Origin: Noviherbaspirillum sp. L7-7A
GTDB taxonomy: Bacteria > Pseudomonadota > Gammaproteobacteria > Burkholderiales > Burkholderiaceae_D
NCBI RefSeq assembly: GCF_019052805.1
Contig: NZ_JAHQRJ010000003.1
Coordinates: 186,001-250,000 of the forward strand
Length of the DNA: 64,000 nt
Reading direction: 5' to 3'
Shown: positions 1 through 64,000 of the stretch, in pieces
How positions within the stretch are numbered: position 1 is the first letter of the stretch
Layout: each line of letters opens with the position of its first letter
Program-made: the position numbers and the translations under genes
The notes under the pieces: model-generated
What the model was told of the DNA's origin: nothing
The model's database searches: none
Seen by the model: the letters and a program-made list of their open reading frames with translations, nothing else

Positions 1-1892
1 AGCGATTTTCCTTCCTGATGCAGGGCAAGGCGCTGATCGTGGAGGCCGTGTCGGTCGAGGCGGTGGGGCCATCCGACGCGCCGCGCGAGCAGCCGGCGTC
101 GCGGCCGCTGCGCCATGGGCCCCTGCATGCGGCGCAGCCGCTGCACTTCTATTCCGGCGGCGCCTGGCAGGAGGCTAATATGTTCCGGCGCGATAACACC
201 CGACCCGGGGACCTGATCCGCGGCCCGGCCATCATTGCCGAAGCCAATGCCACCACGGTGGTAGAGCCGGGCTGGCAAGCCGAAGTCACTACGCTGGACC
301 ACCTGGTGCTGACCCGCCTCGAGGCCCGGCCCGAGCGGCGCGCGCTGGGCACTAGTGCTGACCCGGTGATGCTGGAGATCTTCAACAACCTGTTCATGTC
401 GATCGCGGAGCAGATGGGCCTGCGGCTGCAGAACACTGCCTACTCGGTCAACATCAAGGAAAGGCTGGACTTTTCCTGCGCCATATTCGATGCCGGCGGC
501 CACCTGATCGCCAACGCGCCGCACATGCCGGTGCACCTGGGCTCGATGGGCGAGAGCATCAAGACCGTGATGCAGGAAAACCGCAGCGCGATGCGGCCGG
601 GCGATGTCTTCATGCTCAACGATCCCTACCACGGCGGCACCCATCTGCCGGACGTCACCGTGATCAGCCCCGTATTCGACGAAGCCGGCGAAACCATCCT
701 GTTCTACGTCGGTTCACGCGGCCACCATGCCGACATCGGCGGCACCACGCCGGGCTCGATGCCGCCCGATTCCACGGTGATCGAGGAAGAGGGCGTGCTG
801 ATCAATAACTTCAAGTTGGTGGAAGCCGGTCGCCTGCGCGAAGCCGAGACCCGCGCGCTGCTGGAAGGCGCGCGCCATCCGGCCCGCAATCCCGAACAGA
901 ACATGGGCGACCTGCGGGCCCAGATCGCCGCCAACCAGAAGGGCGTGGAAGAACTGGGCAAGATGGTGACCCACTTCGGCCTGGACGTGGTGCAGGCCTA
1001 CATGGGCCATGTGCAGGACAATGCCGAGGAAGCGGTGCGGCGCGTGATCACGGCGCTGCATGATGGTAACTACACCTACGCGCTCGACAACGGCGCGGTG
1101 ATCAGGGTCGCCATCAGGGTGGACCGGGCCACGCGCAGCGCCGACATCGATTTCACCGGCACCTCGGCGCAATTGCTGAACAATTTCAACGCGCCGTCGG
1201 CGGTCTGCATGGCGGCGGTACTGTATGTGTTCCGCACCCTGGTCCACGACGATATACCGCTTAATGCCGGCTGCCTGAAGCCGCTAAACGTGATCATCCC
1301 GGAAGGCTCCATGCTTAATCCGCGCTATCCGGCGTCCGTGGTGTCGGGCAATGTGGAAACGTCCACCTGCATCACCAATACGCTGTATGGCGCGCTGGGC
1401 GTGATGGCCGCGTCGCAAGGCACGATGAACAACTTCACCTTCGGCAATGCCCGCTACCAGTATTACGAAACCATTTCCGGCGGCTCCGGCGCGGGCAAAG
1501 GCTTCAACGGTACCGACGTGGTGCAGACCAATATGACCAACTCGCGCCTGACCGACCCGGAGATCCTGGAGTTCCGCTTCCCGGTCAGGCTGGAGAGCTA
1601 CGAGATCAATCCCGGGACCGGCGGCCGCGGCAAATGGCATGGCGGCAACGGTGGCATCCGCAAGGTGCGCTTCCTTGAGCCGATGACGGCATCCATCCTG
1701 TCGAACAACCGGCTGCATGCGCCGTTCGGCATGGCCGGCGGCGAGCCGGGTGCGAAGGGCCGCAACTATGTGCTGCGGGCCGGTGGCGCCAGGGATGAGC
1801 TAAGGCATGTGGACAAGACCGAGATGCAGGCCGGCGATGTGTTCGTGATCGAAACGCCGGGCGGCGGGGGTTATGGCAAGGCGGAGGACTAG
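1..1892 (+). CDS. 5-oxoprolinase / hydantoinase A-B fusion, 3' part
   Basis: The reading frame is open from the window edge, so the 5' part lies outside. The first ~100 residues match the C-terminal segment of the HyuA/OplA ATP-dependent domain (EAVSVEAVG near the start, GPAIIAEANATTVVEPGW around residue 80). The rest is a complete HyuB domain (NDPYHGGTHLPD, GGxGxGxG near the end). Bacterial 5-oxoprolinases of this fused type are about 1200 residues and open 5-oxoproline to glutamate with ATP in the cytosol; about half is visible. Related fused proteins act on hydantoins, so substrate is inferred. The first ATG (position 18) is internal, not the true start. It converges on the antiporter pseudogene 37 bases downstream. 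Confidence 0.85.
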   Translation, partial: RFSFLMQGKALIVEAVSVEAVGPSDAPREQPASRPLRHGPLHAAQPLHFYSGGAWQEANMFRRDNTRPGDLIRGPAIIAEANATTVVEPGWQAEVTTLDHLVLTRLEARPERRALGTSADPVMLEIFNNLFMSIAEQMGLRLQNTAYSVNIKERLDFSCAIFDAGGHLIANAPHMPVHLGSMGESIKTVMQENRSAMRPGDVFMLNDPYHGGTHLPDVTVISPVFDEAGETILFYVGSRGHHADIGGTTPGSMPPDSTVIEEEGVLINNFKLVEAGRLREAETRALLEGARHPARNPEQNMGDLRAQIAANQKGVEELGKMVTHFGLDVVQAYMGHVQDNAEEAVRRVITALHDGNYTYALDNGAVIRVAIRVDRATRSADIDFTGTSAQLLNNFNAPSAVCMAAVLYVFRTLVHDDIPLNAGCLKPLNVIIPEGSMLNPRYPASVVSGNVETSTCITNTLYGALGVMAASQGTMNNFTFGNARYQYYETISGGSGAGKGFNGTDVVQTNMTNSRLTDPEILEFRFPVRLESYEINPGTGGRGKWHGGNGGIRKVRFLEPMTASILSNNRLHAPFGMAGGEPGAKGRNYVLRAGGARDELRHVDKTEMQAGDVFVIETPGGGGYGKAED

Positions 1893-1929
1893 GGCGCATC
1901 CGGCCTAAGCGGATCGGGCCGGACGCGCT

Positions 1930-3180
1930 TCAGTGCGGCGACGAGGCGCAGTCTATGCGGCCGCGTACCACCTTGCCGATGGTCAGGCCCTGCACCAGGA
2001 TCGAGAACACCACCACCATATAGGTCAGCGCGACGATGATATCGCGCTGCGGCCCGGCCGGCAGCGAGAGCGCGAGCGCCACTGAAATGCCGCCGCGCAG
2101 GCCGCCCCAGGTCAGCACCTTCCAGCGCCGGAGGGCAGGTGGAACAGGGCGCGCAGCATGCGGATGGGCAGGCCCACGGTCAGCAGGCGGGCCAGCAGGG
2201 TGATCCCGATCGCGATCAGGCCGGCCGGCAGCAGGCCGCGCGCATTGGTGATCACGATGATTTCGAGCCCGATCAGCACGAACAGCACCGCGTTCAGGAT
2301 TTCATCGAGCAACCACCAGAACATGTCGACATGGCGCCGGGTCTGTTCCGACATGGCCAGCGCCCTGCCGTGGTTGCCGATGATCAGGCCGACCACCACC
2401 ATCCATCGCCAGCGGTCCCGATACATGCCGTGTGCTGGCCAGCGCATAGCCACCGATCACCGCGGCCAGCGTGACCAGCACCTTTTCCTGGTAGCTGTCG
2501 ATGCTCTTGAGCATGCGATAAGCGACATAGCGGATGACCAGTCCGAGCACGATGCCGCCGCCGGCCCCCTCCAGCAGCAGGAGCGCACCTTCAGCAAGGC
2601 TGGGTATCCGGCCGCCGTGGACCACCCACAGCGGCAGGGAGAAAAGCACCACGCCGACGCCGTCGTTGAACAGGGACTCGCCGGCAATCACCAGCTCCAC
2701 GTTGGCTGGCGCACCGGCGGACTTTAGTATGCCCATCACCGCAATCGGGTCGGTGGGCGAGATCAGCGCGCCGAACAGCAGACAGTAGCTCAGCGGCATT
2801 GCAAGCGCCGTGTAGGACAGGCCCAGCCACAGCAGCAGGCCCACTACGACCGTGGAAGCCGTGGTGCCAATGATGGCCAGGAGGCCGATCTACCAGCGTT
2901 AGACCCGCAGTTCGCTCAGGTCCACCTGCAGGGCGCCGGCAAACAGCAGCAGCGACAGCATGCCTTCCATCAGCAGGCCGGAAAAGTCCACCTTGTGCAG
3001 CAGCGATTCCTCGAAGTCGCGCAATACGCCAAAGCCCAGCGCGTCCAGGCCGATGGTCATCAGCGACAGCGCCAGAGCGATGACCATGACGCCTATGGTG
3101 GGAGGGAGGCCGATGAAGCTGCGGTTCAGGTAGGCCAGGACGGCCGTGAATGTCAGAAAAATCGCGGCAATATCAGGCAT
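1930..3180 (-). pseudogene. CPA1-type Na+/H+ antiporter (NhaP/YjcE-like), disrupted
   Basis: Four consecutive minus-strand segments together rebuild one CPA1 antiporter. The N-terminal part covers the first membrane helices. The middle part carries SPTDPIAVMGILK and AGESLFNDGVGVV, the ion-binding core of the family. A third part continues the helices, and the C-terminal part begins LTWGGLRGGISVALALSLP. The breaks are a TAA (2899-2901) and a TAG (2890-2892) in the same frame, a frameshift at a tandem 4-base duplication (CCAT-CCAT, 2399-2406), and another frameshift near 2110-2125. Four lesions make a functional product very unlikely. Each segment is otherwise well conserved, so decay looks recent. 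Confidence 0.85.
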
Positions 3181-3252
3181 CCGGCTCCCTCATTGTTTTT
3201 AGTGCGCCTGCCCGCCACGCCGGCTTGGCACTACGTCATCTCTTGCAAGGCA

Positions 3253-3738
3253 TCAACCCTTGTTGGGGCGGGTGACACGCTCTAGGGTCCACAGTGCCAT
3301 GCGCTGCATCACCACCAGCAACGCGGTAACGCCGGCCGCCATGCAGAACAGCAGCAGGTTGCTGGCGTCGCCCGAGCGCAGCCCAAAGCTCAGCGCGCTG
3401 GAGACGGCCGGCGGATGCATCGCATCGCTGATGATCATCAGGCCGATCGCCAGCACCATGGCCAGACCGCCAGACAGGTAGCCCGGCCCCAGCAACTGGT
3501 AACAGGCCAGGCCGATGGCAGCCGAACCGATCTGCGCCAGCAGCAGGGTCCTGACCTGGTTCACCGCATGCTCCGGGTCGAGATAGATGAGGAAAGCGCT
3601 GGAAGCCAGCGACGCAAAGAGCAACCGTTGATTGCTCAGCGCCTCGACCAGCGCCAGCACCAGCAGCACGGTCGCCATCGGCATGAAGGCCAGCAGCAGT
3701 TCGCCTTTCAGGCCGATGCGCTTGCGGCGCGCGCTCAT
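3253..3738 (-). CDS. HPP family integral membrane protein
   Basis: The 161-residue product has four or five hydrophobic segments and the family signature MHPPAVSSAL near residue 107. HPP proteins are small membrane proteins; some cyanobacterial and plant members have been linked to nitrite transport, but the function here is not known. The ATG at 3738 overlaps the stop codon of the upstream DUF1622 gene as ATGA, which fixes the start and implies translational coupling. An upstream extension is open but would run through the DUF1622 gene in another frame, so it was not used. Confidence 0.75.
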   Translation of the reverse strand: MSARRKRIGLKGELLLAFMPMATVLLVLALVEALSNQRLLFASLASSAFLIYLDPEHAVNQVRTLLLAQIGSAAIGLACYQLLGPGYLSGGLAMVLAIGLMIISDAMHPPAVSSALSFGLRSGDASNLLLFCMAAGVTALLVVMQRMALWTLERVTRPNKG

Positions 3739-4286
3739 GGCGGCATGCCCGTCCTGGTGTGCGCTGGTTTCGGTAGTCTCGTCTCCTGCTCCATTTCCCT
3801 GCTGAGAAAATAGTTTAGCGCGGTACGGATGATGGCGATCGCCGCCAGCTTGCCGATGCGCTCCCAGGTTGGCGCCACCGAGGTCGACAGGATATCGGCT
3901 GCCAGCTGCAGTTCCAGCGCCAGGGTCAGGTAGCGGGCAAAGGACAGCCGCACCGCGCCGAAGCCGCCGGATTGCGCATCGCGCATCTGGCGCAGCAGCC
4001 CGATGACGGCTACTACCACGCCGGCGGCAATGACCACGGCGCCCAGGGTTTCGACCAGCAGGCGCAGCCATTCGACGCTGGACTGTACGGTTTCCTCGAC
4101 GCGGGTAAACAATGCTGACGCCTCCTCGATGAATGCCTGCTGGCTGGATGGCACGCCGTTCGCGGCAAGGCGCGCCTCAGCCAAGGTAATCCAGCGCCAT
4201 GGACAAAACTTTGCGCGGAATCGTGCCGCTCCTGGGGGAAGTGCCGCAAAACAACGGTTCCGAACGGACGTGTTGAGTATGCGCAA
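3735..4286 (-). CDS. DUF1622 family membrane protein
   Basis: The C-terminal ~130 residues fit DUF1622: an amphipathic segment, a first helix (VETLGAVVIAAGVVVAVIGL), the motif RLSFARYLTLALELQLAADIL, and a last helix near ERIGKLAAIAIIRTALNYFL. The function of the family is unknown. The first ~45 codons from the ATG at 4286 look non-coding in composition (Arg/Cys/Trp-rich). A GTG at 4154, giving 139 residues, is a plausible true start. The gene is coupled by ATGA overlap to the HPP gene, so the two form a small membrane-protein operon. Confidence 0.7.
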   Translation of the reverse strand: MRILNTSVRNRCFAALPPGAARFRAKFCPWRWITLAEARLAANGVPSSQQAFIEEASALFTRVEETVQSSVEWLRLLVETLGAVVIAAGVVVAVIGLLRQMRDAQSGGFGAVRLSFARYLTLALELQLAADILSTSVAPTWERIGKLAAIAIIRTALNYFLSREMEQETRLPKPAHTRTGMPP

Positions 4287-4469
4287 GGCATGAAATCAAC
4301 CTCAAACGGAGGCGTCGACTGGGAAAGAGACCAATCCCGCGGCGCTGCCTTTTGCAGCCCGCATGCTCAGGACGGCAAGGATTGCCGCGGGTCTGCTATT
4401 GTTTCCGCAGCGCGCCTTTCCGTCGCATGCAGTGGGTATGGCGCCAGACCGGATAGCTGAGAATGGAGC

Positions 4470-5105
4470 ATGACCTTGAACGACCTGAACCCGGCGCATT
4501 GCATCGACAACCTGGAAACCCTCGAAGCGCTGTATGGCGCGCCCATCGCGGCCAGCATTGCGAAGGAGGCCGACCATATCCATCCGCTTTACCAACGCCT
4601 GATCGAGGCATCGCCATTTGCGGTGCTGGCTACCGCTGGGCCGCACGGACTCGATGCATCGCCACGCGGCGACCCGGCGGGATTCGTTCGCGTGCATGAC
4701 CCGAAGACATTGCTGTTGCCCGACCGGCGCGGCAATAACCGCATCGACAGCCTGAAAAACATCCTGCATGACCCCAGGGTGGCGCTGCTGTTCCTGCTGC
4801 CAGGCATGGGCGAAGCCCTGCGGGTCAATGGCCGCGCCACCATCCACGCCGATCCCGGCTTGCTGGAAAGCTTTGCCATCAATGGCAAGGCGCCGCGCAC
4901 GGTGCTGAAGATTGCCGTGGAAGCGGTGTTCTTCCAGTGCTCGCGCGCGATACTGCGCTCCCGCCTGTGGGACCCGGCGGCGCGCGTCGACCGGGCCAGC
5001 CTGCCCAGCGTCGGCGCGATACTGGCCGCGCTCTCCCGGGCCGAAATCGATGGTAACGAGTACGACGCCGGGCTGGCGGCGCGGCTCAGGGACAGCATGT
5101 ACTGA
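4470..5105 (+). CDS. Pyridoxamine 5'-phosphate oxidase-like FMN-binding protein (MSMEG_1061/DR2398 type)
   Basis: The 211-residue product has the split-barrel flavin fold of the PPOX superfamily. It shows SPFAVLATAGPHGLDASPRGD, then LLLPDRRGNNRIDSLKNIL and a FLLPGMGEALRVNGRA strand that typically contact FMN. Length and motifs match the DR2398-type subfamily, whose members are uncharacterised flavin-dependent enzymes rather than the vitamin B6 enzyme PdxH. It stands alone, divergent from the DUF1622 gene and convergent with the NIPSNAP gene. The substrate cannot be read from sequence. Confidence 0.8.
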   Translation: MTLNDLNPAHCIDNLETLEALYGAPIAASIAKEADHIHPLYQRLIEASPFAVLATAGPHGLDASPRGDPAGFVRVHDPKTLLLPDRRGNNRIDSLKNILHDPRVALLFLLPGMGEALRVNGRATIHADPGLLESFAINGKAPRTVLKIAVEAVFFQCSRAILRSRLWDPAARVDRASLPSVGAILAALSRAEIDGNEYDAGLAARLRDSMY

Positions 5106-5137
5106 GTGTTCTTACTGTATTGCGCGGCCGCGCCGGC

Positions 5138-5455
5138 TCACATCGGCGAGAACGATACCGACTTCAGGATCTTGTTTTCCTGATGCTGCACATTGCCGGC
5201 GGCGCCGCTTTTGGCGCGATAGGCCGCCCACTCCGGGTCGGCTTCCAGCGCCGCCCGACGCTTCTCGCGGTCGGCCAGGCTTTCATAGCCCCATAGGTGC
5301 ACCACCTGGTTGTTGGTGCCGATTTCAGTGACGAAATAACCGACCGGGTCGCCCTGGTGCTTGCGCTGCACCGGTAGGCCTTCCCGTTCGTACAGATCCA
5401 GAAAGGCTTTCAGGCGGCCCGGCACCATGGTGTACGTGCGTAAATCGATGATCAT
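5138..5455 (-). CDS. NIPSNAP family protein
   Basis: This 105-residue protein begins MIIDLRTYTMVPGRLKAFLDLY and contains HLWGYESLADREKRRAAL, both typical of the NIPSNAP dimeric alpha+beta barrel fold. Small bacterial NIPSNAP proteins often sit in catabolic operons and may act as accessory or isomerase-like proteins; no specific reaction is established. The gene follows a Bug receptor gene by 31 bases on the same strand, suggesting co-expression and a role in handling the solute taken up. The ATG at 5455 is preferred because it starts the conserved strand directly. Confidence 0.8.
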   Translation of the reverse strand: MIIDLRTYTMVPGRLKAFLDLYEREGLPVQRKHQGDPVGYFVTEIGTNNQVVHLWGYESLADREKRRAALEADPEWAAYRAKSGAAGNVQHQENKILKSVSFSPM

Positions 5456-5486
5456 GCTGATTGCTCCTGTTGTGATGTTTATGTGA

Positions 5487-6482
5487 TTAATCTGCGCTTG
5501 CGCCAGATTTCTGTACCAAGAGGCGCCAGCGTTCGATGTCGGCATGGACAAAGGCCTGGAATTCCTGGTGCTGGTTGCCAATCGGATCGGCGCCCAGATC
5601 GCGCAGGCGTGACTGCACCGCCGGATCGGCCACTGCCGCGGCGATGTCGCGGCTGATCCTGTCCACCAGCAGCTGCGGCGTGGCGCGCGGCGCGAACAGG
5701 CCGAACCAGGACTGCAGATCGATCTCCCTAAAACCCGACTCGGCGAAGGTCGGCACCTCGGGCTGCTGGCGGCTGCGTTGCCGGCCGGTGATGGCAAGCG
5801 CATGCAGCCGGCCCGACTTCAGTTGCGGCTGGGCCTCAGGCAGGTTGGCGAACATGACCTGGATCTGGCCGCCCAGCAGGTCGTTCATGGCCAGCGTGCC
5901 ACCCTTGTAGGCCACATGCACCATGCCGGCCCCTGAGGCGGTATTGAAGAGTTCGCCGGCCAGATGGGCCGCGGTGCCGACGCCGCCGGAGCCGAAATTG
6001 AGCTTGCCCGGCTGGCCGGCGGCATAGGTGGCCAGCTGTTTCGCCGAGCTGGCAGGCACATCCGGATGCGCAACCAAGATCAGCGGCACCGAGGCCAGGT
6101 TGGACAGCGCGACGAAATCTTTGCTGAGGCTGTAGTCCAGCTTGCGGTACAGCGAGGAATTGATCGCATGGCTGGAGGTGGCCATCAGCAGCGTGTAGCC
6201 GTCGGCCGGCGACCTGGCCGCCTGCACCGCGCCGATATTGCCGTTGGCGCCGGCACGGTTGTCGACGATGACCGACTGACCCCATTTTTCCGACAGTTTC
6301 TGCGCCACGGTGCGGGCGATCACATCGGTCGCGCCGCCCGGTGCGAAGGGCACGATCAGGCGCACCGGGCGGTTGGGAAAGTCGTCGGCTTTCTGGTCAG
6401 GCTTCTGCTGCGCATGGGCCAAGGGCATCGCGCAAAGCGCAACGGCTAATGCTAGCGCCCTACGGCGGTTCGGATGTTTCAT
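5487..6482 (-). CDS. Tripartite tricarboxylate transporter substrate-binding protein (Bug/TctC)
   Basis: The 331-residue protein has an N-terminal signal peptide ending near LAHAQQ. It carries the Bug signatures PNRPVRLIVPFAPGGATDVIAR, VVDNRAGANGNIGA and YKGGTLAMNDLLGGQ. Bug proteins bind small carboxylates or similar solutes in the periplasm and pass them to TctAB permeases; none is encoded nearby, so this is an orphan receptor. The ATG at 6482 follows a strong GAGGAG ribosome site. The gene lies downstream of an AraC-type regulator on the same strand and upstream of NIPSNAP. Confidence 0.9.
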   Translation of the reverse strand: MKHPNRRRALALAVALCAMPLAHAQQKPDQKADDFPNRPVRLIVPFAPGGATDVIARTVAQKLSEKWGQSVIVDNRAGANGNIGAVQAARSPADGYTLLMATSSHAINSSLYRKLDYSLSKDFVALSNLASVPLILVAHPDVPASSAKQLATYAAGQPGKLNFGSGGVGTAAHLAGELFNTASGAGMVHVAYKGGTLAMNDLLGGQIQVMFANLPEAQPQLKSGRLHALAITGRQRSRQQPEVPTFAESGFREIDLQSWFGLFAPRATPQLLVDRISRDIAAAVADPAVQSRLRDLGADPIGNQHQEFQAFVHADIERWRLLVQKSGASAD

Positions 6483-6653
6483 CGCGTCTCCTCGGCAAAA
6501 GATGTCGGTGGCTTGGGCCGCCGCGTGCGTCAGGCATACGGCCGGCATCGGCTCTTGTGCAGGGAGCGTAAGGGATGGGCGTAGCCGAACGTTAGGACGC
6601 AAGCGTGTTTTGCTTGGACTTTTTTGCGCGGCGCGCTGGCGACGTCTCAGCCG

Positions 6654-7535
6654 TCAGAAAACCGGTCCGGCATAGCGCTTCTTGAATTCGAGCGGGCTGC
6701 AGGCGGTGTGCTTTCTGAAGAAGCGGGAGAAGTAGGCCGGGTCGTCGAAGTTGAGCTGGTAGCACACTTCAGAGACGCCAAGTTCGGACTGGGTCAGCAG
6801 CCGCTTGGCTTCCAGCAGTATCCGTTCCTGTATCAGCGCCGACGCCGTCTTGCCCGTGGCCTGCCTGATGGCTTCGTTCAGGCGGCGCTCGGTGACCCGC
6901 AGGGCCGCGGCGAAATCGCGCACCGGCATCGCTTCCAGGTAGTGCTGCTCGACCAGCAGCTTGAAACGCCTGGCCAGGCCGTAATGCCTGGGTGAGGCTT
7001 CCGCGTCGGCCGCGCCGCGTTCCGGCTGCAGGCGGCGCAGGCGCGTCATCAGCAGCATGGTCAGGGCGCGGATGGCATCGTTGCGCCATGCCGCGCTGCC
7101 GTCAAATTCTTGCTCGATCGACTGCACCAGCGGCAGCAGCTCCCCATGCTGCCGCGCCGACAGGTAAAGCGCGGGATGGGCATGGCCGACATCGAAGAAG
7201 GGAATGTCTTCCGGGCGCGGATAGATCTGCAGGAAGAATTCGGCGCTGAAGTTGAGCACGTAGCCGGTGGGTGCGACGTCGGAGTTCCAGGCATGCATCT
7301 GGCCGGGCGCGATGAAGAACACCGAATGCGGCGTCACTGCCAGGGTGTCGAAATCCAGCAGGTGCTGGCCGCGCGCATCGGAAATCCACAGCAGGTGGTA
7401 GTAGCCATGGCGGTGCAGGAAGGGCCGTGGCACGTCGTCGCGGCCATCGAGCCGGACCAGGTCGAACAGGAAGGTATCGGCCTCGGCACTGAAGCTCGAC
7501 ACCGGGAAGTTGGGCAAGGGATCGATGTTGCGCAT
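6654..7535 (-). CDS. AraC family transcriptional regulator
   Basis: The 293-residue product has an N-terminal cupin-like sensor (HRHGYYHLLWISDARG, then TPHSVFFIAPGQMHAW) and a C-terminal double helix-turn-helix. In the latter, VRDFAAALRVTERRLNEAIRQATGKTASALIQERILLEAKRLL is the first motif region, and SEVCYQLNFDDPAYFSRFFRKH is the hallmark second helix. It is transcribed toward the Bug-NIPSNAP pair 171 bases away and probably controls it in response to a small effector. That link is by proximity only. Confidence 0.88.
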   Translation of the reverse strand: MRNIDPLPNFPVSSFSAEADTFLFDLVRLDGRDDVPRPFLHRHGYYHLLWISDARGQHLLDFDTLAVTPHSVFFIAPGQMHAWNSDVAPTGYVLNFSAEFFLQIYPRPEDIPFFDVGHAHPALYLSARQHGELLPLVQSIEQEFDGSAAWRNDAIRALTMLLMTRLRRLQPERGAADAEASPRHYGLARRFKLLVEQHYLEAMPVRDFAAALRVTERRLNEAIRQATGKTASALIQERILLEAKRLLTQSELGVSEVCYQLNFDDPAYFSRFFRKHTACSPLEFKKRYAGPVF

Positions 7536-7607
7536 GGTCGCGGATCATGCCCGAATTCGGCGCGCCACGCACGAACGGCGCCGGCCGAAGTCGGCGGCAG
7601 ACACCCC

Positions 7608-8408
7608 TTACTCGGGCGGGCGCAGGCCATGCGAACGCAGACGCTCGCGTTCGGCGGCGCTGGTGACCAGCGTGGCGAATGCCGTGGCTTCGGGCGCGGC
7701 ATCCTTGTTCAGCCACAGCGCATAGGTGGTGGCCAGGTCGAACCGGCCCGGAAACGGGCCGAGCAATGCCCGTGCATCGGCCTGGACGATTTCGCTGATC
7801 TGCGTCACGCCGAGGTCGGCCTTTCCTTCCAAAACCAGATGCATGGTCTCGACGCCATCCCTGGCCAGCGTGGCCTTGCCCAGCACCTGCTCGCGGATGC
7901 CGAGTTCCTCGATCACCTGCAGGAAATGCTTGCCCACGGTGGCGCCGCGCGCCGGGTCGGAAAAGGCGATGCGTGGCGCGGCAAGCAGCGCGGCGCGCAA
8001 TTGCTCGGGCGTGGCGATGGCAGGCCGCTCGCCGTCCGGCGGGGCGGCGAGGCCGCCCACGGTGGCGCCGATCAGGCTGGTCATGCCGTTGCCCAGCCGC
8101 CCGTCCTTCTCGGCCGCGCGCAGCCTGGCCTCGGTGGTCACCAGAAAGGTTGCCGCCGGGTCGGCGATGAAACGCTGCTCCGCAGCGCCCGCGGTATCGA
8201 ACAGCAGCATGACGCGGTGTCCAGTCGCCGCTTCGAAGTCGCGTGCAATCTGCTCCAGCGGCGCCTTCACGCCGGCCGCTGCATAGAGGCGCATTTCCGC
8301 CGCGCTTGCCGGCGACAGCCAAGCGGCCAGGGTCGTGGCCAGCAGGAGGCCCGCAACGATGACGCGACGGGTCCGGGGGCGCTGCTTGTTCAGGAATCGG
8401 GATGGCAC
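7608..8408 (-). CDS. Periplasmic substrate-binding protein, ModA-like
   Basis: This is an exported type II binding protein. A basic N-terminus and hydrophobic helix end at SPASAAEMRLYAAAGVKAPLEQ. Then come the ModA-like features FEAATGHRVMLLFDTAGAAEQRF, ARGATVGKHFLQVIEELGI and LVLEGKADLGVTQISEI. The family binds molybdate or other anions or organic ligands; this subtype often occurs without its own permease, as here. A GTG at 8408 with an upstream AGGACG is taken as start (266 residues); an upstream extension to 8498 adds only non-signal-like residues. The ligand is uncertain. Confidence 0.75.
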   Translation of the reverse strand: MPSRFLNKQRPRTRRVIVAGLLLATTLAAWLSPASAAEMRLYAAAGVKAPLEQIARDFEAATGHRVMLLFDTAGAAEQRFIADPAATFLVTTEARLRAAEKDGRLGNGMTSLIGATVGGLAAPPDGERPAIATPEQLRAALLAAPRIAFSDPARGATVGKHFLQVIEELGIREQVLGKATLARDGVETMHLVLEGKADLGVTQISEIVQADARALLGPFPGRFDLATTYALWLNKDAAPEATAFATLVTSAAERERLRSHGLRPPE

Positions 8409-8504
8409 GATGTTCGTCCTTTGATGAGCGAGTATCAGGATGTAGCGTAGCACGTACCCCAGCACCAGCCCCGGTCTTGTGCAACGGCAACAATTCACAA
8501 TTAA

Positions 8505-8620
8505 TTCTATTAAAGTAGAACTTTAAAAGTTTCGATGGCATCACTTTTCTAAAATTCTGCGACCGCAGAATTTAAACTGCGTGCTGTAGTGGCGTCAGTT
8601 AATAATCTGCTATTACAGAA
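8505..8620. promoter_or_regulatory. Three operator-like dyads at exact 50-bp intervals upstream of hipB
   Basis: Three 16-bp dyads of the form TTCTR-N6-YAGAA start at 8505, 8555 and 8605. The middle one is part of a perfect 10+10 palindrome with a 2-base centre (8552-8573). The third differs by one base (ATCTG). The region is AT-rich and lies between the divergent binding-protein gene and hipB. HipB-type antitoxins are known to bind several spaced dyads in their own promoter, so these are the likely autoregulatory operators. That assignment is inference. Confidence 0.7.
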
Positions 8621-8691
8621 TATTTGGTGTTTCCATGAGAACGGTTTAACCTGTTTCCTTCCCTACCGACCCATTCGTAAGCTCGGTCGAT

Positions 8692-8940
8692 GTGCTTGCA
8701 AGGGCCGTACGGGACGCGCGCGCACAGGCCCGCGTGACCGTGTCAGACGCGGCATTGGTCGCCAACGTGTCCATACAAACTCTTGTCGACGTCGAAGCCG
8801 GCCGCCCGGGCGTCAGCATCGGGAAGATCCTCCAGATTGCTGATGCACTCGGCGTCAGCCTGTTCGTTGCACTGGCCGTCCAGCGTGAGGCACTGCGCAG
8901 TCACATCAGGCATACCGCTTCCAGCGAGAACGAAAAATGA
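8692..8940 (+). CDS. hipB: HipB-like antitoxin, XRE family DNA-binding protein
   Basis: The 82-residue protein has a helix-turn-helix (VSDAALVANVSIQTLVDVEAGRP, then SIGKILQIADALGVSLFV) typical of HipB. In HipBA modules it binds the operator DNA and neutralises the HipA kinase. No ATG is available in frame after the upstream stop at 8647, so GTG at 8692 is the likely start; no clear ribosome site precedes it. The stop overlaps the hipA start as ATGA. Family homologues begin shortly before the ARAVRDAR helix, so little is missing. Confidence 0.75.
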   Translation: MLARAVRDARAQARVTVSDAALVANVSIQTLVDVEAGRPGVSIGKILQIADALGVSLFVALAVQREALRSHIRHTASSENEK

Positions 8941-10292
8941 ATCTCGTCGTGTGGGCTCGACGACAGCGTGTCGGGTTGCTGTCGTATGACGGCGCCATGA
9001 GCCAATTCGCGTGCAAGTACGAACCGGACTGGCTAGACCAACGCGGCGCCTTTGCGCTTGGGCCGTCACTGCCCCTTACGCCCGACCCGAAACAGAGCGC
9101 CGACCAGCATAGTGCGGTCGTACGGCAGTTTTTCCAGAACCTCCTGCCAGAGGGGCAAGCGCTGGAAGACGCGGCCGGCGTCAATAATGTTTCCAGGACC
9201 AGCGTGATGGGGTTGTTGCATGTGCTGGGTCGGGAGACTGCCGGCGCGTTGATGTTTACGCTGCCCGACGAAGACCTCGGCCAGCTGGGACAGCCGTCAC
9301 GCCTGCTGACCGATGCGGAGCTCTACCAACGGATCCGGGAACGGCCGCAGATGCTATTTTCCGTCTGGGATGGCAAGGTTCGCCTGTCCATTGCCGGCTA
9401 CCAGGACAAACTGGTGGTCTACCAGGAAGATGGTCAATGGTTCCTGGTCGAAGACCCGCGCCTGGCGTCCACCTTGATCGCCAAACCCGAGCCCGTCGCC
9501 AGCTTCATGGCCGGCATGATCACGAATGAATTCATCTGCATGCGCCTTGCTGCTGCGCTCAAGCTGCCGGTTGCGAATGTCCACCTTAGGCATGTGCCCG
9601 AGGCGATGCTGGTCATCGAGCGCTTCGACCGTGTCGTTATGCCGGCGACAAACGGTAAGACGTTCGTCTAGCGGATTCATTGCATCGATGGCTGCCAGGC
9701 CCTGGGCTTGCCGGTCGACTTTAAATATGAACGCCCGTATGGCAATGCTCCCGATGTGCGGAACGTGCGCGACGGCGCGTCGCTCAACCGGTTCCTGACC
9801 CTGCTTGACGACAAGACGATCACGCCTGCGCCCGTTGTGTCGAAGCTGCAGTTCCTGCGCTGGGCAATTTTTGAGGTGCTAATCGGCAATACCGATGCGC
9901 ACGCCAAGAACATGAGCTTTTTTTGCGAGAACGGCGGGCTGGCTGTCGCGCTAGCCTATGACCTGGTTTGTGCCTTGGTCTATGCCGGCGGCAACGTCCA
10001 AGACACGCTGGCCATGGCAGTCGGCGACAACTTTGATCCACTCAGGATCAGCGCCCACGACTGGGCCCAGATGGCTCACGAAAACAAGCTAGCACCGCGA
10101 CTAGTGGCCAGCGAGTTGCGTCGGATGGCAAAAGCCTGTTTGGATGTGCTCACCCGGCTCGTAAAGAAGCTTGAGAACGAGGGCGCGCAACAGGCCATGC
10201 TTTTGCGCGTTCAAGACGTCGTGGTGCGCCAGGCAGCGGAAGCGATGCGGGTAGCCCCGCTGATCTCGAAAGTGGACAAGAACCTGTTTTGA
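8937..10292 (+). pseudogene. hipA: HipA-like serine/threonine kinase toxin, interrupted by one amber codon
   Basis: The frame encodes a nearly full-length HipA (451 codons) broken only by a TAG at 9669-9671, codon 245. Before the stop is the phosphate-binding loop SIAGYQDKL (residues 151-159) and the nucleotide-pocket strand MLVIERFDR. After it come CQALGLP, the catalytic loop IGNTDAHAKN (about residue 316-325) and the metal-binding YDL. HipA kinases phosphorylate glutamyl-tRNA synthetase or related targets to slow growth. Both catalytic parts lie partly beyond the stop, so without readthrough the toxin is dead. CAG to TAG is the simplest origin, since homologues often have Gln or Arg before R-[IL]-H. 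Confidence 0.8.
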
Positions 10293-10548
10293 AGCGGACC
10301 TGCGCAGCTTCAGGCAATCATGGCGACCGTTGCCCGTCTCCCCTGAAATCCCCGGCGGTTGCTGGTCCTGAAGTGCACTTGTTGCGCTGATGCGCGACAG
10401 GGGACTTGCGGCCGCGAGCAGGCGCAGAGCGATGCCGGCTTGTTCGACGCGGCAGCATTTGCCGGCGTGTGGAAGCTGCTGCATAACACGCCAATTTTTT
10501 CCGGCTGTGCAAACCCTGGCTACCGAGAAAACGCCTTCCAGCGCCGGT

Positions 10549-11211
10549 TCAGCGCAGCACGTAACCCAGCACCAGCTCGGTCATGTGCGACAGCCGCTCC
10601 GCCTCCGCCTTGGGGCTTTGCAGGTCACGCCCGAACACCACTGACAGCGTATGCCGGTTCGACAGGTAGAAGAAGGACAGCGCCGCAATCGAGATATACA
10701 GCTGCAGCGGATCCACGCCGCCGCGGAACAGGCCGGCGGCGCGGCCGCGTTCCAGCACCTTGTCCAGGGTCTGGATCAGGGGCGAATTCATCGTCTGTAT
10801 CTGGGCCGAATTCTTCAGGTGTGCGGCCTGGTGCAGGTTCTCGCTGTTGAGCAGCGTGAGGAATTCCGGATGCCCGATGTAGTAATGCCAGGTGAAGGAG
10901 ACGAGACGGCGTATCGCCTCGACCGGGTCGATCTCGTCGAGCTGCAGTTCGCGCTCGGCGCTGCGGATGTTTTCGTAGGCGCGCTCTAGTACTGCCTGGA
11001 ACAGCGCCTCCTTGTTGCCGAAGTAGTAATAGAGCAGGCGCTTGTTCAGGCCGGCGCGCGCCGCGATGGCGTCGATGCGGGCACCGCCCAGTCCGAGCGC
11101 GGCGAATTCATCGGTGGCCGCTTCGATGATGGCCTGGCGGGTGCGCGCCGCATTGCGGCCGATGAGGCCGGCGGGTGCCTCGGCCGTGTCGTCATGGATG
11201 GGATTGCTCAT
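10549..11211 (-). CDS. TetR/AcrR family transcriptional regulator
   Basis: The 220-residue product has an N-terminal TetR helix-turn-helix (RTRQAIIEAATDEFAALGLGG, then ARAGLNKRLLYYYFGNKEALFQAVLERAY). Its C-terminal domain resembles the TetR_C family seen in regulators of catabolic operons (FTWHYYIGHPEFLTLLNSENLHQA). It is the last gene of the operon that starts at 15595. An 18-bp palindrome at the operon promoter (15659-15676) is a fitting operator, which would make this an autoregulated repressor. The ATG at 11211 gives the normal family length. Confidence 0.88.
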   Translation of the reverse strand: MSNPIHDDTAEAPAGLIGRNAARTRQAIIEAATDEFAALGLGGARIDAIAARAGLNKRLLYYYFGNKEALFQAVLERAYENIRSAERELQLDEIDPVEAIRRLVSFTWHYYIGHPEFLTLLNSENLHQAAHLKNSAQIQTMNSPLIQTLDKVLERGRAAGLFRGGVDPLQLYISIAALSFFYLSNRHTLSVVFGRDLQSPKAEAERLSHMTELVLGYVLR

Positions 11212-11333
11212 TGGCCTTGTGTGCCTGCTCGAAACGATGGTCAGAGCGGCAAGGATAACCGCTGGCGGGCATGCATGCTCGTTCTTTCCGGGGAAGCTGG
11301 CCGCCAGCGTCAAGGCGATGGCGGCCAGCCGGC

Positions 11334-12200
11334 TCAGACCGCGCTGCGATGGCGCTGCATGCAGGTGTCCAGCACCTCGCCGCCATCGCGCTTCCACCAG
11401 TTTTCCGCGGAAAAGATCTCGACCTCGCTGTAGCCCGCGAAGCCGGCCTGCTCCACCCAGCCGCGGATGCGGGGAATGTCGATGACGCCGTCGCCCATCA
11501 TGCCGCGGTCGTTCAACAGGTCGCGGGTGGGCAGCAGCCAGTCGCAGACGTGAAAGGCCAGCAGCCGCTCGCTCCCGGCGCGCCGGATCTGTGCTTCCAG
11601 TTCCGGGTCCCACCAGACATGGTAGACATCAAGCGCCACGCCGAGCGCGCCGCTGCGGCCGGGGTCGAGCAGGTCGCACAGGTCCAGCGCCTGCGCCATG
11701 GTGTTGACGCAGGCGCGGTCGGCCGCATACATCGGATGCAGCGGCTCGATGGCCAGCGGCATGCCCACGCTCCTGGCGTATTCCAGGGTGGCGGCGATGC
11801 CGTCGCGCACATCGTTGCGGGCGGCAGCGATGTCCTTGTGCTCGGGCTTGCCCTGCAGGCCGCCCGGCAGGCCGCCCACCACCAGCACCAGGCAGGCGGC
11901 ATCGAGCGCGCGGGCTTCATCGACCGCGCGGCGGTTGTCGTCGAGCGCATCCTGCCGGCCTTCGCGGGTCGTGGCGGGGAACATGCCGCCGCGGCAGTAG
12001 CCGGAGAGCGACATGCCGGTATCGCGCAGCAGCCGCGTCACTGTGTCCAGCCCGGCTTCGGCAACCTGGTCGCGCCAGGGGGAGATGGCGCGGATCTCGC
12101 GCCGGGCGCATTCCTCGATGATGCGGTCGAGCTTCCATTGGGCGCGCACGGTAGCGGTGTTAATCGACAGCCAGCGATGGGATTCGGAAAAGTCGCGCAT
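11334..12200 (-). CDS. Sugar phosphate isomerase/epimerase-like TIM-barrel protein
   Basis: The 288-residue protein fits the xylose-isomerase-like TIM barrel (AP endonuclease 2 superfamily): RAISPWRDQVAEAG, MPLAIEPLHPMYAADRACVNT, GVALDVYHVWWDPELEAQI, AFHVCDWLLPTRDLLNDRGMMGDG and YSEVEIFSAENWW. The Glu, Asp and His residues in these blocks are the usual metal ligands. It probably isomerises or epimerises a sugar-derived intermediate together with the neighbouring dehydrogenase. The ATG at 12200 sits one base past the DUF993 stop with GGAG six bases upstream, which favours it over the ATG at 12218. Confidence 0.85.
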   Translation of the reverse strand: MRDFSESHRWLSINTATVRAQWKLDRIIEECARREIRAISPWRDQVAEAGLDTVTRLLRDTGMSLSGYCRGGMFPATTREGRQDALDDNRRAVDEARALDAACLVLVVGGLPGGLQGKPEHKDIAAARNDVRDGIAATLEYARSVGMPLAIEPLHPMYAADRACVNTMAQALDLCDLLDPGRSGALGVALDVYHVWWDPELEAQIRRAGSERLLAFHVCDWLLPTRDLLNDRGMMGDGVIDIPRIRGWVEQAGFAGYSEVEIFSAENWWKRDGGEVLDTCMQRHRSAV

Positions 12201-12201
12201 C

Positions 12202-13389
12202 TCAGTCTCCAACGCCATGCAATCCCAGCAGATGCCGCATCCTGCGCACCGCCAGTTCCGGCTGCTCGATCAGGCCGGCGGCGTCGGCCAGCCGGAACAG
12301 TTCGGCAAAATGCACCAGCGAGCGGGTACTCTGCTGGCCGCCGACCATGGTGAAGTGCTTCTGGTGGCCATTGAGCCAGGCCATGAACACCACGCCGGTC
12401 TTGTAGTAGCGGGTAGGGGCGCGGAAGATGTGGCGCGACAGCGGCACCGTGGGCGCCAGGATCGCGTGGAAAGCCGCTTCATTGCCGGCAGCCAGTTCCG
12501 ACAGCGCGGCGCTCGCGGCCGGCGCGATGGCATCGAAGATGCCCAGCAGCGCATCGCTGCTGTGGTGGTTCGGCAGCGCACCTTCGCCGTCGCCGGCAAT
12601 CAGCTCGGCGTAGTTGAAGTCGTCGCCGGTGTACATGCGCACGCCTTCGGGCAGGCGGCGTCGCATCGCGATCTCGCGGTCCTTGTCGAGAAGCGATATC
12701 TTGATGCCATCGACCTTGCCGGCATTGGCGCGGATGATGCCAAGCGCCGTCTCCATGGCCTGATCGATGTCGGTGCTGCCCCAGTAGCCGGCCAGCGCCG
12801 GGTCGAACATGTCGCCCAGCCAGTGCAGCACGACCGGCTGCCTGGCCTGCTGCAGCAGGCGGTTGTAGACCCGCTCATAGTCCGACGGGCCGTCGGCCAC
12901 CCGCGCCAGCGCGCGGCTAGCCATCAGGATCAGCTTGCCGCCCAAGCCTTCGATGGCTTCCATCTGTTCCTCGTAGGCGCGGATCACGTCGTCGACATCG
13001 CGCGCCGACTCGGGCGGCAGCTGGTCGGTGCCGCAGCCGGATGCAACCAGCGCGCCCGGATAGTCGCGGGCCGCGTCGAGCGAGCGGCGTATCAGCTCAA
13101 GCGAGGTGTTCCAGTCCAGGCCCATGCCGCGCTGCGCGGTATCCATCGCCTCGGCCACGCCCAGGCCCATCGACCACAGCCGCTGGCGGTAGGCGATGGT
13201 GGCATCCCAGTCGACGGCTGCCTGCATCCAGGGATCGATGGCGGCCAGCGGGTTGGCCACCACGTGCGCGGCCGAATAGGCGATGCGGCTGAAGGCCGGC
13301 CGGTCGGGCGCGACGATCGGCGTTCTCATACTGGGCGTATAGCCGTGCAGCGCGCCGTCCGCGCCCGGCAGTTGCAGTGAAAGCGTCAT
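12202..13389 (-). CDS. DUF993 family protein (aldolase-class TIM barrel)
   Basis: The 395-residue product matches DUF993 throughout: VVANPLAAIDPWMQAAVDWDATIAYRQ, VASGCGTDQLPP, GGKLILMASRALARVA, VLHWLGDMFDPALAGYWGS and KISLLDKDREIAMRR. The last block places a lysine at the end of a barrel strand, as in Schiff-base aldolases of the DapA superfamily, to which DUF993 is thought to belong. No reaction is established. Strict spacing to the Gfo/Idh/MocA gene (8 bases) and the TIM-barrel isomerase (1 base) argues for successive steps in one sugar or polyol catabolic route. Confidence 0.85.
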   Translation of the reverse strand: MTLSLQLPGADGALHGYTPSMRTPIVAPDRPAFSRIAYSAAHVVANPLAAIDPWMQAAVDWDATIAYRQRLWSMGLGVAEAMDTAQRGMGLDWNTSLELIRRSLDAARDYPGALVASGCGTDQLPPESARDVDDVIRAYEEQMEAIEGLGGKLILMASRALARVADGPSDYERVYNRLLQQARQPVVLHWLGDMFDPALAGYWGSTDIDQAMETALGIIRANAGKVDGIKISLLDKDREIAMRRRLPEGVRMYTGDDFNYAELIAGDGEGALPNHHSSDALLGIFDAIAPAASAALSELAAGNEAAFHAILAPTVPLSRHIFRAPTRYYKTGVVFMAWLNGHQKHFTMVGGQQSTRSLVHFAELFRLADAAGLIEQPELAVRRMRHLLGLHGVGD

Positions 13390-13397
13390 TGTCGGCC

Positions 13398-14561
13398 TCA
13401 CAGCGGCAGCGGTTGCACGTCGACCCAGCGCCGCTCTTTCCAGCTCAGCAGCGCATCCTCCACCAGCTGCACACCCTTGGCGCCTTCCGGCAGCGTGTAG
13501 CGGTAGGGCGCGTCCTCCACCACGTGACGGATGAACTGCTCCCACTGGATCTTGAAGCCGTTGTCATATTCCTGGGTGTCCGGCACCTCGGCCCACTGGT
13601 CGACGAAATCCATGGTTTGTTTCTGGTCCGGGTTCCACACCGGTCGCGGCGTGTTGACCCGCGACTGCGAGCGGCATTCGGTGAGCGTGGCAACTGCCGA
13701 GCCTTCGGTGCCGTCGACATGGAAGGTCACCAGGTCATCGCGCTTGACGCGGGTTGCCCAGGAGCTGTTGACCTGGGCGACGATGCGCTCGCCGTTGTGG
13801 CCTTTCAACTCCAGCGTGGCATAGGCAGCGTCGTCGGCGGTGGCTTCATAGGGCTTGCCGGACTCGTCCCAGCGCTGCGAGATATGGGTGGCGCCCAGGC
13901 AGGAGATTGATTGCACTTCGCCGAACAGGTTGTCCAGCACATAGCGCCAGTGGCACATCATGTCGAGGATCATGCCGCCGCCGTCTTCCTTGCGGTAGTT
14001 CCAGGAAGGCCGCTGTATCGGCTGCAGGTCGCCTTCGAATACCCAGTAGCCGAACTCGATGCGCACCGCCAGCATCTTGCCGAAGAAGCCGGCCCGGCGC
14101 AGCATGTCGAGCTTGCGCAGGCCGGGCAGGAACAGCTTGTCCTGCACCGCGCCATGCTTCAGGCCCGAGCGCTCGGCCAGCCTGGCAATCTCCACCGCTT
14201 CATTGAGGTTGGTGGCGATCGGCTTTTCGCAATACACATGCTTGCCGGCGCGGATGGCCTGCGCCAGGAGCGTCGGGCGCATCTGGGTGGTGCCGGCATC
14301 GAAGAAGACGGTGTCGTCGGGATTGGCCAGCGCTTCCTCCAGGTTGCTGCCCCAGCGTTCTATGCCATGGGCCCTGGCCAGCGCCGCAATCTTCTCGGCA
14401 TTGCGGCCGATCAGGATCGGGTCGGGCATCACCCGGTCGCCATTGGACAGCGTCACGCCGCCCTGCTTGCGGATGGCGACGATGGAGCGGATCAGGTGCT
14501 GGTTCATGCCCATGCGGCCGGTGACGCCATGCATGATCAGGCCGAGTCGTTGTGTGGTCAT
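13398..14561 (-). CDS. Gfo/Idh/MocA family NAD(P)-dependent oxidoreductase
   Basis: The 387-residue protein begins with an atypical Rossmann start (GLIMHGVTGRMGMNQHL) rather than the usual GxGxxG. It then has FFDAGTTQMRPTLLAQAIRAGKHVYCEKPIATN, with the EKP motif that contacts cofactor and substrate. The C-terminal half-barrel carries GGGMILDMMCHWRYVLDNLFG with the catalytic-region His. The family oxidises sugars, inositols or their derivatives with NAD(P). The neighbouring DUF993, TIM-barrel isomerase and Bug receptor suggest a catabolic pathway for an imported polyhydroxy acid or sugar. Confidence 0.9.
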   Translation of the reverse strand: MTTQRLGLIMHGVTGRMGMNQHLIRSIVAIRKQGGVTLSNGDRVMPDPILIGRNAEKIAALARAHGIERWGSNLEEALANPDDTVFFDAGTTQMRPTLLAQAIRAGKHVYCEKPIATNLNEAVEIARLAERSGLKHGAVQDKLFLPGLRKLDMLRRAGFFGKMLAVRIEFGYWVFEGDLQPIQRPSWNYRKEDGGGMILDMMCHWRYVLDNLFGEVQSISCLGATHISQRWDESGKPYEATADDAAYATLELKGHNGERIVAQVNSSWATRVKRDDLVTFHVDGTEGSAVATLTECRSQSRVNTPRPVWNPDQKQTMDFVDQWAEVPDTQEYDNGFKIQWEQFIRHVVEDAPYRYTLPEGAKGVQLVEDALLSWKERRWVDVQPLPL

Positions 14562-14623
14562 GGTTTCTCCTTCGGTGGTTCGGTGCGGTGTGGTTGCGGC
14601 GTTATTGCAGCGTGGCTGCGGTG

Positions 14624-15595
14624 TTATTGCGGGGCGATGCCGGCATCCTTGACCAGCTTCGAGTTGGCGTTGACCTCTTCCTGGATGTACCGGTCGAACT
14701 GCTCGGGCGGCAGGGTCCAGACTTCGGCGCCGAGCTTGGCGAAGCGCTCCTTCACATCGTCGGAAGCGAGCGCCTTCTGCACTTCGGCATGCAACCTGGC
14801 CACGATCTCGCGCGGCGTTTTCGCCGGCGCCATCATGCCGATCCAGAAATTGAACTCGGAATTGGGCACGCCGGCTTCGGCCGTGGTGGGAATATCCGGC
14901 AGGGCGCTGGAGCGCTGGGGCGACCCGACCGCAAGGGCCAGCAGCCGGCCTTCCCTGATCTGCGGCAGCACCGGCGCAATCGGCGAAAAATAGTATTCGA
15001 CCCGCCCGGCCAGCACTTCATTGACTGCCTCTGGCGATCCCTTGAACGGGATGTGGGTGGTATTGATGCCAGCCTGCACCTTGAACTTCTCCGCATTCAG
15101 GTGGGTGGCGCTCCCTTGGCCAGCGGAGGCGAAGTTTAGGGTGCCGGGCTTGGCCTTGGCGGCGTCGACCAGTTCCTTCACCGAGCGCAGGTTTTTGGTT
15201 GGTGATACCACCAGCACATTGGGCAGGGTGGCGATGGGGGTCACGCCAGCGAAGTCCCTCAGGGTGTCATAGGGCAGCTTGGCAAAGGTGGACGGGCTGA
15301 CCGTATGAGACGAGGAATGGATTAACAGGGTGTAGCCGTCGGGCGCCGCATGCGCCACCGCTGCCGCGCCGATGGTGCCGCCGGCGCCGCCGCGATTGTC
15401 CACGACCACCTGCTGGCCCAGGCTGGCGCTGAGCTTGTCGGTGATGGCGCGGGCAATGATGTCGGTGGTGCTGCCGGCGGTGAACGGCACGACCACGCGG
15501 ATCGGTTTGGTCGGATAGGCTGGCGCCTGCGCGGCAGCCGAAACATGCATCAGTCCTGCAATGCAGGCTAGGCCTGCGTAATGAACAGCTTTCAT
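14624..15595 (-). CDS. Tripartite tricarboxylate transporter substrate-binding protein (Bug/TctC)
   Basis: The 323-residue Bug receptor has a signal peptide ending near VSAAAQAP and the signatures YPTKPIRVVVPFTAGSTTDIIAR, VVDNRGGAGGTIGA and FKGSPEAVNEVLAGRVEYYF. It is the first gene of the dehydrogenase/DUF993/isomerase/TetR operon, so it probably captures the substrate of that pathway in the periplasm. No TctA or TctB permease is in the window. The promoter and TetR operator candidate lie 64-117 bases upstream. Confidence 0.9.
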   Translation of the reverse strand: MKAVHYAGLACIAGLMHVSAAAQAPAYPTKPIRVVVPFTAGSTTDIIARAITDKLSASLGQQVVVDNRGGAGGTIGAAAVAHAAPDGYTLLIHSSSHTVSPSTFAKLPYDTLRDFAGVTPIATLPNVLVVSPTKNLRSVKELVDAAKAKPGTLNFASAGQGSATHLNAEKFKVQAGINTTHIPFKGSPEAVNEVLAGRVEYYFSPIAPVLPQIREGRLLALAVGSPQRSSALPDIPTTAEAGVPNSEFNFWIGMMAPAKTPREIVARLHAEVQKALASDDVKERFAKLGAEVWTLPPEQFDRYIQEEVNANSKLVKDAGIAPQ

Positions 15596-15658
15596 GATGT
15601 CTCCTCGTCTCTGTCTGGCGGCCGCGCGGACGGCATGTGTCGGCCTGGAATCGTTTTA

Positions 15659-15712
15659 ATTAACCGATTGGTTAATAAACGTATGATAGAACCGGGTTGG
15701 CACGATGGTCAA
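15659..15712 (-). promoter_or_regulatory. Promoter with TetR-type operator for the Bug/dehydrogenase/DUF993 operon
   Basis: On the minus strand a -35 TTGACC (15712-15707) and a -10 TATCAT (15688-15683) are separated by 18 bases. Directly downstream lies a perfect palindrome, ATTAACC-GATT-GGTTAAT (15659-15676), covering the expected transcription start. This size and symmetry are typical of TetR-family operators, and the operon ends with a TetR gene. The link between the two is inference. Confidence 0.7.
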
Positions 15713-16185
15713 GAGATAATAACGCAGGCGTTTTTTCGCATATGAGCGCCCCGAAGTTGCAGTGGGATAAAGTCTCAATACACTAATTCACCATATAGGT
15801 AATAAAATGCCAGCGCGGCATGCAAATGCTTTGTCAATAATCCTGTGCGATCGACCGTGTCGCTGTCGTTCGCTTCGCGCTGCACGGGAAACGGCGGCCC
15901 GCACCGCCATCGATGTCATCCATGCCTTCCGCCCAGCGTTGCCGCTGCTCCGAAACGCCCCAGGGGCCAACCTCGCCGGCACAATCCAGCGCCGGTCCGG
16001 GCACCCGCACGGGCGCATGACCGCGCCCAATTCCTGCTGCTGTCCCAGCATTTTTTCTAGCGAAGGAATGGGCGATGGACAAATTTGTGAAATAATGTAT
16101 TTCCGCTAGACAACTTATTTCAAAAAGTTGATCTGGCATGCAACACGGCAACCCGCAACGGACATCATTCAATACAGGAGACACA
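15713..16185. other. Intergenic region without a recognisable gene
   Basis: Between the operon promoter and the chemoreceptor start I see short open frames on both strands but none with a family resemblance, ribosome site or consistent codon bias. The last 20 bases hold the chemoreceptor ribosome site (CAGGAG before ATG 16186). Confidence 0.5.
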
Positions 16186-17421
16186 ATGGCATTCGACGAT
16201 CTGAAGATCGGCACGCGTATTGGCATTAGCTTTACCGCAGTTCTGGCTTTGAGCCTGTGCGGCATGGCCGCCGGCGCCCTTCAATTGGGCGAACTGGGCG
16301 ATCCATCGAAGCTGGAAGCCATCGTCGCCGCCAACAAGACCGCGGCGCTGGCAGCCGACGTGGCGTCGGCGCGCATGCTGATGCTGGCAGCCGGCTTGCT
16401 GGCGGTGGCCGCCGGCGTCGGTGGTGCGCTGTGGCTGAAGTGGAGCACCGCGCAGCCGCTGGAACAGGCCGTGCTGATCGCCGACACCGTGACCTCGGGC
16501 GACCTCAGCCAGGAATTCGAGAGCGACCGGGGCGGCGACTTCGGCCGGCTGCTGCGCGGCCTGGGCGCGATGGAGGACAAGCTGACCGACGTGGTCACCG
16601 AGATCCGCTCGACCAGCGACGCCATCATGGTGGCATCGGACCAGATCGCCTCGGGCAACCTAGAGCTGTCTTCACGCACCGAGGAGCAGGCCAGCTCGCT
16701 GCAGCAGACCGCGGCCAGCATGCAGGAACTGACCTCGCGGGTAAAGCGCAATGCCGATGGCGCCCATGAGGCGCATGCGCTGGCGACTTCCACCTCGGGC
16801 CTGGCCGCCAAGGGCGGCAGCGCCGTGGCTGAACTGGCAGGCACTATGGAAGCCATCAGTGCATCGTCGAAGAAGATCGTCGACATCATCGGCGTCATCG
16901 ACGGCATCGCTTTCCAGACCAATATTCTGGCATTGAACGCTGCGGTGGAAGCCGCCCGCGCTGGCGAGAACGGCCGCGGCTTCGCGGTGGTGGCCAGTGA
17001 AGTGCGCAGCCTTGCGCAGCGCTCGGCCAGCGCCGCCAAGGAAATCAAGGTGCTGATCGAAGCCTCGGTCGGCCAGGTGAAGGAGGGCGGCAACCGGGTG
17101 CAGCATGCGGGCCAGACCATTAACGAGATCGTCACCAGCACCCGTACCGTCAGCGAAATCCTGGCTGACATCAGCGCTGCCAGCAGCGAGCAGACTGCCG
17201 AGATCGAGCAGGTCAATGCGGCGATTGCGCAGATGGACCAGGTAACGCAGCAGAACGCCGCGCTGGTGGAGCGGGCCAACACTTCCGCGGCGGCGCTGCA
17301 GCAGCAGGCGGCCGTGCTGGCCAGCGTGGTCGGCGCCTTCAAGCTAGAGGCAGAAGAGCCGGCCGTAGCCGGCATGCAGGCACTGCCGACGGATCGGGCG
17401 CCGCAACTGCTGGCAGCCTGA
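16186..17421 (+). CDS. Methyl-accepting chemotaxis protein with minimal periplasmic segment
   Basis: The 411-residue protein has a first membrane helix (about 11-32), only about 35 residues outside, a second helix (about 63-84), a HAMP-like stretch, then a full cytoplasmic signalling coiled coil. The hairpin tip contains [28 protein letters not shown] and [16 protein letters not shown]. It should couple to CheA/CheW and alter swimming. Usual Tar-like receptors have a 120-160 residue four-helix sensor here, so this receptor lacks a conventional ligand domain. There is no C-terminal NWETF-like tether. The start at 16186 follows CAGGAG; an upstream in-frame ATG at 16138 lacks one. Confidence 0.92.
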
Positions 17422-17438
17422 AGCCAAAAGCCAGAGGC

Positions 17439-17762
17439 TTACTTCGGCGCTTCATCCCTTTCAAACGAGAGCGAGCGGCCGGAATACATCCCCGGAGTCA
17501 CGGCTTCGACCTGCACGCCGGCAGGTGTCACCGCTTCCACGGCCTGGCCCGAACTCTCCTGCCGCGACATCACGCTGGCGCCGCTAGCCTCCAGCGGGGA
17601 TCGCGGCGCTGTTGGCGATGCCATGCCACCGCGCGCCAGCACTGGCGCGGAACGCGACTCCACGACCGGGGCCACCGGCCTGATCTCTACGGTGCGGGTA
17701 ATGCATCCGGAAAGCAGCGCGATGGCTGCGATGCAGAACAACGGGCGTGCATTGTGTCGCAT
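17439..17762 (-). CDS. Small predicted lipoprotein
   Basis: The 107-residue product has a signal peptide with lipobox LLSGC (Cys about residue 20), followed by a Pro/Val/Ser-rich, probably disordered chain with no recognised domain. It is likely anchored in the outer membrane facing the periplasm. It converges on the chemoreceptor 18 bases away and lies downstream of another small exported protein on the same strand. Function unknown. Confidence 0.6.
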   Translation of the reverse strand: MRHNARPLFCIAAIALLSGCITRTVEIRPVAPVVESRSAPVLARGGMASPTAPRSPLEASGASVMSRQESSGQAVEAVTPAGVQVEAVTPGMYSGRSLSFERDEAPK

Positions 17763-17843
17763 GCTTGTCCTCCGATCGGCTCCTGCCTGCTGCGGGCTTG
17801 CACGAAGTCCGCCCGCAGCAGGCAGGTCATTACTGCCTGCCAG

Positions 17844-18359
17844 TTACCAATTGCCGGAAGTGGATGGTGCCGCCGGCGTGGCCGGCGTTTCGCCTGAAGC
17901 TGCGGAAGTGGCGCCCTGAGGGCTGCCACCCGCCGCCTCTTCCTGTTGCCGCTTCTCCGCCTCCAGCCTTGCGGCTTCCTGTCTTGCAGCCTCCTGTCGC
18001 GCCGCTTCCTGCTCGGCCGCGGCCTGAGCATGGCTGGAGCCGAGCACCGAGCCCAGACCCAGGCCCAGCAATGCGCCGCCGAACATGCCGCCCAGCGGGC
18101 TGCCCGGACGTCGCTGCACCTGCGCTGGCGCCCCTCCGACATAGGGTGGCCGCACCGGGCGCGGCTGCGCGACCGGGGGCGCTGGACGCGGCCTGACGAC
18201 CGATGGCGGCGGCGCGGCACGCTGCCTGGTGACCTGCGCCTGCCGTCCTACCGATCGGCCGCCGCCCAGGCGCTTCGCATAGGATTCCGGCACCACCAGG
18301 GTGCATGCAACCAGGGTCAAGAACAGTTTTGCGGTCAGTTTTTGCATGGTGTGTTTCAT
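17844..18359 (-). CDS. Exported protein resembling the N-terminal half of Tim44-domain membrane proteins
   Basis: After a signal-like helix the mature part begins KRLGGGRSVGRQ, the typical opening of betaproteobacterial Tim44-like proteins. A Pro/Arg-rich linker follows, then a glycine-rich helix (LGGMFGGALLGLGLGSVLG). The Tim44 domain expected next is absent; instead there is an Ala/Glu/Gln/Arg coiled stretch built of EAARQ repeats and a low-complexity tail, about 171 residues in all. ATG 18359 and 18347 are both possible starts, neither with a clear ribosome site. It looks like a shortened paralogue; function unknown. Confidence 0.55.
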   Translation of the reverse strand: MKHTMQKLTAKLFLTLVACTLVVPESYAKRLGGGRSVGRQAQVTRQRAAPPPSVVRPRPAPPVAQPRPVRPPYVGGAPAQVQRRPGSPLGGMFGGALLGLGLGSVLGSSHAQAAAEQEAARQEAARQEAARLEAEKRQQEEAAGGSPQGATSAASGETPATPAAPSTSGNW

Positions 18360-18506
18360 CGGGAAAGATGTCATCGAATATGGCGCCATTCAGTAAAATT
18401 TCGAGTCCATGCAACAGCGCAAGGTTCTGCACTTGTGCAGGCCAGGCATGCGTGAAATCACGTCATGGGGCTGGCGCGGCCGCTACTCTTGTCGACAGTC
18501 AATGTT

Positions 18507-19436
18507 TCAGCCTGCCGGCAGCAGTTGCATGTTTCCGGCTTTAGCCTGTTCGGCCAGGCAGATGAGCGCGAAATCCCTGACCGCATCCAGCGCCGGATTG
18601 CGATGCGCCAGCGGCCAGGCCATGTAGAGCTCAGCCACCACATCCTTGCGCCACAGCGGCCGGTAGACGATGTTTTCCAGTCGCAGCGACTGGGCAGACG
18701 CCGGCACGATGGCCATGCCGATGCCGGCGCGCACTAGGCCGAGTATCGTGTGGGTCTGCGCGATCTGCTGCACATAGCGCGGCGCAATGCCCGAGGCGGC
18801 GAACAGGCTGGCGATCTTCTGGTGGAAGTAGCTGCCTTCCACCGGGTCGTACATGATGAAGTCCTGTCCCGCCAGGTCCTTCAGCGCCGGACGCAGCTTG
18901 GCGGCCAGCACATGGCTGGCCGGGATTGCCAGCAGCAGCGGCTCCTTCGACGCCAGCGCATAGCCAAAGGCCTCGCCGGAAACCAGCGGCCGCAGGAAGG
19001 CAAGGTCGATGCCGTGCGAGGACAGCGCCTGCTGCTGGTCGGACGAAACCATTTCCCGCAGCACAATGTCGACCGCCGGAAAGCGTTTTTGCAGCGCCGC
19101 CACCAGTTCCGGTATCAGCGCATAACCGGCCACCGCGGTATAGCCCAGCACCACCCGGCCGGCCTCGCCGCTTGCGATGCGGCGCGCGGTGTCGGCCGCC
19201 TGGCTGGTTAGGGCCAGCACAGCGGTGCTGTCGCGGTAGAAAGCCTGGCCGGCGGGCGTGAGCCGCACGCTACGGCTGGAGCGCTCCAGTAACTGCACGC
19301 CCAGCGCCTGCTCCAGCATCTGTATCTGCCGGCTCAGCGGCGGCTGGGTCATGAAGAGTCGGGCGGCAGCGCGGCCAAAATGCAGCTCCTCGGCGACTGC
19401 GGCAAAGCACCTGATCTGGAACAGTTCAATCATCAA
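18507..19436 (-). CDS. LysR family transcriptional regulator
   Basis: The 309-residue protein has the LysR helix-turn-helix (LFQIRCFAAVAEELHFGRAAARLF, then TQPPLSRQIQMLEQALGVQLLERSSRSVRLT) and a two-lobed effector domain starting near GRVVLGYTAVAGYALIPELVAAL. It is transcribed away from the Bug receptor gene at 19606. This is the classic LysR divergent arrangement, so it probably controls that gene in response to the transported carboxylate or a metabolite. Confidence 0.92.
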   Translation of the reverse strand: MMIELFQIRCFAAVAEELHFGRAAARLFMTQPPLSRQIQMLEQALGVQLLERSSRSVRLTPAGQAFYRDSTAVLALTSQAADTARRIASGEAGRVVLGYTAVAGYALIPELVAALQKRFPAVDIVLREMVSSDQQQALSSHGIDLAFLRPLVSGEAFGYALASKEPLLLAIPASHVLAAKLRPALKDLAGQDFIMYDPVEGSYFHQKIASLFAASGIAPRYVQQIAQTHTILGLVRAGIGMAIVPASAQSLRLENIVYRPLWRKDVVAELYMAWPLAHRNPALDAVRDFALICLAEQAKAGNMQLLPAG

Positions 19437-19452
19437 TTCAATTCCCGCATGG

Positions 19453-19500
19453 ATGGATCCATTTTATAGCTTAGACGAATATGAATCCGCTGCCTATAAT
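19453..19500 (+). promoter_or_regulatory. Promoter and palindrome between lysR and the Bug gene
   Basis: A perfect 10-bp palindrome ATGGATCCAT (19453-19462) lies just upstream of a plausible promoter for the plus strand: TTAGAC (19471-19476), 18 bases, then a consensus TATAAT (19495-19500). The leader to the Bug start is about 100 bases. The location between divergent genes fits LysR control, but no canonical T-N11-A site stands out. Confidence 0.5.
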
Positions 19501-19605
19501 CAGGCCACAGGCGCTGCGCAGACAGCCCGGAAAATTACCGTTTTGCACCGGGCCCTTCCGGTGCAAGCCCGCAGCAGACAAATGATCAGACCCCTGGAGA
19601 CGAAG

Positions 19606-20589
19606 ATGATGAAAACCGTAGCGTTGCTGGCCGCCGCCTGTGCAGGCCTGTTGGCCACCACGGCCGCGACCGCGCAGGATGCAGCCGCCGGCTATCCGAA
19701 AAAGCCAATCCGCATCGTGGTGCCGTTCCCGGCCGGCGGCACTTCCGATGTGCTGGCACGCATGGTGGGCCAGAAGCTGACCGATGCCTGGGGCCAGCCG
19801 GTGGTGGTGGAAAACCGCGCCGGCGCCAACGGCAACATCGGCGCCGACCTGGTCGCCAAGTCCGAGCCCGACGGCTACACCCTGCTGCTGATGGATGTGG
19901 GCAACCTGGCAATCAGCCCCACGCTCTATCCCAAGCTGCCCTTCAGCCCGACCACCAACCTCGCGCCGGTCACGCTGCTGGCTTATTCGCCGCATCTGCT
20001 GGTGACCTATCCCGGCATGCCGGTGCAGTCGGTTAAGGAGCTGGTTAGCTATTCGAAAGCGCAAAAGGGCAAGGTCAATTTCGCGGCAGCCGCCGGCACC
20101 GGCAGCGCGGCCCACCTGGCCGGTGTGCTGTTTGCGCAGAAGACCGGCGCCGAATGGGGCTACATCCCGTACAAGGGCGGCGCCCAGGCCATCACCGACC
20201 TGGTCGGCGGCCAGATCGACGTCACCATGAACGGCATGGTGGCCACTTATCCGCATGTGAAGGACGGCAAGCTGCGCCTGCTGGCGGTGTCCAGCGCCAA
20301 GCGGCTGCCGCAGCTGCCCAATGTGCCCACCATTGCCGAGACCGTGCCCGGCTTCGTGTCCGGCAGCTGGCAGGGCGTAATGGCGCCGGCCGGCACGCCC
20401 AGGCCCATCATCAACAAGCTCAATGCCGAGATGGCCCGCATCGTGAAGCTGCCGGACGTGCGCGAGAAGATGGCCGGGCAGGGCGCCGAGCCGCAGACCA
20501 ACACGCCGGACGAGTTCGGCGCCTGGTTCAAGGCCGAGATCGCGCAATGGGGCAAGGTCATTTCCGACGCCCAGATCAAGATCGACTAA
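19606..20589 (+). CDS. Tripartite tricarboxylate transporter substrate-binding protein (Bug/TctC)
   Basis: The 327-residue Bug protein has a signal peptide ending near AATAQDAA and the signatures YPKKPIRIVVPFPAGGTSDVLAR, VVENRAGANGNIGA and YKGGAQAITDLVGGQIDV. It is a periplasmic receptor for a carboxylate-like solute, with no permease genes adjacent. ATG 19606 is chosen because GGAG lies eight bases upstream; ATG 19609 in the same frame is equally possible. It is divergent from a LysR gene that probably regulates it. Confidence 0.9.
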   Translation: MMKTVALLAAACAGLLATTAATAQDAAAGYPKKPIRIVVPFPAGGTSDVLARMVGQKLTDAWGQPVVVENRAGANGNIGADLVAKSEPDGYTLLLMDVGNLAISPTLYPKLPFSPTTNLAPVTLLAYSPHLLVTYPGMPVQSVKELVSYSKAQKGKVNFAAAAGTGSAAHLAGVLFAQKTGAEWGYIPYKGGAQAITDLVGGQIDVTMNGMVATYPHVKDGKLRLLAVSSAKRLPQLPNVPTIAETVPGFVSGSWQGVMAPAGTPRPIINKLNAEMARIVKLPDVREKMAGQGAEPQTNTPDEFGAWFKAEIAQWGKVISDAQIKID

Positions 20590-20632
20590 GCCTCCGCCTC
20601 GCCGGCTGGCCGCTGATTACGGGCAGTCGGGA

Positions 20633-21493
20633 TTACTCCCTTAGAAACCTCAGCAGCGCCTGGTTCACCTCGGCCGGCGCTTCAGTCTGCACCCAGTGGC
20701 TGGCCTTGCCGATGCGCTTGATGCGCACATTGGGCGCATAACGCGGCAAGCCTTCGAGCAGGAACACGCCCAGCGCCGGGTCGTGGTCGCCCCAGATCAC
20801 CAGCGTGCTGGCATCGGTATGCACTGAGGCGGCCAGCGCCATGCCATCGCTGCGCATGTTCTCGCGGTAGTAGTCGAGCGCCGCCTTCAACGCGCCGGGT
20901 TGCGACAGGCAATCCACGTAATGCTGAATATCTTGCGGCCCGAAGGCGGTCTTCTGCAGCGGCATGCGGACGAACATCTCGCGCATCATGCGGTAGTCCG
21001 CGGCCGAGATCGCCGCTTCTGGCAAGCGGGGCAACTGGAAGAACACCGCATACAAGCTGCGCAGCAACTGGCTGCTGCGCCAGACCTTGCCGGAATAGAT
21101 CGCCATGTGCGGCGCATTCAGGATCACCAGCTTGTCCAGCAGCGCCGGGTACAGGCCGGCGAAGGTCCAGGCGATGATGCCGCCCCAGTCATGGCCCACC
21201 ACATGGGCACGCGCATCGCCGGTGGCACGCACGATCGCCGCCACGTCCGCGGCCAGCCGGCGCAGATGGTAGTCGCCCTGCCGGGGAGACACCGCTGATG
21301 GCGGATAGCCGCGCAGGTTGGGCACCCAGGCGGCATAGCCGGCGTCGGCCAGCGGCCCGACCTGGTGGCGCCAGGAGTGGCCGCTTTCCGGGAAACCATG
21401 CAGCAGGATCACCGGACTGCCCTCGCCGGTGACTTCGACATGCAGTTCCAGCCCGTCGCCAGGCAGGCGCAGGATGCGGGTGGCGTGTGGCAT
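20633..21493 (-). CDS. Alpha/beta-fold hydrolase, epoxide hydrolase/haloalkane dehalogenase-like
   Basis: The 286-residue protein shows the oxyanion motif ILLHGFPESGHSWRHQV, a nucleophile elbow GHDWGG with Asp as nucleophile, a cap domain (HMAIYSGKVW to DYYRENM), an acid in VIWGDHDPALG and a catalytic His in KASHWVQTEAP. An Asp nucleophile flanked by His and Trp is typical of soluble epoxide hydrolases and related dehalogenases, not esterases. The substrate is unknown. The ATG at 21493 has GGAGAG upstream. Confidence 0.85.
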   Translation of the reverse strand: MPHATRILRLPGDGLELHVEVTGEGSPVILLHGFPESGHSWRHQVGPLADAGYAAWVPNLRGYPPSAVSPRQGDYHLRRLAADVAAIVRATGDARAHVVGHDWGGIIAWTFAGLYPALLDKLVILNAPHMAIYSGKVWRSSQLLRSLYAVFFQLPRLPEAAISAADYRMMREMFVRMPLQKTAFGPQDIQHYVDCLSQPGALKAALDYYRENMRSDGMALAASVHTDASTLVIWGDHDPALGVFLLEGLPRYAPNVRIKRIGKASHWVQTEAPAEVNQALLRFLRE

Positions 21494-21674
21494 TGGTCTC
21501 TCCGTCGCTGTCATTCCTGGCCCATTACAGAGCCTGTCATGCAGAGCATGAAACCAGATATGGAGCAGGGCGGTTTGATTGCCGTCCTGCCCGGTGCATT
21601 TCAATGCCGGACACAGGAACGCGCCGCTGCGCCGCCGGTCGAATCCGGCATTGCGCCATGATGCCCGGAGACCG

Positions 21675-22325
21675 ATGAAGAGCACTACGAAGATGGCGCT
21701 GGCCACTACGGCATTTGCGCTGGTGCACAGCGCGCTGGCGAGCCGTGCGGCCAAGCGGCATGCGGCGCGGCTCCTGGGCCAGCGCCGCGCGGATGCCTTT
21801 TACCGCCTCTTCTTCGTTGGTCAGTCCGTGCTTGGCTTTGCCGGCCTGATTGCCTATGGCGCCCGGTTGCCGCGGCGCACTCTCTACCAGGTGAGCGGCC
21901 CGGCCGTGGTGTTGCTGCGTGCCGGGCAGGCCGGCGGCCTGGCCTACCTGTATGCGGCGGCGCGCCAGCCCGGCGTGGCGTATCTTGCCGGCATCCACAA
22001 TCTGCAGGCATGGCGGTATGGCCTGGCGATGCCGGCGGGGCCGTATGCGCAGGGACCGGAGCGCGGGCCGGATGGACGCCTCACGGTGGCGGGACCCTAT
22101 CGGTGGAGCCGGCATCCGCTGAACTTCTGCGGGATACCGATCTTCTGGCTCACGCCCCACATGACCACGCGCCGCCTTGCCTTCAATCTGGTCAGCACGG
22201 CTTACTTCATGCTGGGCTCGCTGCATGAGGAGGCACGGCTGGCAGCGGCCTACGGCGCGCCTTACCGGCGTTATCAGCGCAGCGGCGTACCCTTCTTCTG
22301 GCCGTCGCCCGCGCGCCTGATTTGA
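21675..22325 (+). CDS. Isoprenylcysteine methyltransferase/PEMT-like membrane protein
   Basis: The 216-residue protein has several membrane helices and a C-terminal block GPYRWSRHPLNFCGIPIFWL ... EEARLAAAYGAPYRRYQR. This matches the SAM-binding core of the ICMT/PEMT/NnrU-like membrane methyltransferases: RHP, then EE-RL and YG--Y--Y. Bacterial members methylate small thiols, phenols or lipids, or have no known substrate. It ends 52 bases before cobT on the same strand, so it may share a transcript with cobT-cobS-cobC. The ATG at 21675 follows CGGAG. Confidence 0.75.
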   Translation: MKSTTKMALATTAFALVHSALASRAAKRHAARLLGQRRADAFYRLFFVGQSVLGFAGLIAYGARLPRRTLYQVSGPAVVLLRAGQAGGLAYLYAAARQPGVAYLAGIHNLQAWRYGLAMPAGPYAQGPERGPDGRLTVAGPYRWSRHPLNFCGIPIFWLTPHMTTRRLAFNLVSTAYFMLGSLHEEARLAAAYGAPYRRYQRSGVPFFWPSPARLI

Positions 22326-22377
22326 CGCTGCCTTCCTGCGCTTCTACACTCCCCGCTTTCTTCCGATCCCTTCCTTC

Positions 22378-23418
22378 ATGTCCATCCCGACAGTCCATGC
22401 CATTGCCGACGCCGCCCTGGCCAGCCGGCTCGCCGCCGCCATCGATGCTAAGACCAAGCCGCCCGGCAGCCTGGGCATGCTGGAAGACCTGGCGCTGCAG
22501 CTGGGCTTGATCCTGCGCACTGTGCAGCCGCGCATCGAGAAGCCGGCACTGCTGGTGTTTGCGGCCGACCATGGCATCGTCGCGGAAAACGTCTCGCCCT
22601 ATCCGCAGAGCGTAACGGCGCAGATGGTGGCTAACTTCCTGGCCGGCGGCGCGGCCATTAATGTGTTCGCGCGCCAGAACGGCTGCGCGCTGCAGGTAGT
22701 GGATGCGGGCGTGAACCACGACTTTGGCGACCTTCCCGGCCTGACGCATTGCAAGGTCGCGTTTGGTACCCGCAGCTTCGCGCGCGAGCCGGCAATGAGC
22801 GCTGCCCAGTGCGAGGCGGCACTGGCGCATGGCTACGCGCTGGCCGATGGGCTGCCGGGCAATCTGCTGGGCCTCGGTGAAATGGGGATCGGCAATACCA
22901 CCTCGGCCGCGGCCCTGATGCACAAGCTGACCGGCCTGCCGCTGGCCGACTGCGTCGGCGCCGGCACCGGCCTGGATGCCAACGGCGTGCGTCGCAAGCA
23001 GGCCGTGATCGACGCCGCGGTGGCGTTGCACCGGGACGTCGTGGCGCCGCTGGACGTGCTGGCCACCTTCGGCGGACTGGAAATCGCGATGATGGCCGGC
23101 GCGATGCTGAGGGCGGCAGAGCGGCGCATGGTGCTCCTGATCGACGGCTTCATCGTCAGCAGCGCGCTGCTGGTGGCGGCACGGCTGCAGCCCGCCGTGC
23201 TGGACTACTGCGTGTTTGCCCACTGCTCAGGCGAGCACGGCCACCGGCAGTTGCTGCAGCAGCTAGGCGGCCGGCCATTGCTGCAACTGGGCATGCGGCT
23301 GGGCGAAGGCACCGGCGCCGCGCTGGCCCTGTCGCTAGTGCAGGCGGCAGCCGGCTTCCTCTGCGGGATGGCGACCTTCGAGTCAGCATCGGTGAGCAAC
23401 CGGGCAGCCGGGGCATGA
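22378..23418 (+). CDS. cobT: Nicotinate-nucleotide-dimethylbenzimidazole phosphoribosyltransferase
   Basis: CobT makes alpha-ribazole phosphate from dimethylbenzimidazole and nicotinate mononucleotide, preparing the lower ligand of cobalamin. The 346-residue protein is full length and has KTKPPGSLG, VFAADHGIVAENVSPYPQSVT, GEMGIGNTTSAAAL, GAGTGLD and the catalytic-glutamate motif RLGEGTGAAL near the C-terminus. It overlaps cobS by ATGA. It lies upstream of the cobalamin riboswitch, so it is not controlled by it. Confidence 0.95.
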   Translation: MSIPTVHAIADAALASRLAAAIDAKTKPPGSLGMLEDLALQLGLILRTVQPRIEKPALLVFAADHGIVAENVSPYPQSVTAQMVANFLAGGAAINVFARQNGCALQVVDAGVNHDFGDLPGLTHCKVAFGTRSFAREPAMSAAQCEAALAHGYALADGLPGNLLGLGEMGIGNTTSAAALMHKLTGLPLADCVGAGTGLDANGVRRKQAVIDAAVALHRDVVAPLDVLATFGGLEIAMMAGAMLRAAERRMVLLIDGFIVSSALLVAARLQPAVLDYCVFAHCSGEHGHRQLLQQLGGRPLLQLGMRLGEGTGAALALSLVQAAAGFLCGMATFESASVSNRAAGA

Positions 23419-24215
23419 GTAGGCCGGCTGGCCTGGTACCGGCACTGAAGCACCAGGCGCGGCTGTTCTTCGTGGCCCTGCAGTTCTTCACCCGCATACC
23501 GATACCGCAGCGGGTGGGCTTCGATCCCGAATGGCTGCATCATGCGGCGCGCTTTTTTCCCGCGGTGGGCCTGGTGGTGGGCCTTGCCACCGCTGCCGTT
23601 CATGCTGCATCAGCGCAGCTGTGGCCGCCTGCCGTGGCGGCACTGCTGTCGACCATACTGGGCATCCTGCTCACCGGCGCCTTTCACGAGGATGGCTTTG
23701 CCGATGTCTGCGACGGTATGGGCGGCGGCTACACCGCCGAACGCACCCTGGAAATCATGAAGGACTCGCGCGTCGGCGCCTTCGGCGCGATCGGCATCAT
23801 GCTGATGCTGGCGCTGAAGATCGCGGCGCTGGCCAGCCTGCCGACATGGACTGCCGCTGCCGGCCTGCTGGCCGCGCATCCGCTGTCGCGCCTTCTGTCG
23901 GGTTCACTGATCCGGCTGATGGCCTATGCCCGGCATGAAGGCAAGGCCAAGCCGCTCGCCACCCGCATGAGCAATGGCGAATTCATGATTGCCCTCTGTA
24001 CCGGCATCGCGCCGCTTCTCTCCCTGTGCGCGGTCGGCCTGCTGGCCTGGCAGGGCGCGCTGCTTGCCTGCCTGCTGGCGCTGGGCGGCACTGTCTGGAT
24101 GGCAAGGATGTTCCTGCGCCGGCTGGGCGGCTATACCGGCGACTGCCTGGGCGCGGTGCAGCAGGTAGCCGAAGTGCTGTTCTACCTGGGCCTGCTGGCT
24201 CTGGCCGGGCGCTGA
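23415..24215 (+). CDS. cobS: Adenosylcobinamide-GDP ribazoletransferase (cobalamin synthase)
   Basis: CobS joins alpha-ribazole or its phosphate to adenosylcobinamide-GDP in the inner membrane, the step that completes the nucleotide loop. The 266-residue protein has multiple membrane helices and the family motif FHEDGFADVCDGMGGGYTAERTLEIMKDSRVGAFG, with the Asp residues that bind Mg2+. The start overlaps the cobT stop, and cobC follows after 4 bases. Confidence 0.95.
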   Translation: MSRPAGLVPALKHQARLFFVALQFFTRIPIPQRVGFDPEWLHHAARFFPAVGLVVGLATAAVHAASAQLWPPAVAALLSTILGILLTGAFHEDGFADVCDGMGGGYTAERTLEIMKDSRVGAFGAIGIMLMLALKIAALASLPTWTAAAGLLAAHPLSRLLSGSLIRLMAYARHEGKAKPLATRMSNGEFMIALCTGIAPLLSLCAVGLLAWQGALLACLLALGGTVWMARMFLRRLGGYTGDCLGAVQQVAEVLFYLGLLALAGR

Positions 24216-24219
24216 GGCA

Positions 24220-24780
24220 ATGCGACTCTACCTGATCCGCCATCCGCAGCCTGAGGTCGCTGCCGGCATCTGCTATGGCCGCAGCGATCTTGCCGTGCCC
24301 ATCGAACGCGCGCTGGAAGCGGCCGGCGCGCTGGCGCCGCGGCTGCCGCGCGACGCCCTGCTGTGGTCGAGCCCGGCTGACCGCTGCGCGGCGCTGGCCG
24401 AGCCTCTCGCCAGCGCGCTGGGCGCCACGGTGCGCTACGACGCCAGGCTGCTGGAGATGGACTTTGGCGCCTGGGAAATGCAGGCTTGGGACCGCATTCC
24501 GCGCAGCGAGGTGGATGCCTGGGCCGCTGACACGGTGGCCTATCGCCCCGGCGGCGGCGAGCGGGTGTTGGACGTGGCCGAACGCGTGAAGTCCTTTCAT
24601 GACGGGCTGAAAATCGAGGGACGGGATGCGGTGCTGGTCTGCCATGCCGGCGTGATCCGGCTGCTGCTGGCGGCACTAGCGCATCACGGCATTGCCGACA
24701 TCGCCAGCGCGGCGGCGCGGGCGCCGCACCGGATCGCCTATGGCGAACTGGTGATTGCCGACTACGCGGCCGGGCCCTGA
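24220..24780 (+). CDS. cobC: Alpha-ribazole-5'-phosphate phosphatase, histidine phosphatase family
   Basis: The 186-residue protein starts MRLYLIRHPQPEVAAGICYGRSDL, with the phosphoacceptor His in an RHP variant of the usual RHG. It continues with SSPADRCAALAEPLA, MDFGAWEMQAWDRIPR and VCHAGVIRLLLA carrying the second catalytic His. In the cobalamin pathway it removes the phosphate from alpha-ribazole phosphate or adenosylcobalamin phosphate. Position directly behind cobS supports this over a general phosphoglycerate-mutase-like role. Confidence 0.88.
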   Translation: MRLYLIRHPQPEVAAGICYGRSDLAVPIERALEAAGALAPRLPRDALLWSSPADRCAALAEPLASALGATVRYDARLLEMDFGAWEMQAWDRIPRSEVDAWAADTVAYRPGGGERVLDVAERVKSFHDGLKIEGRDAVLVCHAGVIRLLLAALAHHGIADIASAAARAPHRIAYGELVIADYAAGP

Positions 24781-24814
24781 TTGCCTTTTTGAAACTGGGC
24801 CATGCCAATTTGTC

Positions 24815-24855
24815 TGGTCAATTGCTTGGTCAATTGTCAAGCGCGCCCTTACAAT
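24815..24855 (+). promoter_or_regulatory. Promoter of the riboswitch-led btu/cob operon with a direct repeat
   Basis: A 10-base direct repeat TGGTCAATTG occurs at 24815-24824 and 24827-24836, one helical turn apart. It overlaps a candidate -35 (TTGGTC, 24826-24831). After 18 bases comes a -10 TACAAT (24850-24855), which puts the transcript start close to the first conserved riboswitch base. The repeat may bind an additional regulator; that is inference. Confidence 0.55.
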
Positions 24856-24861
24856 AGCGCC

Positions 24862-25075
24862 GTTCTGGTGCCCGCGGCCATGTCCATGTCCGCAGTTAAA
24901 CGGGAAACACGCCGTCCTCAATGAGAGATGGATTGATATAACGTGTGCTGCCCCCGCAACGGTAAGCAAGCGTCGCATGCTCAATTCTGCATGCGGCGGC
25001 CGTCCTGAAAGCCACTGTGCGTCCAGCATGGGAAGGCAGGCCGGTCTGACTTGTGAGCCCGGATACCGGCCAGAA
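24862..25075 (+). promoter_or_regulatory. Cobalamin (B12) riboswitch
   Basis: The stretch carries the conserved elements of the adenosylcobalamin aptamer in order: CTGGTGCC at the 5' side, GGGAAACACG, GTGCTGCCCCCGCAACGGTA (24945-24964), the B12-box core GCCACTG (25011-25017), ATGGGAAGGC, and GTGAGCCCGGATACCGGCC at the 3' side. It lies about 90 bases before btuB. When cobalamin is plentiful it should shut off expression of btuB and the genes behind it, through sequestration of the translation start or early termination. No U-run terminator is obvious, which favours translational control. Confidence 0.95.
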
Positions 25076-25166
25076 CAGGTGGAAGGCCACCGCCGTCACA
25101 GGCGTGGCCCTCCTGGTAATCCGGCTTGCGGGGAGGCAGGCTGGAGAATTCGCCATTGATCATTTC

Positions 25167-27101
25167 ATGCTTGCTTTCACAACCCGTCCGGTTTATGCCG
25201 GCGCCAGGCCGTTCGCCCTTCTATTTTCCTTTGCCGCCGGCTTGCCGCTGGCCGTCTCGGCCCAGGTGCCGCAACAGCGCATGGACGACATCATCGTCAC
25301 ATCGACCCGCGCGCCGCAGGCCCGCGCCGACCTGCTGGCCGATGCCACGGTCATCAGCGCCGAGCAGATCGCCCAGTCTGGCGCCAACTCGATGACGACC
25401 CTTCTGCAGGCACAGCGCGGCGTGGAAATCGTGCAGAACGGCGGGCCGGGCAGCAGCGCCACGGTGTACCTGCGCGGCGCCGAAGGCAAGCAGAGCGTGG
25501 TGCTGATCGATGGCATCCGCATCGGCTCGTCCACCAGCGGCGAGCCGAGCTGGCAAACTATCCCCTTGTCACTGATTGACCGCATCGAAATCGTGTACGG
25601 CCCGCTGGCCACGCTGTATGGCGCCAATGCGGTCGGCGGCGTGCTGCAGATCTTCACCAGGAAGGGCGACGGCCCGCCACGGCTGGCCGCATCAGCCGGG
25701 GTCGGCAGCTATGGCAGCCGCAGCGTCGATGCCAGCCTGATTGGTGCCACCGGTGGCGAGCACAATTTCCGCTATGCCTTCGGTGTGGCGCGGCAGAGCG
25801 CGGACGGCTTTTCGGCGAAGAAGCCGGGCCTTGCCAGCCAGGACGCGGACAAGGATGGCTATCAGCGCGAAAGCGCCAGCGCCAGTCTCTCCTACGACCT
25901 GGCGCCGGGCCACCAGCTGGGCCTGATCCTGCTGCAGAGCCGGCTCGACGCCCAGTTCGACAGCTCGGTGGCGGCGGCCCGCGGCGCGCGCCGCTATTAC
26001 GATGACCGCAACCTGAGCCGGCTTGGCGCCTATGCGCTCACCAGCCGCAACCGCTTTACGGCCGACTGGACCAGCCAGCTGCAGGTCTCGCAGTCGCGCG
26101 ACGAGCTGCGCTCCACCGCCGGCACCGGCGCCGGCAGCGCCTACCGCATCGCCACCGACCGCTTCGACACCACGCAGAACGCCATCAGCTGGCAGAACGA
26201 CATCGCCTTCGGCCCCGACCTGCTGCAGGCGCTGCTGGAACGGCGCGAGGAAAGCGTCGACGCCAGCAGCGCGGCGCTGCAGCGCAAGCGCACCACCGAC
26301 TCGGCGGCGCTGTCCTACCAGCTGCGGCGCGGCATGCATCTGGCCAGCGGCAGCGTGCGCAATGACGACAGCAGCCAGTTCGGCGCGAAGACCAGCGGCA
26401 GCATCGCCTACGGCTACCGCTTCGCGCCGGCCTGGCGCGCCAATGCCAGCCTGGCGTCGAGCTTCCGGCAGCCGACCTTCAACGAGCTGTATGCCACGAG
26501 CGGCGGCCGGCCCTATGGCATACCGGACAACCGGCCCGAGACCGGCAGGAATGCGGAACTCGGCCTGTATTACGATGACGGCATGAGCCAGTTCAGCGCC
26601 GCCCTGTACCGCAGCCCGATCAGCAGTCTGCTGGTCAATGCCAACCCCTGCCCGATCAGGCCCGCGGTGTATGCCAACGGCTGCGCCTACAACGTCAGCG
26701 AGGCGTTGCTGCGCGGCCTGACGGTGGGCGCCGGCACCCGGCTGGGCAGGCTGCAGCTGAGGGCGTCGCTGGACCTGCAGGACCCGCATGATGAAAGCAA
26801 TGACAGGCTGCTGCAGCGCCGGGCCCGGCGTCATGCGGCGCTTGCCGCCGATTACGTGCAGGGCGCATGGCGCGCCGGCGTCGAAGCGGTGTTGTCGTCC
26901 GAGCGCTTCGAGTATGCGGGCGGCACCACGCGGCTGCCGGGCTATGGCCTGGTGAACCTGCATGCCAGCCTTGCGCTGAACCGGGACTGGTCCGTGTTCG
27001 GCCGCATCGGCAATCTTTTCGACAAGGACTATGAATTGGCGAAGAACTATGCCACCGAGCGCCGCACATTATTTGTCGGCGTGCGCTATGGCTTCCCTTA
27101 A
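25167..27101 (+). CDS. btuB: TonB-dependent outer-membrane cobalamin receptor
   Basis: The 644-residue protein has a signal peptide ending near AVSAQVPQ, a TonB box region (MDDIIVTSTR), a plug domain (TTLLQAQRGVEIVQNGGPGSSATVYLRG, VYGPLATLYGANAVGGVLQIFT) and a 22-strand barrel ending in an aromatic-rich strand. It is shorter than many siderophore receptors and close to E. coli BtuB. The riboswitch and the btuCDF and cob genes behind it identify cobalamin as ligand. ATG 25167 lacks a close ribosome site; GGAG lies 21-24 bases upstream, so translation start may be non-standard or riboswitch-shaped. Confidence 0.92.
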   Translation: MLAFTTRPVYAGARPFALLFSFAAGLPLAVSAQVPQQRMDDIIVTSTRAPQARADLLADATVISAEQIAQSGANSMTTLLQAQRGVEIVQNGGPGSSATVYLRGAEGKQSVVLIDGIRIGSSTSGEPSWQTIPLSLIDRIEIVYGPLATLYGANAVGGVLQIFTRKGDGPPRLAASAGVGSYGSRSVDASLIGATGGEHNFRYAFGVARQSADGFSAKKPGLASQDADKDGYQRESASASLSYDLAPGHQLGLILLQSRLDAQFDSSVAAARGARRYYDDRNLSRLGAYALTSRNRFTADWTSQLQVSQSRDELRSTAGTGAGSAYRIATDRFDTTQNAISWQNDIAFGPDLLQALLERREESVDASSAALQRKRTTDSAALSYQLRRGMHLASGSVRNDDSSQFGAKTSGSIAYGYRFAPAWRANASLASSFRQPTFNELYATSGGRPYGIPDNRPETGRNAELGLYYDDGMSQFSAALYRSPISSLLVNANPCPIRPAVYANGCAYNVSEALLRGLTVGAGTRLGRLQLRASLDLQDPHDESNDRLLQRRARRHAALAADYVQGAWRAGVEAVLSSERFEYAGGTTRLPGYGLVNLHASLALNRDWSVFGRIGNLFDKDYELAKNYATERRTLFVGVRYGFP

Positions 27102-27122
27102 ACGTGGCACGGACGGCATGCA

Positions 27123-28169
27123 ATGAGCGCGCTGCCCCTGCCATCGCGGGCCGTCACAGCCCATGCCGGCCGCCGGCGCGCGCTGCTGGTGCTGGGCCTG
27201 CTGGCGGCCTGCGCCGTGGCCAGCATCCTGCTCGCCTGCGCGGTCGGTTCCTTCTCGCTGTCGACGTCCGAGCTGCTGGACGCGATGCGCAAGCTGGCCG
27301 GCGGCGACCGCACCAGCCTGGCGGCCAGCCTGCTGGAACTGCGGCTCTCGCGTGCGCTGTCGGGCTTTGTTACCGGCGCGATGCTGGCGCTGGCCGGCGT
27401 GATGATGCAGGCGCTGCTGCGCAATCCGCTGGCCGACCCCTATGTGCTGGGCATCTCCGGCGGCGCCTCGGTCGGCGCGCTGGCGGCGATGCTGCTGCTG
27501 CCGGCGGCGTGGATGGTGGACCTGGCGGCCTTTGGCGGCGCGGTGACGGTGGCGCTGCTGCTGTACGGCCTGGCGCGGCGCGACTTCCGGCATGGCGCAT
27601 CCGATGGCAATGGCCCCTTCCTGCTGCTGACCGGCGTGATCGTGTCCGCCGGTTGCGGCGCGCTGGTCACGCTAATGTTGTCGGTCGCGCCCGAGAGCCG
27701 GCTGCGCGGCATGGTGTTCTGGTTGATCGGCGACCTGTCGGCGACATCGCCGCGGCTGCTGCCCTGGGCGGTGCTGCTACTGGCGCTGCTGCTGGCCACA
27801 AGGCTGGCCGGGTCCATCAACATCCTGGCGATGCATGCCCAGGCCGCCGCCACGCTGGGCGTGAAGGTCGGCATGCTGCGCCGCGCACTGTTCTTCTGCG
27901 CTGCGCTGCTCACGGCCAGCGCGGTGGGCACGGCCGGCAGCATCGGTTTCGTCGGCCTGATCGTGCCGCATGCCTGCCGCTTCGCGCTTGGCCCGGACCA
28001 CCGGCTGCTGCTGCCGGCGGCGGCGCTGGTGGGCGGCACCTTCCTGACTGTGGCCGACATGCTGGCGCGCACCGTAGTGGCGCCGCAGCAGCTGCCGGTG
28101 GGCGTGATCACCGCGCTGATCGGCGTGCCGGCCTTCCTTCTGCAACTGCACCAGATGAGGAAGCGCTGA
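27123..28169 (+). CDS. btuC: Cobalamin ABC transporter permease (FecCD/BtuC family)
   Basis: The 348-residue protein has the 9-10 membrane helices and motifs of the BtuC family: LRLSRALSGFVTGAMLALAG, MQALLRNPLADPYVLGISGGASVGAL and GSIGFVGLIVPHACRFALGPDHR. The latter contains the loop that contacts the ATPase. It moves corrinoid from BtuF through the inner membrane. Stop and the btuD start share a base (TGATG). Confidence 0.93.
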   Translation: MSALPLPSRAVTAHAGRRRALLVLGLLAACAVASILLACAVGSFSLSTSELLDAMRKLAGGDRTSLAASLLELRLSRALSGFVTGAMLALAGVMMQALLRNPLADPYVLGISGGASVGALAAMLLLPAAWMVDLAAFGGAVTVALLLYGLARRDFRHGASDGNGPFLLLTGVIVSAGCGALVTLMLSVAPESRLRGMVFWLIGDLSATSPRLLPWAVLLLALLLATRLAGSINILAMHAQAAATLGVKVGMLRRALFFCAALLTASAVGTAGSIGFVGLIVPHACRFALGPDHRLLLPAAALVGGTFLTVADMLARTVVAPQQLPVGVITALIGVPAFLLQLHQMRKR

Positions 28170-28954
28170 TGGAGCTGCATGAACTGACGCTGCGCATTGG
28201 CGAGCGCGTGCTGGTGGAGCGCCTCAGCCTGTCGGCCCGGCCCGGCGAATGCTGGTGCGTGATCGGCCGCAATGGCGCCGGCAAGAGCACGCTGCTGCGC
28301 GCGCTGGCCGGCCTGCATCCCATCGCCGCCGGCACGGCCAGCCTGGATGGGCGGCCGTTGCATGCCTGGCCGCCGCAGCAGCTGGCGACGCGGCGCGCCT
28401 ACTTGCCGCAGGGCCGCGACGACGCCTTCGGCTACCGCGCCATCGACGTGGTGCTGGCCTCGCGCCATCCGTGGCAAGGCAGCACCTACTGGGAGTCGGA
28501 ACAGGACCTGGAGATCGCCTGCCGGGCGCTGGCCGAGATGGATGTGGGTGGCCTGGCGCAGCGCGACGTGCGCAGCCTGTCGGGCGGCGAGCGGCAGCGG
28601 GTAGCGATGGCGGCCGCGCTGGCGCAGGATGCGCCGCTGCTGCTGCTGGACGAGCCGACCAGCGCGCTCGACCTGTCGCACCAGGTCGACATGATGGCGC
28701 TGCTGGCGCGGCTGTGCGGCCAAGCCGGCAAGACGGTGGTCATGGTCAGCCATGACCTGAATCTCGCGCATGGCGTTGCCAGCCATGCGCTATTGCTGAT
28801 GGGCGACGGCGCATGGCGCGCCGGCCCGGCCGGCGAAATGATGCAGGCGGCGCTGCTGTCCCAGTGCCTGCGCGCGGCGATCGACGTGATCGAGCATGGC
28901 GGCCGCCGCATCTTCCTTCCGGCATTACACCAGGAGCAAGCACAGCATGGATGA
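28169..28954 (+). CDS. btuD: Cobalamin ABC transporter ATP-binding protein
   Basis: The 261-residue ATPase has Walker A GRNGAGKST (33-41), a Q-loop in YLPQGRD, signature LSGGE (137-141), Walker B LLLLDEPT (157-164) and a switch His in MVSHDLN. It energises corrinoid import through BtuC. The gene overlaps btuC by one base and cobO by eight, so the transporter and adenosyltransferase are made together. Confidence 0.93.
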   Translation: MELHELTLRIGERVLVERLSLSARPGECWCVIGRNGAGKSTLLRALAGLHPIAAGTASLDGRPLHAWPPQQLATRRAYLPQGRDDAFGYRAIDVVLASRHPWQGSTYWESEQDLEIACRALAEMDVGGLAQRDVRSLSGGERQRVAMAAALAQDAPLLLLDEPTSALDLSHQVDMMALLARLCGQAGKTVVMVSHDLNLAHGVASHALLLMGDGAWRAGPAGEMMQAALLSQCLRAAIDVIEHGGRRIFLPALHQEQAQHG

Positions 28955-29567
28955 CAACGTTGAAAACGCGGCACGCAATGCGCGCCATGCCGAGCGCATG
29001 CGGCGCAAGAAGCAAGTAGTGGACGAAAAGATTGCCGCCGCCGGCATCCACACCGGCGTGCTGGTGGTCAATACCGGCAATGGCAAGGGCAAGAGTTCCA
29101 GCGGCTTCGGCATGGTGATGCGCACGCTGGGCCATGGCGGCCGTGTGGGCGTGGTGCAGTTCATCAAGGGCGCGATGTCCACCGGCGAGGAGCGTTTCCT
29201 GCGCCGCTTCCCGGACGAGGTGCACTTCCATGCCATGGGCGAAGGCTATACCTGGGAAACCCAGGACCGCGAGCGCGACATCGCCACAGCCGGCCGGGCC
29301 TGGGAACAAGCGCGTGCCTTCCTGAACGATCCCGGCATCGCGCTGGTGCTGCTGGATGAACTCAACATCGCGCTGAAGTACCGCTATCTCGATCTGGACA
29401 CGGTGATCGCCGACCTGCTGGGCCGGCCCGAAATGCAGCATGTGGCGGTTACCGGCCGCGGCGCGCCGCCGGAACTGATTGCCGCGGCCGATACCGTCAC
29501 CGAGATGAACGTGGTCAAGCATGCCTTCAAGGCCGGCATCGCGGCCCAGCCGGGGGTGGAATGGTAG
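28947..29567 (+). CDS. cobO: Cob(I)yrinic acid a,c-diamide adenosyltransferase
   Basis: The 206-residue CobO/BtuR-type enzyme moves the adenosyl group of ATP onto cob(I)alamin or precursors. It has an N-terminal basic helix, the P-loop variant NTGNGKGKSSSGFG (42-55), VQFIKGAMSTGEE, HAMGEGYTWETQDRERD and LVLLDELNIALKYRYLD. The start ATG at 28947 follows CAGGAGC. It overlaps both neighbours. It serves de novo and salvage routes, fitting a mixed uptake and assembly operon. Confidence 0.94.
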   Translation: MDDNVENAARNARHAERMRRKKQVVDEKIAAAGIHTGVLVVNTGNGKGKSSSGFGMVMRTLGHGGRVGVVQFIKGAMSTGEERFLRRFPDEVHFHAMGEGYTWETQDRERDIATAGRAWEQARAFLNDPGIALVLLDELNIALKYRYLDLDTVIADLLGRPEMQHVAVTGRGAPPELIAAADTVTEMNVVKHAFKAGIAAQPGVEW

Positions 29568-30868
29568 CGCCGCATCCCGCTGGCGCAGTGGCGGTGCTGG
29601 TGTCGGCCACCGCGTCCGGCCAGGGCAAGACCACGGTCACGGCTGCGCTGGCGCGCCTGCTGGCGCGGCGCGACCTGGCAGTGCGGGTATTCAAGGCCGG
29701 CCCGGACTTCATCGACCCGGTCATGCTGGAACGCGCCGCCGGCTCGGCGGTGTACAACCTTGACCTGTGGATGGTGGGTGCCGACGCGTCGCGCGCGATG
29801 CTGGCGCGGGCCGCGTCCGAGGCCGATGTGATCCTAATCGAGGGCGTGATGGGCCTGTATGACGGCACGCCCTCGTCGGCCGACTTGGCGCGCGCCTTCG
29901 ATGTGCCAGTGCTAGCGGTGCTGGATGCGTCGGCCATGGCGCAGACCGCCGGCGCGGTGGCGCTGGGCCTGCGCGATTATGGCCCGGTGGCGATGGCCGG
30001 CGTGATCGCCAACCGGGTCGCCGGCAGCGGCCATGCCGCGATGGTGGCTTCAGCCCTGCGCGACATGCCGCTGCTGGCCTGCCTGCCGCGCCAGACCGCC
30101 TCATTGCCGGAGCGCCATCTCGGGCTGGTGCTGCCGGACGAGGTCGATGCGCTGGATGCGCTGCTCGACAGCCTGGCCGATGGCCTGCAGCTCGACGATG
30201 CGGCCTGGCAGGCGCTGCCGGCCGTGTCCTTCCCAATGCCGACGCCGCAAACCATGCCGCCGCTGCTTCAGGGCAAGCAGATCGCCGTAGCCCGGGACGC
30301 CGCCTTTGCCTTCTTGTACCGCGCCAACCTCGACTGCCTGCGCGGGATGGGCGCAGCCATCCGCTACTTCTCGCCGCTGGCCGACGAGCCGGCGCCGGAG
30401 GATGCCGACGCAATCTGGCTGCCGGGCGGCTACCCGGAACTGCATGGCGCGGCGCTGTCCGCCGGCGCCGCATGGCGGACGTCGCTGCGCCGGGCGCATG
30501 CGGCTGGCAAGCCTGTCCTGGCCGAATGCGGCGGCCTGATGGCAATCTGCGACAGCCTGGTCGACAAGGACGGCAATGACTGGCCCATGGCCGGGCTGCT
30601 GCCGGCGCGCACCCGTATGCAGCCCCGCCTGGCCGCGCTGGGCCTGCAGGGCTGGGAGAGTGCTCACGGCCAGTTGCGCGGCCATGCCTTCCATTATTCC
30701 CGCCTGGAAGGCGACATCGTCGCCGCGGGACACGCCGGCAAGCATCCGTCCGGCGACAGCGGCGAGGCGGTCTATCGCGCCGGCTCCCTGACCGCTTCCT
30801 ATTTCCATGCCTACTTTCCTTCCTGCCCGGAAGCTGCGGCGGCCCTGTTGCTAGGAGAGCCGACATGA
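29561..30868 (+). CDS. cobB: Cobyrinic acid a,c-diamide synthase
   Basis: The 435-residue enzyme amidates the a and c side chains of cobyrinic acid using glutamine and ATP. The N-terminal dethiobiotin-synthetase-like half has VSATASGQGKTTVTAALARLL and LIEGVMGLYDG. The C-terminal glutamine amidotransferase half has LPGGYPELH, LAECGGLMAIC with the nucleophile Cys, and a late TASYFHAYF. Its presence shows that the cell can act on an unamidated corrin ring, although ring-building cobI-cobN genes are not in this window. Confidence 0.93.
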   Translation: MVAPHPAGAVAVLVSATASGQGKTTVTAALARLLARRDLAVRVFKAGPDFIDPVMLERAAGSAVYNLDLWMVGADASRAMLARAASEADVILIEGVMGLYDGTPSSADLARAFDVPVLAVLDASAMAQTAGAVALGLRDYGPVAMAGVIANRVAGSGHAAMVASALRDMPLLACLPRQTASLPERHLGLVLPDEVDALDALLDSLADGLQLDDAAWQALPAVSFPMPTPQTMPPLLQGKQIAVARDAAFAFLYRANLDCLRGMGAAIRYFSPLADEPAPEDADAIWLPGGYPELHGAALSAGAAWRTSLRRAHAAGKPVLAECGGLMAICDSLVDKDGNDWPMAGLLPARTRMQPRLAALGLQGWESAHGQLRGHAFHYSRLEGDIVAAGHAGKHPSGDSGEAVYRAGSLTASYFHAYFPSCPEAAAALLLGEPT

Positions 30869-31422
30869 GCCGCACCCTGGTGTTCGGCGGCGCGCGCAGC
30901 GGCAAGAGCGCCCACGCGGAAAGCCTGGCCGCGGCCAGCGGCAGGGAAGTCATCTATATCGCCACCGCCGATGCCGGCGACGCCGAGATGCAGGCCCGCA
31001 TTGCCCGCCATCGGGAAGGGCGCAATCCGCACTGGACCACGGTGGAAGCGCGGCTGGCGCTGGGGCATGCACTGCTGGAATGGAGCGCGCCGCATCGGCT
31101 GGTGCTGGTGGACTGCCTGACCATGTGGCTGTCCAACCTGCTGTTCTGCCAGCCGTGTAGCTACCCTGAAGTTGGCCGCATTGAGCCACCGCCGGCCTTT
31201 GCCAGCGAGCGCGCCGGCCTGCTCGACGCCCTCGACCATGCCGCCGGCGACATCGTGCTGGTATCCAACGAGGTCGGCATGGGCATCGTGCCGCAGGGCG
31301 CGATCTCGCGTTGGTTCGTCGACGAGGCCGGCCGCCTGAACCAGGCAGTGGCGGCGCGCTGCGAGCGCGTGACCTGGGTGGCGGCCGGCCTGCCGCTGAT
31401 GTTGAAGGGCGGCCCATGCTGA
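30865..31422 (+). CDS. cobU: Adenosylcobinamide kinase / adenosylcobinamide-phosphate guanylyltransferase
   Basis: The 185-residue bifunctional enzyme (CobU/CobP) phosphorylates adenosylcobinamide and transfers GMP to it. It has the P-loop [13 protein letters not shown] (about 7-19), [23 protein letters not shown] with the His that carries GMP, and [13 protein letters not shown] and [11 protein letters not shown]. Its start overlaps cobB by ATGA and its end overlaps cbiB by seven bases. Confidence 0.94.
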
Positions 31423-32360
31423 GCGGCCTGGCGCCCGCCATGCTGGCCGCGCTCCTGCTGGCCGGCGTGGCGCTCGACCTGCTGCTGGGCGAGGCGCGCC
31501 GCTGGCATCCGCTGGCCGGATTCGGCCGGCTGGCGCAGGCGCTGGAATTGCGCTTGAATCGTGGCCCAGGCGGACGCGGTGCTGGCTGCGCTGCGTGGCT
31601 GCTGGCGGTGGCGCCCTTTGTGCTGGCGGCCTGGCTGTTGAGCGCGGCCGGCACATGGCTGGCTGTCGCCTCCCATCTGCTGCTGCTGTACTTCGCGCTT
31701 GGCCTGCGCAGCCTGCGCGACCATGCGCTGCCGATTGCGCAGGCGCTGGAAGCCGGCAACATTGCCGCAGCGCGCCGGCGCACCGCGATGATCGTCAGCC
31801 GCGATACCAGTGACGCCAGCCCGACTGATCTCGCCAGGGCGGGCGTCGAGTCGGTGCTGGAAAACGGCAATGACGCGGTGTTTGGTACCCTGTTCTGGTT
31901 CGCCGTGGCGGGCGGGCCGGGCGCATTGCTGTACCGGCTGGCAAACACCCTCGATGCCATGTGGGGTTACCGCACCGAGCGGCTGCTGCATTTCGGCTGG
32001 GCAGCGGCCCGCATCGATGACCTGCTCAACCTGGCCCCGGCGCGGCTGACGGCCTGCAGCTATGCGCTGCTGGGCAACAGCCGGCTCGCCTGGCGCTGCT
32101 GGCGGGCGCAGGCGCCGCTCTGGTCCAGCCCGAATGCCGGGCCGGTGATGGCGGCCGGCGCCGGCGCGCTTGGCCTTGCGCTGGGCGGTGCGGCGCGCTA
32201 CCACGGTGAACTCGAACAGCGTCCGGCCCTGGGCGAAGGCAGGACGCCAGGCGCCGGCGACATCCGCCGCGCCTGGCGCCTGGTGGCCGGCAGCGCCGCG
32301 CTGTGGCTGGCGATGCTGTGCGCCCTGGCGCTGCTTGCGCAAGGGATGGGCGATGCTTGA
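31416..32360 (+). CDS. cbiB: Adenosylcobinamide-phosphate synthase CbiB/CobD
   Basis: The 314-residue membrane enzyme attaches (R)-1-amino-2-propanol or its phosphate to adenosylcobyric acid. Diagnostic stretches are [82 protein letters not shown] and GYHGELE-like [16 protein letters not shown]. Length and helix pattern are normal. It is overlapped by cobU upstream and the decarboxylase gene downstream, whose product makes its substrate. Confidence 0.93.
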
Positions 32361-33339
32361 ACACGGCGGCAACCTGCATGAGGCGGTGCGCCTGTTCGGC
32401 CGGCCGCGCGAGGACTGGCTGGACCTGTCCACCGGCATCAATCCGCGGCCCTATCCGGCGCCGGCGCTGGAAGCCAGCATCTGGCACCGCCTGCCCGAGC
32501 CGGATGCGGAACTGGCAGCCGCGGCCCGGCAGTTCTACGGCGCGCCAATGGTATTGCCGGTGGCCGGCAGCCAGGCGGCGATCCAGGTCCTGCCCATGCT
32601 GCGGCCGCCGTCGGAGATCGTGGTGGCCGCACCCGCCTATGCCGAGCATGCGCGGCACTGGTCGCGCCACGGCCATGCGATGCGCGAGGTCGCTTATGGC
32701 GACCTGCACGGCGCGGTAGCACAGTGTGGCGTGATGGTGGTCTGCAATCCCAACAACCCGACCGGCGACCGCATCCCGGCCGCCACTTTGCTTGACTGGG
32801 CGGCGCAACTGGCGCGGCGCGGCGGCTGGCTGGTGGTGGACGAGGCCTTCGCCGACATCGACGGGCAGGACAGCGTGGCGGCGCAGTCGCAGCAGCCGGG
32901 CCTGATCGTGCTGCGCTCGGTCGGCAAGTTCTTCGGGCTGGCCGGGCTGCGGCTGGGCTTTGTCGCGGCCGACCCAGCGCTGCTGGCCCGCTTGGCCGAT
33001 GCGCTCGGACCGTGGACCGTCAGCAGCGCGGCCCAGCGCATCGGTTGTGCGGCGCTGGAAGACGTCGCCTGGCAACTGGCCATGCGTGAGCAACTGCAGC
33101 GCGACGGGCAGCGGCTGCAGGCCATGCTACGGGCGGCGGGCATCGCCTCGGCCGGCACCGCGCTGTACCAATGGTGGCCCGAAGCACGGGCCGAACTTTT
33201 CTGGCGTACGATGGCCGGACACGGCATCTGGGTGCGCCTGTTCACCCGCGGCGCGGGCGGCATACGCTGCGGCCTGCCGCCGGATGAGGCCGGATGGCGG
33301 CGGCTGGAAACGGCGCTGCAGGCATGGAAGGAAACATGA
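32353..33339 (+). CDS. cobD: L-threonine-O-3-phosphate decarboxylase
   Basis: The 328-residue PLP enzyme makes (R)-1-amino-2-propanol phosphate for the nucleotide-loop arm. It opens [13 protein letters not shown] and has [33 protein letters not shown] and the PLP lysine in [15 protein letters not shown]. It is named cobD in Salmonella and cobC in Pseudomonas denitrificans. The gene lies between cbiB, its product's user, and btuF, overlapping both. Confidence 0.92.
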
Positions 33340-34232
33340 TGAGGAAGTTAACCCGGCTGGCGCTGGCCACGCTGTGCCTGCACGGCCTGCAGGCGGCAGC
33401 CGCCGTCACGGTGCAGGATGACGAAGGCAACAAGGTCACGCTGGACAAGCCGGCGCAGCGGGTCATCTCGCTGGCGCCGCATGTGACCGAGCTGCTGTTC
33501 GCGGCGGGCGGCGGCAGGAAGGTGGTGGGCGTGGTCGACTACAGCGACTATCCGCCTGAAGCCAAGGCCTTGCCGCGGGTGGGCAGCCACCGCCAGATCG
33601 ATCTTGAACGGCTGATTGCCTTGAAGCCCGACCTGCTGGTGGTATGGCTGCATGGCGGCGCGGCGCGGCAGCTGGAGCCGCTGCGCAGGCTGGGCATACC
33701 GGTGTATGTCAGCGAGCCGCACCGCATCGCCGAGATCGGCCCGACCCTGCGGCGCCTGGGCCAGCTGCTCGGCACCGAGGCCGAGGCCGGGCGCGGCGCC
33801 GACGCCTTCGAGCGCCGCCTCGCCACGATCGAGACCAGCTATGCGAGCCGGCCGCCGGTCAAGGTGTTCTACCAGGTATGGGACCGGCCGCTCTATACCC
33901 TGAACGGCAGCCATACCGCCAGCGACGCGATCCGCCTCTGCGGCGGCCAGAACATTTTCGCGGCGCTGCCGGTGACTGCGCCCACGGTGACGGTGGAGGC
34001 GGTGCTGAAGGAAAACCCGGAAGTGATCGTCTCGGGCAACCGGCCTGACAAGGACAGCGCCGGCCTGGAAGCGTGGAAGCAGTATCCCTCGCTGCTGGCG
34101 GCGCGGCGCGATAACCTCGTCACCATCGATGCCGACCAGCTGGTGCGCCCGGGGCCGCGCATCCTGGACGGCACCGCCGCACTGTGCGAGCGCCTCGACG
34201 AGGCGCGCGGCAAGCGGAGCAGGCAGCCATGA
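33336..34232 (+). CDS. btuF: Periplasmic cobalamin-binding protein
   Basis: The 298-residue class III binding protein has a signal peptide ending near LQAAAAVTVQ. It then shows QRVISLAPHVTELLFAAGGGRKVVGVVDYSDYPPEAK, VGSHRQIDLERLIALKPDLLVVW and VSGNRPD. It should deliver corrinoids to BtuCD. AAGGA precedes the ATG at 33336, and the start overlaps the cobD stop. A second, shorter relative follows directly. Confidence 0.9.
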   Translation: MMRKLTRLALATLCLHGLQAAAAVTVQDDEGNKVTLDKPAQRVISLAPHVTELLFAAGGGRKVVGVVDYSDYPPEAKALPRVGSHRQIDLERLIALKPDLLVVWLHGGAARQLEPLRRLGIPVYVSEPHRIAEIGPTLRRLGQLLGTEAEAGRGADAFERRLATIETSYASRPPVKVFYQVWDRPLYTLNGSHTASDAIRLCGGQNIFAALPVTAPTVTVEAVLKENPEVIVSGNRPDKDSAGLEAWKQYPSLLAARRDNLVTIDADQLVRPGPRILDGTAALCERLDEARGKRSRQP

Positions 34233-35031
34233 GCCACTATCGCCGCATCGCCTGCCTGTCCACCGAGGCGGTGGAAACCCTGTACGCGATCGGCGCGCAG
34301 GACCTGGTGGCGGGCATTTCCGGCTACAGCGTCTATCCGCCGCAGGCGCGCCGCGAGAAGCCGAAGATCAGCGGCTTTTCCAGCGCCCGCATCGACCGCA
34401 TCCTGGCCGTGCAGCCGGACCTCGTGGTGGCCTATTCCAGCCTGCAGGCAGAGATGTGCCATGCGCTTGCCGCCGCCGGCGTCGAGGTCCACCTGTTTTC
34501 GCAGCGCAGCGTCGAAGGCATCCTGCAGATGGTGCGCACGCTGGCGGCGCTGGTGGACCGGCGCATGCAGGGCGAGCAGCTGGCCGGCGCGCTGCAACTC
34601 GAGATTGGACTGGTGGCGGCGCGTGCCAAACGCCATCCGACCCGGCCGCTGGTGTACTTCGAGGAATGGGACGAGCCGCTGATCAGCGGCATCGGCTGGG
34701 TATCGGAACTGATAGCGATTGCAGGCGGGGCCGATGCCTTCGCCGACCTGGCATTGCACCGCGAAGCCCGGCAGCGCATCATCGCTGACCCGGCCGAGGT
34801 GGCGCGGCGTGCGCCCGACATCATCATCGGCTCCTGGTGCGGCAAGAAGTTCCGGCCCGAGACGCTGGCTGCGCGGCCGGGCTGGGAGACGATCCCGGCC
34901 ATCCGCAACGGCATGGTGTTCGAGATCAAGTCGCCCGACATCCTCTCGCCCGGACCGGCGGCGATCCGCCGCGGCCTGCCGCAGATTGCGCGGCTGGTGG
35001 AACAGTGGCATGCGGCCGCGCCGGGCCGGCC

Positions 35032-35035
<4 letters not shown>
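34229..35035 (+). CDS. BtuF-like binding-protein-fold protein without a signal peptide
   Basis: The 268-residue protein shares the BtuF layout ([96 protein letters not shown]). It starts directly at the first strand, [14 protein letters not shown], with no export signal. The start overlaps the btuF stop, leaving no room for a longer N-terminus in frame with a clear start. It should be cytosolic. A role as an intracellular corrinoid carrier or sensor, or as a chaperone for the enzymes encoded around it, is inference. Confidence 0.8.
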
Positions 35036-36558
<1,523 letters not shown>

Positions 36559-37423
36559 TGCCGTGCAGCCTGGCCAGCGTGGTGGCCAGCGTGCGGCCGA
36601 GGGTCTCTACCGATTCCTGCATCTTCGGATTCTGCATGCTGCCGTCCAGGCTGAAGGCCTCGTGCGCCTTGCCCACCGCCAGCTGCTCCGGCAGCACGAT
36701 CACGCCGATGTTGCCGAGGATGGCCCTGACATGCACCAGGCCGCGCAGCCCGCCATAGCTGCCGGGCGAGGCGCTCATCAGTACCGCTACCTTGTTGCGG
36801 TAGGGCGCTAGGCCGTCTTGGCCGTCCACGGCGCGCGACGTCCAGTCGATCAGGTTCTTCAGCAGCGCGGGAATCGAGCCGTTGTATTCCGGGCTGGCGA
36901 TCAGGAAACCCTGATGTTCCACCAGCAGTTGCCGCAGTTCGCGCGCCTTCGGCGGCAGGCCCTGCTCGGCTTCCAGGTCTCCGTCATAAATGGGCACCGG
37001 AAAGTCACGCAGGTCGATTTCGGTCACGTCGGCTCCGGCGCGCCGCGCGCCTTCGGCCGCGACCCTCACCAGCCGCTTGTTCAGGGAAGCCTTGCGGGCA
37101 CTGCCCGCAAAAGCCAGTATTTTGGGCACCGTGGTTCTCATGCTGGTCATCCTTCCTCTGCAATGGTGGGCCGGGCGGCTCGCTCGTCCTGTGCGTCGCA
37201 GCATACTGCAGATGCCTCATGCGCATGGACGCGCTGCCGCAATCCCCGCGCATTCTCCGCCGCTGCAGGCGGCTGCGCGGCATGCGCGCGGCTTGCCATG
37301 GATTAAGCCCGCCCTGCCGGCGAGGCCGAAAGACGCAACATGCTGCCGCGTCGCATCGTCTAGTCTGGCCACTGCCGCTCAGCGTGCAAGGCTCTGACTT
37401 CGAACCTAACCCAACGTGCCCGA

Positions 37424-38680
37424 ATGACCTCAGCCCACCTTCCCGCCCCTGGCCAGGCGATGCCCAGCGCAGCGCCGGCAGCCCGATCCGCTTACTGGCG
37501 TTATGACGGCCGGGGCTGGACACGCGACTTGCGCATCGACTTCCTGCGCGGCCTGGTGTTCGTGCTGCTGTTCACATCGCACTTCAACTTCTTTTCATGG
37601 ATGTCCTTGGTAGGCTGGGAACGCGTGGGCGTGGTCTCGTCGGCCGAGATGTTCATCCTGCTGTCGGGCGTTGTCACCGGCGCAGTCTATGGCAAGAAGC
37701 TGCGCGGCGACGGCCTCGGCGCTTGCACCATCAAGCTCTTCTCAAGGGCATGGACGCTGTACAAGACCGCTGTCATCGCGGCTGGCCTGGTGGCATTGCT
37801 GCGGCTAGTGCCGTGGCTGGACATGACGTCGCTGACCACGTTTACCGACCCAGTCAGCGGCACGCTGTACCCTCTCTATCCCAGCCTTTCGGAAGGTTTG
37901 CTGTCCAACCTGTTCCATGTGCTGGTGCTGGCAGCCAGCCCGCACCAGTTCCAGATCGTCGGACTGTACGTGGTGCTGTTCCTGCTCACACCTATCATCT
38001 TCTGGGCCCTGGACAGGCGGCTGACCGGCTGGCTGCTGCTGGCGAGCTGGGTGGCCTACCTGGTTAATTACCTGGCGCCGGAAACCGAGCCCGGCACCGC
38101 CGAGATCCAGCTGACCGTGGCCCAGTTCGAATATGCCTTTCCGGTGCTGGCCTGGCAGCTGCTGTTCGTGCATGGCGTGGTGGCCGGCTTTCACCGCCAG
38201 CTGGTGATGGACTTTTTCGCCACCGCCGCGGGCCGCGTGCTGATTGCGCTGTGCATGCTGCTGTCGCTGATGCTGGCGCTGTTTTCCCTGAACCACCCGC
38301 TGGACCAGCTGCCGGCGTGGACCCGGCTGCATTTCATTGCGCCGGAGATGTTCAATGCCGCCTACCAGTCCTTCTTCCTGAAATACAAGCTGGGACCGGG
38401 CCGCATCCTCAACATCACCTGCCTACTGATTGCCGCCATGGCTGTGCTGACCGTGGCCTGGAAGCCGATCCATCGCGGCCTCGGCTGGCTGTTCATCCCG
38501 CTGGGACAGGAATCGATGTATGTGTTCTTCATGCACCTGTTCGTCGTACTGCTGGTGTTTAATTCGCCGCTGCCGGCGCTGGACAATGTCTGGATCAACA
38601 CTGCAATCCACGTGCTGTCGCTGCTGGCCTGCTGGTTAATGGTGCGGAAAAAATTCCTATTTAACTTGGTGCCGCACTGA
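37424..38680 (+). CDS. OpgC-like membrane acyltransferase
   Basis: The 418-residue protein has about ten membrane helices and the OpgC opening RDLRIDFLRGLVFVLLFTSHFNFFS, then SSAEMFILLSGVVTGAVYGKKL. OpgC succinylates periplasmic glucans in E. coli; relatives modify other polysaccharides. A GH16 glucanase follows on the same strand and a polysaccharide synthase cluster lies on the opposite strand, so this is probably the decorating enzyme of the same polymer. The N-terminal ~35 residues are Pro/Ala-rich and may be cytosolic. Confidence 0.85.
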   Translation: MTSAHLPAPGQAMPSAAPAARSAYWRYDGRGWTRDLRIDFLRGLVFVLLFTSHFNFFSWMSLVGWERVGVVSSAEMFILLSGVVTGAVYGKKLRGDGLGACTIKLFSRAWTLYKTAVIAAGLVALLRLVPWLDMTSLTTFTDPVSGTLYPLYPSLSEGLLSNLFHVLVLAASPHQFQIVGLYVVLFLLTPIIFWALDRRLTGWLLLASWVAYLVNYLAPETEPGTAEIQLTVAQFEYAFPVLAWQLLFVHGVVAGFHRQLVMDFFATAAGRVLIALCMLLSLMLALFSLNHPLDQLPAWTRLHFIAPEMFNAAYQSFFLKYKLGPGRILNITCLLIAAMAVLTVAWKPIHRGLGWLFIPLGQESMYVFFMHLFVVLLVFNSPLPALDNVWINTAIHVLSLLACWLMVRKKFLFNLVPH

Positions 38681-38861
38681 GGCGCAGCCGCGCAATGGGC
38701 GTACACGACGACGCCGGACCGGCCGTCGGCATCGGGTCTGTCCGACAACAGATCACATTAAAATGTTTCTCATAGTCAACTAAAACCGGCTAGAATATTC
38801 CTATACAGCAACTAATTGGCAAAAGCCTATCGGTTGCCGGAATATCCAGACACGGTTGACC

Positions 38862-39587
38862 ATGAAGATCCTTGCAAGAAAATTGATCGGCGGCTGCCTG
38901 CTTGCGCTTGCCAGCCTTTCCAACAGCGTGAACGCAGAGACGACCCAGGTATTTTTCGACGATTTCGATGGCCGCGCCCTGAGCAGCGCGTGGCAGATCG
39001 CGACCTGGGTCAACGGTCCGCCGTTCGGCTGCACCTTTTCCAACCAGGATGTCCATCTAGGCAAGAGCCTGCTGAATCTGGGCTTCAGCGGCAATTCCGG
39101 CAAATGCGCCGAGATCAGAACCAAAAATTTCTGGCAACACGGCGCCTTCGTGGTGGATATGAAGCCGTCGGCCGTGCCGGGCACGGTCAGTTCCTTCTTT
39201 CTGTATGACGGCGTGGCTTCCACTGCCTCCCATTACGAGATTGACATCGAGTTCGTCGGCGGCAGCGGCCTGCTGCATACCAATTACTGGATCGCCGGGC
39301 AGCAGCATCCGCAGGACATCGACTTGCGGGCCATGGGCATCGATCCCTACAAGGCCAGCCGCCGCTACAGCGTGAGCTGGCAGCCCGATGTGATCGTCTG
39401 GCATGTGATGAATGATGCCGGCCAGTGGGTGGAAGTGCGGCGCGCCGCGGCTGCCATCAGCGCACCTATGAAGCTGATGATGAATGCCTGGTACGGGGAC
39501 AATATCGGCTCGGCGCTGCTCTTTCCGGGTTATTACGGCGGACAGCAGGGGACGGCCCAGTACAACTCGGTCTGGATAGGGAAATAG
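38862..39587 (+). CDS. Secreted glycoside hydrolase family 16 (lichenase-like beta-glucanase)
   Basis: The 241-residue protein has a signal peptide ending near SNSVNAETT and a jelly-roll GH16 domain. The catalytic motif EIDIEFVG (Glu126, Asp128, Glu130) matches the EIDIEFxG motif of bacterial 1,3-1,4-beta-glucanases, and the following WHVMNDAG and MMNAWYG strands fit. It should cut beta-glucans outside the inner membrane. Next to a GT2 synthase it may trim or release the polymer made there. The ATG at 38862 is used; a TTG two codons earlier is in frame. Confidence 0.85.
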   Translation: MKILARKLIGGCLLALASLSNSVNAETTQVFFDDFDGRALSSAWQIATWVNGPPFGCTFSNQDVHLGKSLLNLGFSGNSGKCAEIRTKNFWQHGAFVVDMKPSAVPGTVSSFFLYDGVASTASHYEIDIEFVGGSGLLHTNYWIAGQQHPQDIDLRAMGIDPYKASRRYSVSWQPDVIVWHVMNDAGQWVEVRRAAAAISAPMKLMMNAWYGDNIGSALLFPGYYGGQQGTAQYNSVWIGK

Positions 39588-39617
39588 GGCGCTGCCGGCT
39601 ATTGGCTGTCGGCTACT

Positions 39618-39959
39618 TCAGGCGGCAGCCTTCTGCACGGCTTCGGCCAGATTGCCGCTGATGGCGAATACCTTGTCCATGCGTGTCAGCTTGAACAGGC
39701 TCTGCACCCCGCCCTTCACATTGCACACGCCCAGCGCACCGCTGCCGCCCAAACCCTTGAGCACCGACACCAGCGCACCCAGGCCGCTGGAATCCATGAA
39801 GTCGACGCCTTCCAGGTCCAGCACGAGGCGCTTGTCGCCTTCCTGCACCAGCTTCAGCACGGCTTCCTTGAACGCCGGCGCCACCGCGCTGTCGAGCCGC
39901 TTTGTCGCGGGTCGGATGATGGCCACGTTCTGCTCGCGGCTGACATTGATGATGTCCAT
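39618..39959 (-). CDS. STAS-domain anti-sigma factor antagonist (RsbV-like)
   Basis: The 113-residue protein is a single STAS domain with DLEGVDFMDSSGLGALVSVLKGL. Ser57/Ser58 are the site normally phosphorylated by an anti-sigma kinase. Dephosphorylated, it would bind and sequester that kinase. The matching HATPase kinase (47269-47763) and SpoIIE-type phosphatase (47769-49505) lie at the other end of the same minus-strand cluster. All three parts of a partner switch therefore bracket the polysaccharide genes. Confidence 0.9.
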   Translation of the reverse strand: MDIINVSREQNVAIIRPATKRLDSAVAPAFKEAVLKLVQEGDKRLVLDLEGVDFMDSSGLGALVSVLKGLGGSGALGVCNVKGGVQSLFKLTRMDKVFAISGNLAEAVQKAAA

Positions 39960-40010
39960 ATTGGTCCTCTTTGTAGTGTGTGGTTTGTCTGTCTGCGACC
40001 CGGCGCCGCT

Positions 40011-40958
40011 CTACCATGCATGCGACCAGGAGATCGAGATGCTGCCGTTGCGCGGCGCGCCCTGGCCTGGCGAACGGCTGTGCCACGGGTAGCGGTTGCC
40101 GGAATAATTGTTGTACTGGATGGATATCGTGCCAGGATGCCAGTCGAAGTAGCCAAAGCCGTAGGACAAGTCGGGGTCCCACGGCTGCTGCTGGCTGCGG
40201 TCCGGGTAGTAGAACAGCGTGACGTTGGCATACCAGTTCGACGGCGTGGAATAGCGGCACCCGAGCGAGGCCGAACGCTTGCCTGACTGCACGGAACGCG
40301 ATTTCAGGTCGGTGTAGCGTGGCGTCAGGTTGGCATTGATGCTGCAGCCGAGCTGATGCCTGTCATCGATCAGCAGCAGGGGGCGCAGCACTTCCGGCAG
40401 CGCGAACTTGTAGCCGACCGACCACTGACCCTGGCTGAAGCGGGTGTGCTGCTCGGGCAGCTGGCCGCGCGGCACGGTACGGTCGGGGAACAGCCGGTTG
40501 CCGCCGTAATTGCTGTAGGTGAAGCTGAAGGTGTCGGGGTGCCAGTCGTCATAGCCGAAGGTATAGGTGAAGTCCGGATTCCACGGCCGCTGCCGGTCGC
40601 CCATCAGATACCGGTAGAAGGTCACGCCGCCAAACCAGTAGCTGTGCGGGTTGTAGCGCAGCTCGGCCTGCAGGGTGGGCGAGACAGCGGGCGAGCCTTG
40701 GAAGCCCGATCCCTTAAAGCCGCCCTCGGTGGTACGCAGCGGCACATCCATCGCCAGCCGCAGGCGCAGGCGCTTGACCTCTTCCGCCGCCGGTTCCAGC
40801 GGCGCCGGCGGCGCGCGGTCGGCCGGCGTGCCGCGCGATGTTTCCCACGAAGGGATCGGCGACGGGAAGGCGCCGGCGCGGTTGACCTCCTCGGCCATGC
40901 CGGCCAGCGGCGCCAGAGCGCATGCCAGGGCGCCCATCAGCAGGATCCGGGATCGCAT
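40011..40958 (-). CDS. Exported beta-strand-rich protein with an internal duplication
   Basis: I do not recognise the family. The 315-residue product has a signal peptide ending near LAGMAEE, a Pro-rich linker, then alternating aromatic strands and a C-terminal aromatic end (ISISWSHAW), as in outer-membrane barrels. Two copies of one module are visible: residues 105-158 (NPDFTYTFGYDDWHP, YSNYGGNRLFP) and 240-293 (DPDLSYGFGYFDWHP, YNNYSGNRYPW). It is the last structural gene after three DUF3131 genes and the GT2, so a role in polymer export or anchoring is inferred. Confidence 0.65.
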   Translation of the reverse strand: MRSRILLMGALACALAPLAGMAEEVNRAGAFPSPIPSWETSRGTPADRAPPAPLEPAAEEVKRLRLRLAMDVPLRTTEGGFKGSGFQGSPAVSPTLQAELRYNPHSYWFGGVTFYRYLMGDRQRPWNPDFTYTFGYDDWHPDTFSFTYSNYGGNRLFPDRTVPRGQLPEQHTRFSQGQWSVGYKFALPEVLRPLLLIDDRHQLGCSINANLTPRYTDLKSRSVQSGKRSASLGCRYSTPSNWYANVTLFYYPDRSQQQPWDPDLSYGFGYFDWHPGTISIQYNNYSGNRYPWHSRSPGQGAPRNGSISISWSHAW

Positions 40959-40995
40959 CTGCACGGCCGCTGCCTCATCGCTCCCATGCCGGCAC

Positions 40996-42441
40996 TCATC
41001 GGGCCACGGCCGCCGGGCGCAGCGCTGCCGGCAGCGACCTCGCACCCGGGTCGGCACAGGCCAGCCGCTCGCCGGGGAAGCAGCGATTGGGCCGGTCGAA
41101 CGGGTTGCCGGTCTGCCGGCGCAGATAGCGTCCGTTGCTTGCCGCCGGCAGCAGTTGGCCCTTGACCTTGAACAGCAGCGTCTCCAGCACCTGGGCATTG
41201 GTGGTAAGCGAAATGCCTTCCTGCGGCGCGCCGCTCTTCTCCATGCGGCCGTCGTACCAGCCGCGCTCCGGGCTGTAGAGCGTCTGCACTGACGTCATCA
41301 GCAGGTCGGTGTAAGCCGTCGGCCACAGTCCCCACAAGCCAAATGCGGCGCGGGTCGAGACCATGGCCAGCTTTTCATATTCCTTGCCGTCCGGGCCAAC
41401 CGTGTTCCACGGATAGCCGGCGGCAAACACCGCATCGTAGACCAGGTAAGGCGGCTCCTTGATCTGGTACTCGGTGCGCGCGGTCAGCACGCCTTCCCTG
41501 GCATGGCGCATCTCCTGCACCTTGTAGACCGCATCGGCCATCTTCCTGAAGTCGGCATCCTCGCTGCTGGCGCCTGCGGCCTGGCCCGGATAGCGCCAGC
41601 CGAACTCCATGCCCATCAGCACATAAGGCATAGTCAGCACCGGCGTCTGCACGCCGCTCAGGCGTGATTCCCGGCCGTCATAACGCACCGGCACGCCATA
41701 GATGTTCACGGTTTCCAGTTCCGGCCCGCGCCAGCTGCGCCGCGCCTCGAATCCCCACGCGGCAAAGCCGCCGGCGGCCAGCTGCTCATAGCCCAACCGG
41801 CCTTCCTGGTAGCGGTTGCGCTTGCCATTCTCCAGCGCCAGGCCATGCAGGATGCCGCAGTCATCGATGACCTGGCAGAAGTTCATCCGGAACACGACTT
41901 TGTCGAGGTATTCCTCGTACTGCGGATAGCGCAGGGCAACGATCTTCATCCAGGTCAGTAGGCGGCCGGTCTCAACCGCCGACCAGCCGATGTCGGCCGG
42001 CTGATTGGCATAGTTGACCATCTTGCCCGACAGCGTGTTGTAGACCTTGGCCGGAATGCTGGCCTCGGACATGTCCATGCCCTGCAGGAAGGCCAGAACC
42101 TTCGACAGGCGCTCGTCGAATTCCCGCTCGTTGACCAGGCCCAGTTCGCGCGCCGCCGTCAGCGCCGCCAGGTAGTCGCCCATGTGCGCCATCGAAAAGC
42201 TGGGCGTGCGGTCGCTGCCATTGACCAGGCCATTCTGAGGATTGGTGTTGTTCTCGAAGTAGCGCCAGGCCACTTTGGCCCACTGCAGCTCCTTCTCGCT
42301 CAGGCTGCCATAGCGGCCGACGCCGCCGGCATGCTCGGCGTAATCGCCGGCTTTCGTGATCTGGCGCGACACCAGGCCGCAGCCGGCAAGCAGCGCCGCC
42401 GCTAGCAGCGCGCCGCCCAGCAGCAGACGCCGTATCAGCAT
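40996..42441 (-). CDS. DUF3131 lipoprotein, paralogue 3
   Basis: The 481-residue protein has a lipobox LLAGC at about residue 21, so it is probably a membrane-anchored lipoprotein. It has the DUF3131 pattern WRYFENNTNPQNGLVNG, GWSAVETGRLLTWMKIVALRYPQY, EGRLGYEQLAAGGF, VYDAVFAAGYPWNTV and a final NAQVLETLLFKVKGQLL. It departs from its two neighbours where they read MWDTASYL; here it is MAHMGDYL, so a conserved Trp-Asp pair is lost. DUF3131 domains look like alpha/alpha-barrel carbohydrate-active proteins, but no activity is established. The start overlaps the upstream paralogue by seven bases. Confidence 0.85.
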   Translation of the reverse strand: MLIRRLLLGGALLAAALLAGCGLVSRQITKAGDYAEHAGGVGRYGSLSEKELQWAKVAWRYFENNTNPQNGLVNGSDRTPSFSMAHMGDYLAALTAARELGLVNEREFDERLSKVLAFLQGMDMSEASIPAKVYNTLSGKMVNYANQPADIGWSAVETGRLLTWMKIVALRYPQYEEYLDKVVFRMNFCQVIDDCGILHGLALENGKRNRYQEGRLGYEQLAAGGFAAWGFEARRSWRGPELETVNIYGVPVRYDGRESRLSGVQTPVLTMPYVLMGMEFGWRYPGQAAGASSEDADFRKMADAVYKVQEMRHAREGVLTARTEYQIKEPPYLVYDAVFAAGYPWNTVGPDGKEYEKLAMVSTRAAFGLWGLWPTAYTDLLMTSVQTLYSPERGWYDGRMEKSGAPQEGISLTTNAQVLETLLFKVKGQLLPAASNGRYLRRQTGNPFDRPNRCFPGERLACADPGARSLPAALRPAAVAR

Positions 42442-43859
42442 GGCACGCCCTTGCCGCAGGCGCCGCTGTCGGCTGCCACCGGCTGTGGCGGACCGCCGAA
42501 GCGGGTCCTGACATCGGCGCCATAGACTTTCGCCGCATGCTGCTCCCACAGGCCGCGTCGCTGTTTGCCTGGCGCAAGCAAGGTGCCTTTGACCTTGTAC
42601 AGCAGGGCTTCGAGCATGATGCCGTTGTTGTTGGCGGTGAAGGCCTTGATCGGGCCCTTGCCGCTTTCCAGCATGGCTTCGTAATAGCCCTTGTCCTTTT
42701 CATGCTTGTCCGCGATATAGGCAAACAGCCGGTCAGTATAGTCCGACTTCCACAGCACCCACATGCCCAGCGCGGCCTTCAATGACACCGCGGCGAACTG
42801 CGGCACATACTTGCCGGGCTCGGTAATGGTGTTCCAGGGGTAGCCATCGGTATAGACGGTGTCATAGACGAAATAGGGTTCCTGGTCGAGCTGGTGTTCG
42901 CTGCGCGCGGTCAGGATGCCGGTGGCCTGGTAACGGTTTTCCTGCGCCTGGTAGACGCGGTTGGCGAAATCGCGCCGCCAGTGGGCGCCGCGCATGCCGG
43001 CGCTGGCCGCCTCTGGCCCGGTGGCCCAGCCGAACTCGATGCCATCCAGCACATAGCTTTCCGACACCACGTAGTTGTGTTGGGAATACTTGCGTGGGTC
43101 ACGGCTGTCGTAGGGAATCTCGATGCAGTAGATCGGTATGGTTTCATAAGGCTCCGGCGCCGACGCTTGCGCCGTGCCGAAGCCCCACAGGTCGAAGCCT
43201 CGGGCCGCATACTCCTCATACCCCAGGCGGCCCTCCTGCACATACTGCACTTTCTGTTCCGGCGACAGCGAGGCGCCATACAGCATGCCGTTGCGGTCCA
43301 CCACGTTGTCGAACTTCCAGCGCATCACGAAGCGGTCGATGCCCTCGGCATGCTGCGGATACCGGTCCTTGATGATCTGCAGCCATATCAGGAGCCGGCC
43401 GAGGTCGATTGCGGAAAAGCCGATCTCGCCCGGCTTGTTGGCATAGTCGGCCTTTTCCATGGTCTTGGCGTTATAGACCTTGTTGGGCAGCTCGTCACGG
43501 AAGAACCCCATGGCGTTGAAGGTCCTGATGATGGCGCCCAGGCGTTCATCCAGCACTTGCCGGTTCACCAGCCCCAGTTCATGCGCTGCCACCAGCGCGC
43601 CGAGGTAGGAAGCGGTGTCCCACATCGTTGTAGAAGGATAGCTGTCGACCGCATTGACCAGGCCCGTCTGCGGCTGGTAATTGTTCTCGAAATATTTCCA
43701 GGCGATGCGGGCCATGTTGTGTTCCTGCTCGGTCAGCGCGCCGGCCCGTTGCGCATAGCGTTCCGCCGGCATCGTGCCATGGCCGCACTGCGCTGCCGAG
43801 GCCAGCAGCGGGCTGCACAGTGCCGCTGCCAGCAGGAGCCGCGCGAAGCCTGCCTTCAA
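42435..43859 (-). CDS. DUF3131 protein, paralogue 2, exported
   Basis: The 474-residue protein has a signal peptide ending near LLASAAQ and then the DUF3131 repeat-barrel features: RIAWKYFENNYQPQTGLVNAVDSYP, TMWDTASYLGALVAA, GFSAIDLGRLLIWLQIIKDRYPQ, QEGRLGYEEYAARGFDLWGF, VYDTVYTDGYPWNTI and NNNGIMLEALLYKVKGTLL. It probably acts in the periplasm on the polymer made by the adjacent GT2. A C-terminal extension has paired cysteines. ATGA overlap couples it to paralogue 1. Confidence 0.88.
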   Translation of the reverse strand: MKAGFARLLLAAALCSPLLASAAQCGHGTMPAERYAQRAGALTEQEHNMARIAWKYFENNYQPQTGLVNAVDSYPSTTMWDTASYLGALVAAHELGLVNRQVLDERLGAIIRTFNAMGFFRDELPNKVYNAKTMEKADYANKPGEIGFSAIDLGRLLIWLQIIKDRYPQHAEGIDRFVMRWKFDNVVDRNGMLYGASLSPEQKVQYVQEGRLGYEEYAARGFDLWGFGTAQASAPEPYETIPIYCIEIPYDSRDPRKYSQHNYVVSESYVLDGIEFGWATGPEAASAGMRGAHWRRDFANRVYQAQENRYQATGILTARSEHQLDQEPYFVYDTVYTDGYPWNTITEPGKYVPQFAAVSLKAALGMWVLWKSDYTDRLFAYIADKHEKDKGYYEAMLESGKGPIKAFTANNNGIMLEALLYKVKGTLLAPGKQRRGLWEQHAAKVYGADVRTRFGGPPQPVAADSGACGKGVPC

Positions 43860-45202
43860 TTCGCGCCCCCTTCCTGCAGGTTCAGCAGCTTGCCGCCCGC
43901 GATGAACGCCAGGCTTTCCAGCACCACCGCATTGGTATTGGCGGTGATGGCCTTGTTCGGCGCGCCGCCTTCCTCATAGAGGCCGGCATAGAAGCCCTTG
44001 TCCTTGTCATGCAGCGGCGCAGCCGCTTCCACCAGCTGCGTGGTGTACGCGGACCGGTACAGCGCATGCCAGCCAAAGGCGGCCTTGACGCTCATGGTGC
44101 GCAGCTCCGGCATGCTGGCGCCTTTTTCAGTGACCGGGTTCCAGGCCTTGCCGCCGCTGTAGACGGCGTTGTAGAGGAAGTAGGGCGCGCGGTCCAGGTG
44201 GTCTTCGGTGACCGCGGTCAGCTTGCCGGTCTTCCTGTGGCGCTGTTCCTGGGCCCGGTAGACCCGCCATGCCAGCTCGCGCGAGGTGCTGTCCCAGCCG
44301 AATTCCAGGCCGTCCAGCATATAGGGTTCGCTTACCACAAAGTTGCCGGCGCCGTATTTCTTCGGATCGCGCCGGTCATAGGGCACGCCGATGTCGTAAA
44401 TGTCGACCAAGGCGAGCTGGGGCAGGTAGTCCTGCGCGGCATGCACATCCAGTCCCAGCAGGGAGAAGGTCTTGGCCGCGTATTGCTCATATCCCAGGCG
44501 GCCCTCCTGCAACAGCTGGGCGCTGCCATCGGGCGCCAGCGAGATGCCGTACAGATGGCCTTTCTGCGCCAGCCGGCCGGTGTCCCAGCGGCTAATCACC
44601 TGCCGAGCCAGCCCCGTATGCTGCGGATAGCGCCACGCAATGATATTGAGCGGCACCATTAGCCGGCCGATGTCGATGGCCGACCAGCCTATGCCCTTCG
44701 GCGTTTCTTTGCCGGCATAGTCCACCATGGCCAGCGTCTTGACGTCATAGGACTTGTTGGGCAGCGCATTGTCGTACAGCGGCATCTTCGCGAGAGAACG
44801 CAGCGCCTGCGTCATGCGCCGGTCGAATTCTTCTTGGGGCAGCAGTGCCAGCCTCGAGGCCGACACCAACGCCAGCAGGTAGGACGCGGTATCCCACATG
44901 GTGGCGGCCGGATAGTCCTGCACCGAATTGACCAGGCCAGTTGTAGCATTGGTATTGTTCTCGAAGTATTTCCACGCAAGCCGGGCCATGTCCCGCTCCT
45001 GCGGCGTCAGCGGCTGCGCCTTGGGCAGGGCCGGCAGGTCGCTGCTGGCGGTAATGGCCGGCTTGGCAGAATACGCGGCGGGGTTTTCCTCGCCGGCATG
45101 GCGCGCGCTTTCGCGCTCGATCCAGACGGCCAGCATGGTGGCCACCAGCAGGGCAATGATAAAAACGATGGTGCTGCGCGCCTTGACCAGGTTTTCTGTC
45201 AT
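43856..45202 (-). CDS. DUF3131 protein, paralogue 1, membrane-anchored
   Basis: The 448-residue protein has one N-terminal membrane helix (IVFIIALLVATMLAVWI) without an obvious cleavage site. The periplasmic DUF3131 domain follows: RLAWKYFENNTNATTGLVNSVQDYP, TMWDTASYLLALVSA, GWSAIDIGRLMVPLNIIAWRYPQ, QEGRLGYEQYAAKTFSLLGL and NTNAVVLESLAFIAGGKLL. It overlaps the GT2 stop by four bases (ATGA) and is the first of three paralogues, presumably by tandem duplication. Likely an inner-membrane partner of the synthase; activity unknown. Confidence 0.88.
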   Translation of the reverse strand: MTENLVKARSTIVFIIALLVATMLAVWIERESARHAGEENPAAYSAKPAITASSDLPALPKAQPLTPQERDMARLAWKYFENNTNATTGLVNSVQDYPAATMWDTASYLLALVSASRLALLPQEEFDRRMTQALRSLAKMPLYDNALPNKSYDVKTLAMVDYAGKETPKGIGWSAIDIGRLMVPLNIIAWRYPQHTGLARQVISRWDTGRLAQKGHLYGISLAPDGSAQLLQEGRLGYEQYAAKTFSLLGLDVHAAQDYLPQLALVDIYDIGVPYDRRDPKKYGAGNFVVSEPYMLDGLEFGWDSTSRELAWRVYRAQEQRHRKTGKLTAVTEDHLDRAPYFLYNAVYSGGKAWNPVTEKGASMPELRTMSVKAAFGWHALYRSAYTTQLVEAAAPLHDKDKGFYAGLYEEGGAPNKAITANTNAVVLESLAFIAGGKLLNLQEGGAN

Positions 45203-47040
45203 ACGGGATGGGCCTGTTGTTGTTCGTTATTGGACGGCTCGGCCGCTTCTTCCGGCGGCTGCCACTGGGCGGCGCGGATGATGGGGATCATCACGAAGAT
45301 GTTATTAGCGCTCCAGACCAGGTTCACCAGCAGCGCCGGCAGCTCATTGTGCAGGCCCATGCCGAATACCCGGTAGCCGGCATACACCGCGCCGGCCGCC
45401 GTCAGCGCCGCCACCACGATCTGCGGTATCACCAGTGGCAGGAAATTACCTTCCTGCCTTTCCTTGGGCGTGACCGGAAACTTGATCTTCTCGCCCTTCA
45501 GCACGGTCCACAGCGCACGTGCATTGATCGGGAAGAAGGACAGGTAGGACGCCTTGCCTTCCCACTGCCATACGCCCCACATGCCGAACATGAAGGCCAG
45601 TTCGGTGGCGACGATGAAGGGCACCGCGTGCCAGTAGAAGCTGGTGGAATAACTGGACAGCGGCGCGATGCCGGTGAAGAAATAGATGATGGGCGCGGCT
45701 AGGAAGACGATGTTCCATACGCAGCCGAAATAGGACCAGAAGGTCGACAGGTACATCAGCCGCTGCGGCCAGCTCATGCGGCCGCGGAACAGCGGATTGT
45801 CGCGGAAGAAGATGTCCAGCGTGCCGCCGGCATACTTGAAGCGCTGGATCATCCATGACAGCAGGTCCTGCGGCGACAGCATCTTCGATTCCACTTCCGG
45901 ATGCATCACCGACTTCCAGCGCCGGTCGATATCGTTGTGCAGCACGATGGAGGTATAAATGTCTTCCGATACATGAAACTTGTAGGGCGTGAACTCGGTT
46001 TCCAGCACGACCTGGGTACGCATCGCGTCGCTGAAGTCGGCCCGGATGGCCGCATCGGGAATCTGGTTGGCATACTTGCTGACCTCCTTGTCCACGCTGA
46101 GCGCAAACGCCCGAAGCGCAGCCTGCATCACTGCCTCGCGCCTGTGCAGCGAGCCGGCGCCGCAGCAGAAGGCGGCATTGGCCCAGTTGCGGCGCCGCAG
46201 TAGGATGTCATAGAACATCTTGGGGTCGTTGACAAAGGGGTCGCGTCCGACCGGCACCCGGCCGAATACCCTTTCGACGGCGCGGCCCAGCCAGCGGCCG
46301 GGGCGGCCCAGCGACTGCTGCAGGTAGTCCGGCAGCGGCGTGCCTTCTGGGATGTCGAAGAACCATTGCGGCGTCTGCACCCAGGCCACGTCCGGGTCGC
46401 GAAAGTAGCCCATCGTATGTTCCAGTATGGTCGGGAACAGCCGAGTGTCGGCGTCGCAGATAATAATGAAGTCGCCGCCGGTGTTTTCCAGCGCATTGCG
46501 CAGGTTGCCGGCCTTGAAGCCGATATTGCTGGCGCGGGTGATGTAGTTCACGCCTTCCTCGGCGGCGACCTGCCGCATCAGCGCGCGCTTGCCATCGTCG
46601 AGCACATGGATCTTCAGGTCCAGCGGATGCGGGTAACGTATTGCCTTAGCATCGCGTATCGAGATGCGCACCAGCTCCTCGTCTTCGCTATAGGTGGTGA
46701 TGAAGACATCCACCGCGATCGGCCGCTCTTCGCCGGACGCATTGCCGGTGCACTCCGCTATCGTGGCCGGCGGCGCGCTGCGCGGCGTGTCCTGTACCTT
46801 CCAGAGATTGATGGTGAACAGCACCAGGCCGATGTAGGCCAGGGTTTCGGCCAGTGCCAGCGGGATGGCGAACCAGAGGGCATCGACATTGAGAGATTCC
46901 ATCCAGCGCCAGCGGATGTAGTTTGCGCCCAGCACCACGGCGATGACGGCCAGGAACTGCCAGACCAGTTCGATGGCGGGTGAATGCGGCAGTGGAGGAG
47001 GCGGCCTGCGACCTTCAAATTTCTCAAAATAGAATGCCAA
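45199..47040 (-). CDS. Family 2 glycosyltransferase, cellulose-synthase-like, without PilZ
   Basis: The 613-residue inner-membrane processive glycosyltransferase has two N-terminal helices and a GT-A domain with LDD (147-149), CDADTRLF (DxD 196-198) and SED (358-360). About four C-terminal helices follow. Where BcsA-type synthases have QxxRW it has QRFKY (399-403), then AGGTLDIFF. There is no C-terminal PilZ domain, so cyclic di-GMP control of the BcsA type is absent. The only possible start next to the upstream in-frame stop is TTG at 47040 with GGGGAA before it. It probably makes a beta-glucan or similar polymer handled by the DUF3131 proteins. Confidence 0.88.
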   Translation of the reverse strand: MAFYFEKFEGRRPPPPLPHSPAIELVWQFLAVIAVVLGANYIRWRWMESLNVDALWFAIPLALAETLAYIGLVLFTINLWKVQDTPRSAPPATIAECTGNASGEERPIAVDVFITTYSEDEELVRISIRDAKAIRYPHPLDLKIHVLDDGKRALMRQVAAEEGVNYITRASNIGFKAGNLRNALENTGGDFIIICDADTRLFPTILEHTMGYFRDPDVAWVQTPQWFFDIPEGTPLPDYLQQSLGRPGRWLGRAVERVFGRVPVGRDPFVNDPKMFYDILLRRRNWANAAFCCGAGSLHRREAVMQAALRAFALSVDKEVSKYANQIPDAAIRADFSDAMRTQVVLETEFTPYKFHVSEDIYTSIVLHNDIDRRWKSVMHPEVESKMLSPQDLLSWMIQRFKYAGGTLDIFFRDNPLFRGRMSWPQRLMYLSTFWSYFGCVWNIVFLAAPIIYFFTGIAPLSSYSTSFYWHAVPFIVATELAFMFGMWGVWQWEGKASYLSFFPINARALWTVLKGEKIKFPVTPKERQEGNFLPLVIPQIVVAALTAAGAVYAGYRVFGMGLHNELPALLVNLVWSANNIFVMIPIIRAAQWQPPEEAAEPSNNEQQQAHPV

Positions 47041-47268
47041 TTAGGTTCCCCGTAGCGTTCAGGCGGGCAGGCCGTTGCAGGTCGTCCTCCCATAGGGGGG
47101 CACTTGGCCTGCGAGCGGCCTTGACTGGCGGATGCCGGAGAAGACATCAGGTCCACATTACTGTCTCAGAAATCCACACGGGTCTGGTGCAAAACCTGCA
47201 CGACGCTTGACGGGATCGAAATTTTCCCTGCTTCCCGGATGGAATACGCGCCTGGTTATGCCGAGGCC

Positions 47269-47763
47269 CTATTCGTTGCCAGGCAGCGCCTGCACGTGTT
47301 TCACCATGCGCAGCAGATTGCTGCCATTGGCGGACTCGTAATCGATCTGGTCGAACGTATTTCTCATCAGCGACATGCCCATGCCGCTTTCGGGCAGGCT
47401 GTCGATGTCCTGCGGATTGAAGTCGAACACGGCATCATCGCCGCCGAACAGCATTTCGCTGGAGATGGGCTTGCCCTGGTCGCGCAGTTCGATGGTGATC
47501 ACGCCTGCCGACAAGCTGTAACTCACCTCGATCACTCCATGCTCGCTACTGCCGTAGCCATGCTTGACGATGTTGGTCATGGCCTCGACTACGCCTATTT
47601 CCATTTCCGACTTGGCCTCTTCCGGCACTTCCGGCGGAATGAAAAAACGAAGCGCCTGGGCCACGCGCGAGACGTCTTCCAACGTTGCCTCGAACATGAA
47701 GCTGGCGCGCCTCACCGGTTTGTCGGCGGACTGGGTCATCGATGGCGTAATGGGGTCGGTCAT
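47269..47763 (-). CDS. HATPase-type anti-sigma regulatory factor (RsbW-like kinase)
   Basis: The 164-residue protein has the GHKL ATP-binding fold. An N-box lies in EIGVVEAMTNIVKHGYG (Glu60, Asn64), then ELRDQGKPIS, and a G-box in ESGMGMSLMRNTFDQIDY. In partner-switching systems it phosphorylates an STAS protein and binds a sigma factor or other target. It starts five bases after the phosphatase gene ends. No sigma factor gene is near, so its target may be something other than a sigma factor, for instance the polysaccharide machinery. Confidence 0.9.
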   Translation of the reverse strand: MTDPITPSMTQSADKPVRRASFMFEATLEDVSRVAQALRFFIPPEVPEEAKSEMEIGVVEAMTNIVKHGYGSSEHGVIEVSYSLSAGVITIELRDQGKPISSEMLFGGDDAVFDFNPQDIDSLPESGMGMSLMRNTFDQIDYESANGSNLLRMVKHVQALPGNE

Positions 47764-47768
47764 GGCAG

Positions 47769-49505
47769 TCAGGCTCGCTGAACAGGGGGTTGATCTCGAT
47801 GGGCGGCGCTGTATTGCAGCGCCAGGAAGGTCATGTCGTCCTTGGTGGCGGCGGGGTCCGGATTCCATTCCAGCAGCGCCGACTCCAGCGTGGACTTGAC
47901 CTGTTGCAGCGGCGCGCCAGCCTCGCGGCGCAGCAGCTGTGCCAGCCTTTCCGTGCCGAATTCGACACCATAACTGTTTTCGGACTCGGTGATGCCATCC
48001 GAATACAGATACAGCCGCGAACCCGGGTCGAGGCGCAGCCGCAGCACCTCGAAGCCGGCCTTTTTCAATATGCCGATCGGCAGGCCGCCATTGCCGATCA
48101 CCTGCAGGCTGGCGTTGTTCTGGTGCCAGACCATGGGATGCGGATGGCCCGCCTGCACCAGTGCCACCTCGCCGGTCTGCCCGTCGATCAGGCCATAGAC
48201 CATGGTCAAGTACATGCTGGTCGGATTGGCGCGATAGAACAGGCGGTTGAATTCCTGGACCACCCGTGGCGCGGCCGCGCCCAGGTTGTAGTCTAGCCTG
48301 CGCAGCACCTTGAGCGCTTCGGAGCGATAGGAAAACAGCTGGCGCTGCACATCCAGCGCCAGCAGGGCCGCTGCCACGCCATGGCCCGACACATCGATGA
48401 TGTGGAAGCAGGCATAGCGTTCGTTAAGATTGAAGTAATCGAAGATGTCGCCGCTTAGGTAATGCGACGCCCTGAACAGCCAGTCGAAGCGGGTGTTGCC
48501 TATCCAGCGTGGTGGCGGCAGGAAGTGGAGCTGGGTTTCCCGCGCTAGCTTCAGCTCGTCATCAAGCTGGTTGTAAGCGCGTGACAGCTGGCGGTTGCGG
48601 CTTTCGAGTTCCGCCTGTAGGCCCTGCCTGACCTGCTCAGCATGCTTGCGCTCCGAAATATCATGGCCGACCGAGATGATGGTATCGAACTTGTCGAAGC
48701 GCAGCCGCTGTAGGCGCATTTCGAGCTGCTCGGCCTGCGTGGCGCCATCCGGCTCGCGCGGCCGTTCCAGCTCGACCACTGCCCGGGCAATCCGGCCGGA
48801 CCGCACTTCATCGAGCAGCCGCTCTGCCGTAGATCCCGGCGCCGCAGCCACCACCTCGGCAAGGGTGCCTTCCCTGACGTTCGTGCCCAGGCTAGCAGCG
48901 GTGCGTTCCATGGCGGCGTTGGCATAGACGCAGCGCAGGCTGTGAGCGTCTGCGAGCATGATCTCGTCGGGAATCTGGTCCAGCACCTTCGCCATGAACT
49001 GCATGCGGGCGTCGCGCTTCCTTGTCTTGATCAGCGAGGCCACCACGTGCGACAGCTGGCGCAGCGACTCCAGCTGCCAGTCCGACAGCGTCGCAGGCTG
49101 GTCCGACAGCACGCATACCGTGCCCAGCCGGTAGCCTTCCTCGCTGACCAGCGGCACGCCCGCATAGACCCGGATGGCCAGATCGCCTGTCACCAGCGGA
49201 TTGTCGGCAAAGCGGCTGTCGGCACTGGCATCCGGCACGTGGAACACATCCCCCTGCAGGATGGCGTGGCTGCAGAAGCTGATTTCGCGCGAGGTCTCCC
49301 GCCCGTGTTTCCATCCATACGATGCCTTGAACCACTGCCGGTCCGCGTCCACCAGGGTAATCAGCGCATAGGGCACGCCGCAGATCTTGCCGGCCAGTGA
49401 TGCAATGTCGTCGAAGACCGGGTCGAGCGGCGTGTCGAGCAGGTCGTAGCTGTAGAGATTATCCAGGCGTTCGGCTTCATTTTCCGGTAGTGGCGCAATT
49501 TCCAT
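47769..49505 (-). CDS. SpoIIE/RsbU-type serine phosphatase with GAF and PAS-like sensors
   Basis: The 578-residue protein has an N-terminal GAF domain (about 10-160; ISFCSHAILQGDVFHVPDA), a PAS-like region (about 170-290; VLDQIPDEIMLADAH), a coiled linker, then a PP2C-like SpoIIE domain. In that domain YLSGDIFDYFNL, FHIIDVSGHGVAAALLALDV and LYLYSDGITE supply the metal-binding Asp residues. It should dephosphorylate the STAS antagonist when a cytosolic signal is sensed. ATG 49505 gives the usual GAF start; a GTG at 49550 is possible, and neither has a good ribosome site. Confidence 0.88.
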   Translation of the reverse strand: MEIAPLPENEAERLDNLYSYDLLDTPLDPVFDDIASLAGKICGVPYALITLVDADRQWFKASYGWKHGRETSREISFCSHAILQGDVFHVPDASADSRFADNPLVTGDLAIRVYAGVPLVSEEGYRLGTVCVLSDQPATLSDWQLESLRQLSHVVASLIKTRKRDARMQFMAKVLDQIPDEIMLADAHSLRCVYANAAMERTAASLGTNVREGTLAEVVAAAPGSTAERLLDEVRSGRIARAVVELERPREPDGATQAEQLEMRLQRLRFDKFDTIISVGHDISERKHAEQVRQGLQAELESRNRQLSRAYNQLDDELKLARETQLHFLPPPRWIGNTRFDWLFRASHYLSGDIFDYFNLNERYACFHIIDVSGHGVAAALLALDVQRQLFSYRSEALKVLRRLDYNLGAAAPRVVQEFNRLFYRANPTSMYLTMVYGLIDGQTGEVALVQAGHPHPMVWHQNNASLQVIGNGGLPIGILKKAGFEVLRLRLDPGSRLYLYSDGITESENSYGVEFGTERLAQLLRREAGAPLQQVKSTLESALLEWNPDPAATKDDMTFLALQYSAAHRDQPPVQRA

Positions 49506-49818
49506 AAAGGGCGTGAAGTGGGTGAAATTCCGTTCCTGGTCGTCTTGCACGAAGGAGGCAGACTGGTAATACCGCCAGGTGCCGAAGCGTTACTCCGCGG
49601 CTGCTCTCGTTCGGCAGACCGTCAGCTTGCTTTTGCCGTGATGCGTGATGCTCCGGTGTGGCATGTGTGTGTGCCCGACTTGCGCTTGGCATCGGCGGGA
49701 ACGCCGACTAGACTCATGGGCGCAATTATCAGCTGCTTTTATTCCTCACGAAGCCGCTTCGGGCATGGTTCATGTGTTTGAACAAGCCTTCCGAACCCGG
49801 CAGGCCAGCGGCAGGATT
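49506..49818. other. Intergenic region, no gene seen
   Basis: This 313-base stretch separates the phosphatase start from the end of the VOC protein gene. It should contain the promoter of the minus-strand partner-switch and polysaccharide cluster. I see no clear -10/-35 pair, stem-loop or coding frame with family resemblance. Confidence 0.4.
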
Positions 49819-50301
49819 CTACCGTCCCGCCCGTGCCGCCTCGATTGCGGCGATGTCGATCTTCTTCATGGTCATCATCGCCTCGAATGCCCGCCTTGCC
49901 GCTGCGCGGTCGGGATCGGTAACCGCTGCCAGCAGGGCACGCGGCGTGATTTGCCATGAAATGCCCCATTGATCCTTGCACCAGCCGCAGGCGCTTTCTT
50001 GGCCGCCATTGCCCACAAGTGCATTCCACAGCCGGTCGGTCTCGGCCTGGTCGTCGGTTGCGATCTGGAAGGAGAAAGCCTCGCTGTGCCTGAAATGCGA
50101 GCCGCCATTGAGGCCGATGCAGGGTATGCCGGCGACGGTGAACTCGACGGTAAGCACATCGCCCTGCTTGCCATCGGGATAATCGCCCGGCGCATGGTGG
50201 ATGGCGCCGACGGCGCTGTCGGGAAAGGTCGCCGCGTAGAAGCGCGCAGCGTCAAGGGCGCCGCCTTCGTACCAAAGACAGATGGTGTTCTTGCTGCTCA
50301 T
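49819..50301 (-). CDS. VOC superfamily protein (PhnB/3-demethylubiquinone methyltransferase-like)
   Basis: The 160-residue protein has the PhnB-like pattern: CLWYEGGALDAARFYAATFPDS, EFTVAGIPCIGLNGGSHFRHSEAFSFQI, CGWCKDQWGISWQITPR and a C-terminal AFEAMMTMKKIDIAAI. The annotation as a ubiquinone methyltransferase common for this family is not supported by biochemistry; it is a vicinal-oxygen-chelate fold protein of unknown substrate. It stands alone, followed on the same strand by nothing until the polysaccharide cluster. Confidence 0.85.
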   Translation of the reverse strand: MSSKNTICLWYEGGALDAARFYAATFPDSAVGAIHHAPGDYPDGKQGDVLTVEFTVAGIPCIGLNGGSHFRHSEAFSFQIATDDQAETDRLWNALVGNGGQESACGWCKDQWGISWQITPRALLAAVTDPDRAAARRAFEAMMTMKKIDIAAIEAARAGR

Positions 50302-50443
50302 TTAGACTCTCCTGTGATGTGTGGGCATGCCTGCGGCGCCTTGCAGCGGTCGTCTTGTTCACCTCATGCCAGGCTTCAAGGGCTGCTCGCGCTTCAAGTC
50401 CTGCTGGATGAAGCGTCACGCGTCAGCAGGCTCCACGTTGCTA

Positions 50444-50731
50444 CTAAAGTCCTTCGACCGATACAAGGCGAGTGGAGCTGCATGCATTCCGAACTGCCTT
50501 GAGACCGTGATAGACAGGGCCGGTGTAGAACGCTTCCCATGCGCTCACGGACGGAAATTCCAGCACGACGATTCTTCGGGGCTGCCAGTCGTCTTCGTAG
50601 ACCTTGTGGGCGCCGCCTCGTGCCAGATAGCGCGCGCCTGCTGCTTCAAGCGCAGGCTTGACCCCTTTCATGAATTCCTGCTATTTCGGCACATCACGGA
50701 TTTCAACATCGAAGATCACATAGGCACTCAT
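50444..50731 (-). pseudogene. DUF1330 protein with an early amber codon
   Basis: From the ATG at 50731 the frame reads MSAYVIFDVEIRDVPK, then TAG (50681-50683), then QEFMKGVKPALEAAGARYLARGG and IVVLEFPSVSAWEAFY, the normal DUF1330 dimeric-barrel sequence. Homologues have Tyr or Glu-Tyr where the stop falls, so TAY to TAG is likely. An internal ATG at 50671 would give only 75 residues without the first strand. Family function unknown. Confidence 0.75.
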
Positions 50732-51552
50732 TTGAATCCCCTTTGATTTCCGACCAGTTGCCTTTCCAGCATGGAGCGCCTGGAGCTCGGCTGCTAACCG
50801 GGCGTGGATATTGGAGCAGATGTGGCGTGTAGCGCCGAGTTAAACAGCATGCGCCACGGACTGCGAAGCGGCAAGCTCCTTCGTGGATATTCGAGTCGGC
50901 CGCTCAATCAGAGAGACGCAGCCTGTTCGTCGCCAAGGGTCTTTTACGGCATTGAGCGCAGGTGCCTCCTGCGTACTGCATGGTAACGCCCGCCAACAGG
51001 AAAAAGCTGCTTCGGATTGCCGCAGCTGGCCGGTTCTCCTTACCCCGCGATCAGGTCGGCTTCCGGCCAATAACAGTCGATTGAATCAAATCGTTCAACG
51101 TCCGCTGTAAAACGCATTCGTGACGACCGGCGGTAATCTCCACTTTAACGCCGAACTTGAACCGGTTCGTACTTGAGGATAGATCGCTTGAACGAGTTGA
51201 TATATGGCAAGCACATTAATATTGGTATGGCAGTTGGCTGCCAATGTCAAAGTAGATCGGCAGCCATTGACAGAAGTAGGCAATTGGCTGTACCCAGGGC
51301 TGACTGCGTGTCTAAGCGCCAGTTATCTGATTTGCCGTTGACCGTACGCATAGAAATCCTGGCGACATTCATGGGATTATCTAAAAATAAATTATCGGTA
51401 CATTGTGCTACATCGGCTTGGATCTGTTGCCTATAAGCTGCAATTAAGGCCTACGCCGAACTTTCTCTACAAGATGCAACCAGGCAAAAAATTGTTGCTC
51501 CATCCATCGAATTTTTCGATTATCCCTATGCTTTACTGTTTTAAAGGTAAAT
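50732..51552. other. Long AT-richer non-coding region before the VWA cassette
   Basis: No frame in this 821-base stretch resembles a known protein on either strand, and the last 450 bases are clearly less GC-rich than the surroundings. A small dyad ATCGAA-TTT-TTCGAT (51506-51520) lies about 33 bases before the VWA start, and AAAGG precedes its ATG. The region is a probable promoter/regulatory zone of transferred DNA, or decayed sequence at a junction. Confidence 0.5.
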
Positions 51553-52491
51553 ATGAGCACTCCTGAGCGTCCTGGTATTACCCCAGTTTCTTCCATTCCA
51601 TCTTCTTCCGAGCCTGGCGCTACGCCGGCGGGAATTCTGCCTGGCGCAGATACTGCGACCAGCACGACCGAAGTCCCAACCGAAGTGCTCATCAACGAAT
51701 CTGCTCCTAGCGCGGAGACATCGGCTGGCGTTGCTGAACCTGCGGTAGCCGCACCCGTGCCGCAGACGCGCGCCAAGACCAAGGGTGTCGCCGACCTGGT
51801 GTTCGTTGTCGATGTAAGCGGCAGCATGGCGCCCTGTATCGATGCGCTTCGCGGAAACATCGAGATCTTCATCGATTCCTTGAATCGGGGGGACGCAAAC
51901 AACGCTGCGCCGGTCAGGGATTGGCGCGGCAAGGTCGTGGGCTACCGCGACATCGAAGCAGCCGAGTCCGATGGATTGCCCTGGATTATCGACAATGAAT
52001 TTGTTCGTGATGCCGGCGCGCTCAAGGCGCAACTGTCGAGGCTGCAGGCTGCAGGTGGCGGCGACGAACCCGAATCGCTTCTCGATGCGCTCTATAAGGT
52101 CGCGTCGATGGAGGCAGTGCCCAAAGGTTCGCAGACCGAGGACCCGAACAAGTGGCGCTACCGCAGCGATGCGGCACGCGTCGTTATCGTCTTTACCGAC
52201 GCCTCGTTCAAGGAGACCATGAGCATCAACGAGGCCAAGGGCGGCTCGCTGCAGGACGTCGCCAACGTGATCATGGCCAACCGCGTGATCCTCAGCCTGT
52301 TCGCCCCCAATTTCGAAGGCTATGACCGCTTGAGCCAGATCGACAAGTCCGAATGGGAAGTTGTCGAATTCGAGGGCCTGAATCCCCAGGAAGCGCTTCA
52401 GAAATTCACTTCGGACCCGGTCAATTTTCGGACCACGCTCAAGCAACTGGCCGCCAGCGTGTCGCGTTCGGCCGAAACAGTTGCGCTGTAG
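51553..52491 (+). CDS. VWA-domain protein of a kinase-phosphatase cassette (TerY-like)
   Basis: The 312-residue cytosolic protein has an ~80-residue Ser/Thr/Pro/Ala-rich N-terminus, then a von Willebrand A domain. The metal-ion-dependent adhesion site reads DVSGSM (87-92), with GGGDEPES (167-174) and FTDA (213-216) as further ligands. In TerY-type systems such proteins scaffold a kinase and a phosphatase. The following kinase gene starts 40 bases downstream. The low-complexity N-terminus is rich in Thr and Ser and could be the phosphorylation target. No signal peptide is present. Confidence 0.85.
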   Translation: MSTPERPGITPVSSIPSSSEPGATPAGILPGADTATSTTEVPTEVLINESAPSAETSAGVAEPAVAAPVPQTRAKTKGVADLVFVVDVSGSMAPCIDALRGNIEIFIDSLNRGDANNAAPVRDWRGKVVGYRDIEAAESDGLPWIIDNEFVRDAGALKAQLSRLQAAGGGDEPESLLDALYKVASMEAVPKGSQTEDPNKWRYRSDAARVVIVFTDASFKETMSINEAKGGSLQDVANVIMANRVILSLFAPNFEGYDRLSQIDKSEWEVVEFEGLNPQEALQKFTSDPVNFRTTLKQLAASVSRSAETVAL

Positions 52492-52531
52492 GCAAGCGCT
52501 GGGTTCTTCCTGCTGAAAGTTAACATCGGTT

Positions 52532-53893
52532 ATGGCCAAAAAGCTAAAAGTCGGCGACGTCCTGCACGGTTATCGCATTAACAAGGTGTTCGGACCGGGC
52601 ATGATGGCGATTTCCTATGGCGCGCAGATACGTACCGGCCAGAAGGTATTTTTCAAGCAGTACAAGTCGCCGGCGCCTACTGTCGTTTGGTACGAAGCCT
52701 TCGTGGCGTATCAAAAAGAACTTTCGGCTCGTGTGCGCAACGGCAAGGCTGGAGATTTCGCGGTTCGCCAGCTCGATGCCTTTGAGGATGTCTGGGGTGG
52801 GCGATGCTATTTCCAGACCTATGAGTTTGTGGAAAACGGCGCCGATCTGCAGCAAGTGCTCGATGCCGAGCGTGAGCAGCACCGGCTAACGAAATCCGCG
52901 CCTGCACGCGACCCGGCGGTTTGGGCTCGTCACGTGACCTGGGCCAAGGTCTTGATAACGGCCGTCGACGCCTTACATGCATCCAAAGTCGTCCATGCAG
53001 ACTTGAAACCGGCAAACGCCTATCTGATCAGCGATCCGACAATCAGCTCGGGCTACCAGCTCAAGCTGATTGACATGGATTTTTCGCTGCTTGCAGATCG
53101 GCGAGCGCCCTGGCACGGCCACCAGGGCTATGTCGGCACTGACAATTACCGTTCGCCCGAGCACATGACGCGCGGGGGAGTGCCGGGACTGCCATCGGAC
53201 GTCTTCACCTGCGGACTGATGCTTTACGAATTGCTGACGGGCGAACATCCCTATTGGCGCGACGACCCGGGCGAATATGCCAAGCTCGTCATGGCGTACG
53301 CCGCTAAGCCGCCTGCGCTGCTGGGCCTGATGCAGGCGCCGGCGAGCAATGCCGAGGTGAGCGCCGCCCTGCATCGCTGTCTGTCGCCCGACCCTGCCGC
53401 CAGACCGACTGCCGCCGAGTTGCGTGCTATTTTGAGCGGACGTGGCGCAAAGGCCGAGCCGCCCAAGCCGGCAGCGCCCGCGCCCGCTGCACGTTCCCCG
53501 GCTCCAGGAGCCCCGGCGGGAAGCGCCACCAGGGCCATGCCCACTGCAAGCGATGACGCCCGCGCCGCCGCTGTGCCTATCGTGTCCGATGGGCTTGAAC
53601 TGACGGCCCCTGACGGCCGCTCAGTGCGGATCGGCATACGAACCGAGCTTGGCAAGGTGCTGGTGCGCCAGTTCGGACCCGACGGCGAATTCTGGGACAA
53701 CCGCCAATGCGTACTCGAGCGCAATTCAGGGCGGCAATGGTTCGTGTCGCCGGTTGCGGGAACTATCAACGAAACCTTAGTCAATGGCAAAACGATTACC
53801 GCACCGACACTGCTCAGGCAAGGCGATCTGATTGCAGTTGGCCGTCAGGCGAAAGGCGTCGTCAAGATGCCGCTCACGGTGCGTGCGCGCTGA
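52532..53893 (+). CDS. Ser/Thr protein kinase with C-terminal FHA-like domain
   Basis: The 453-residue protein has a eukaryotic-like kinase domain (about 10-300). A divergent glycine loop GPGMMAISY and ATP-binding Lys42 are followed by the catalytic loop HADLKPAN (155-162), DMD (181-183) in place of DFG, and the activation segment VGTDNYRSPE (201-210). A Pro/Ala linker (about 305-345) joins an FHA-like domain (about 355-453), recognisable from NETLVNGKTI and LLRQGDLIAVG. The usual phosphopeptide-contacting Arg-Ser-His set is degenerate. It probably phosphorylates the VWA or zinc-ribbon partner. The phosphatase gene follows after eight bases. Confidence 0.9.
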   Translation: MAKKLKVGDVLHGYRINKVFGPGMMAISYGAQIRTGQKVFFKQYKSPAPTVVWYEAFVAYQKELSARVRNGKAGDFAVRQLDAFEDVWGGRCYFQTYEFVENGADLQQVLDAEREQHRLTKSAPARDPAVWARHVTWAKVLITAVDALHASKVVHADLKPANAYLISDPTISSGYQLKLIDMDFSLLADRRAPWHGHQGYVGTDNYRSPEHMTRGGVPGLPSDVFTCGLMLYELLTGEHPYWRDDPGEYAKLVMAYAAKPPALLGLMQAPASNAEVSAALHRCLSPDPAARPTAAELRAILSGRGAKAEPPKPAAPAPAARSPAPGAPAGSATRAMPTASDDARAAAVPIVSDGLELTAPDGRSVRIGIRTELGKVLVRQFGPDGEFWDNRQCVLERNSGRQWFVSPVAGTINETLVNGKTITAPTLLRQGDLIAVGRQAKGVVKMPLTVRAR

Positions 53894-53901
53894 ACTGGGC
53901 A

Positions 53902-55206
53902 ATGGCCACTCTCATGCAAACTCCTGAAGACAATGTTGCTCGTCCGGACACTGCGCCAGTCGTGAATGTTGACGACCACACTGTTGCAGAGGCGCCGGTC
54001 GACACGGTGCCTGCCCCGGTATTTGATGCGCCTGGCCATGACGAAGATGCTGGCTCCAGATCTGAAGTAGCCGAAACGGGCAAAACATCCGAATTGTTGG
54101 TCGCATCGCCGGTCATAGAGGTGCGCGATCTTGATTGGCAGGCGGTTCGCAGTGCCGCCAATCCTGCGGCGATCCGTGCCCGGATGCACACTGCCATCGA
54201 ACAGATGGAAAAGTTGCTCGATAAATCCGGCGGCCCCGGCATGCTGTTCGACACCGACCGGGAAGGCGATGCAGACCGGGCGATCCGGGTTTCCATGCCG
54301 GCGAGCGGAGGTCCACTGTGGATAATCGGGGATCTGCATGGCGATCTACCGGCGCTTGAGGCGGCGCTGGCGCAGATCCGCAATCAGGCAGCAATCGAAG
54401 GCAACGCTGCGCCACGCATTATCTTTCTCGGCGATTTTTTTGACGACGAGGGTTACGGTCTCGAAGTCTTGCTGCGTGTTTTCGAATTGATCGTCTCAGC
54501 GCCCGAACTGGTCTGCGTTATCGCAGGCAATCACGACGAAGCGTTGTCCTATGACGGCGTCCGGTTCGCGTCGAGCGTATCGCCATCGGATTTCACTGAC
54601 TTTCTAAACGCCAACCTTGCGCACGAATGGATCGAGCGCGCTGGCAAGCTTGTGGTGAGGCTGACGGCGCGCTCGCCGCGCGCGCTGTTTTTCCCGGATG
54701 GACTGCTCGTTGCGCATGGCGGCTTCCCGCTGACGGACCTGCATCCACGTTTGGACGAAACCGGGGATTGGAACGATCCGGCATGTCTGTCGGATTTTGT
54801 TTGGAGCCGTGCGCATCCGAAGGCACGCAGAAAGATGCCAAACCGGTTCTCGCGCGGCAGCCAGTTCGGCTACCTCGATTTCGCTGACTTCTGCGCGTTG
54901 AGCGCCCGGCTAGGCAGGCGGGTCACGCACATGGTGCGGGGCCATGATCATGTGCAGGAGCGATACGCAGTCTACCCTGCCTATGAAGCGCATCCGCTGC
55001 TGACAACGGTGGCGCTGTCGCGCCGCTTGAATCGCGAGCAGTTCGGTCCCTACGAGCGTGTGCCGTCCCTGGTGCGGGTGGTCGAAGGGGCCTTGCCGCA
55101 AATATTCCAATTGCATATTCCAGGCGACATGATCAACGAATTCTTTCCACAACCCGAAAATGGTGCCCCTCCCGGCACCCTCGACTCCGGAGATCCCCAG
55201 CAATGA
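53902..55206 (+). CDS. PPP-family (calcineurin-like) phosphatase of the cassette
   Basis: The 434-residue protein has an acidic disordered N-terminus (about 1-70) and a metallophosphatase core: GDLHGD (143-148), GDFFDD (177-182), GNHDE (209-213), VAHGGFP (270-276) and RGHDHVQ (346-352). These are the metal and phosphate ligands of PP1/PP2A-like enzymes, so a protein phosphatase opposing the upstream kinase is likely. TerY-P triads described so far carry a PP2C enzyme; here an unrelated phosphatase class takes its place. ATG 53902 lies eight bases past the kinase stop; the end overlaps the next start by ATGA. Confidence 0.9.
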   Translation: MATLMQTPEDNVARPDTAPVVNVDDHTVAEAPVDTVPAPVFDAPGHDEDAGSRSEVAETGKTSELLVASPVIEVRDLDWQAVRSAANPAAIRARMHTAIEQMEKLLDKSGGPGMLFDTDREGDADRAIRVSMPASGGPLWIIGDLHGDLPALEAALAQIRNQAAIEGNAAPRIIFLGDFFDDEGYGLEVLLRVFELIVSAPELVCVIAGNHDEALSYDGVRFASSVSPSDFTDFLNANLAHEWIERAGKLVVRLTARSPRALFFPDGLLVAHGGFPLTDLHPRLDETGDWNDPACLSDFVWSRAHPKARRKMPNRFSRGSQFGYLDFADFCALSARLGRRVTHMVRGHDHVQERYAVYPAYEAHPLLTTVALSRRLNREQFGPYERVPSLVRVVEGALPQIFQLHIPGDMINEFFPQPENGAPPGTLDSGDPQQ

Positions 55207-55817
55207 GCGGCGTAGTGCTGCGTTGCCCGAGCTGCGGCACAACGAAGGCCACCTCCGGCGAATGCGAAGCTTGTCACGAGGCCCAAGTTCGCTATTACTG
55301 CAGTAACCACACTCCCGGGCGCTGGCTAGATACCCCATCGTGCCCGCAATGCGGAGCGCGCTTCGGCGAGCCAGAAGACGCTCCCGTTCGCACGACGCCT
55401 GGCGCGCCGCCCCATCGCCCCGGACAATCCGCGCCATCGACGACGGAAGGCGTGCCAGGGTCCTCGCCCGGGTCAACGCCGCGTCCCGTGCCGCCATCGG
55501 CGACACGGCCCACGGCCGGTGACGGTTCAAGCGGCGGTCCAAAACACTCGGCACCGAGCGGCGATGAAGAGATCGATCTGCGCGGCAGGTACGCCCCGCC
55601 CGGCCTTAGCTTGAGGGACTTACTCGAGGCGGCAAGCAGAGCCCGCCACGCCCGCCCGGACGGGGTGTTCGATGGTGAGACTGCAGGCCCGCGCCGACCA
55701 CGGCGCGGCGGCTGCCTGGGGCGTCTCATATTGATCGTGATATTTCTGTTTCTTGCATTTATGGGCGGGGTGAGTCTGCTCGGGGGCTCAGTGTTCCGCT
55801 TGTTTTTGCCCTATTGA
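55203..55817 (+). CDS. Zinc-ribbon protein with C-terminal membrane anchor
   Basis: The 204-residue protein opens with zinc-ribbon cysteine pairs CPSCG (8, 11), CEAC (21, 24) and CPQCG (47, 50), plus CSNH (33-36). A ~90-residue Pro/Ser/Gly/Thr-rich linker follows, then a basic stretch RRPRRGG and one membrane helix (LILIVIFLFLAFMGGVSLL) at the C-terminus. The ribbon would face the cytosol. It is translationally coupled to the phosphatase and may tether the kinase-phosphatase set to the membrane; this role is inference. No homologous named family is recognised beyond the ribbon. Confidence 0.8.
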   Translation: MSGVVLRCPSCGTTKATSGECEACHEAQVRYYCSNHTPGRWLDTPSCPQCGARFGEPEDAPVRTTPGAPPHRPGQSAPSTTEGVPGSSPGSTPRPVPPSATRPTAGDGSSGGPKHSAPSGDEEIDLRGRYAPPGLSLRDLLEAASRARHARPDGVFDGETAGPRRPRRGGCLGRLILIVIFLFLAFMGGVSLLGGSVFRLFLPY

Positions 55818-55828
55818 TTGCCTTGGGT

Positions 55829-55847
55829 GGTGCGCAAATTCCGCACC
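55829..55847 (+). terminator. Weak stem-loop after the cassette
   Basis: GGTGCG and CGCACC (6-bp arms, 7-base loop) lie 11 bases beyond the zinc-ribbon stop. No T-run follows, so this is at best a weak or Rho-assisted terminator. Confidence 0.3.
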
Positions 55848-55887
55848 GGTATTAATCGGGCGCCATGTTCCTGGAGGCCTCGGGGAA

Positions 55888-56088
55888 TGGGAGGAAAGCG
55901 GCAACCCCGACGGTCTGCAGGTGATCTATCTGCACGGCGGGACGGGCAGCGGCGCGTCGGCGCAGTAGCGGCAGTGGTTCAATCCGGCCCATTACCGCGT
56001 TGTGCTGGTCGACCAGCGCGGCGCCTTCCGCTCGACGCCGCTGGGAGGGTGCCGCGCCAATGCCACCCAGCTATTGGTGCAGGATTTG
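55888..56088 (+). pseudogene. Prolyl aminopeptidase 5' fragment
   Basis: Sixty-seven codons match the N-terminal region of proline iminopeptidase: WEESGNPDGLQVIYLHGGTGSG, then TAG (55966-55968), then FNPAHYRVVLVDQRGAFRSTPLGGCRANATQLLVQDL. In the enzyme this part contains the oxyanion HGG motif and precedes the GxSxGG nucleophile. The start, the catalytic serine and all later sequence are missing. Similarity stops within a base or two of a 9-bp inverted repeat (56087-56117), where recombinase-related DNA begins. Confidence 0.75.
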
Positions 56089-56117
56089 AATAAGCAGCCT
56101 TTCAAAAAGCTTATTCA
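56087..56117. repeat. Inverted repeat at the gene-fragment/recombinase junction
   Basis: TGAATAAGC and GCTTATTCA form perfect 9-bp arms around a 13-base loop. The repeat sits exactly where the prolyl aminopeptidase similarity ends and 100 bases before the recombinase start. A recombination core or end of a small element is possible; there is no T-run to make it a terminator. Confidence 0.5.
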
Positions 56118-56216
56118 GCGGTCTGTTTTGGACCGTTGAGCGCCCGTTTGCCTGACCACAATGGGAGTCCTTTTATTGAAAGAGACTCTTATGAACTCCC
56201 ATACTGAAAATTCCGG

Positions 56217-56819
56217 GTGTCGGTTCCCTGGAACAAGGGCAGGCTCGTTGGCCAAAAGGCGTCATTGAAACTCAAAGGGATTTGGGCTATCCGGATAAGG
56301 CTCCAGCATGCCGAAAAAGCCCGTGATTTGGCGCGCTTCAACCTCGCCATTAATAGCAAGTTGCGTGGCTGTGATTTGGTAAGCCTGCGCGTCTTGGATG
56401 TCGCCCAAGGCAAGGCCGAATTGCCGCGCGCCATGGTCATGCAGCACAAGACGCACCGTCCAGTGCAGTTCGAGATCACCGAGCAGACTCGGCAATCGGT
56501 CGCAGCCTGGGTCGAGAAGGCGCACTTGGCTTCAGGACAATATCTTTTTCCGAGCAGGGTAGCCAAATCACCCCATTTGTCCACCCGGCAGTACGCGCGC
56601 ATCGTGGCCCGCTAGGTGGAATCAATTGATTTGGATGCATCCTCGTATGGCACCCACACTATGCGACGGACAAAAGCAACACTGATCTGCTGGCGGACAA
56701 AAAACCTGCGGGCCGTCCAACTTCTTCTGGAGCATACGAAGCTGCAGAGCACGATGCGCTACCTTGGCATGGAGGTTGACGATGCGCTTAAAATAGCCGG
56801 GCAAACGGCGGTGTCGCAC
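56217..56819 (+). pseudogene. Short tyrosine recombinase/integrase, amber-interrupted
   Basis: The frame reads VPWNKGRLVGQKASLKLKGIWAIRIRLQ, then SKLRGCDLVSLRV and KTHRPVQFEITEQTR, then TAG at 56613-56615. It continues in frame with YGTHTMRRTKATL and LLLEHTKLQSTMRYLG. This is the ~200-residue tyrosine recombinase family common in proteobacteria; His-x-x-Arg and the late Tyr are present. The stop most simply comes from TGG (Trp in homologues). Similarity ends near 56819, although the frame stays open to 57083, antisense into the hydrolase gene. A vestige of an integrative element next to the VWA cassette. Confidence 0.85.
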
Positions 56820-56946
56820 TTGGTCGGTAAGCGGGGCAGAGCAGCAGGACGCTTACCGGCCAGGATTCGATCTCCGCCAGGGATCGCAGCCGCTGCCTGC
56901 ATTGGAATGGCGCGCATGAATCCCTTATGCCTGAAACGGTTGACCG

Positions 56947-57975
56947 CTACTGAAGAGCGCTGTCAAAAAACCGGTTCAGCTCGGTCGCCAACTGTTTCTG
57001 GAAGGCGGACCGGTCAAGGCCCTCCGGGTTGGCGCGAAGGTCACCATCCGGCGACGGGATCGGCATGCTGGGCGTGTCCATGAAAGCGTAATGCCCGGCA
57101 TTGGGAACCGCGTGGTACGCCACCTTGGCGACGTTCTGCCTTACCCACTCGGCATGGTAACGGGGAACCAGAAAGGTGTCCTTGTCGCCGGCATAGACAG
57201 TCGCGGGAATCCCGATCGTTGCAAGCGATTGGGCGCTGAACATCACACTCGCCGGCGCCAGCGCGGCCACTGCCCGCACCCGCGCATCCTGCAAACCTTC
57301 GAAGGATATTTTCGCGGTTGCGGCATTCGTCCCTCGTCGCCCCATCGAACAGAAGATGGGGTCATTGCTGTCCGTTTTGCAATGGCTTGCAATGCGCGCC
57401 AGATCCGGGACGCCGCCAGCCAGCGCCAGTACCGTGTAGCCGCCGGCCGAGTGACCCACGGCGCCGACGCGCGGGCCATGGGCGTCGACCTTGATGCGCG
57501 CTGTCCATTCCGGGTCAAGCAAGATCGCATCGATCACCCGTGAAGCCTGACGGGGCCGCTCGCTGAAGTAGTAGCCACCCGGTACGCCAAGCAGCGACTG
57601 GTCTTGCCAGTTGTCGCCAGGGTGGCGCATCGCGGCGACTAGGTAGCCGTTCCTTGCCAGCGCCTGCGCAAGACTGTGGTGCCCGAGCTCGGTGCCGCCG
57701 GTGCCATGGGTCAGCAGCAACAAGCCCTTGACGCTGGCATCCGGCTTGCCGTTGATGGCAACGGTCGGCGTGAAGGGACCCATCGCAATGGCCCTGGCGC
57801 TGTCTTGCGTCGGATAGAAAAGTGCGACATGAATCGCTTCCTGGATCCTGCCTTGGGCGGAGGCGTCGAATTGCCTGAAGCCGGCTTCAGTTGCCCACAC
57901 CGGGCTGGTGGCCATCAGCAGGCTTGCGGCTGCCAGGGCGGAGCGGAAGCCACATTGGACGGGTTTGGTTCGCAT
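56947..57975 (-). CDS. Exported alpha/beta hydrolase (dienelactone hydrolase/chlorophyllase-like)
   Basis: The 342-residue protein has a signal peptide (LAAASLLMATSPVWATEAG). The hydrolase fold carries LLLTHGTGGTELGHHSLAQALARNGYLVAAMRHPGD, the nucleophile elbow GHSAGGYT, an acid in VYAGDKDTFLVP and a late His in NAGHYAFMDTP. It is a predicted periplasmic esterase or amidase of unknown substrate. The ATG at 57975 follows AAGGAA. It is divergent from the TetR-MFS unit, with a 463-base gap. Confidence 0.85.
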   Translation of the reverse strand: MRTKPVQCGFRSALAAASLLMATSPVWATEAGFRQFDASAQGRIQEAIHVALFYPTQDSARAIAMGPFTPTVAINGKPDASVKGLLLLTHGTGGTELGHHSLAQALARNGYLVAAMRHPGDNWQDQSLLGVPGGYYFSERPRQASRVIDAILLDPEWTARIKVDAHGPRVGAVGHSAGGYTVLALAGGVPDLARIASHCKTDSNDPIFCSMGRRGTNAATAKISFEGLQDARVRAVAALAPASVMFSAQSLATIGIPATVYAGDKDTFLVPRYHAEWVRQNVAKVAYHAVPNAGHYAFMDTPSMPIPSPDGDLRANPEGLDRSAFQKQLATELNRFFDSALQ

Positions 57976-58404
57976 TGAAATTCCTTCGCGGTTGGACTGC
58001 AGGCACATCATGCTGAACCGAAGCCGGTTTGACACCCGTTTTGCGACGGGACAAGCGATTTGGCTTGTCAGTGGTCGTTATGCCCGACGAGATGGCATTA
58101 ACAGGCATGCAAGGTGGGTGGACTTTATCGTGCAGGCGCGTGGGCGTCTCTGGCGCTTTGTGCGTTGAGGACTGACCGCTGCCGCTCGCTAAATCAGGGT
58201 TGCCGTTCCCGTTCCAGGTTTATCGATTACTGGAAGCGGCCTTTCGTCGTTGCCTTGTCGTCGCCAGATGGGCGGATTGCAAGGCATGGCTTTCACATCC
58301 GCAAGGAGCCTGGGGGCAATAAGGTTTTGCTGCACCAGACAAGACGCTGACTCGCAACAAGAACAGCCCGAAAAGGCGTTTGACAAAGCAGCTTGAGATA
58401 AATA
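57976..58404. other. Intergenic region, no gene seen
   Basis: Between the hydrolase and the TetR operator no frame shows family resemblance, and no strong terminator or repeat is seen. The 3' end turns AT-rich toward the TetR promoter. Confidence 0.4.
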
Positions 58405-58422
58405 ATATGATGACTATCATAT
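58405..58422. promoter_or_regulatory. TetR-type operator 1, upstream of tetR
   Basis: A perfect palindrome ATATGAT-GACT-ATCATAT lies 17 bases before the TetR start. The same arms with another centre occur at 59079-59096 ahead of the next unit, so this is very probably the autoregulatory site. Confidence 0.8.
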
Positions 58423-58438
58423 TCAGGAGCATGTTGAC

Positions 58439-59017
58439 ATGCAGACCGGCAAGCCATGCAAACGCGAGATGACTCACGAACGCATCCTCGATGCCGCCGC
58501 AGGCGCGATCCGTCGTGCCGGTCACGGCGGCGCCAGCGTGGCGGAGGTGATGAAGGAGGCGGGCCTCACGCATGGCGGTTTCTATGCGCATTTCCAGTCG
58601 CGCGAGGAAATGGTGGCGAGCGCCATCGGCCATGCAGGCAAGCAGAGTTCGGAAAGTCTGCAGCGCAGCATGGATGCGCGGCGGAAAAAGGGTGCTTCGC
58701 CGTTGCGCGCCCTGGTCGAGACCTACCTGTCAGTAGCGCATATGAATGGCACCGAGTCCGGTTGCGTGGTCGCAGCCCTGGGGTCCGAGATGGCGCGCCA
58801 GTCAGAACTGATTCGTCAATCCGCGCGCGAACGGGTGCGGGCGCTGATCCACCTGGTTGAATCGTTGCTGCCGGCTGGAAGCGATTACGCTACCGCATCT
58901 TTCATTGCCAGCACGCTGGTAGGCGCCTTGCAGATGGCGCGTGTGCTGGGCGGCGAGGAGGGGCGGGCGGTGCTTGAAGCAAATCGGCAACTGCTGCTTG
59001 AGCGTTATGCATTATAA
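58439..59017 (+). CDS. TetR/AcrR family regulator of the adjacent efflux unit
   Basis: The 192-residue protein has an N-terminal helix-turn-helix (RILDAAAGAIRRAGHGGASVAEVMKEAGLTHGGFYAHFQSREEMV). Its C-terminal ligand domain resembles that of NemR/AcrR-like repressors (TYLSVAHMNGTESGCVVAALGSEMARQS). A conserved cysteine (GCVV) may be redox- or electrophile-reactive. AGGAG precedes the ATG at 58439. Identical operator arms at its own promoter and before the SDR remnant/MFS unit point to coordinate repression. Confidence 0.9.
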   Translation: MQTGKPCKREMTHERILDAAAGAIRRAGHGGASVAEVMKEAGLTHGGFYAHFQSREEMVASAIGHAGKQSSESLQRSMDARRKKGASPLRALVETYLSVAHMNGTESGCVVAALGSEMARQSELIRQSARERVRALIHLVESLLPAGSDYATASFIASTLVGALQMARVLGGEEGRAVLEANRQLLLERYAL

Positions 59018-59078
59018 ATTGCAGGCGTTGAAGCGACGTTTCGGGCCTGCCGTTTCTGAACGTTTTTTTTGGTGAAAA

Positions 59079-59096
59079 ATATGATATTCATCATAT
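59079..59096. promoter_or_regulatory. TetR-type operator 2, upstream of SDR remnant and MFS gene
   Basis: A perfect palindrome ATATGAT-ATTC-ATCATAT has arms identical to the site before tetR (58405-58422) and a different 4-base centre. It lies 33 bases before the ATG at 59130, whose ribosome site is GGAAAGGA. Confidence 0.8.
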
Positions 59097-59129
59097 TTTA
59101 AAAGCGGTCATCCAGGAAAGGATCACGCA

Positions 59130-59399
59130 ATGAAGATGCAGGAAGCAATGATCCCGGTCGCTAGTGCCAACCGTGGCCTCGGCCCGGCTTTTGCCCGGGC
59201 AGCGACCGAACGCAGCGCGCGTAAGCGTTATGCATTTGCGCGCAGGCCGGCACTGCTCACGCTGCCAGAGGGCATGCCAGTGTGGCTGGGTTTGCTCGAA
59301 GCAGGCGCCGGCGAAGTCATGGCCAATGAAACCAGCCGGACAACCAAGGCCAGGCTGTCCGCCGAGGCGGCGTCTTATCGCGCGCCAACCACCGTCTGA
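59130..59399 (+). pseudogene. Short-chain dehydrogenase remnant with internal in-frame deletion
   Basis: The 89-residue frame starts like an SDR (MKMQEAMIPVASANRGLGPAFARAA, a damaged form of the TGANRGLG cofactor loop). After about 50 residues it jumps to an SDR-like C-terminal end (EVMANETSRTTKARLSAEAASY). The roughly 150 residues between, with the SYK catalytic motif, are gone. It still has a good ribosome site and the operator, so a short peptide may be made, but no dehydrogenase. It lies 17 bases before the MFS gene, the usual partner of such an SDR. Confidence 0.65.
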
Positions 59400-59416
59400 A
59401 CCACCAGGAAAAGAAA

Positions 59417-60826
59417 ATGACCACCCAAGCCTCTCTCGCCAATGCGACAAAAGCCGACGCGCCCGCATCGCCCTGGCCCACGTTCTGGATCGCCAGCATC
59501 GCGGTGCTGCTGGTATCAATCGACACAACGGTGCTGTATGCAGGTTTCGGCGCGCTGCGACAAGGTTTTCCCGGCAGCTCGGCAGCCGACCTGTCGTGGG
59601 TGCTGAACGCCTACACCGTGACTTATGCGGCAATGCTGATCCCCGCCGGCGGACTGGCCGACGTGCATGGCCGCAAGCGCATCTTCCTCACCGGCGCCGC
59701 CATCTTCATCATCGGCTCGGGTGCCTGCGGCGCAGCCGGCTCGGTCGGCTTCCTGATCGCGGCGCGTGTGATGCAGGCGGTAGGGGCGGCACTGCTGACG
59801 CCAGCATCGCTGTCGCTGATCCTGGACGCCTTCCCGCAAAACAAGCGAACGGTGGCGGTCAGCCTCTGGGGCGCAGTGGGCGGCCTGGCAGCGGCCATCG
59901 GGCCGAGCCTGGGTTCCTTTGTCATCGACCGCATGGGCTGGCCGTGGGCCTTTTACATCAACCTGCCGATTGGCGCCGTGTCGCTGGCCTTCGGCGCGGT
60001 GGTGCTGCGTGAATCACGCATTCCGGGAAAGGTGCAGCGTATTGACCTTGTCGGCATGCTGCTGCTGGTGACCAGCGTCGCCGCTGCTGCATTGGCCCTG
60101 ACCCAGTATGAATCGGCAAGCTGGTCGCGTGAGGGTATTGCGGCACTTGCGATTGTGGCCGGCGTGGCTCTCGTTGCGTTTATTGCCTGGGCCAGCAAGG
60201 CCAGCCATCCCCTGGTGGACCTGAAGCTGTTTCACGACCGTACCTACAGCGCGGTCAACCTGGCCACGCTCTCGTTTGCCATGGCATTCGCCATGATGTT
60301 CTTCGCCTTCTTTTCCTACATGACGTCGATCTGGCACTACAGCCTGCCCCTGGCAGGTATCGCCATCACGCCCGGCCCGCTCCTGGTGGTGCCGACCGCC
60401 ATCATCAGCGGCCGTTACGCCGCCCGTCACGGCCATCGTCCGGGCCTCGTGCTCGGCTCGCTGGTGTATGCGGCCAGCGGCCTCTGGCTGGCGCTGGTGC
60501 CGGGCGTGACGCCCGCCTACTGGGCGCACTGGTTTCCGGCGCTGATCCTTAGCGGCATCGGCGTAGGCATGGTATTGCCATCCCTGTCCGGCGCTGCGAC
60601 CGCGCGGCTGCCGCAGAACCAGTATGGCGTGGGCAGCGCGGTCAACCAGGCGATCAGGCAGATCGGCTCGGTACTGGGCGTCGCAGTGACCGTCGTGCTG
60701 ATCGGGCATGCCAGCCTGACCCGGGCTGACTTCAGCCAGCTTTATGGCATGCATGTGGCGCTGGCCCTGATTACGGGCGCATTGTGCCTTGCCGTCAATA
60801 CGAGGCCGAAGACGCAAGCGGCATAG
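59417..60826 (+). CDS. MFS efflux transporter, DHA2 (EmrB/QacA) type
   Basis: The 469-residue protein has 14 predicted helices. Its motif A reads GGLADVHGRKRIFLTGA, and motif C-like stretches GAVGGLAAAIGPSLGSFVIDRMGWPWAFYINLP mark a drug:H+ antiporter. It should export toxic organic compounds. The gene is controlled by the upstream TetR through the 59079 operator. A large central loop region near 200-220 separates the halves. Confidence 0.92.
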   Translation: MTTQASLANATKADAPASPWPTFWIASIAVLLVSIDTTVLYAGFGALRQGFPGSSAADLSWVLNAYTVTYAAMLIPAGGLADVHGRKRIFLTGAAIFIIGSGACGAAGSVGFLIAARVMQAVGAALLTPASLSLILDAFPQNKRTVAVSLWGAVGGLAAAIGPSLGSFVIDRMGWPWAFYINLPIGAVSLAFGAVVLRESRIPGKVQRIDLVGMLLLVTSVAAAALALTQYESASWSREGIAALAIVAGVALVAFIAWASKASHPLVDLKLFHDRTYSAVNLATLSFAMAFAMMFFAFFSYMTSIWHYSLPLAGIAITPGPLLVVPTAIISGRYAARHGHRPGLVLGSLVYAASGLWLALVPGVTPAYWAHWFPALILSGIGVGMVLPSLSGAATARLPQNQYGVGSAVNQAIRQIGSVLGVAVTVVLIGHASLTRADFSQLYGMHVALALITGALCLAVNTRPKTQAA

Positions 60827-61254
60827 GCATATGGCCGCACTTGCCCAGGAGGGTGGCCGCATTTGCCGTTCATTGCGCGATTCCTGGAAAACCAGGTGGG
60901 TCGTATCTGTGAAAGGATGTCAGGCTGCCGCGCCCACCAAATCCACCCTAGGCGCGGCCTGCTTCAGCGCGAGGGCGTTGCCTTGCTCAGCCATTCTCTT
61001 TCATTCCGGGATGGCGAAGCAGCCTTCGCAAGGCCCGTCAGGGTCGCCATGGTGCTTCGCGCCATCGCTTCATATGGTTAGCGCTCCGAGGCATTCGGGT
61101 CAGTGGTCGCATTCAGGATCAGCGGCGTAAACGGGTCCGCGGGCTTTGACTTAATAGCCATAAAGTAGTCTTTTAACCCATATAAATTGGGGTTTAAGGA
61201 TCAAATAAAGGCTTTTAAATCCCTAAAGTGGCCTGCTGCTACACTGTCCTCCCC
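60827..61254. other. Region without a recognised gene; imperfect dyad near its end
   Basis: A 72-codon frame (60863-61081, plus) and overlapping frames on both strands show no family resemblance. Near 61171-61197 the sequence TTTTAACCCA...GGGGTTTAA forms an imperfect dyad that could be the operator of the hipB remnant behind it. TTTTAAATCCCT at 61213-61224 recurs at 62893-62904, beyond the hipA remnant. Confidence 0.4.
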
Positions 61255-61594
61255 ATGTCCAATCACACCTCCATGCTCGACCTCGGCTTCGCAAGCGAAC
61301 AGGAAATCCGGCTCGAACTTAGCCGGCGTTTGCGCGGTTAGCGCCTGGCGCAAGGCCTGTCGCAGCTGCAGCTGGCGCAGTAGGCTGGCATCGGCGTCAA
61401 TACCCTGAAGCTTCTCGAAGGCAAGGGCAAATGCACCTTCGAGAATTTCATACGCACCGTCTTCGCCCTGGGCCTGGCGGATGAAGTGCAGTCACTGCTC
61501 ATGCTGAAGATGGATTCGATTGCCCGGATGGGCAGGCGGAGAAGGCCCGGCGGATACGCGCGCCGCGTGCAAGTCGCCGTCCCAAAGACGGCAA
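61255..61594 (+). pseudogene. hipB: Second HipB-like antitoxin, two amber codons
   Basis: From ATG 61255 the frame reads EIRLELSRRLRG, TAG (61339-61341), RLAQGLSQLQLAQ, TAG (61381-61383), AGIGVNTLKLLEGKGKCTFENFIRTVFALGL. This is the XRE helix-turn-helix of HipB-type antitoxins. Homologues commonly have Trp or Arg at the first stop and a Gln, Glu or Lys at the second. No internal start would restore the DNA-binding helices. The frame then runs past the hipA start without its own nearby stop. Confidence 0.75.
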
Positions 61595-62820
61595 ATGAAA
61601 AAGCTGACTGTCTTCTTTTGCGGCTGGGGACAGCGCTGGCCGGTGGCGACGCTTGCGGAAAGTGGCCGGCACCTGCTGTTCAAGTATTCGCCGGAAGCAT
61701 TAAGCCGGGGCATAAAGCTGTCGCCGCGGCATCTGAAACTCAGGGCAGGCGCTTATGGTGGCTTTCCTGAATACCAGCTAAGGCTGCCGGGCCTGGTTGC
61801 CGATGCCCTGCCTGACGGCTGGGGCCTGCTGCTGATGGATCGCTTCTTCAGCAAGCACTTTGGGCGCCAGCCGCATCAGGTGTCACCGCTGGACCGGCTT
61901 GCCTTCCTGGGCGAGCGCGCAATGGGCGCGCTGGCGTTTGAACCGGCAACGGACACCACCCTGGAAACGCCGGACCTGGAATTGCTGGCGCTGGCCAGGG
62001 AAGTGCAGGCTGTGGTGGCCGACCGCGACACTGCCGCGCTGAAGCAGTTGCTGATGCTGGGCGGCAGCCCGCACGGCGCCGGCCCCAAGGCGCTGGTCCA
62101 GTACGATACTGAAGCCGAATTGGTCAGCACGCGCAGCGATGCGCCAGGCACGCCGTGGCTGGTGAAGTTTCCCGGCAGGCACGAGAATAAAGAAGTCTGC
62201 GCCATTGAATCCTGCTATGCCCGGCTGGCGCGGGCGTGCGGCCTGGACTTGCCCCGCACCCGCTATTTCGACCTAGGCGCGCGCCATGTGGCCTTCGGTA
62301 TCGAACGCTTCGACCGCGTGGATGGCATGCGTGTGCCCATGCATACCCTGGCCGGCGTCCTGCATGCCAACTTCCGCCTGCCGGCGTGAGCTACCAGACC
62401 CTGCTGCGCGCCACCCGCCTTTTCACGCACAGCGAACGCGAGGAGGACAAGGCCTTCGAGCGTTGCGTGTCCAACGTGGTCTTCCATAACCGCGACGATC
62501 ATGCGAAGAACTTTTCCTTTCGGATGGACCATGCCTGCAGGTGGAAGCTCGCGCCCTGCTACGACCTCAGCTATTGCGAGGGGCTAGGCGGCGAGCATCA
62601 GATGGATGTCGAAGGCGAAGGGCGCGAACCAGGCCGGGCACACGTGATGCGCCTGGCCGCTTCCAACAGCCTGGATCCCGCCCGGGCCGCCACCGCGATC
62701 GACCGTGTCGCAGCTATGGCCGGCGCATTCGGCGCAATCTGCAAGGACTACCTGATCCGTCCGGCCACGCGCCAGCGGATGGCTCGGGTGGTCGAGGCCA
62801 ACCGCGGGCGCGTGGCATGA
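61595..62820 (+). pseudogene. hipA: Second HipA-like kinase toxin, frameshifted
   Basis: Residues 1-264 from ATG 61595 match HipA (HLLFKYSPEALSRG, LPGLVADALPDGWG, GGSPHGAGPKALVQ as phosphate-binding loop, VKFPGRHENKEVC, HVAFGIERFDR), ending at TGA 62387-62389. The next frame continues SYQTLLRATRLF, SNVVFHNRDDHAKNFSF with the catalytic loop, and APCYDLSY with the metal-binding Asp, to 62820. A single-base indel near 62380-62390 explains the break. The N-terminal piece lacks the catalytic loop, so kinase activity is lost. This subtype differs from the HipA at 8.9 kb. Confidence 0.85.
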
Positions 62821-62940
62821 ATGTTTTAAAGGATTTGAAGCGTTTCCGACGTTGAATGCTGCGCCTGATCAGCTTGTTGCCGCAACATCGGGTTTTAAAT
62901 CCCTGTCAGGAGCAATCAAGCGCCAGCGCACACGCCGCCT

Positions 62941-63972
62941 ATGGTCGCCAGACAACACCTGCCGGAAGCACAGCCCGGCGCCATCGGCCGGCGCGGCGAA
63001 AACCTGCCCCCGCCACGCTGTCTGAACTGCCTGCTGCCGGCATTGACCCTCTTCCTGTGTGGCTGTACCGACGGCGCACCGTCGTCCTACCAGGGGTATA
63101 TAGAGGGTGAGTTCCTTTATCTTTCGGCGCCACAGGCCGGCTACCTGAAGTCGCTGGACGCGCTGCGCGGCAGCCGGGTGGCGCCTGGCCAAGCGGTATT
63201 TGCACTTGCTGGCGACCCGGATGCTGAATCGCTGGACGAAGCGCAGGCCCGGGCTGACGCGGCCAGGGAGCGGCTGGCCAATTTGGCCGCGCCGCGCCGC
63301 CAGCCTGAAATCGCGGCGCTGGAAGCGAATCTTCGCGCAGCACAGGCTAGCCTGTCTCTTGCGCAGAACCGCCTGGGCCGGCAGCAGTCGCTGGCGGAAC
63401 GTCATTTCGTCTCCCCTGCAAGCCTGGATGAAGCGCGCAGCCAGCGCGACCAATTGCAGGGGCAAGTGGAAGCGGCGCAGCAGCAGCTCGCTACCTACCG
63501 CGCCGCGCTGGGCCGTAGCGCCGAGGTCCGTGCGGCCGAAGCAGACCTACTGGCGGCCCGTGCCCAGGCAGCGCAGATGCGCTGGCGGCTTGACAGCAAG
63601 ACGGTCAGGGCGCCGGCCGCCGGTGAAATTAGCGAAACCTATTACCGCGTGGGCGAATGGGTGGCGGCGGGTGTGCCGGTAGCCAGCCTGCTGCCGGACC
63701 AGCGTCGCCGCCTGCGCTTCTACGTTCCTGAAACCGCACTTGCCCGTCTGCAGCCCGGCATGGCAATCGAGGCCGGCTGCGACGGCTGTGTGCAGCCGAT
63801 CCGCGGCACCATCGATTTTATCGCGCCGCAGGCTGAATACACGCCGCCGGTGATCTACAGCCGCGGCAGCCGGGAAAAGCTGGTGTTCCGGGTGGAAGCG
63901 GTGCCGCTGCCCGAGCAGGCTGCCCGCCTGCGGCCGGGCTTGCCCATCGACGTGCGCATTGCGGGCCGCTGA
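62941..63972 (+). CDS. HlyD-family periplasmic adaptor lipoprotein
   Basis: The 343-residue protein has a hydrophobic segment with a lipobox-like FLCGC, then a lipoyl half (IEGEFLYLSAPQAGYLKSLDALRGSRVAPGQAVFALAG). A long coiled hairpin follows (DEAQARADAARERLANL to QQLATYRAAL), then the second lipoyl half (TVRAPAAGEISETYYRVGEWVAAGVPVASLLP) and a beta-barrel end. This is the layout of YbhG/YhiI adaptors that join an ABC exporter to an outer-membrane channel. The start is uncertain because ~30 residues precede the hydrophobic segment. The next gene starts one base after its stop. Confidence 0.85.
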   Translation: MVARQHLPEAQPGAIGRRGENLPPPRCLNCLLPALTLFLCGCTDGAPSSYQGYIEGEFLYLSAPQAGYLKSLDALRGSRVAPGQAVFALAGDPDAESLDEAQARADAARERLANLAAPRRQPEIAALEANLRAAQASLSLAQNRLGRQQSLAERHFVSPASLDEARSQRDQLQGQVEAAQQQLATYRAALGRSAEVRAAEADLLAARAQAAQMRWRLDSKTVRAPAAGEISETYYRVGEWVAAGVPVASLLPDQRRRLRFYVPETALARLQPGMAIEAGCDGCVQPIRGTIDFIAPQAEYTPPVIYSRGSREKLVFRVEAVPLPEQAARLRPGLPIDVRIAGR

Positions 63973-63973
63973 C

Positions 63974-64000
63974 ATGGCGTCGCCGCTGGTGATCGATGTC
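63974..64000 (+). CDS. Probable ABC exporter ATPase, first nine codons
   Basis: An ATG one base past the adaptor stop opens MASPLVIDV and runs off the window. A hydrophobic strand at this position is the usual beginning of an ABC ATP-binding subunit, and YbhG-like adaptors are normally followed by YbhF-like ATPases. The assignment rests on context. Confidence 0.45.

Follow-up and report, generated by a model that had tools for sequence, protein, structure and literature searches.

In the Arn network of Sulfolobus, which consists of ArnA (zinc finger plus FHA), the vWA protein ArnB, the kinases ArnC and ArnD and a PP2A-type PPP phosphatase, ArnB is reported to be phosphorylated by ArnC and dephosphorylated by PP2A, and this controls its binding of ArnA (PMC6509490, PMC12852372). 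Also described is an archaeal operon in which genes for a calcineurin-like PPP, a ZnR-FHA protein and a vWA-beta-barrel protein stand together (Schaeffer et al. 2020, PMC7016017); the available text names no kinase in it and makes no mention of bacterial counterparts. In their parts, both match the locus reported here more closely than does the TerY-P triad, which comprises a TerY-like VWA protein, a PP2C phosphatase and a Ser/Thr kinase with a C-terminal zinc ribbon. The GAP1-N2 GTPase systems, as far as the available text describes them (PMC7159879), similarly include genes for a kinase with a zinc ribbon, a phosphatase and a stand-alone vWA protein, but the phosphatase is a PP2C and the systems are actinobacterial and tied to GTPase conflict systems.

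The window, a stretch of 64,000 nucleotides from Noviherbaspirillum sp. L7-7A, contains four genes that a first-pass annotation had taken for a phospho-signalling cassette akin to TerY-P, with a possible role in defence or envelope stress. The features of the locus are as follows.

49523..51552, no strand: boundary of a variable segment, where colinearity with another genome of the genus breaks off (at 49523)
51200..51552, plus strand: AT-richer leader of the cassette, without an EcfG-type site (GC profile, motif scoring)
51553..52491, plus strand: VWA-domain protein, 312 aa (Pfam VWA_4, E 2.5e-8)
52532..53893, plus strand: 453-aa Ser/Thr protein kinase carrying an FHA domain at its C-terminus (Pkinase E 9e-23, FHA E 2.1e-5, alignment, model)
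53696..53842, plus strand: non-canonical FHA match in the kinase, residues 389-437 (Pfam, profile matches, alignment)
53902..55206, plus strand: PPP/calcineurin-type metallophosphatase, 434 aa (PF00149, Metallophos, E 1.5e-12; invariant columns; PDB profile matches)
55203..55817, plus strand: 204-aa protein with a zinc ribbon, a Pro-rich linker and a hydrophobic helix at the C-terminus (alignment, conserved Cys/His and helix)
55224..55352, plus strand: presumed zinc-binding part, C8 C11 C21 C24 C33 H36 C47 C50 (alignment)
55725..55781, plus strand: predicted membrane helix near the C-terminus of the zinc-ribbon protein (Kyte-Doolittle mean 2.91 over 19 residues, alignment)
56217..57083, plus strand: two ORF pieces (56217-56615 and 56616-57083) that read as recombinase-like, debris downstream of the cassette (ORF list)

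The four consecutive ORFs are intact, the first three separated by gaps of 40 and 8 bases and the last joined by an ATGA overlap, and the catalytic motifs claimed for them are all present: HADLKPAN and DMD for DFG in the kinase, GDLHGD, GDFFDD and GNHDE in the phosphatase. The AT-richer leader is borne out by the GC profile: the 2-kb windows between 50 and 53 kb are at 0.55-0.56, all the others at 0.60-0.72. Recombinase debris, described beforehand as flanking the cassette, was found downstream of it, the first ORF piece being 59% identical to an ORF adjoining the cassette of Microvirga ossetica (L005:6497-7156). Upstream, the same-genus genome G1024 is 89% identical over 36641-49523.

The four genes are one conserved, rare, horizontally moving cassette. 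Of the 33 loci recovered by a GTDB-wide scan, 31 have the genes for the VWA protein, the FHA-tailed kinase, the PPP phosphatase and the zinc-ribbon protein in this order; of the other two, one is cut by a contig end and one is a divergent planctomycete. Copies occur in Alphaproteobacteria, Polaromonas, Myxococcales, Gemmatimonadetes and Planctomycetaceae. The same order is present in one further genome and in all six plasmid loci examined (of nine plasmid records; the frames of L006 are broken), and each of the four genes picks out an identical set of 9 among 72,556 plasmid records, VWA being counted at ≥ 60% identity and the kinase searched at E 1e-40. Homologues are therefore linked, as the proposal of a four-gene unit supposed, and not scattered. 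Since the order recurs in distant taxa and dN/dS is 0.03-0.38 across 20 gene comparisons (purifying selection), the cassette is more than a chance assembly. The PPP gene was found in 1 of 274 genomes of the class, 2 of 399 of the order and 1 of 398 of the phylum, the source genome counted in each, and in none of the three same-genus genomes searched with the same profile, which does recover the source genome. In an unrooted tree the window copy, together with Myxococcota copies, is nested inside the alphaproteobacterial ones with branch supports of 78-91; this, with the sporadic distribution and the absence from the three relatives, upholds the transfer suggested earlier. A viral origin was rejected: viral contigs gave 138 pattern matches, none encoding a relative, and PPP homologues were found in 0 of 50,697 phage records. 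No description of the four-gene bacterial cassette appeared in the available text of the open-licence literature searched, and it may have been described elsewhere.

The VWA protein is modelled as mostly disordered over residues 1-75 and as a VWA fold over about 76-310. D87, S91 and D216 are invariant in 19 aligned copies, position 89 being S or T, and by our reading the three would be MIDAS positions. The kinase model (pLDDT 85) has a PknB/CaMKII-like fold, and K42, H155, D157, K159, N162 and D181 are invariant in 24 copies. The FHA-like domain claimed for its tail exceeds the Pfam cut-off, and a profile search against structures matched the FHA domains of Ki-67 and Rad53, among others. In the alignment its canonical phosphothreonine-binding residues, which we take to be GR, Ser and the N of N-E-T, are absent as a set: GK stands for GR and D, N or E for the contacting Ser, with the N retained, so that phospho-peptide binding may be lost. 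Assignment of the phosphatase to the PPP/calcineurin class proved correct, in that Metallophos families alone matched it in Pfam at E up to 1 and the best PDB matches of its profile are BSU1, calcineurin and PP5. D144, H146, D178, N210, H211, H272 and H348, presumably the six metal ligands and the catalytic His, are invariant in 24 copies; the N-terminal tail varies among copies, and the arginine of the family motif GDxVDRG is missing from the window copy (GDFFDDEG) and retained in L039 (GDFIDRG). The zinc-ribbon protein has no Pfam match above cut-off. Its eight Cys/His positions and C-terminal hydrophobic helix recur in 37 of the 37 copies checked, a count from which L006, L038 and L039 were left out.

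The cassette contains the Arn-type trio of vWA protein, kinase and PPP phosphatase, and its PPP would, as in Arn, oppose a Hanks-type kinase on the vWA protein. The window copy differs in having its FHA domain fused to the kinase and its zinc ribbon placed on a different protein, with no separate ArnA-like protein, in a VWA protein that, modelled as a VWA domain with a disordered N-tail, lacks the beta-sandwich and C-terminal helix bundle of ArnB, and in encoding the kinase inside the operon. Against the PDB, the VWA profile gave no match at E 0.1, the single sequence two matches at E 0.73 and 1.5, and the FHA profile no ArnA at E 1; ArnB/vWA2 is not among the 50 matches listed of a structural comparison, which carries no weight either way.

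A putative EcfG-type promoter motif upstream of the cassette in Alphaproteobacteria is new. Published EcfG motifs include GGAAC-N16-CGTT in R. etli and GGAAC-N17-20-GTT in S. melonis, and the vWA gene mentioned in the available text on rhizobial stress (PMC3188799) sits in the prkA/spoVR operon, not in the cassette described here. The sequence GGAAC-N16-[C/T]GTT, with at most one mismatch, lies 5' of the VWA gene in 28 of the 28 alphaproteobacterial loci scored, many of them close kin representing about nine genus-level lineages, and 27 of the sites are at -63 to -87 with spacer 16. This count was obtained after nine VWA starts had been re-chosen with the sites already seen, seven to a Shine-Dalgarno-like start and two (L036 and L037) on N-terminal homology. 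If the starts given by the ORF caller are left unchanged, 26 of the 28 loci have a site with at most one mismatch within -300..+60, and random 360-base pieces have one in 1-10% of cases, depending on group. The chance level, taken at spacer 16 over windows of 31 positions, was 141 in 41,820; its scope is narrower than that of the scoring, which covered 130 positions and spacers 15-18. Measured against GGAAC-N16-CGTT, 25 of the 28 sites have one mismatch and only three, in Sphingomonadales, are perfect; a stricter exact pattern ([CG]GTT) matched 1 of 38 loci. In L036 the tie-break site is at -139, with a further site in the usual place at -67. L006 also carries the motif; it is not counted among the 28, since both its PPP frame and its ZNR frame are broken and no start was obtained for the VWA frame. 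Outside Alphaproteobacteria, allowing spacer 17 brings up a site with a single mismatch in two loci, at -71 in L009 and at -170 in L039. The leader of the window copy contains neither an EcfG site, the best candidate having three mismatches, nor a recognised sigma-70-type promoter. In Alphaproteobacteria, then, the cassette appears to lie behind a DNA signal resembling that of the general stress switch; of the stress role proposed for the window, the link is shown for relatives and not for the window copy itself.

On balance we favour the view that the cassette encodes a reversible Ser/Thr phospho-switch that is induced by stress, tethered to the membrane and built around the VWA protein. The zinc-ribbon protein would anchor the complex at the membrane through its tail helix, the conservation of which is also the pointer to a possible envelope role. 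The kinase, held to a partner by its FHA domain, would phosphorylate the VWA protein, perhaps including its variable tail and that of the PPP protein; the PPP phosphatase would reset the switch; and whether the VWA protein is phosphorylated would decide if it binds further partners, by analogy with ArnB. In alphaproteobacterial hosts all four parts would rise together during the general stress response, and the output would lie outside the cassette. If true, bacteria have here a transferable Ser/Thr phospho-switch packed into one operon, equipped with a PPP of eukaryote type and placed under the general stress sigma factor of Alphaproteobacteria, in which kinase, phosphatase, likely substrate, reader domain and anchor are all known beforehand, a rare situation in bacterial Ser/Thr signalling; and the promoter motif opens an immediate experiment in genetically tractable rhizobia.

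The zinc-ribbon membrane protein might instead be a sensor of metal, redox or membrane state that gates kinase and phosphatase. The 37 copies with all eight Cys/His positions and the tail helix agree with such a zinc- or envelope-stress sensor, as do the flanks, in which histidine-kinase (7 of 132 ORFs) and PAS (6 of 132) are the commonest Pfam families, raw counts consistent with signalling loci. Zinc ribbons are, however, often structural, no conserved metal transporter or regulator was recognised in the flank clusters listed, and nothing separates sensing from anchoring, so that we hold this explanation to be rather improbable.

A further explanation would make the cassette a TerY-P-like module for anti-phage defence or conflict, in which a PPP enzyme has replaced PP2C and phosphorylation arms an effector, such as a nuclease, located elsewhere. 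A role in defence is reported for TerY-P-like modules (PMC11090510); the distribution of the cassette is sporadic with transfer; the kinase scores against PADLOC MAD6 (9e-25) and PD-T4-6 (2e-23); and single flanking ORFs match AbiEi, reverse-transcriptase, GajB-type and other PADLOC models (raw counts). The kinase matches look generic, however, because 33 PADLOC models match it, and the VWA protein matches TerY only weakly (E 0.0056 over 37 residues). Up to two nearest ORFs per side were scanned with PADLOC (133 selected by script, reduced to 132 by leaving out the L039 zinc-ribbon ORF), and no model, among the best 25 of 115, matched more than one of the 132; the suggested defence role finds no support there. 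No effector is conserved beside the cassette, nor any fifth gene among the 45 flank clusters listed for 40 loci, the largest extra clusters being histidine-kinase/PAS-like ORFs (18 loci) and, by reading, apparent antisense artefacts; Phage_integrase is matched by 2 of the 132 ORFs. The stress-sigma motif before alphaproteobacterial copies and the want of PPP homologues in the phage records also speak against a conflict module, which we consider unlikely. Likeness to TerY-P holds for the joint encoding of VWA protein, kinase and phosphatase, a zinc ribbon, and a mobile, sporadic habit. It fails in the phosphatase, a PPP and not a PP2C, in the kinase tail, an FHA domain instead of a zinc ribbon/OB fold, in the zinc ribbon being a separate protein with a tail helix, in the weak TerY similarity of the VWA protein and in the EcfG-type motif of the alphaproteobacterial copies, and no defence model recurs in the flanking ORFs scanned. 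Membership of the triad was rejected on the phosphatase, the kinase tail and the weak TerY similarity.

Regulation of type VI secretion by PpkA, PppA and Fha involves the same list of parts (kinase, phosphatase, FHA, VWA), but the phosphatase is of another class and no T6SS gene was recognised in the 45 flank clusters listed or among the best 25 of 116 flank Pfam families, making such a role for the cassette very improbable. That the four genes are accidental neighbours from unrelated operons found no support and is refuted by the order kept across distant taxa, the full plasmid co-occurrence and the co-varying distances of the four genes (Mantel r 0.78-0.93 over 37 loci; 0 of 999 permutations as high).

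PPP, ZnR, FHA and vWA stand in one operon both here and, on the available text, in the archaeal case (PMC7016017), and we raise tentatively the idea that the two are one ancient phosphorylation switch, which bacteria would keep as a mobile operon with a kinase, deep branches with a ZnR-FHA protein, and Alphaproteobacteria wired to EcfG. The cassette also bears on the origin of the eukaryotic PPP phosphatases and of vWA/FHA signalling. That archaeal PPP clade is regarded as the source of PP1, PP2A and calcineurin in eukaryotes, so that the cassette, if the idea is true, would be a bacterial branch of the ancestral switch. The two most divergent copies, L038 and L039 (from a gemmatimonadete and a planctomycete), each include a 127-128 aa ZnR-FHA-like ORF of ArnA-like layout. 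Pfam zinc-ribbon and FHA matches to these small ORFs are below cut-off or absent; they match each other at E 2e-11, and that of L038 has 40% identity over 81 aa with an FHA paralogue.

The four consecutive plus-strand genes claimed by the first-pass annotation were confirmed at 51553-55817, with the following extents and Pfam matches:

51553-52491, plus strand: VWA gene (VWA_4, E 2.5e-8)
52532-53893, plus strand: kinase gene with FHA domain (Pkinase, E 9e-23; FHA, E 2.1e-5)
53902-55206, plus strand: PPP phosphatase gene (Metallophos, E 1.5e-12)
55203-55817, plus strand: zinc-ribbon gene (no Pfam family above cut-off)

The VWA gene has a single match in a search of the window's own genome (5.22 Mb in three contigs, the window's being of 523,829 bases).

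Profile scanning of genomes, one for each species, yielded 33 loci, a lower bound since the scan depends on exact short peptide patterns and may miss relatives. These lie in Rhizobium, Microvirga, Bradyrhizobium, Methylobacterium, Roseomonas and relatives, and Sphingomonas, and also in Polaromonas, Myxococcales, a deltaproteobacterial bin, one Gemmatimonadetes bin and one Planctomycetaceae bin. The gene-order search that the annotation had proposed found the four genes linked in the same order, VWA-kinase-PPP-zinc ribbon, in 31 of the 33 (tblastn); the exceptions are L019, whose contig ends short of the VWA gene, and the planctomycete copy, L039, whose Cys-rich ORF at the zinc-ribbon position has neither tblastn nor Pfam match. 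In the gemmatimonadete copy, L038, additional ORFs separate kinase and PPP, and the zinc-ribbon gene runs past the contig end. All four genes are also present in G299, another genome of the window's order. Among 72,556 plasmid records the phosphatase matches nine (seven Rhizobium, two Microvirga; tblastn), the same nine being matched by the kinase (E 1e-40) and by the zinc-ribbon protein; the VWA protein matches those nine at 60% identity or above, and four others below 60%. Six plasmid loci fetched from the nine records all hold the four genes. One of them, L006 (CP050552.1), has broken PPP and zinc-ribbon frames, through either sequencing error or decay; the other five are open. Across loci, 4-base overlaps are common at the kinase/PPP and PPP/zinc-ribbon joints; pairwise distances of the four proteins are correlated in 37 loci (r 0.78-0.93, each reached by 0 of 999 permutations), and dN/dS lies at 0.03-0.38 in 20 comparisons.

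Across 24 kinase copies K42, H155, D157, K159, N162 and D181 never vary and E63 hardly does; at least 90% of copies read DMD in place of DFG, which bears out what had been noticed in the window. In the kinase model (pLDDT 85) a PknB/CaMKII-like kinase is followed by a linker of low confidence (308-345) and, C-terminally, by a beta domain. By profile, its FHA domain matches those of Ki-67 and Rad53; in alignment and profile, the residues that we take to contact phosphothreonine are altered. None of the 24 PPP copies compared departs from the residues that presumably bind metal or serve as catalytic His; among solved structures the phosphatase is closest to plant BSU1, calcineurin and PP5, and the DRG arginine is absent in the window, present in L039. 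For the VWA protein, some 75 disordered N-terminal residues and a single VWA domain are predicted; among the structural matches listed, this domain comes closest in fold to integrin beta-I and TFIIH VWA domains. In the zinc-ribbon protein C8, C11, C21, C24, C33, H36, C47, C50 and a C-terminal helix are found in 37 of 37 copies, a set excluding L006, L038 and L039.

The cassette is best read as a kinase/phosphatase/vWA phospho-switch in a new form. TerY-P triads, described in part of PMC11090510 as VWA, PP2C and kinase with zinc ribbon, have the idea in common with it, but their phosphatase belongs to another class and their kinase has another tail. In Sulfolobus, according to excerpts of PMC6509490 and PMC12852372, ArnC phosphorylates the vWA protein ArnB, PP2A reverses this, and ArnB binds more tightly, when phosphorylated, to the zinc-finger and FHA protein ArnA; the abstract of PMC10470591 has ArnA, together with ArnB, repressing DNA-damage-response genes in S. 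islandicus, and an extract of Schaeffer et al. (PMC7016017) states that the archaeal PPPs closest to eukaryotic ones share an operon with ZnR-FHA and vWA genes. The bacterial cassette would work like this Arn network packed into one operon. Because the window has neither the extra domains of ArnB nor a separate ArnA, and VWA and FHA profile searches found no sequence link to Arn beyond the shared domains, we do not class it as an Arn member; its function in the window's host we infer.

The two most divergent copies, L038 and L039, both carry extra genes, resembling ArnA in layout, in the kinase-PPP interval:

L038:8288-9662 and L039:2615-2998: additional FHA and small zinc-ribbon/FHA-like proteins

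One of the extra L038 products is a second FHA protein, recognised as such by Pfam above cut-off; another L038 ORF, of 128 aa, starts like a zinc ribbon, and part of it is 40% identical to the FHA domain of that protein. A 127-aa ORF at the equivalent place in L039 matches the 128-aa one (E 2e-11). We term both small ORFs ZnR-FHA-like on this resemblance: in Pfam, both zinc ribbons and the L039 FHA part fall below cut-off, and no FHA is seen in the 128-aa ORF.

The main new lead is a stress-sigma promoter motif, GGAAC-N16-[C/T]GTT, upstream of the VWA gene in alphaproteobacterial copies. On mechanical ORF-call starts, the interval from -300 to +60 contains a match to GGAAC-N16/17-CGTT, with one mismatch at most, in 26 of 28 alphaproteobacterial loci; among random 360-base pieces the share with a site of equal quality is 1-10%, depending on the group. 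Nine VWA starts were then replaced by ones with better support, a choice made when the sites were already known; on this basis all 28 loci have a site, always of spacer 16 and, in 27, lying between -63 and -87; in L036 the tie-break site is at -139 and a second at -67. L006, the 29th such locus, excluded from the count owing to its broken frames, also carries the motif. The match is perfect in all three Sphingomonadales copies and has one mismatch in the other 25, mostly TGTT for CGTT, with TGAAC or GCAAC in all five Acetobacterales copies. By chance, 141 of 41,820 random 31-position windows of the same loci match at spacer 16, a narrower span than the 130 positions and four spacers actually searched; a stricter exact pattern matches 1 of 38 loci. 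Nine genus-level representatives share the boxes but not the spacer sequences. No upstream spacer-16 site with at most one mismatch was found in the 10 non-alphaproteobacterial copies, window included, nor in G299; the L038 site is at +2, and permitting spacer 17 adds L009 (-71) and L039 (-170), about chance level. The motif agrees with those of EcfG, the general-stress sigma factor, given in parts of PMC3892343 and PMC6599016 (GGAAC-N16-CGTT for R. etli EcfG1, GGAAC-N17-20-GTT for S. melonis). EcfG is stated in the former, as excerpted, to be exclusive to Alphaproteobacteria, which fits motif loss after transfer. The Polaromonas copies (L009, L010, L040) have in common a TAAATTTT-like stretch about 100 bases upstream of VWA, possibly their own promoter element.

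Counting the window's own genome, the phosphatase occurs in 2 of 399 genomes of the order, 1 of 274 of the class and 1 of 398 of the phylum; it was found in none of three same-genus genomes. The genome of one genus member, G1024, aligns colinearly to window 36641-49523 (89% identity); since the match ends 2 kb before the cassette, G1024 lacks the cassette at the corresponding place. The stop at 49523 is sharp, G1024 having other DNA beyond, including, by reading, a transposase-like ORF. In a concatenated VWA, kinase and PPP tree of 38 loci, with L039 as root and L038 branching next, Myxococcota, Polaromonas and the window's copy form one group (support 100). Its union with a Rhizobium plus Microvirga group (support 100) has support 78, and adding Bradyrhizobium to these gives 91, remaining alphaproteobacterial copies lying outside. 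With moderate support, this topology suggests transfer of the cassette out of Alphaproteobacteria.

Among up to two flanking ORFs per side of 40 loci (132 proteins), the commonest Pfam families listed, in raw counts, are histidine-kinase ATPase (7), PAS (6) and HisKA (6). No PADLOC defence model listed is seen more than once, single ORFs giving raw matches to AbiEi, reverse-transcriptase and GajB-type models, and no conserved fifth gene is seen among the flank clusters listed for the 40 loci. The earlier interpretation is supported in part: for a transferred phospho-signalling unit, a PPP rather than PP2C phosphatase, an FHA kinase tail and, through the promoter motif of alphaproteobacterial copies though not of the window's own, a stress link. 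A defence role finds no support in these flanks. One cluster of PAS/histidine-kinase-like ORFs has members near the cassette in 18 of 40 loci (raw count; L003-L041 and the window). At window 56217-57083 a recombinase-like gene is present as two ORF pieces, the first 59% identical to L005:6497-7156, an ORF neighbouring the Microvirga ossetica cassette. Left of the island edge, 47269-49550 reads as another phospho-switch, a GAF/PP2C-type regulator with a small ATPase-like anti-sigma kinase.
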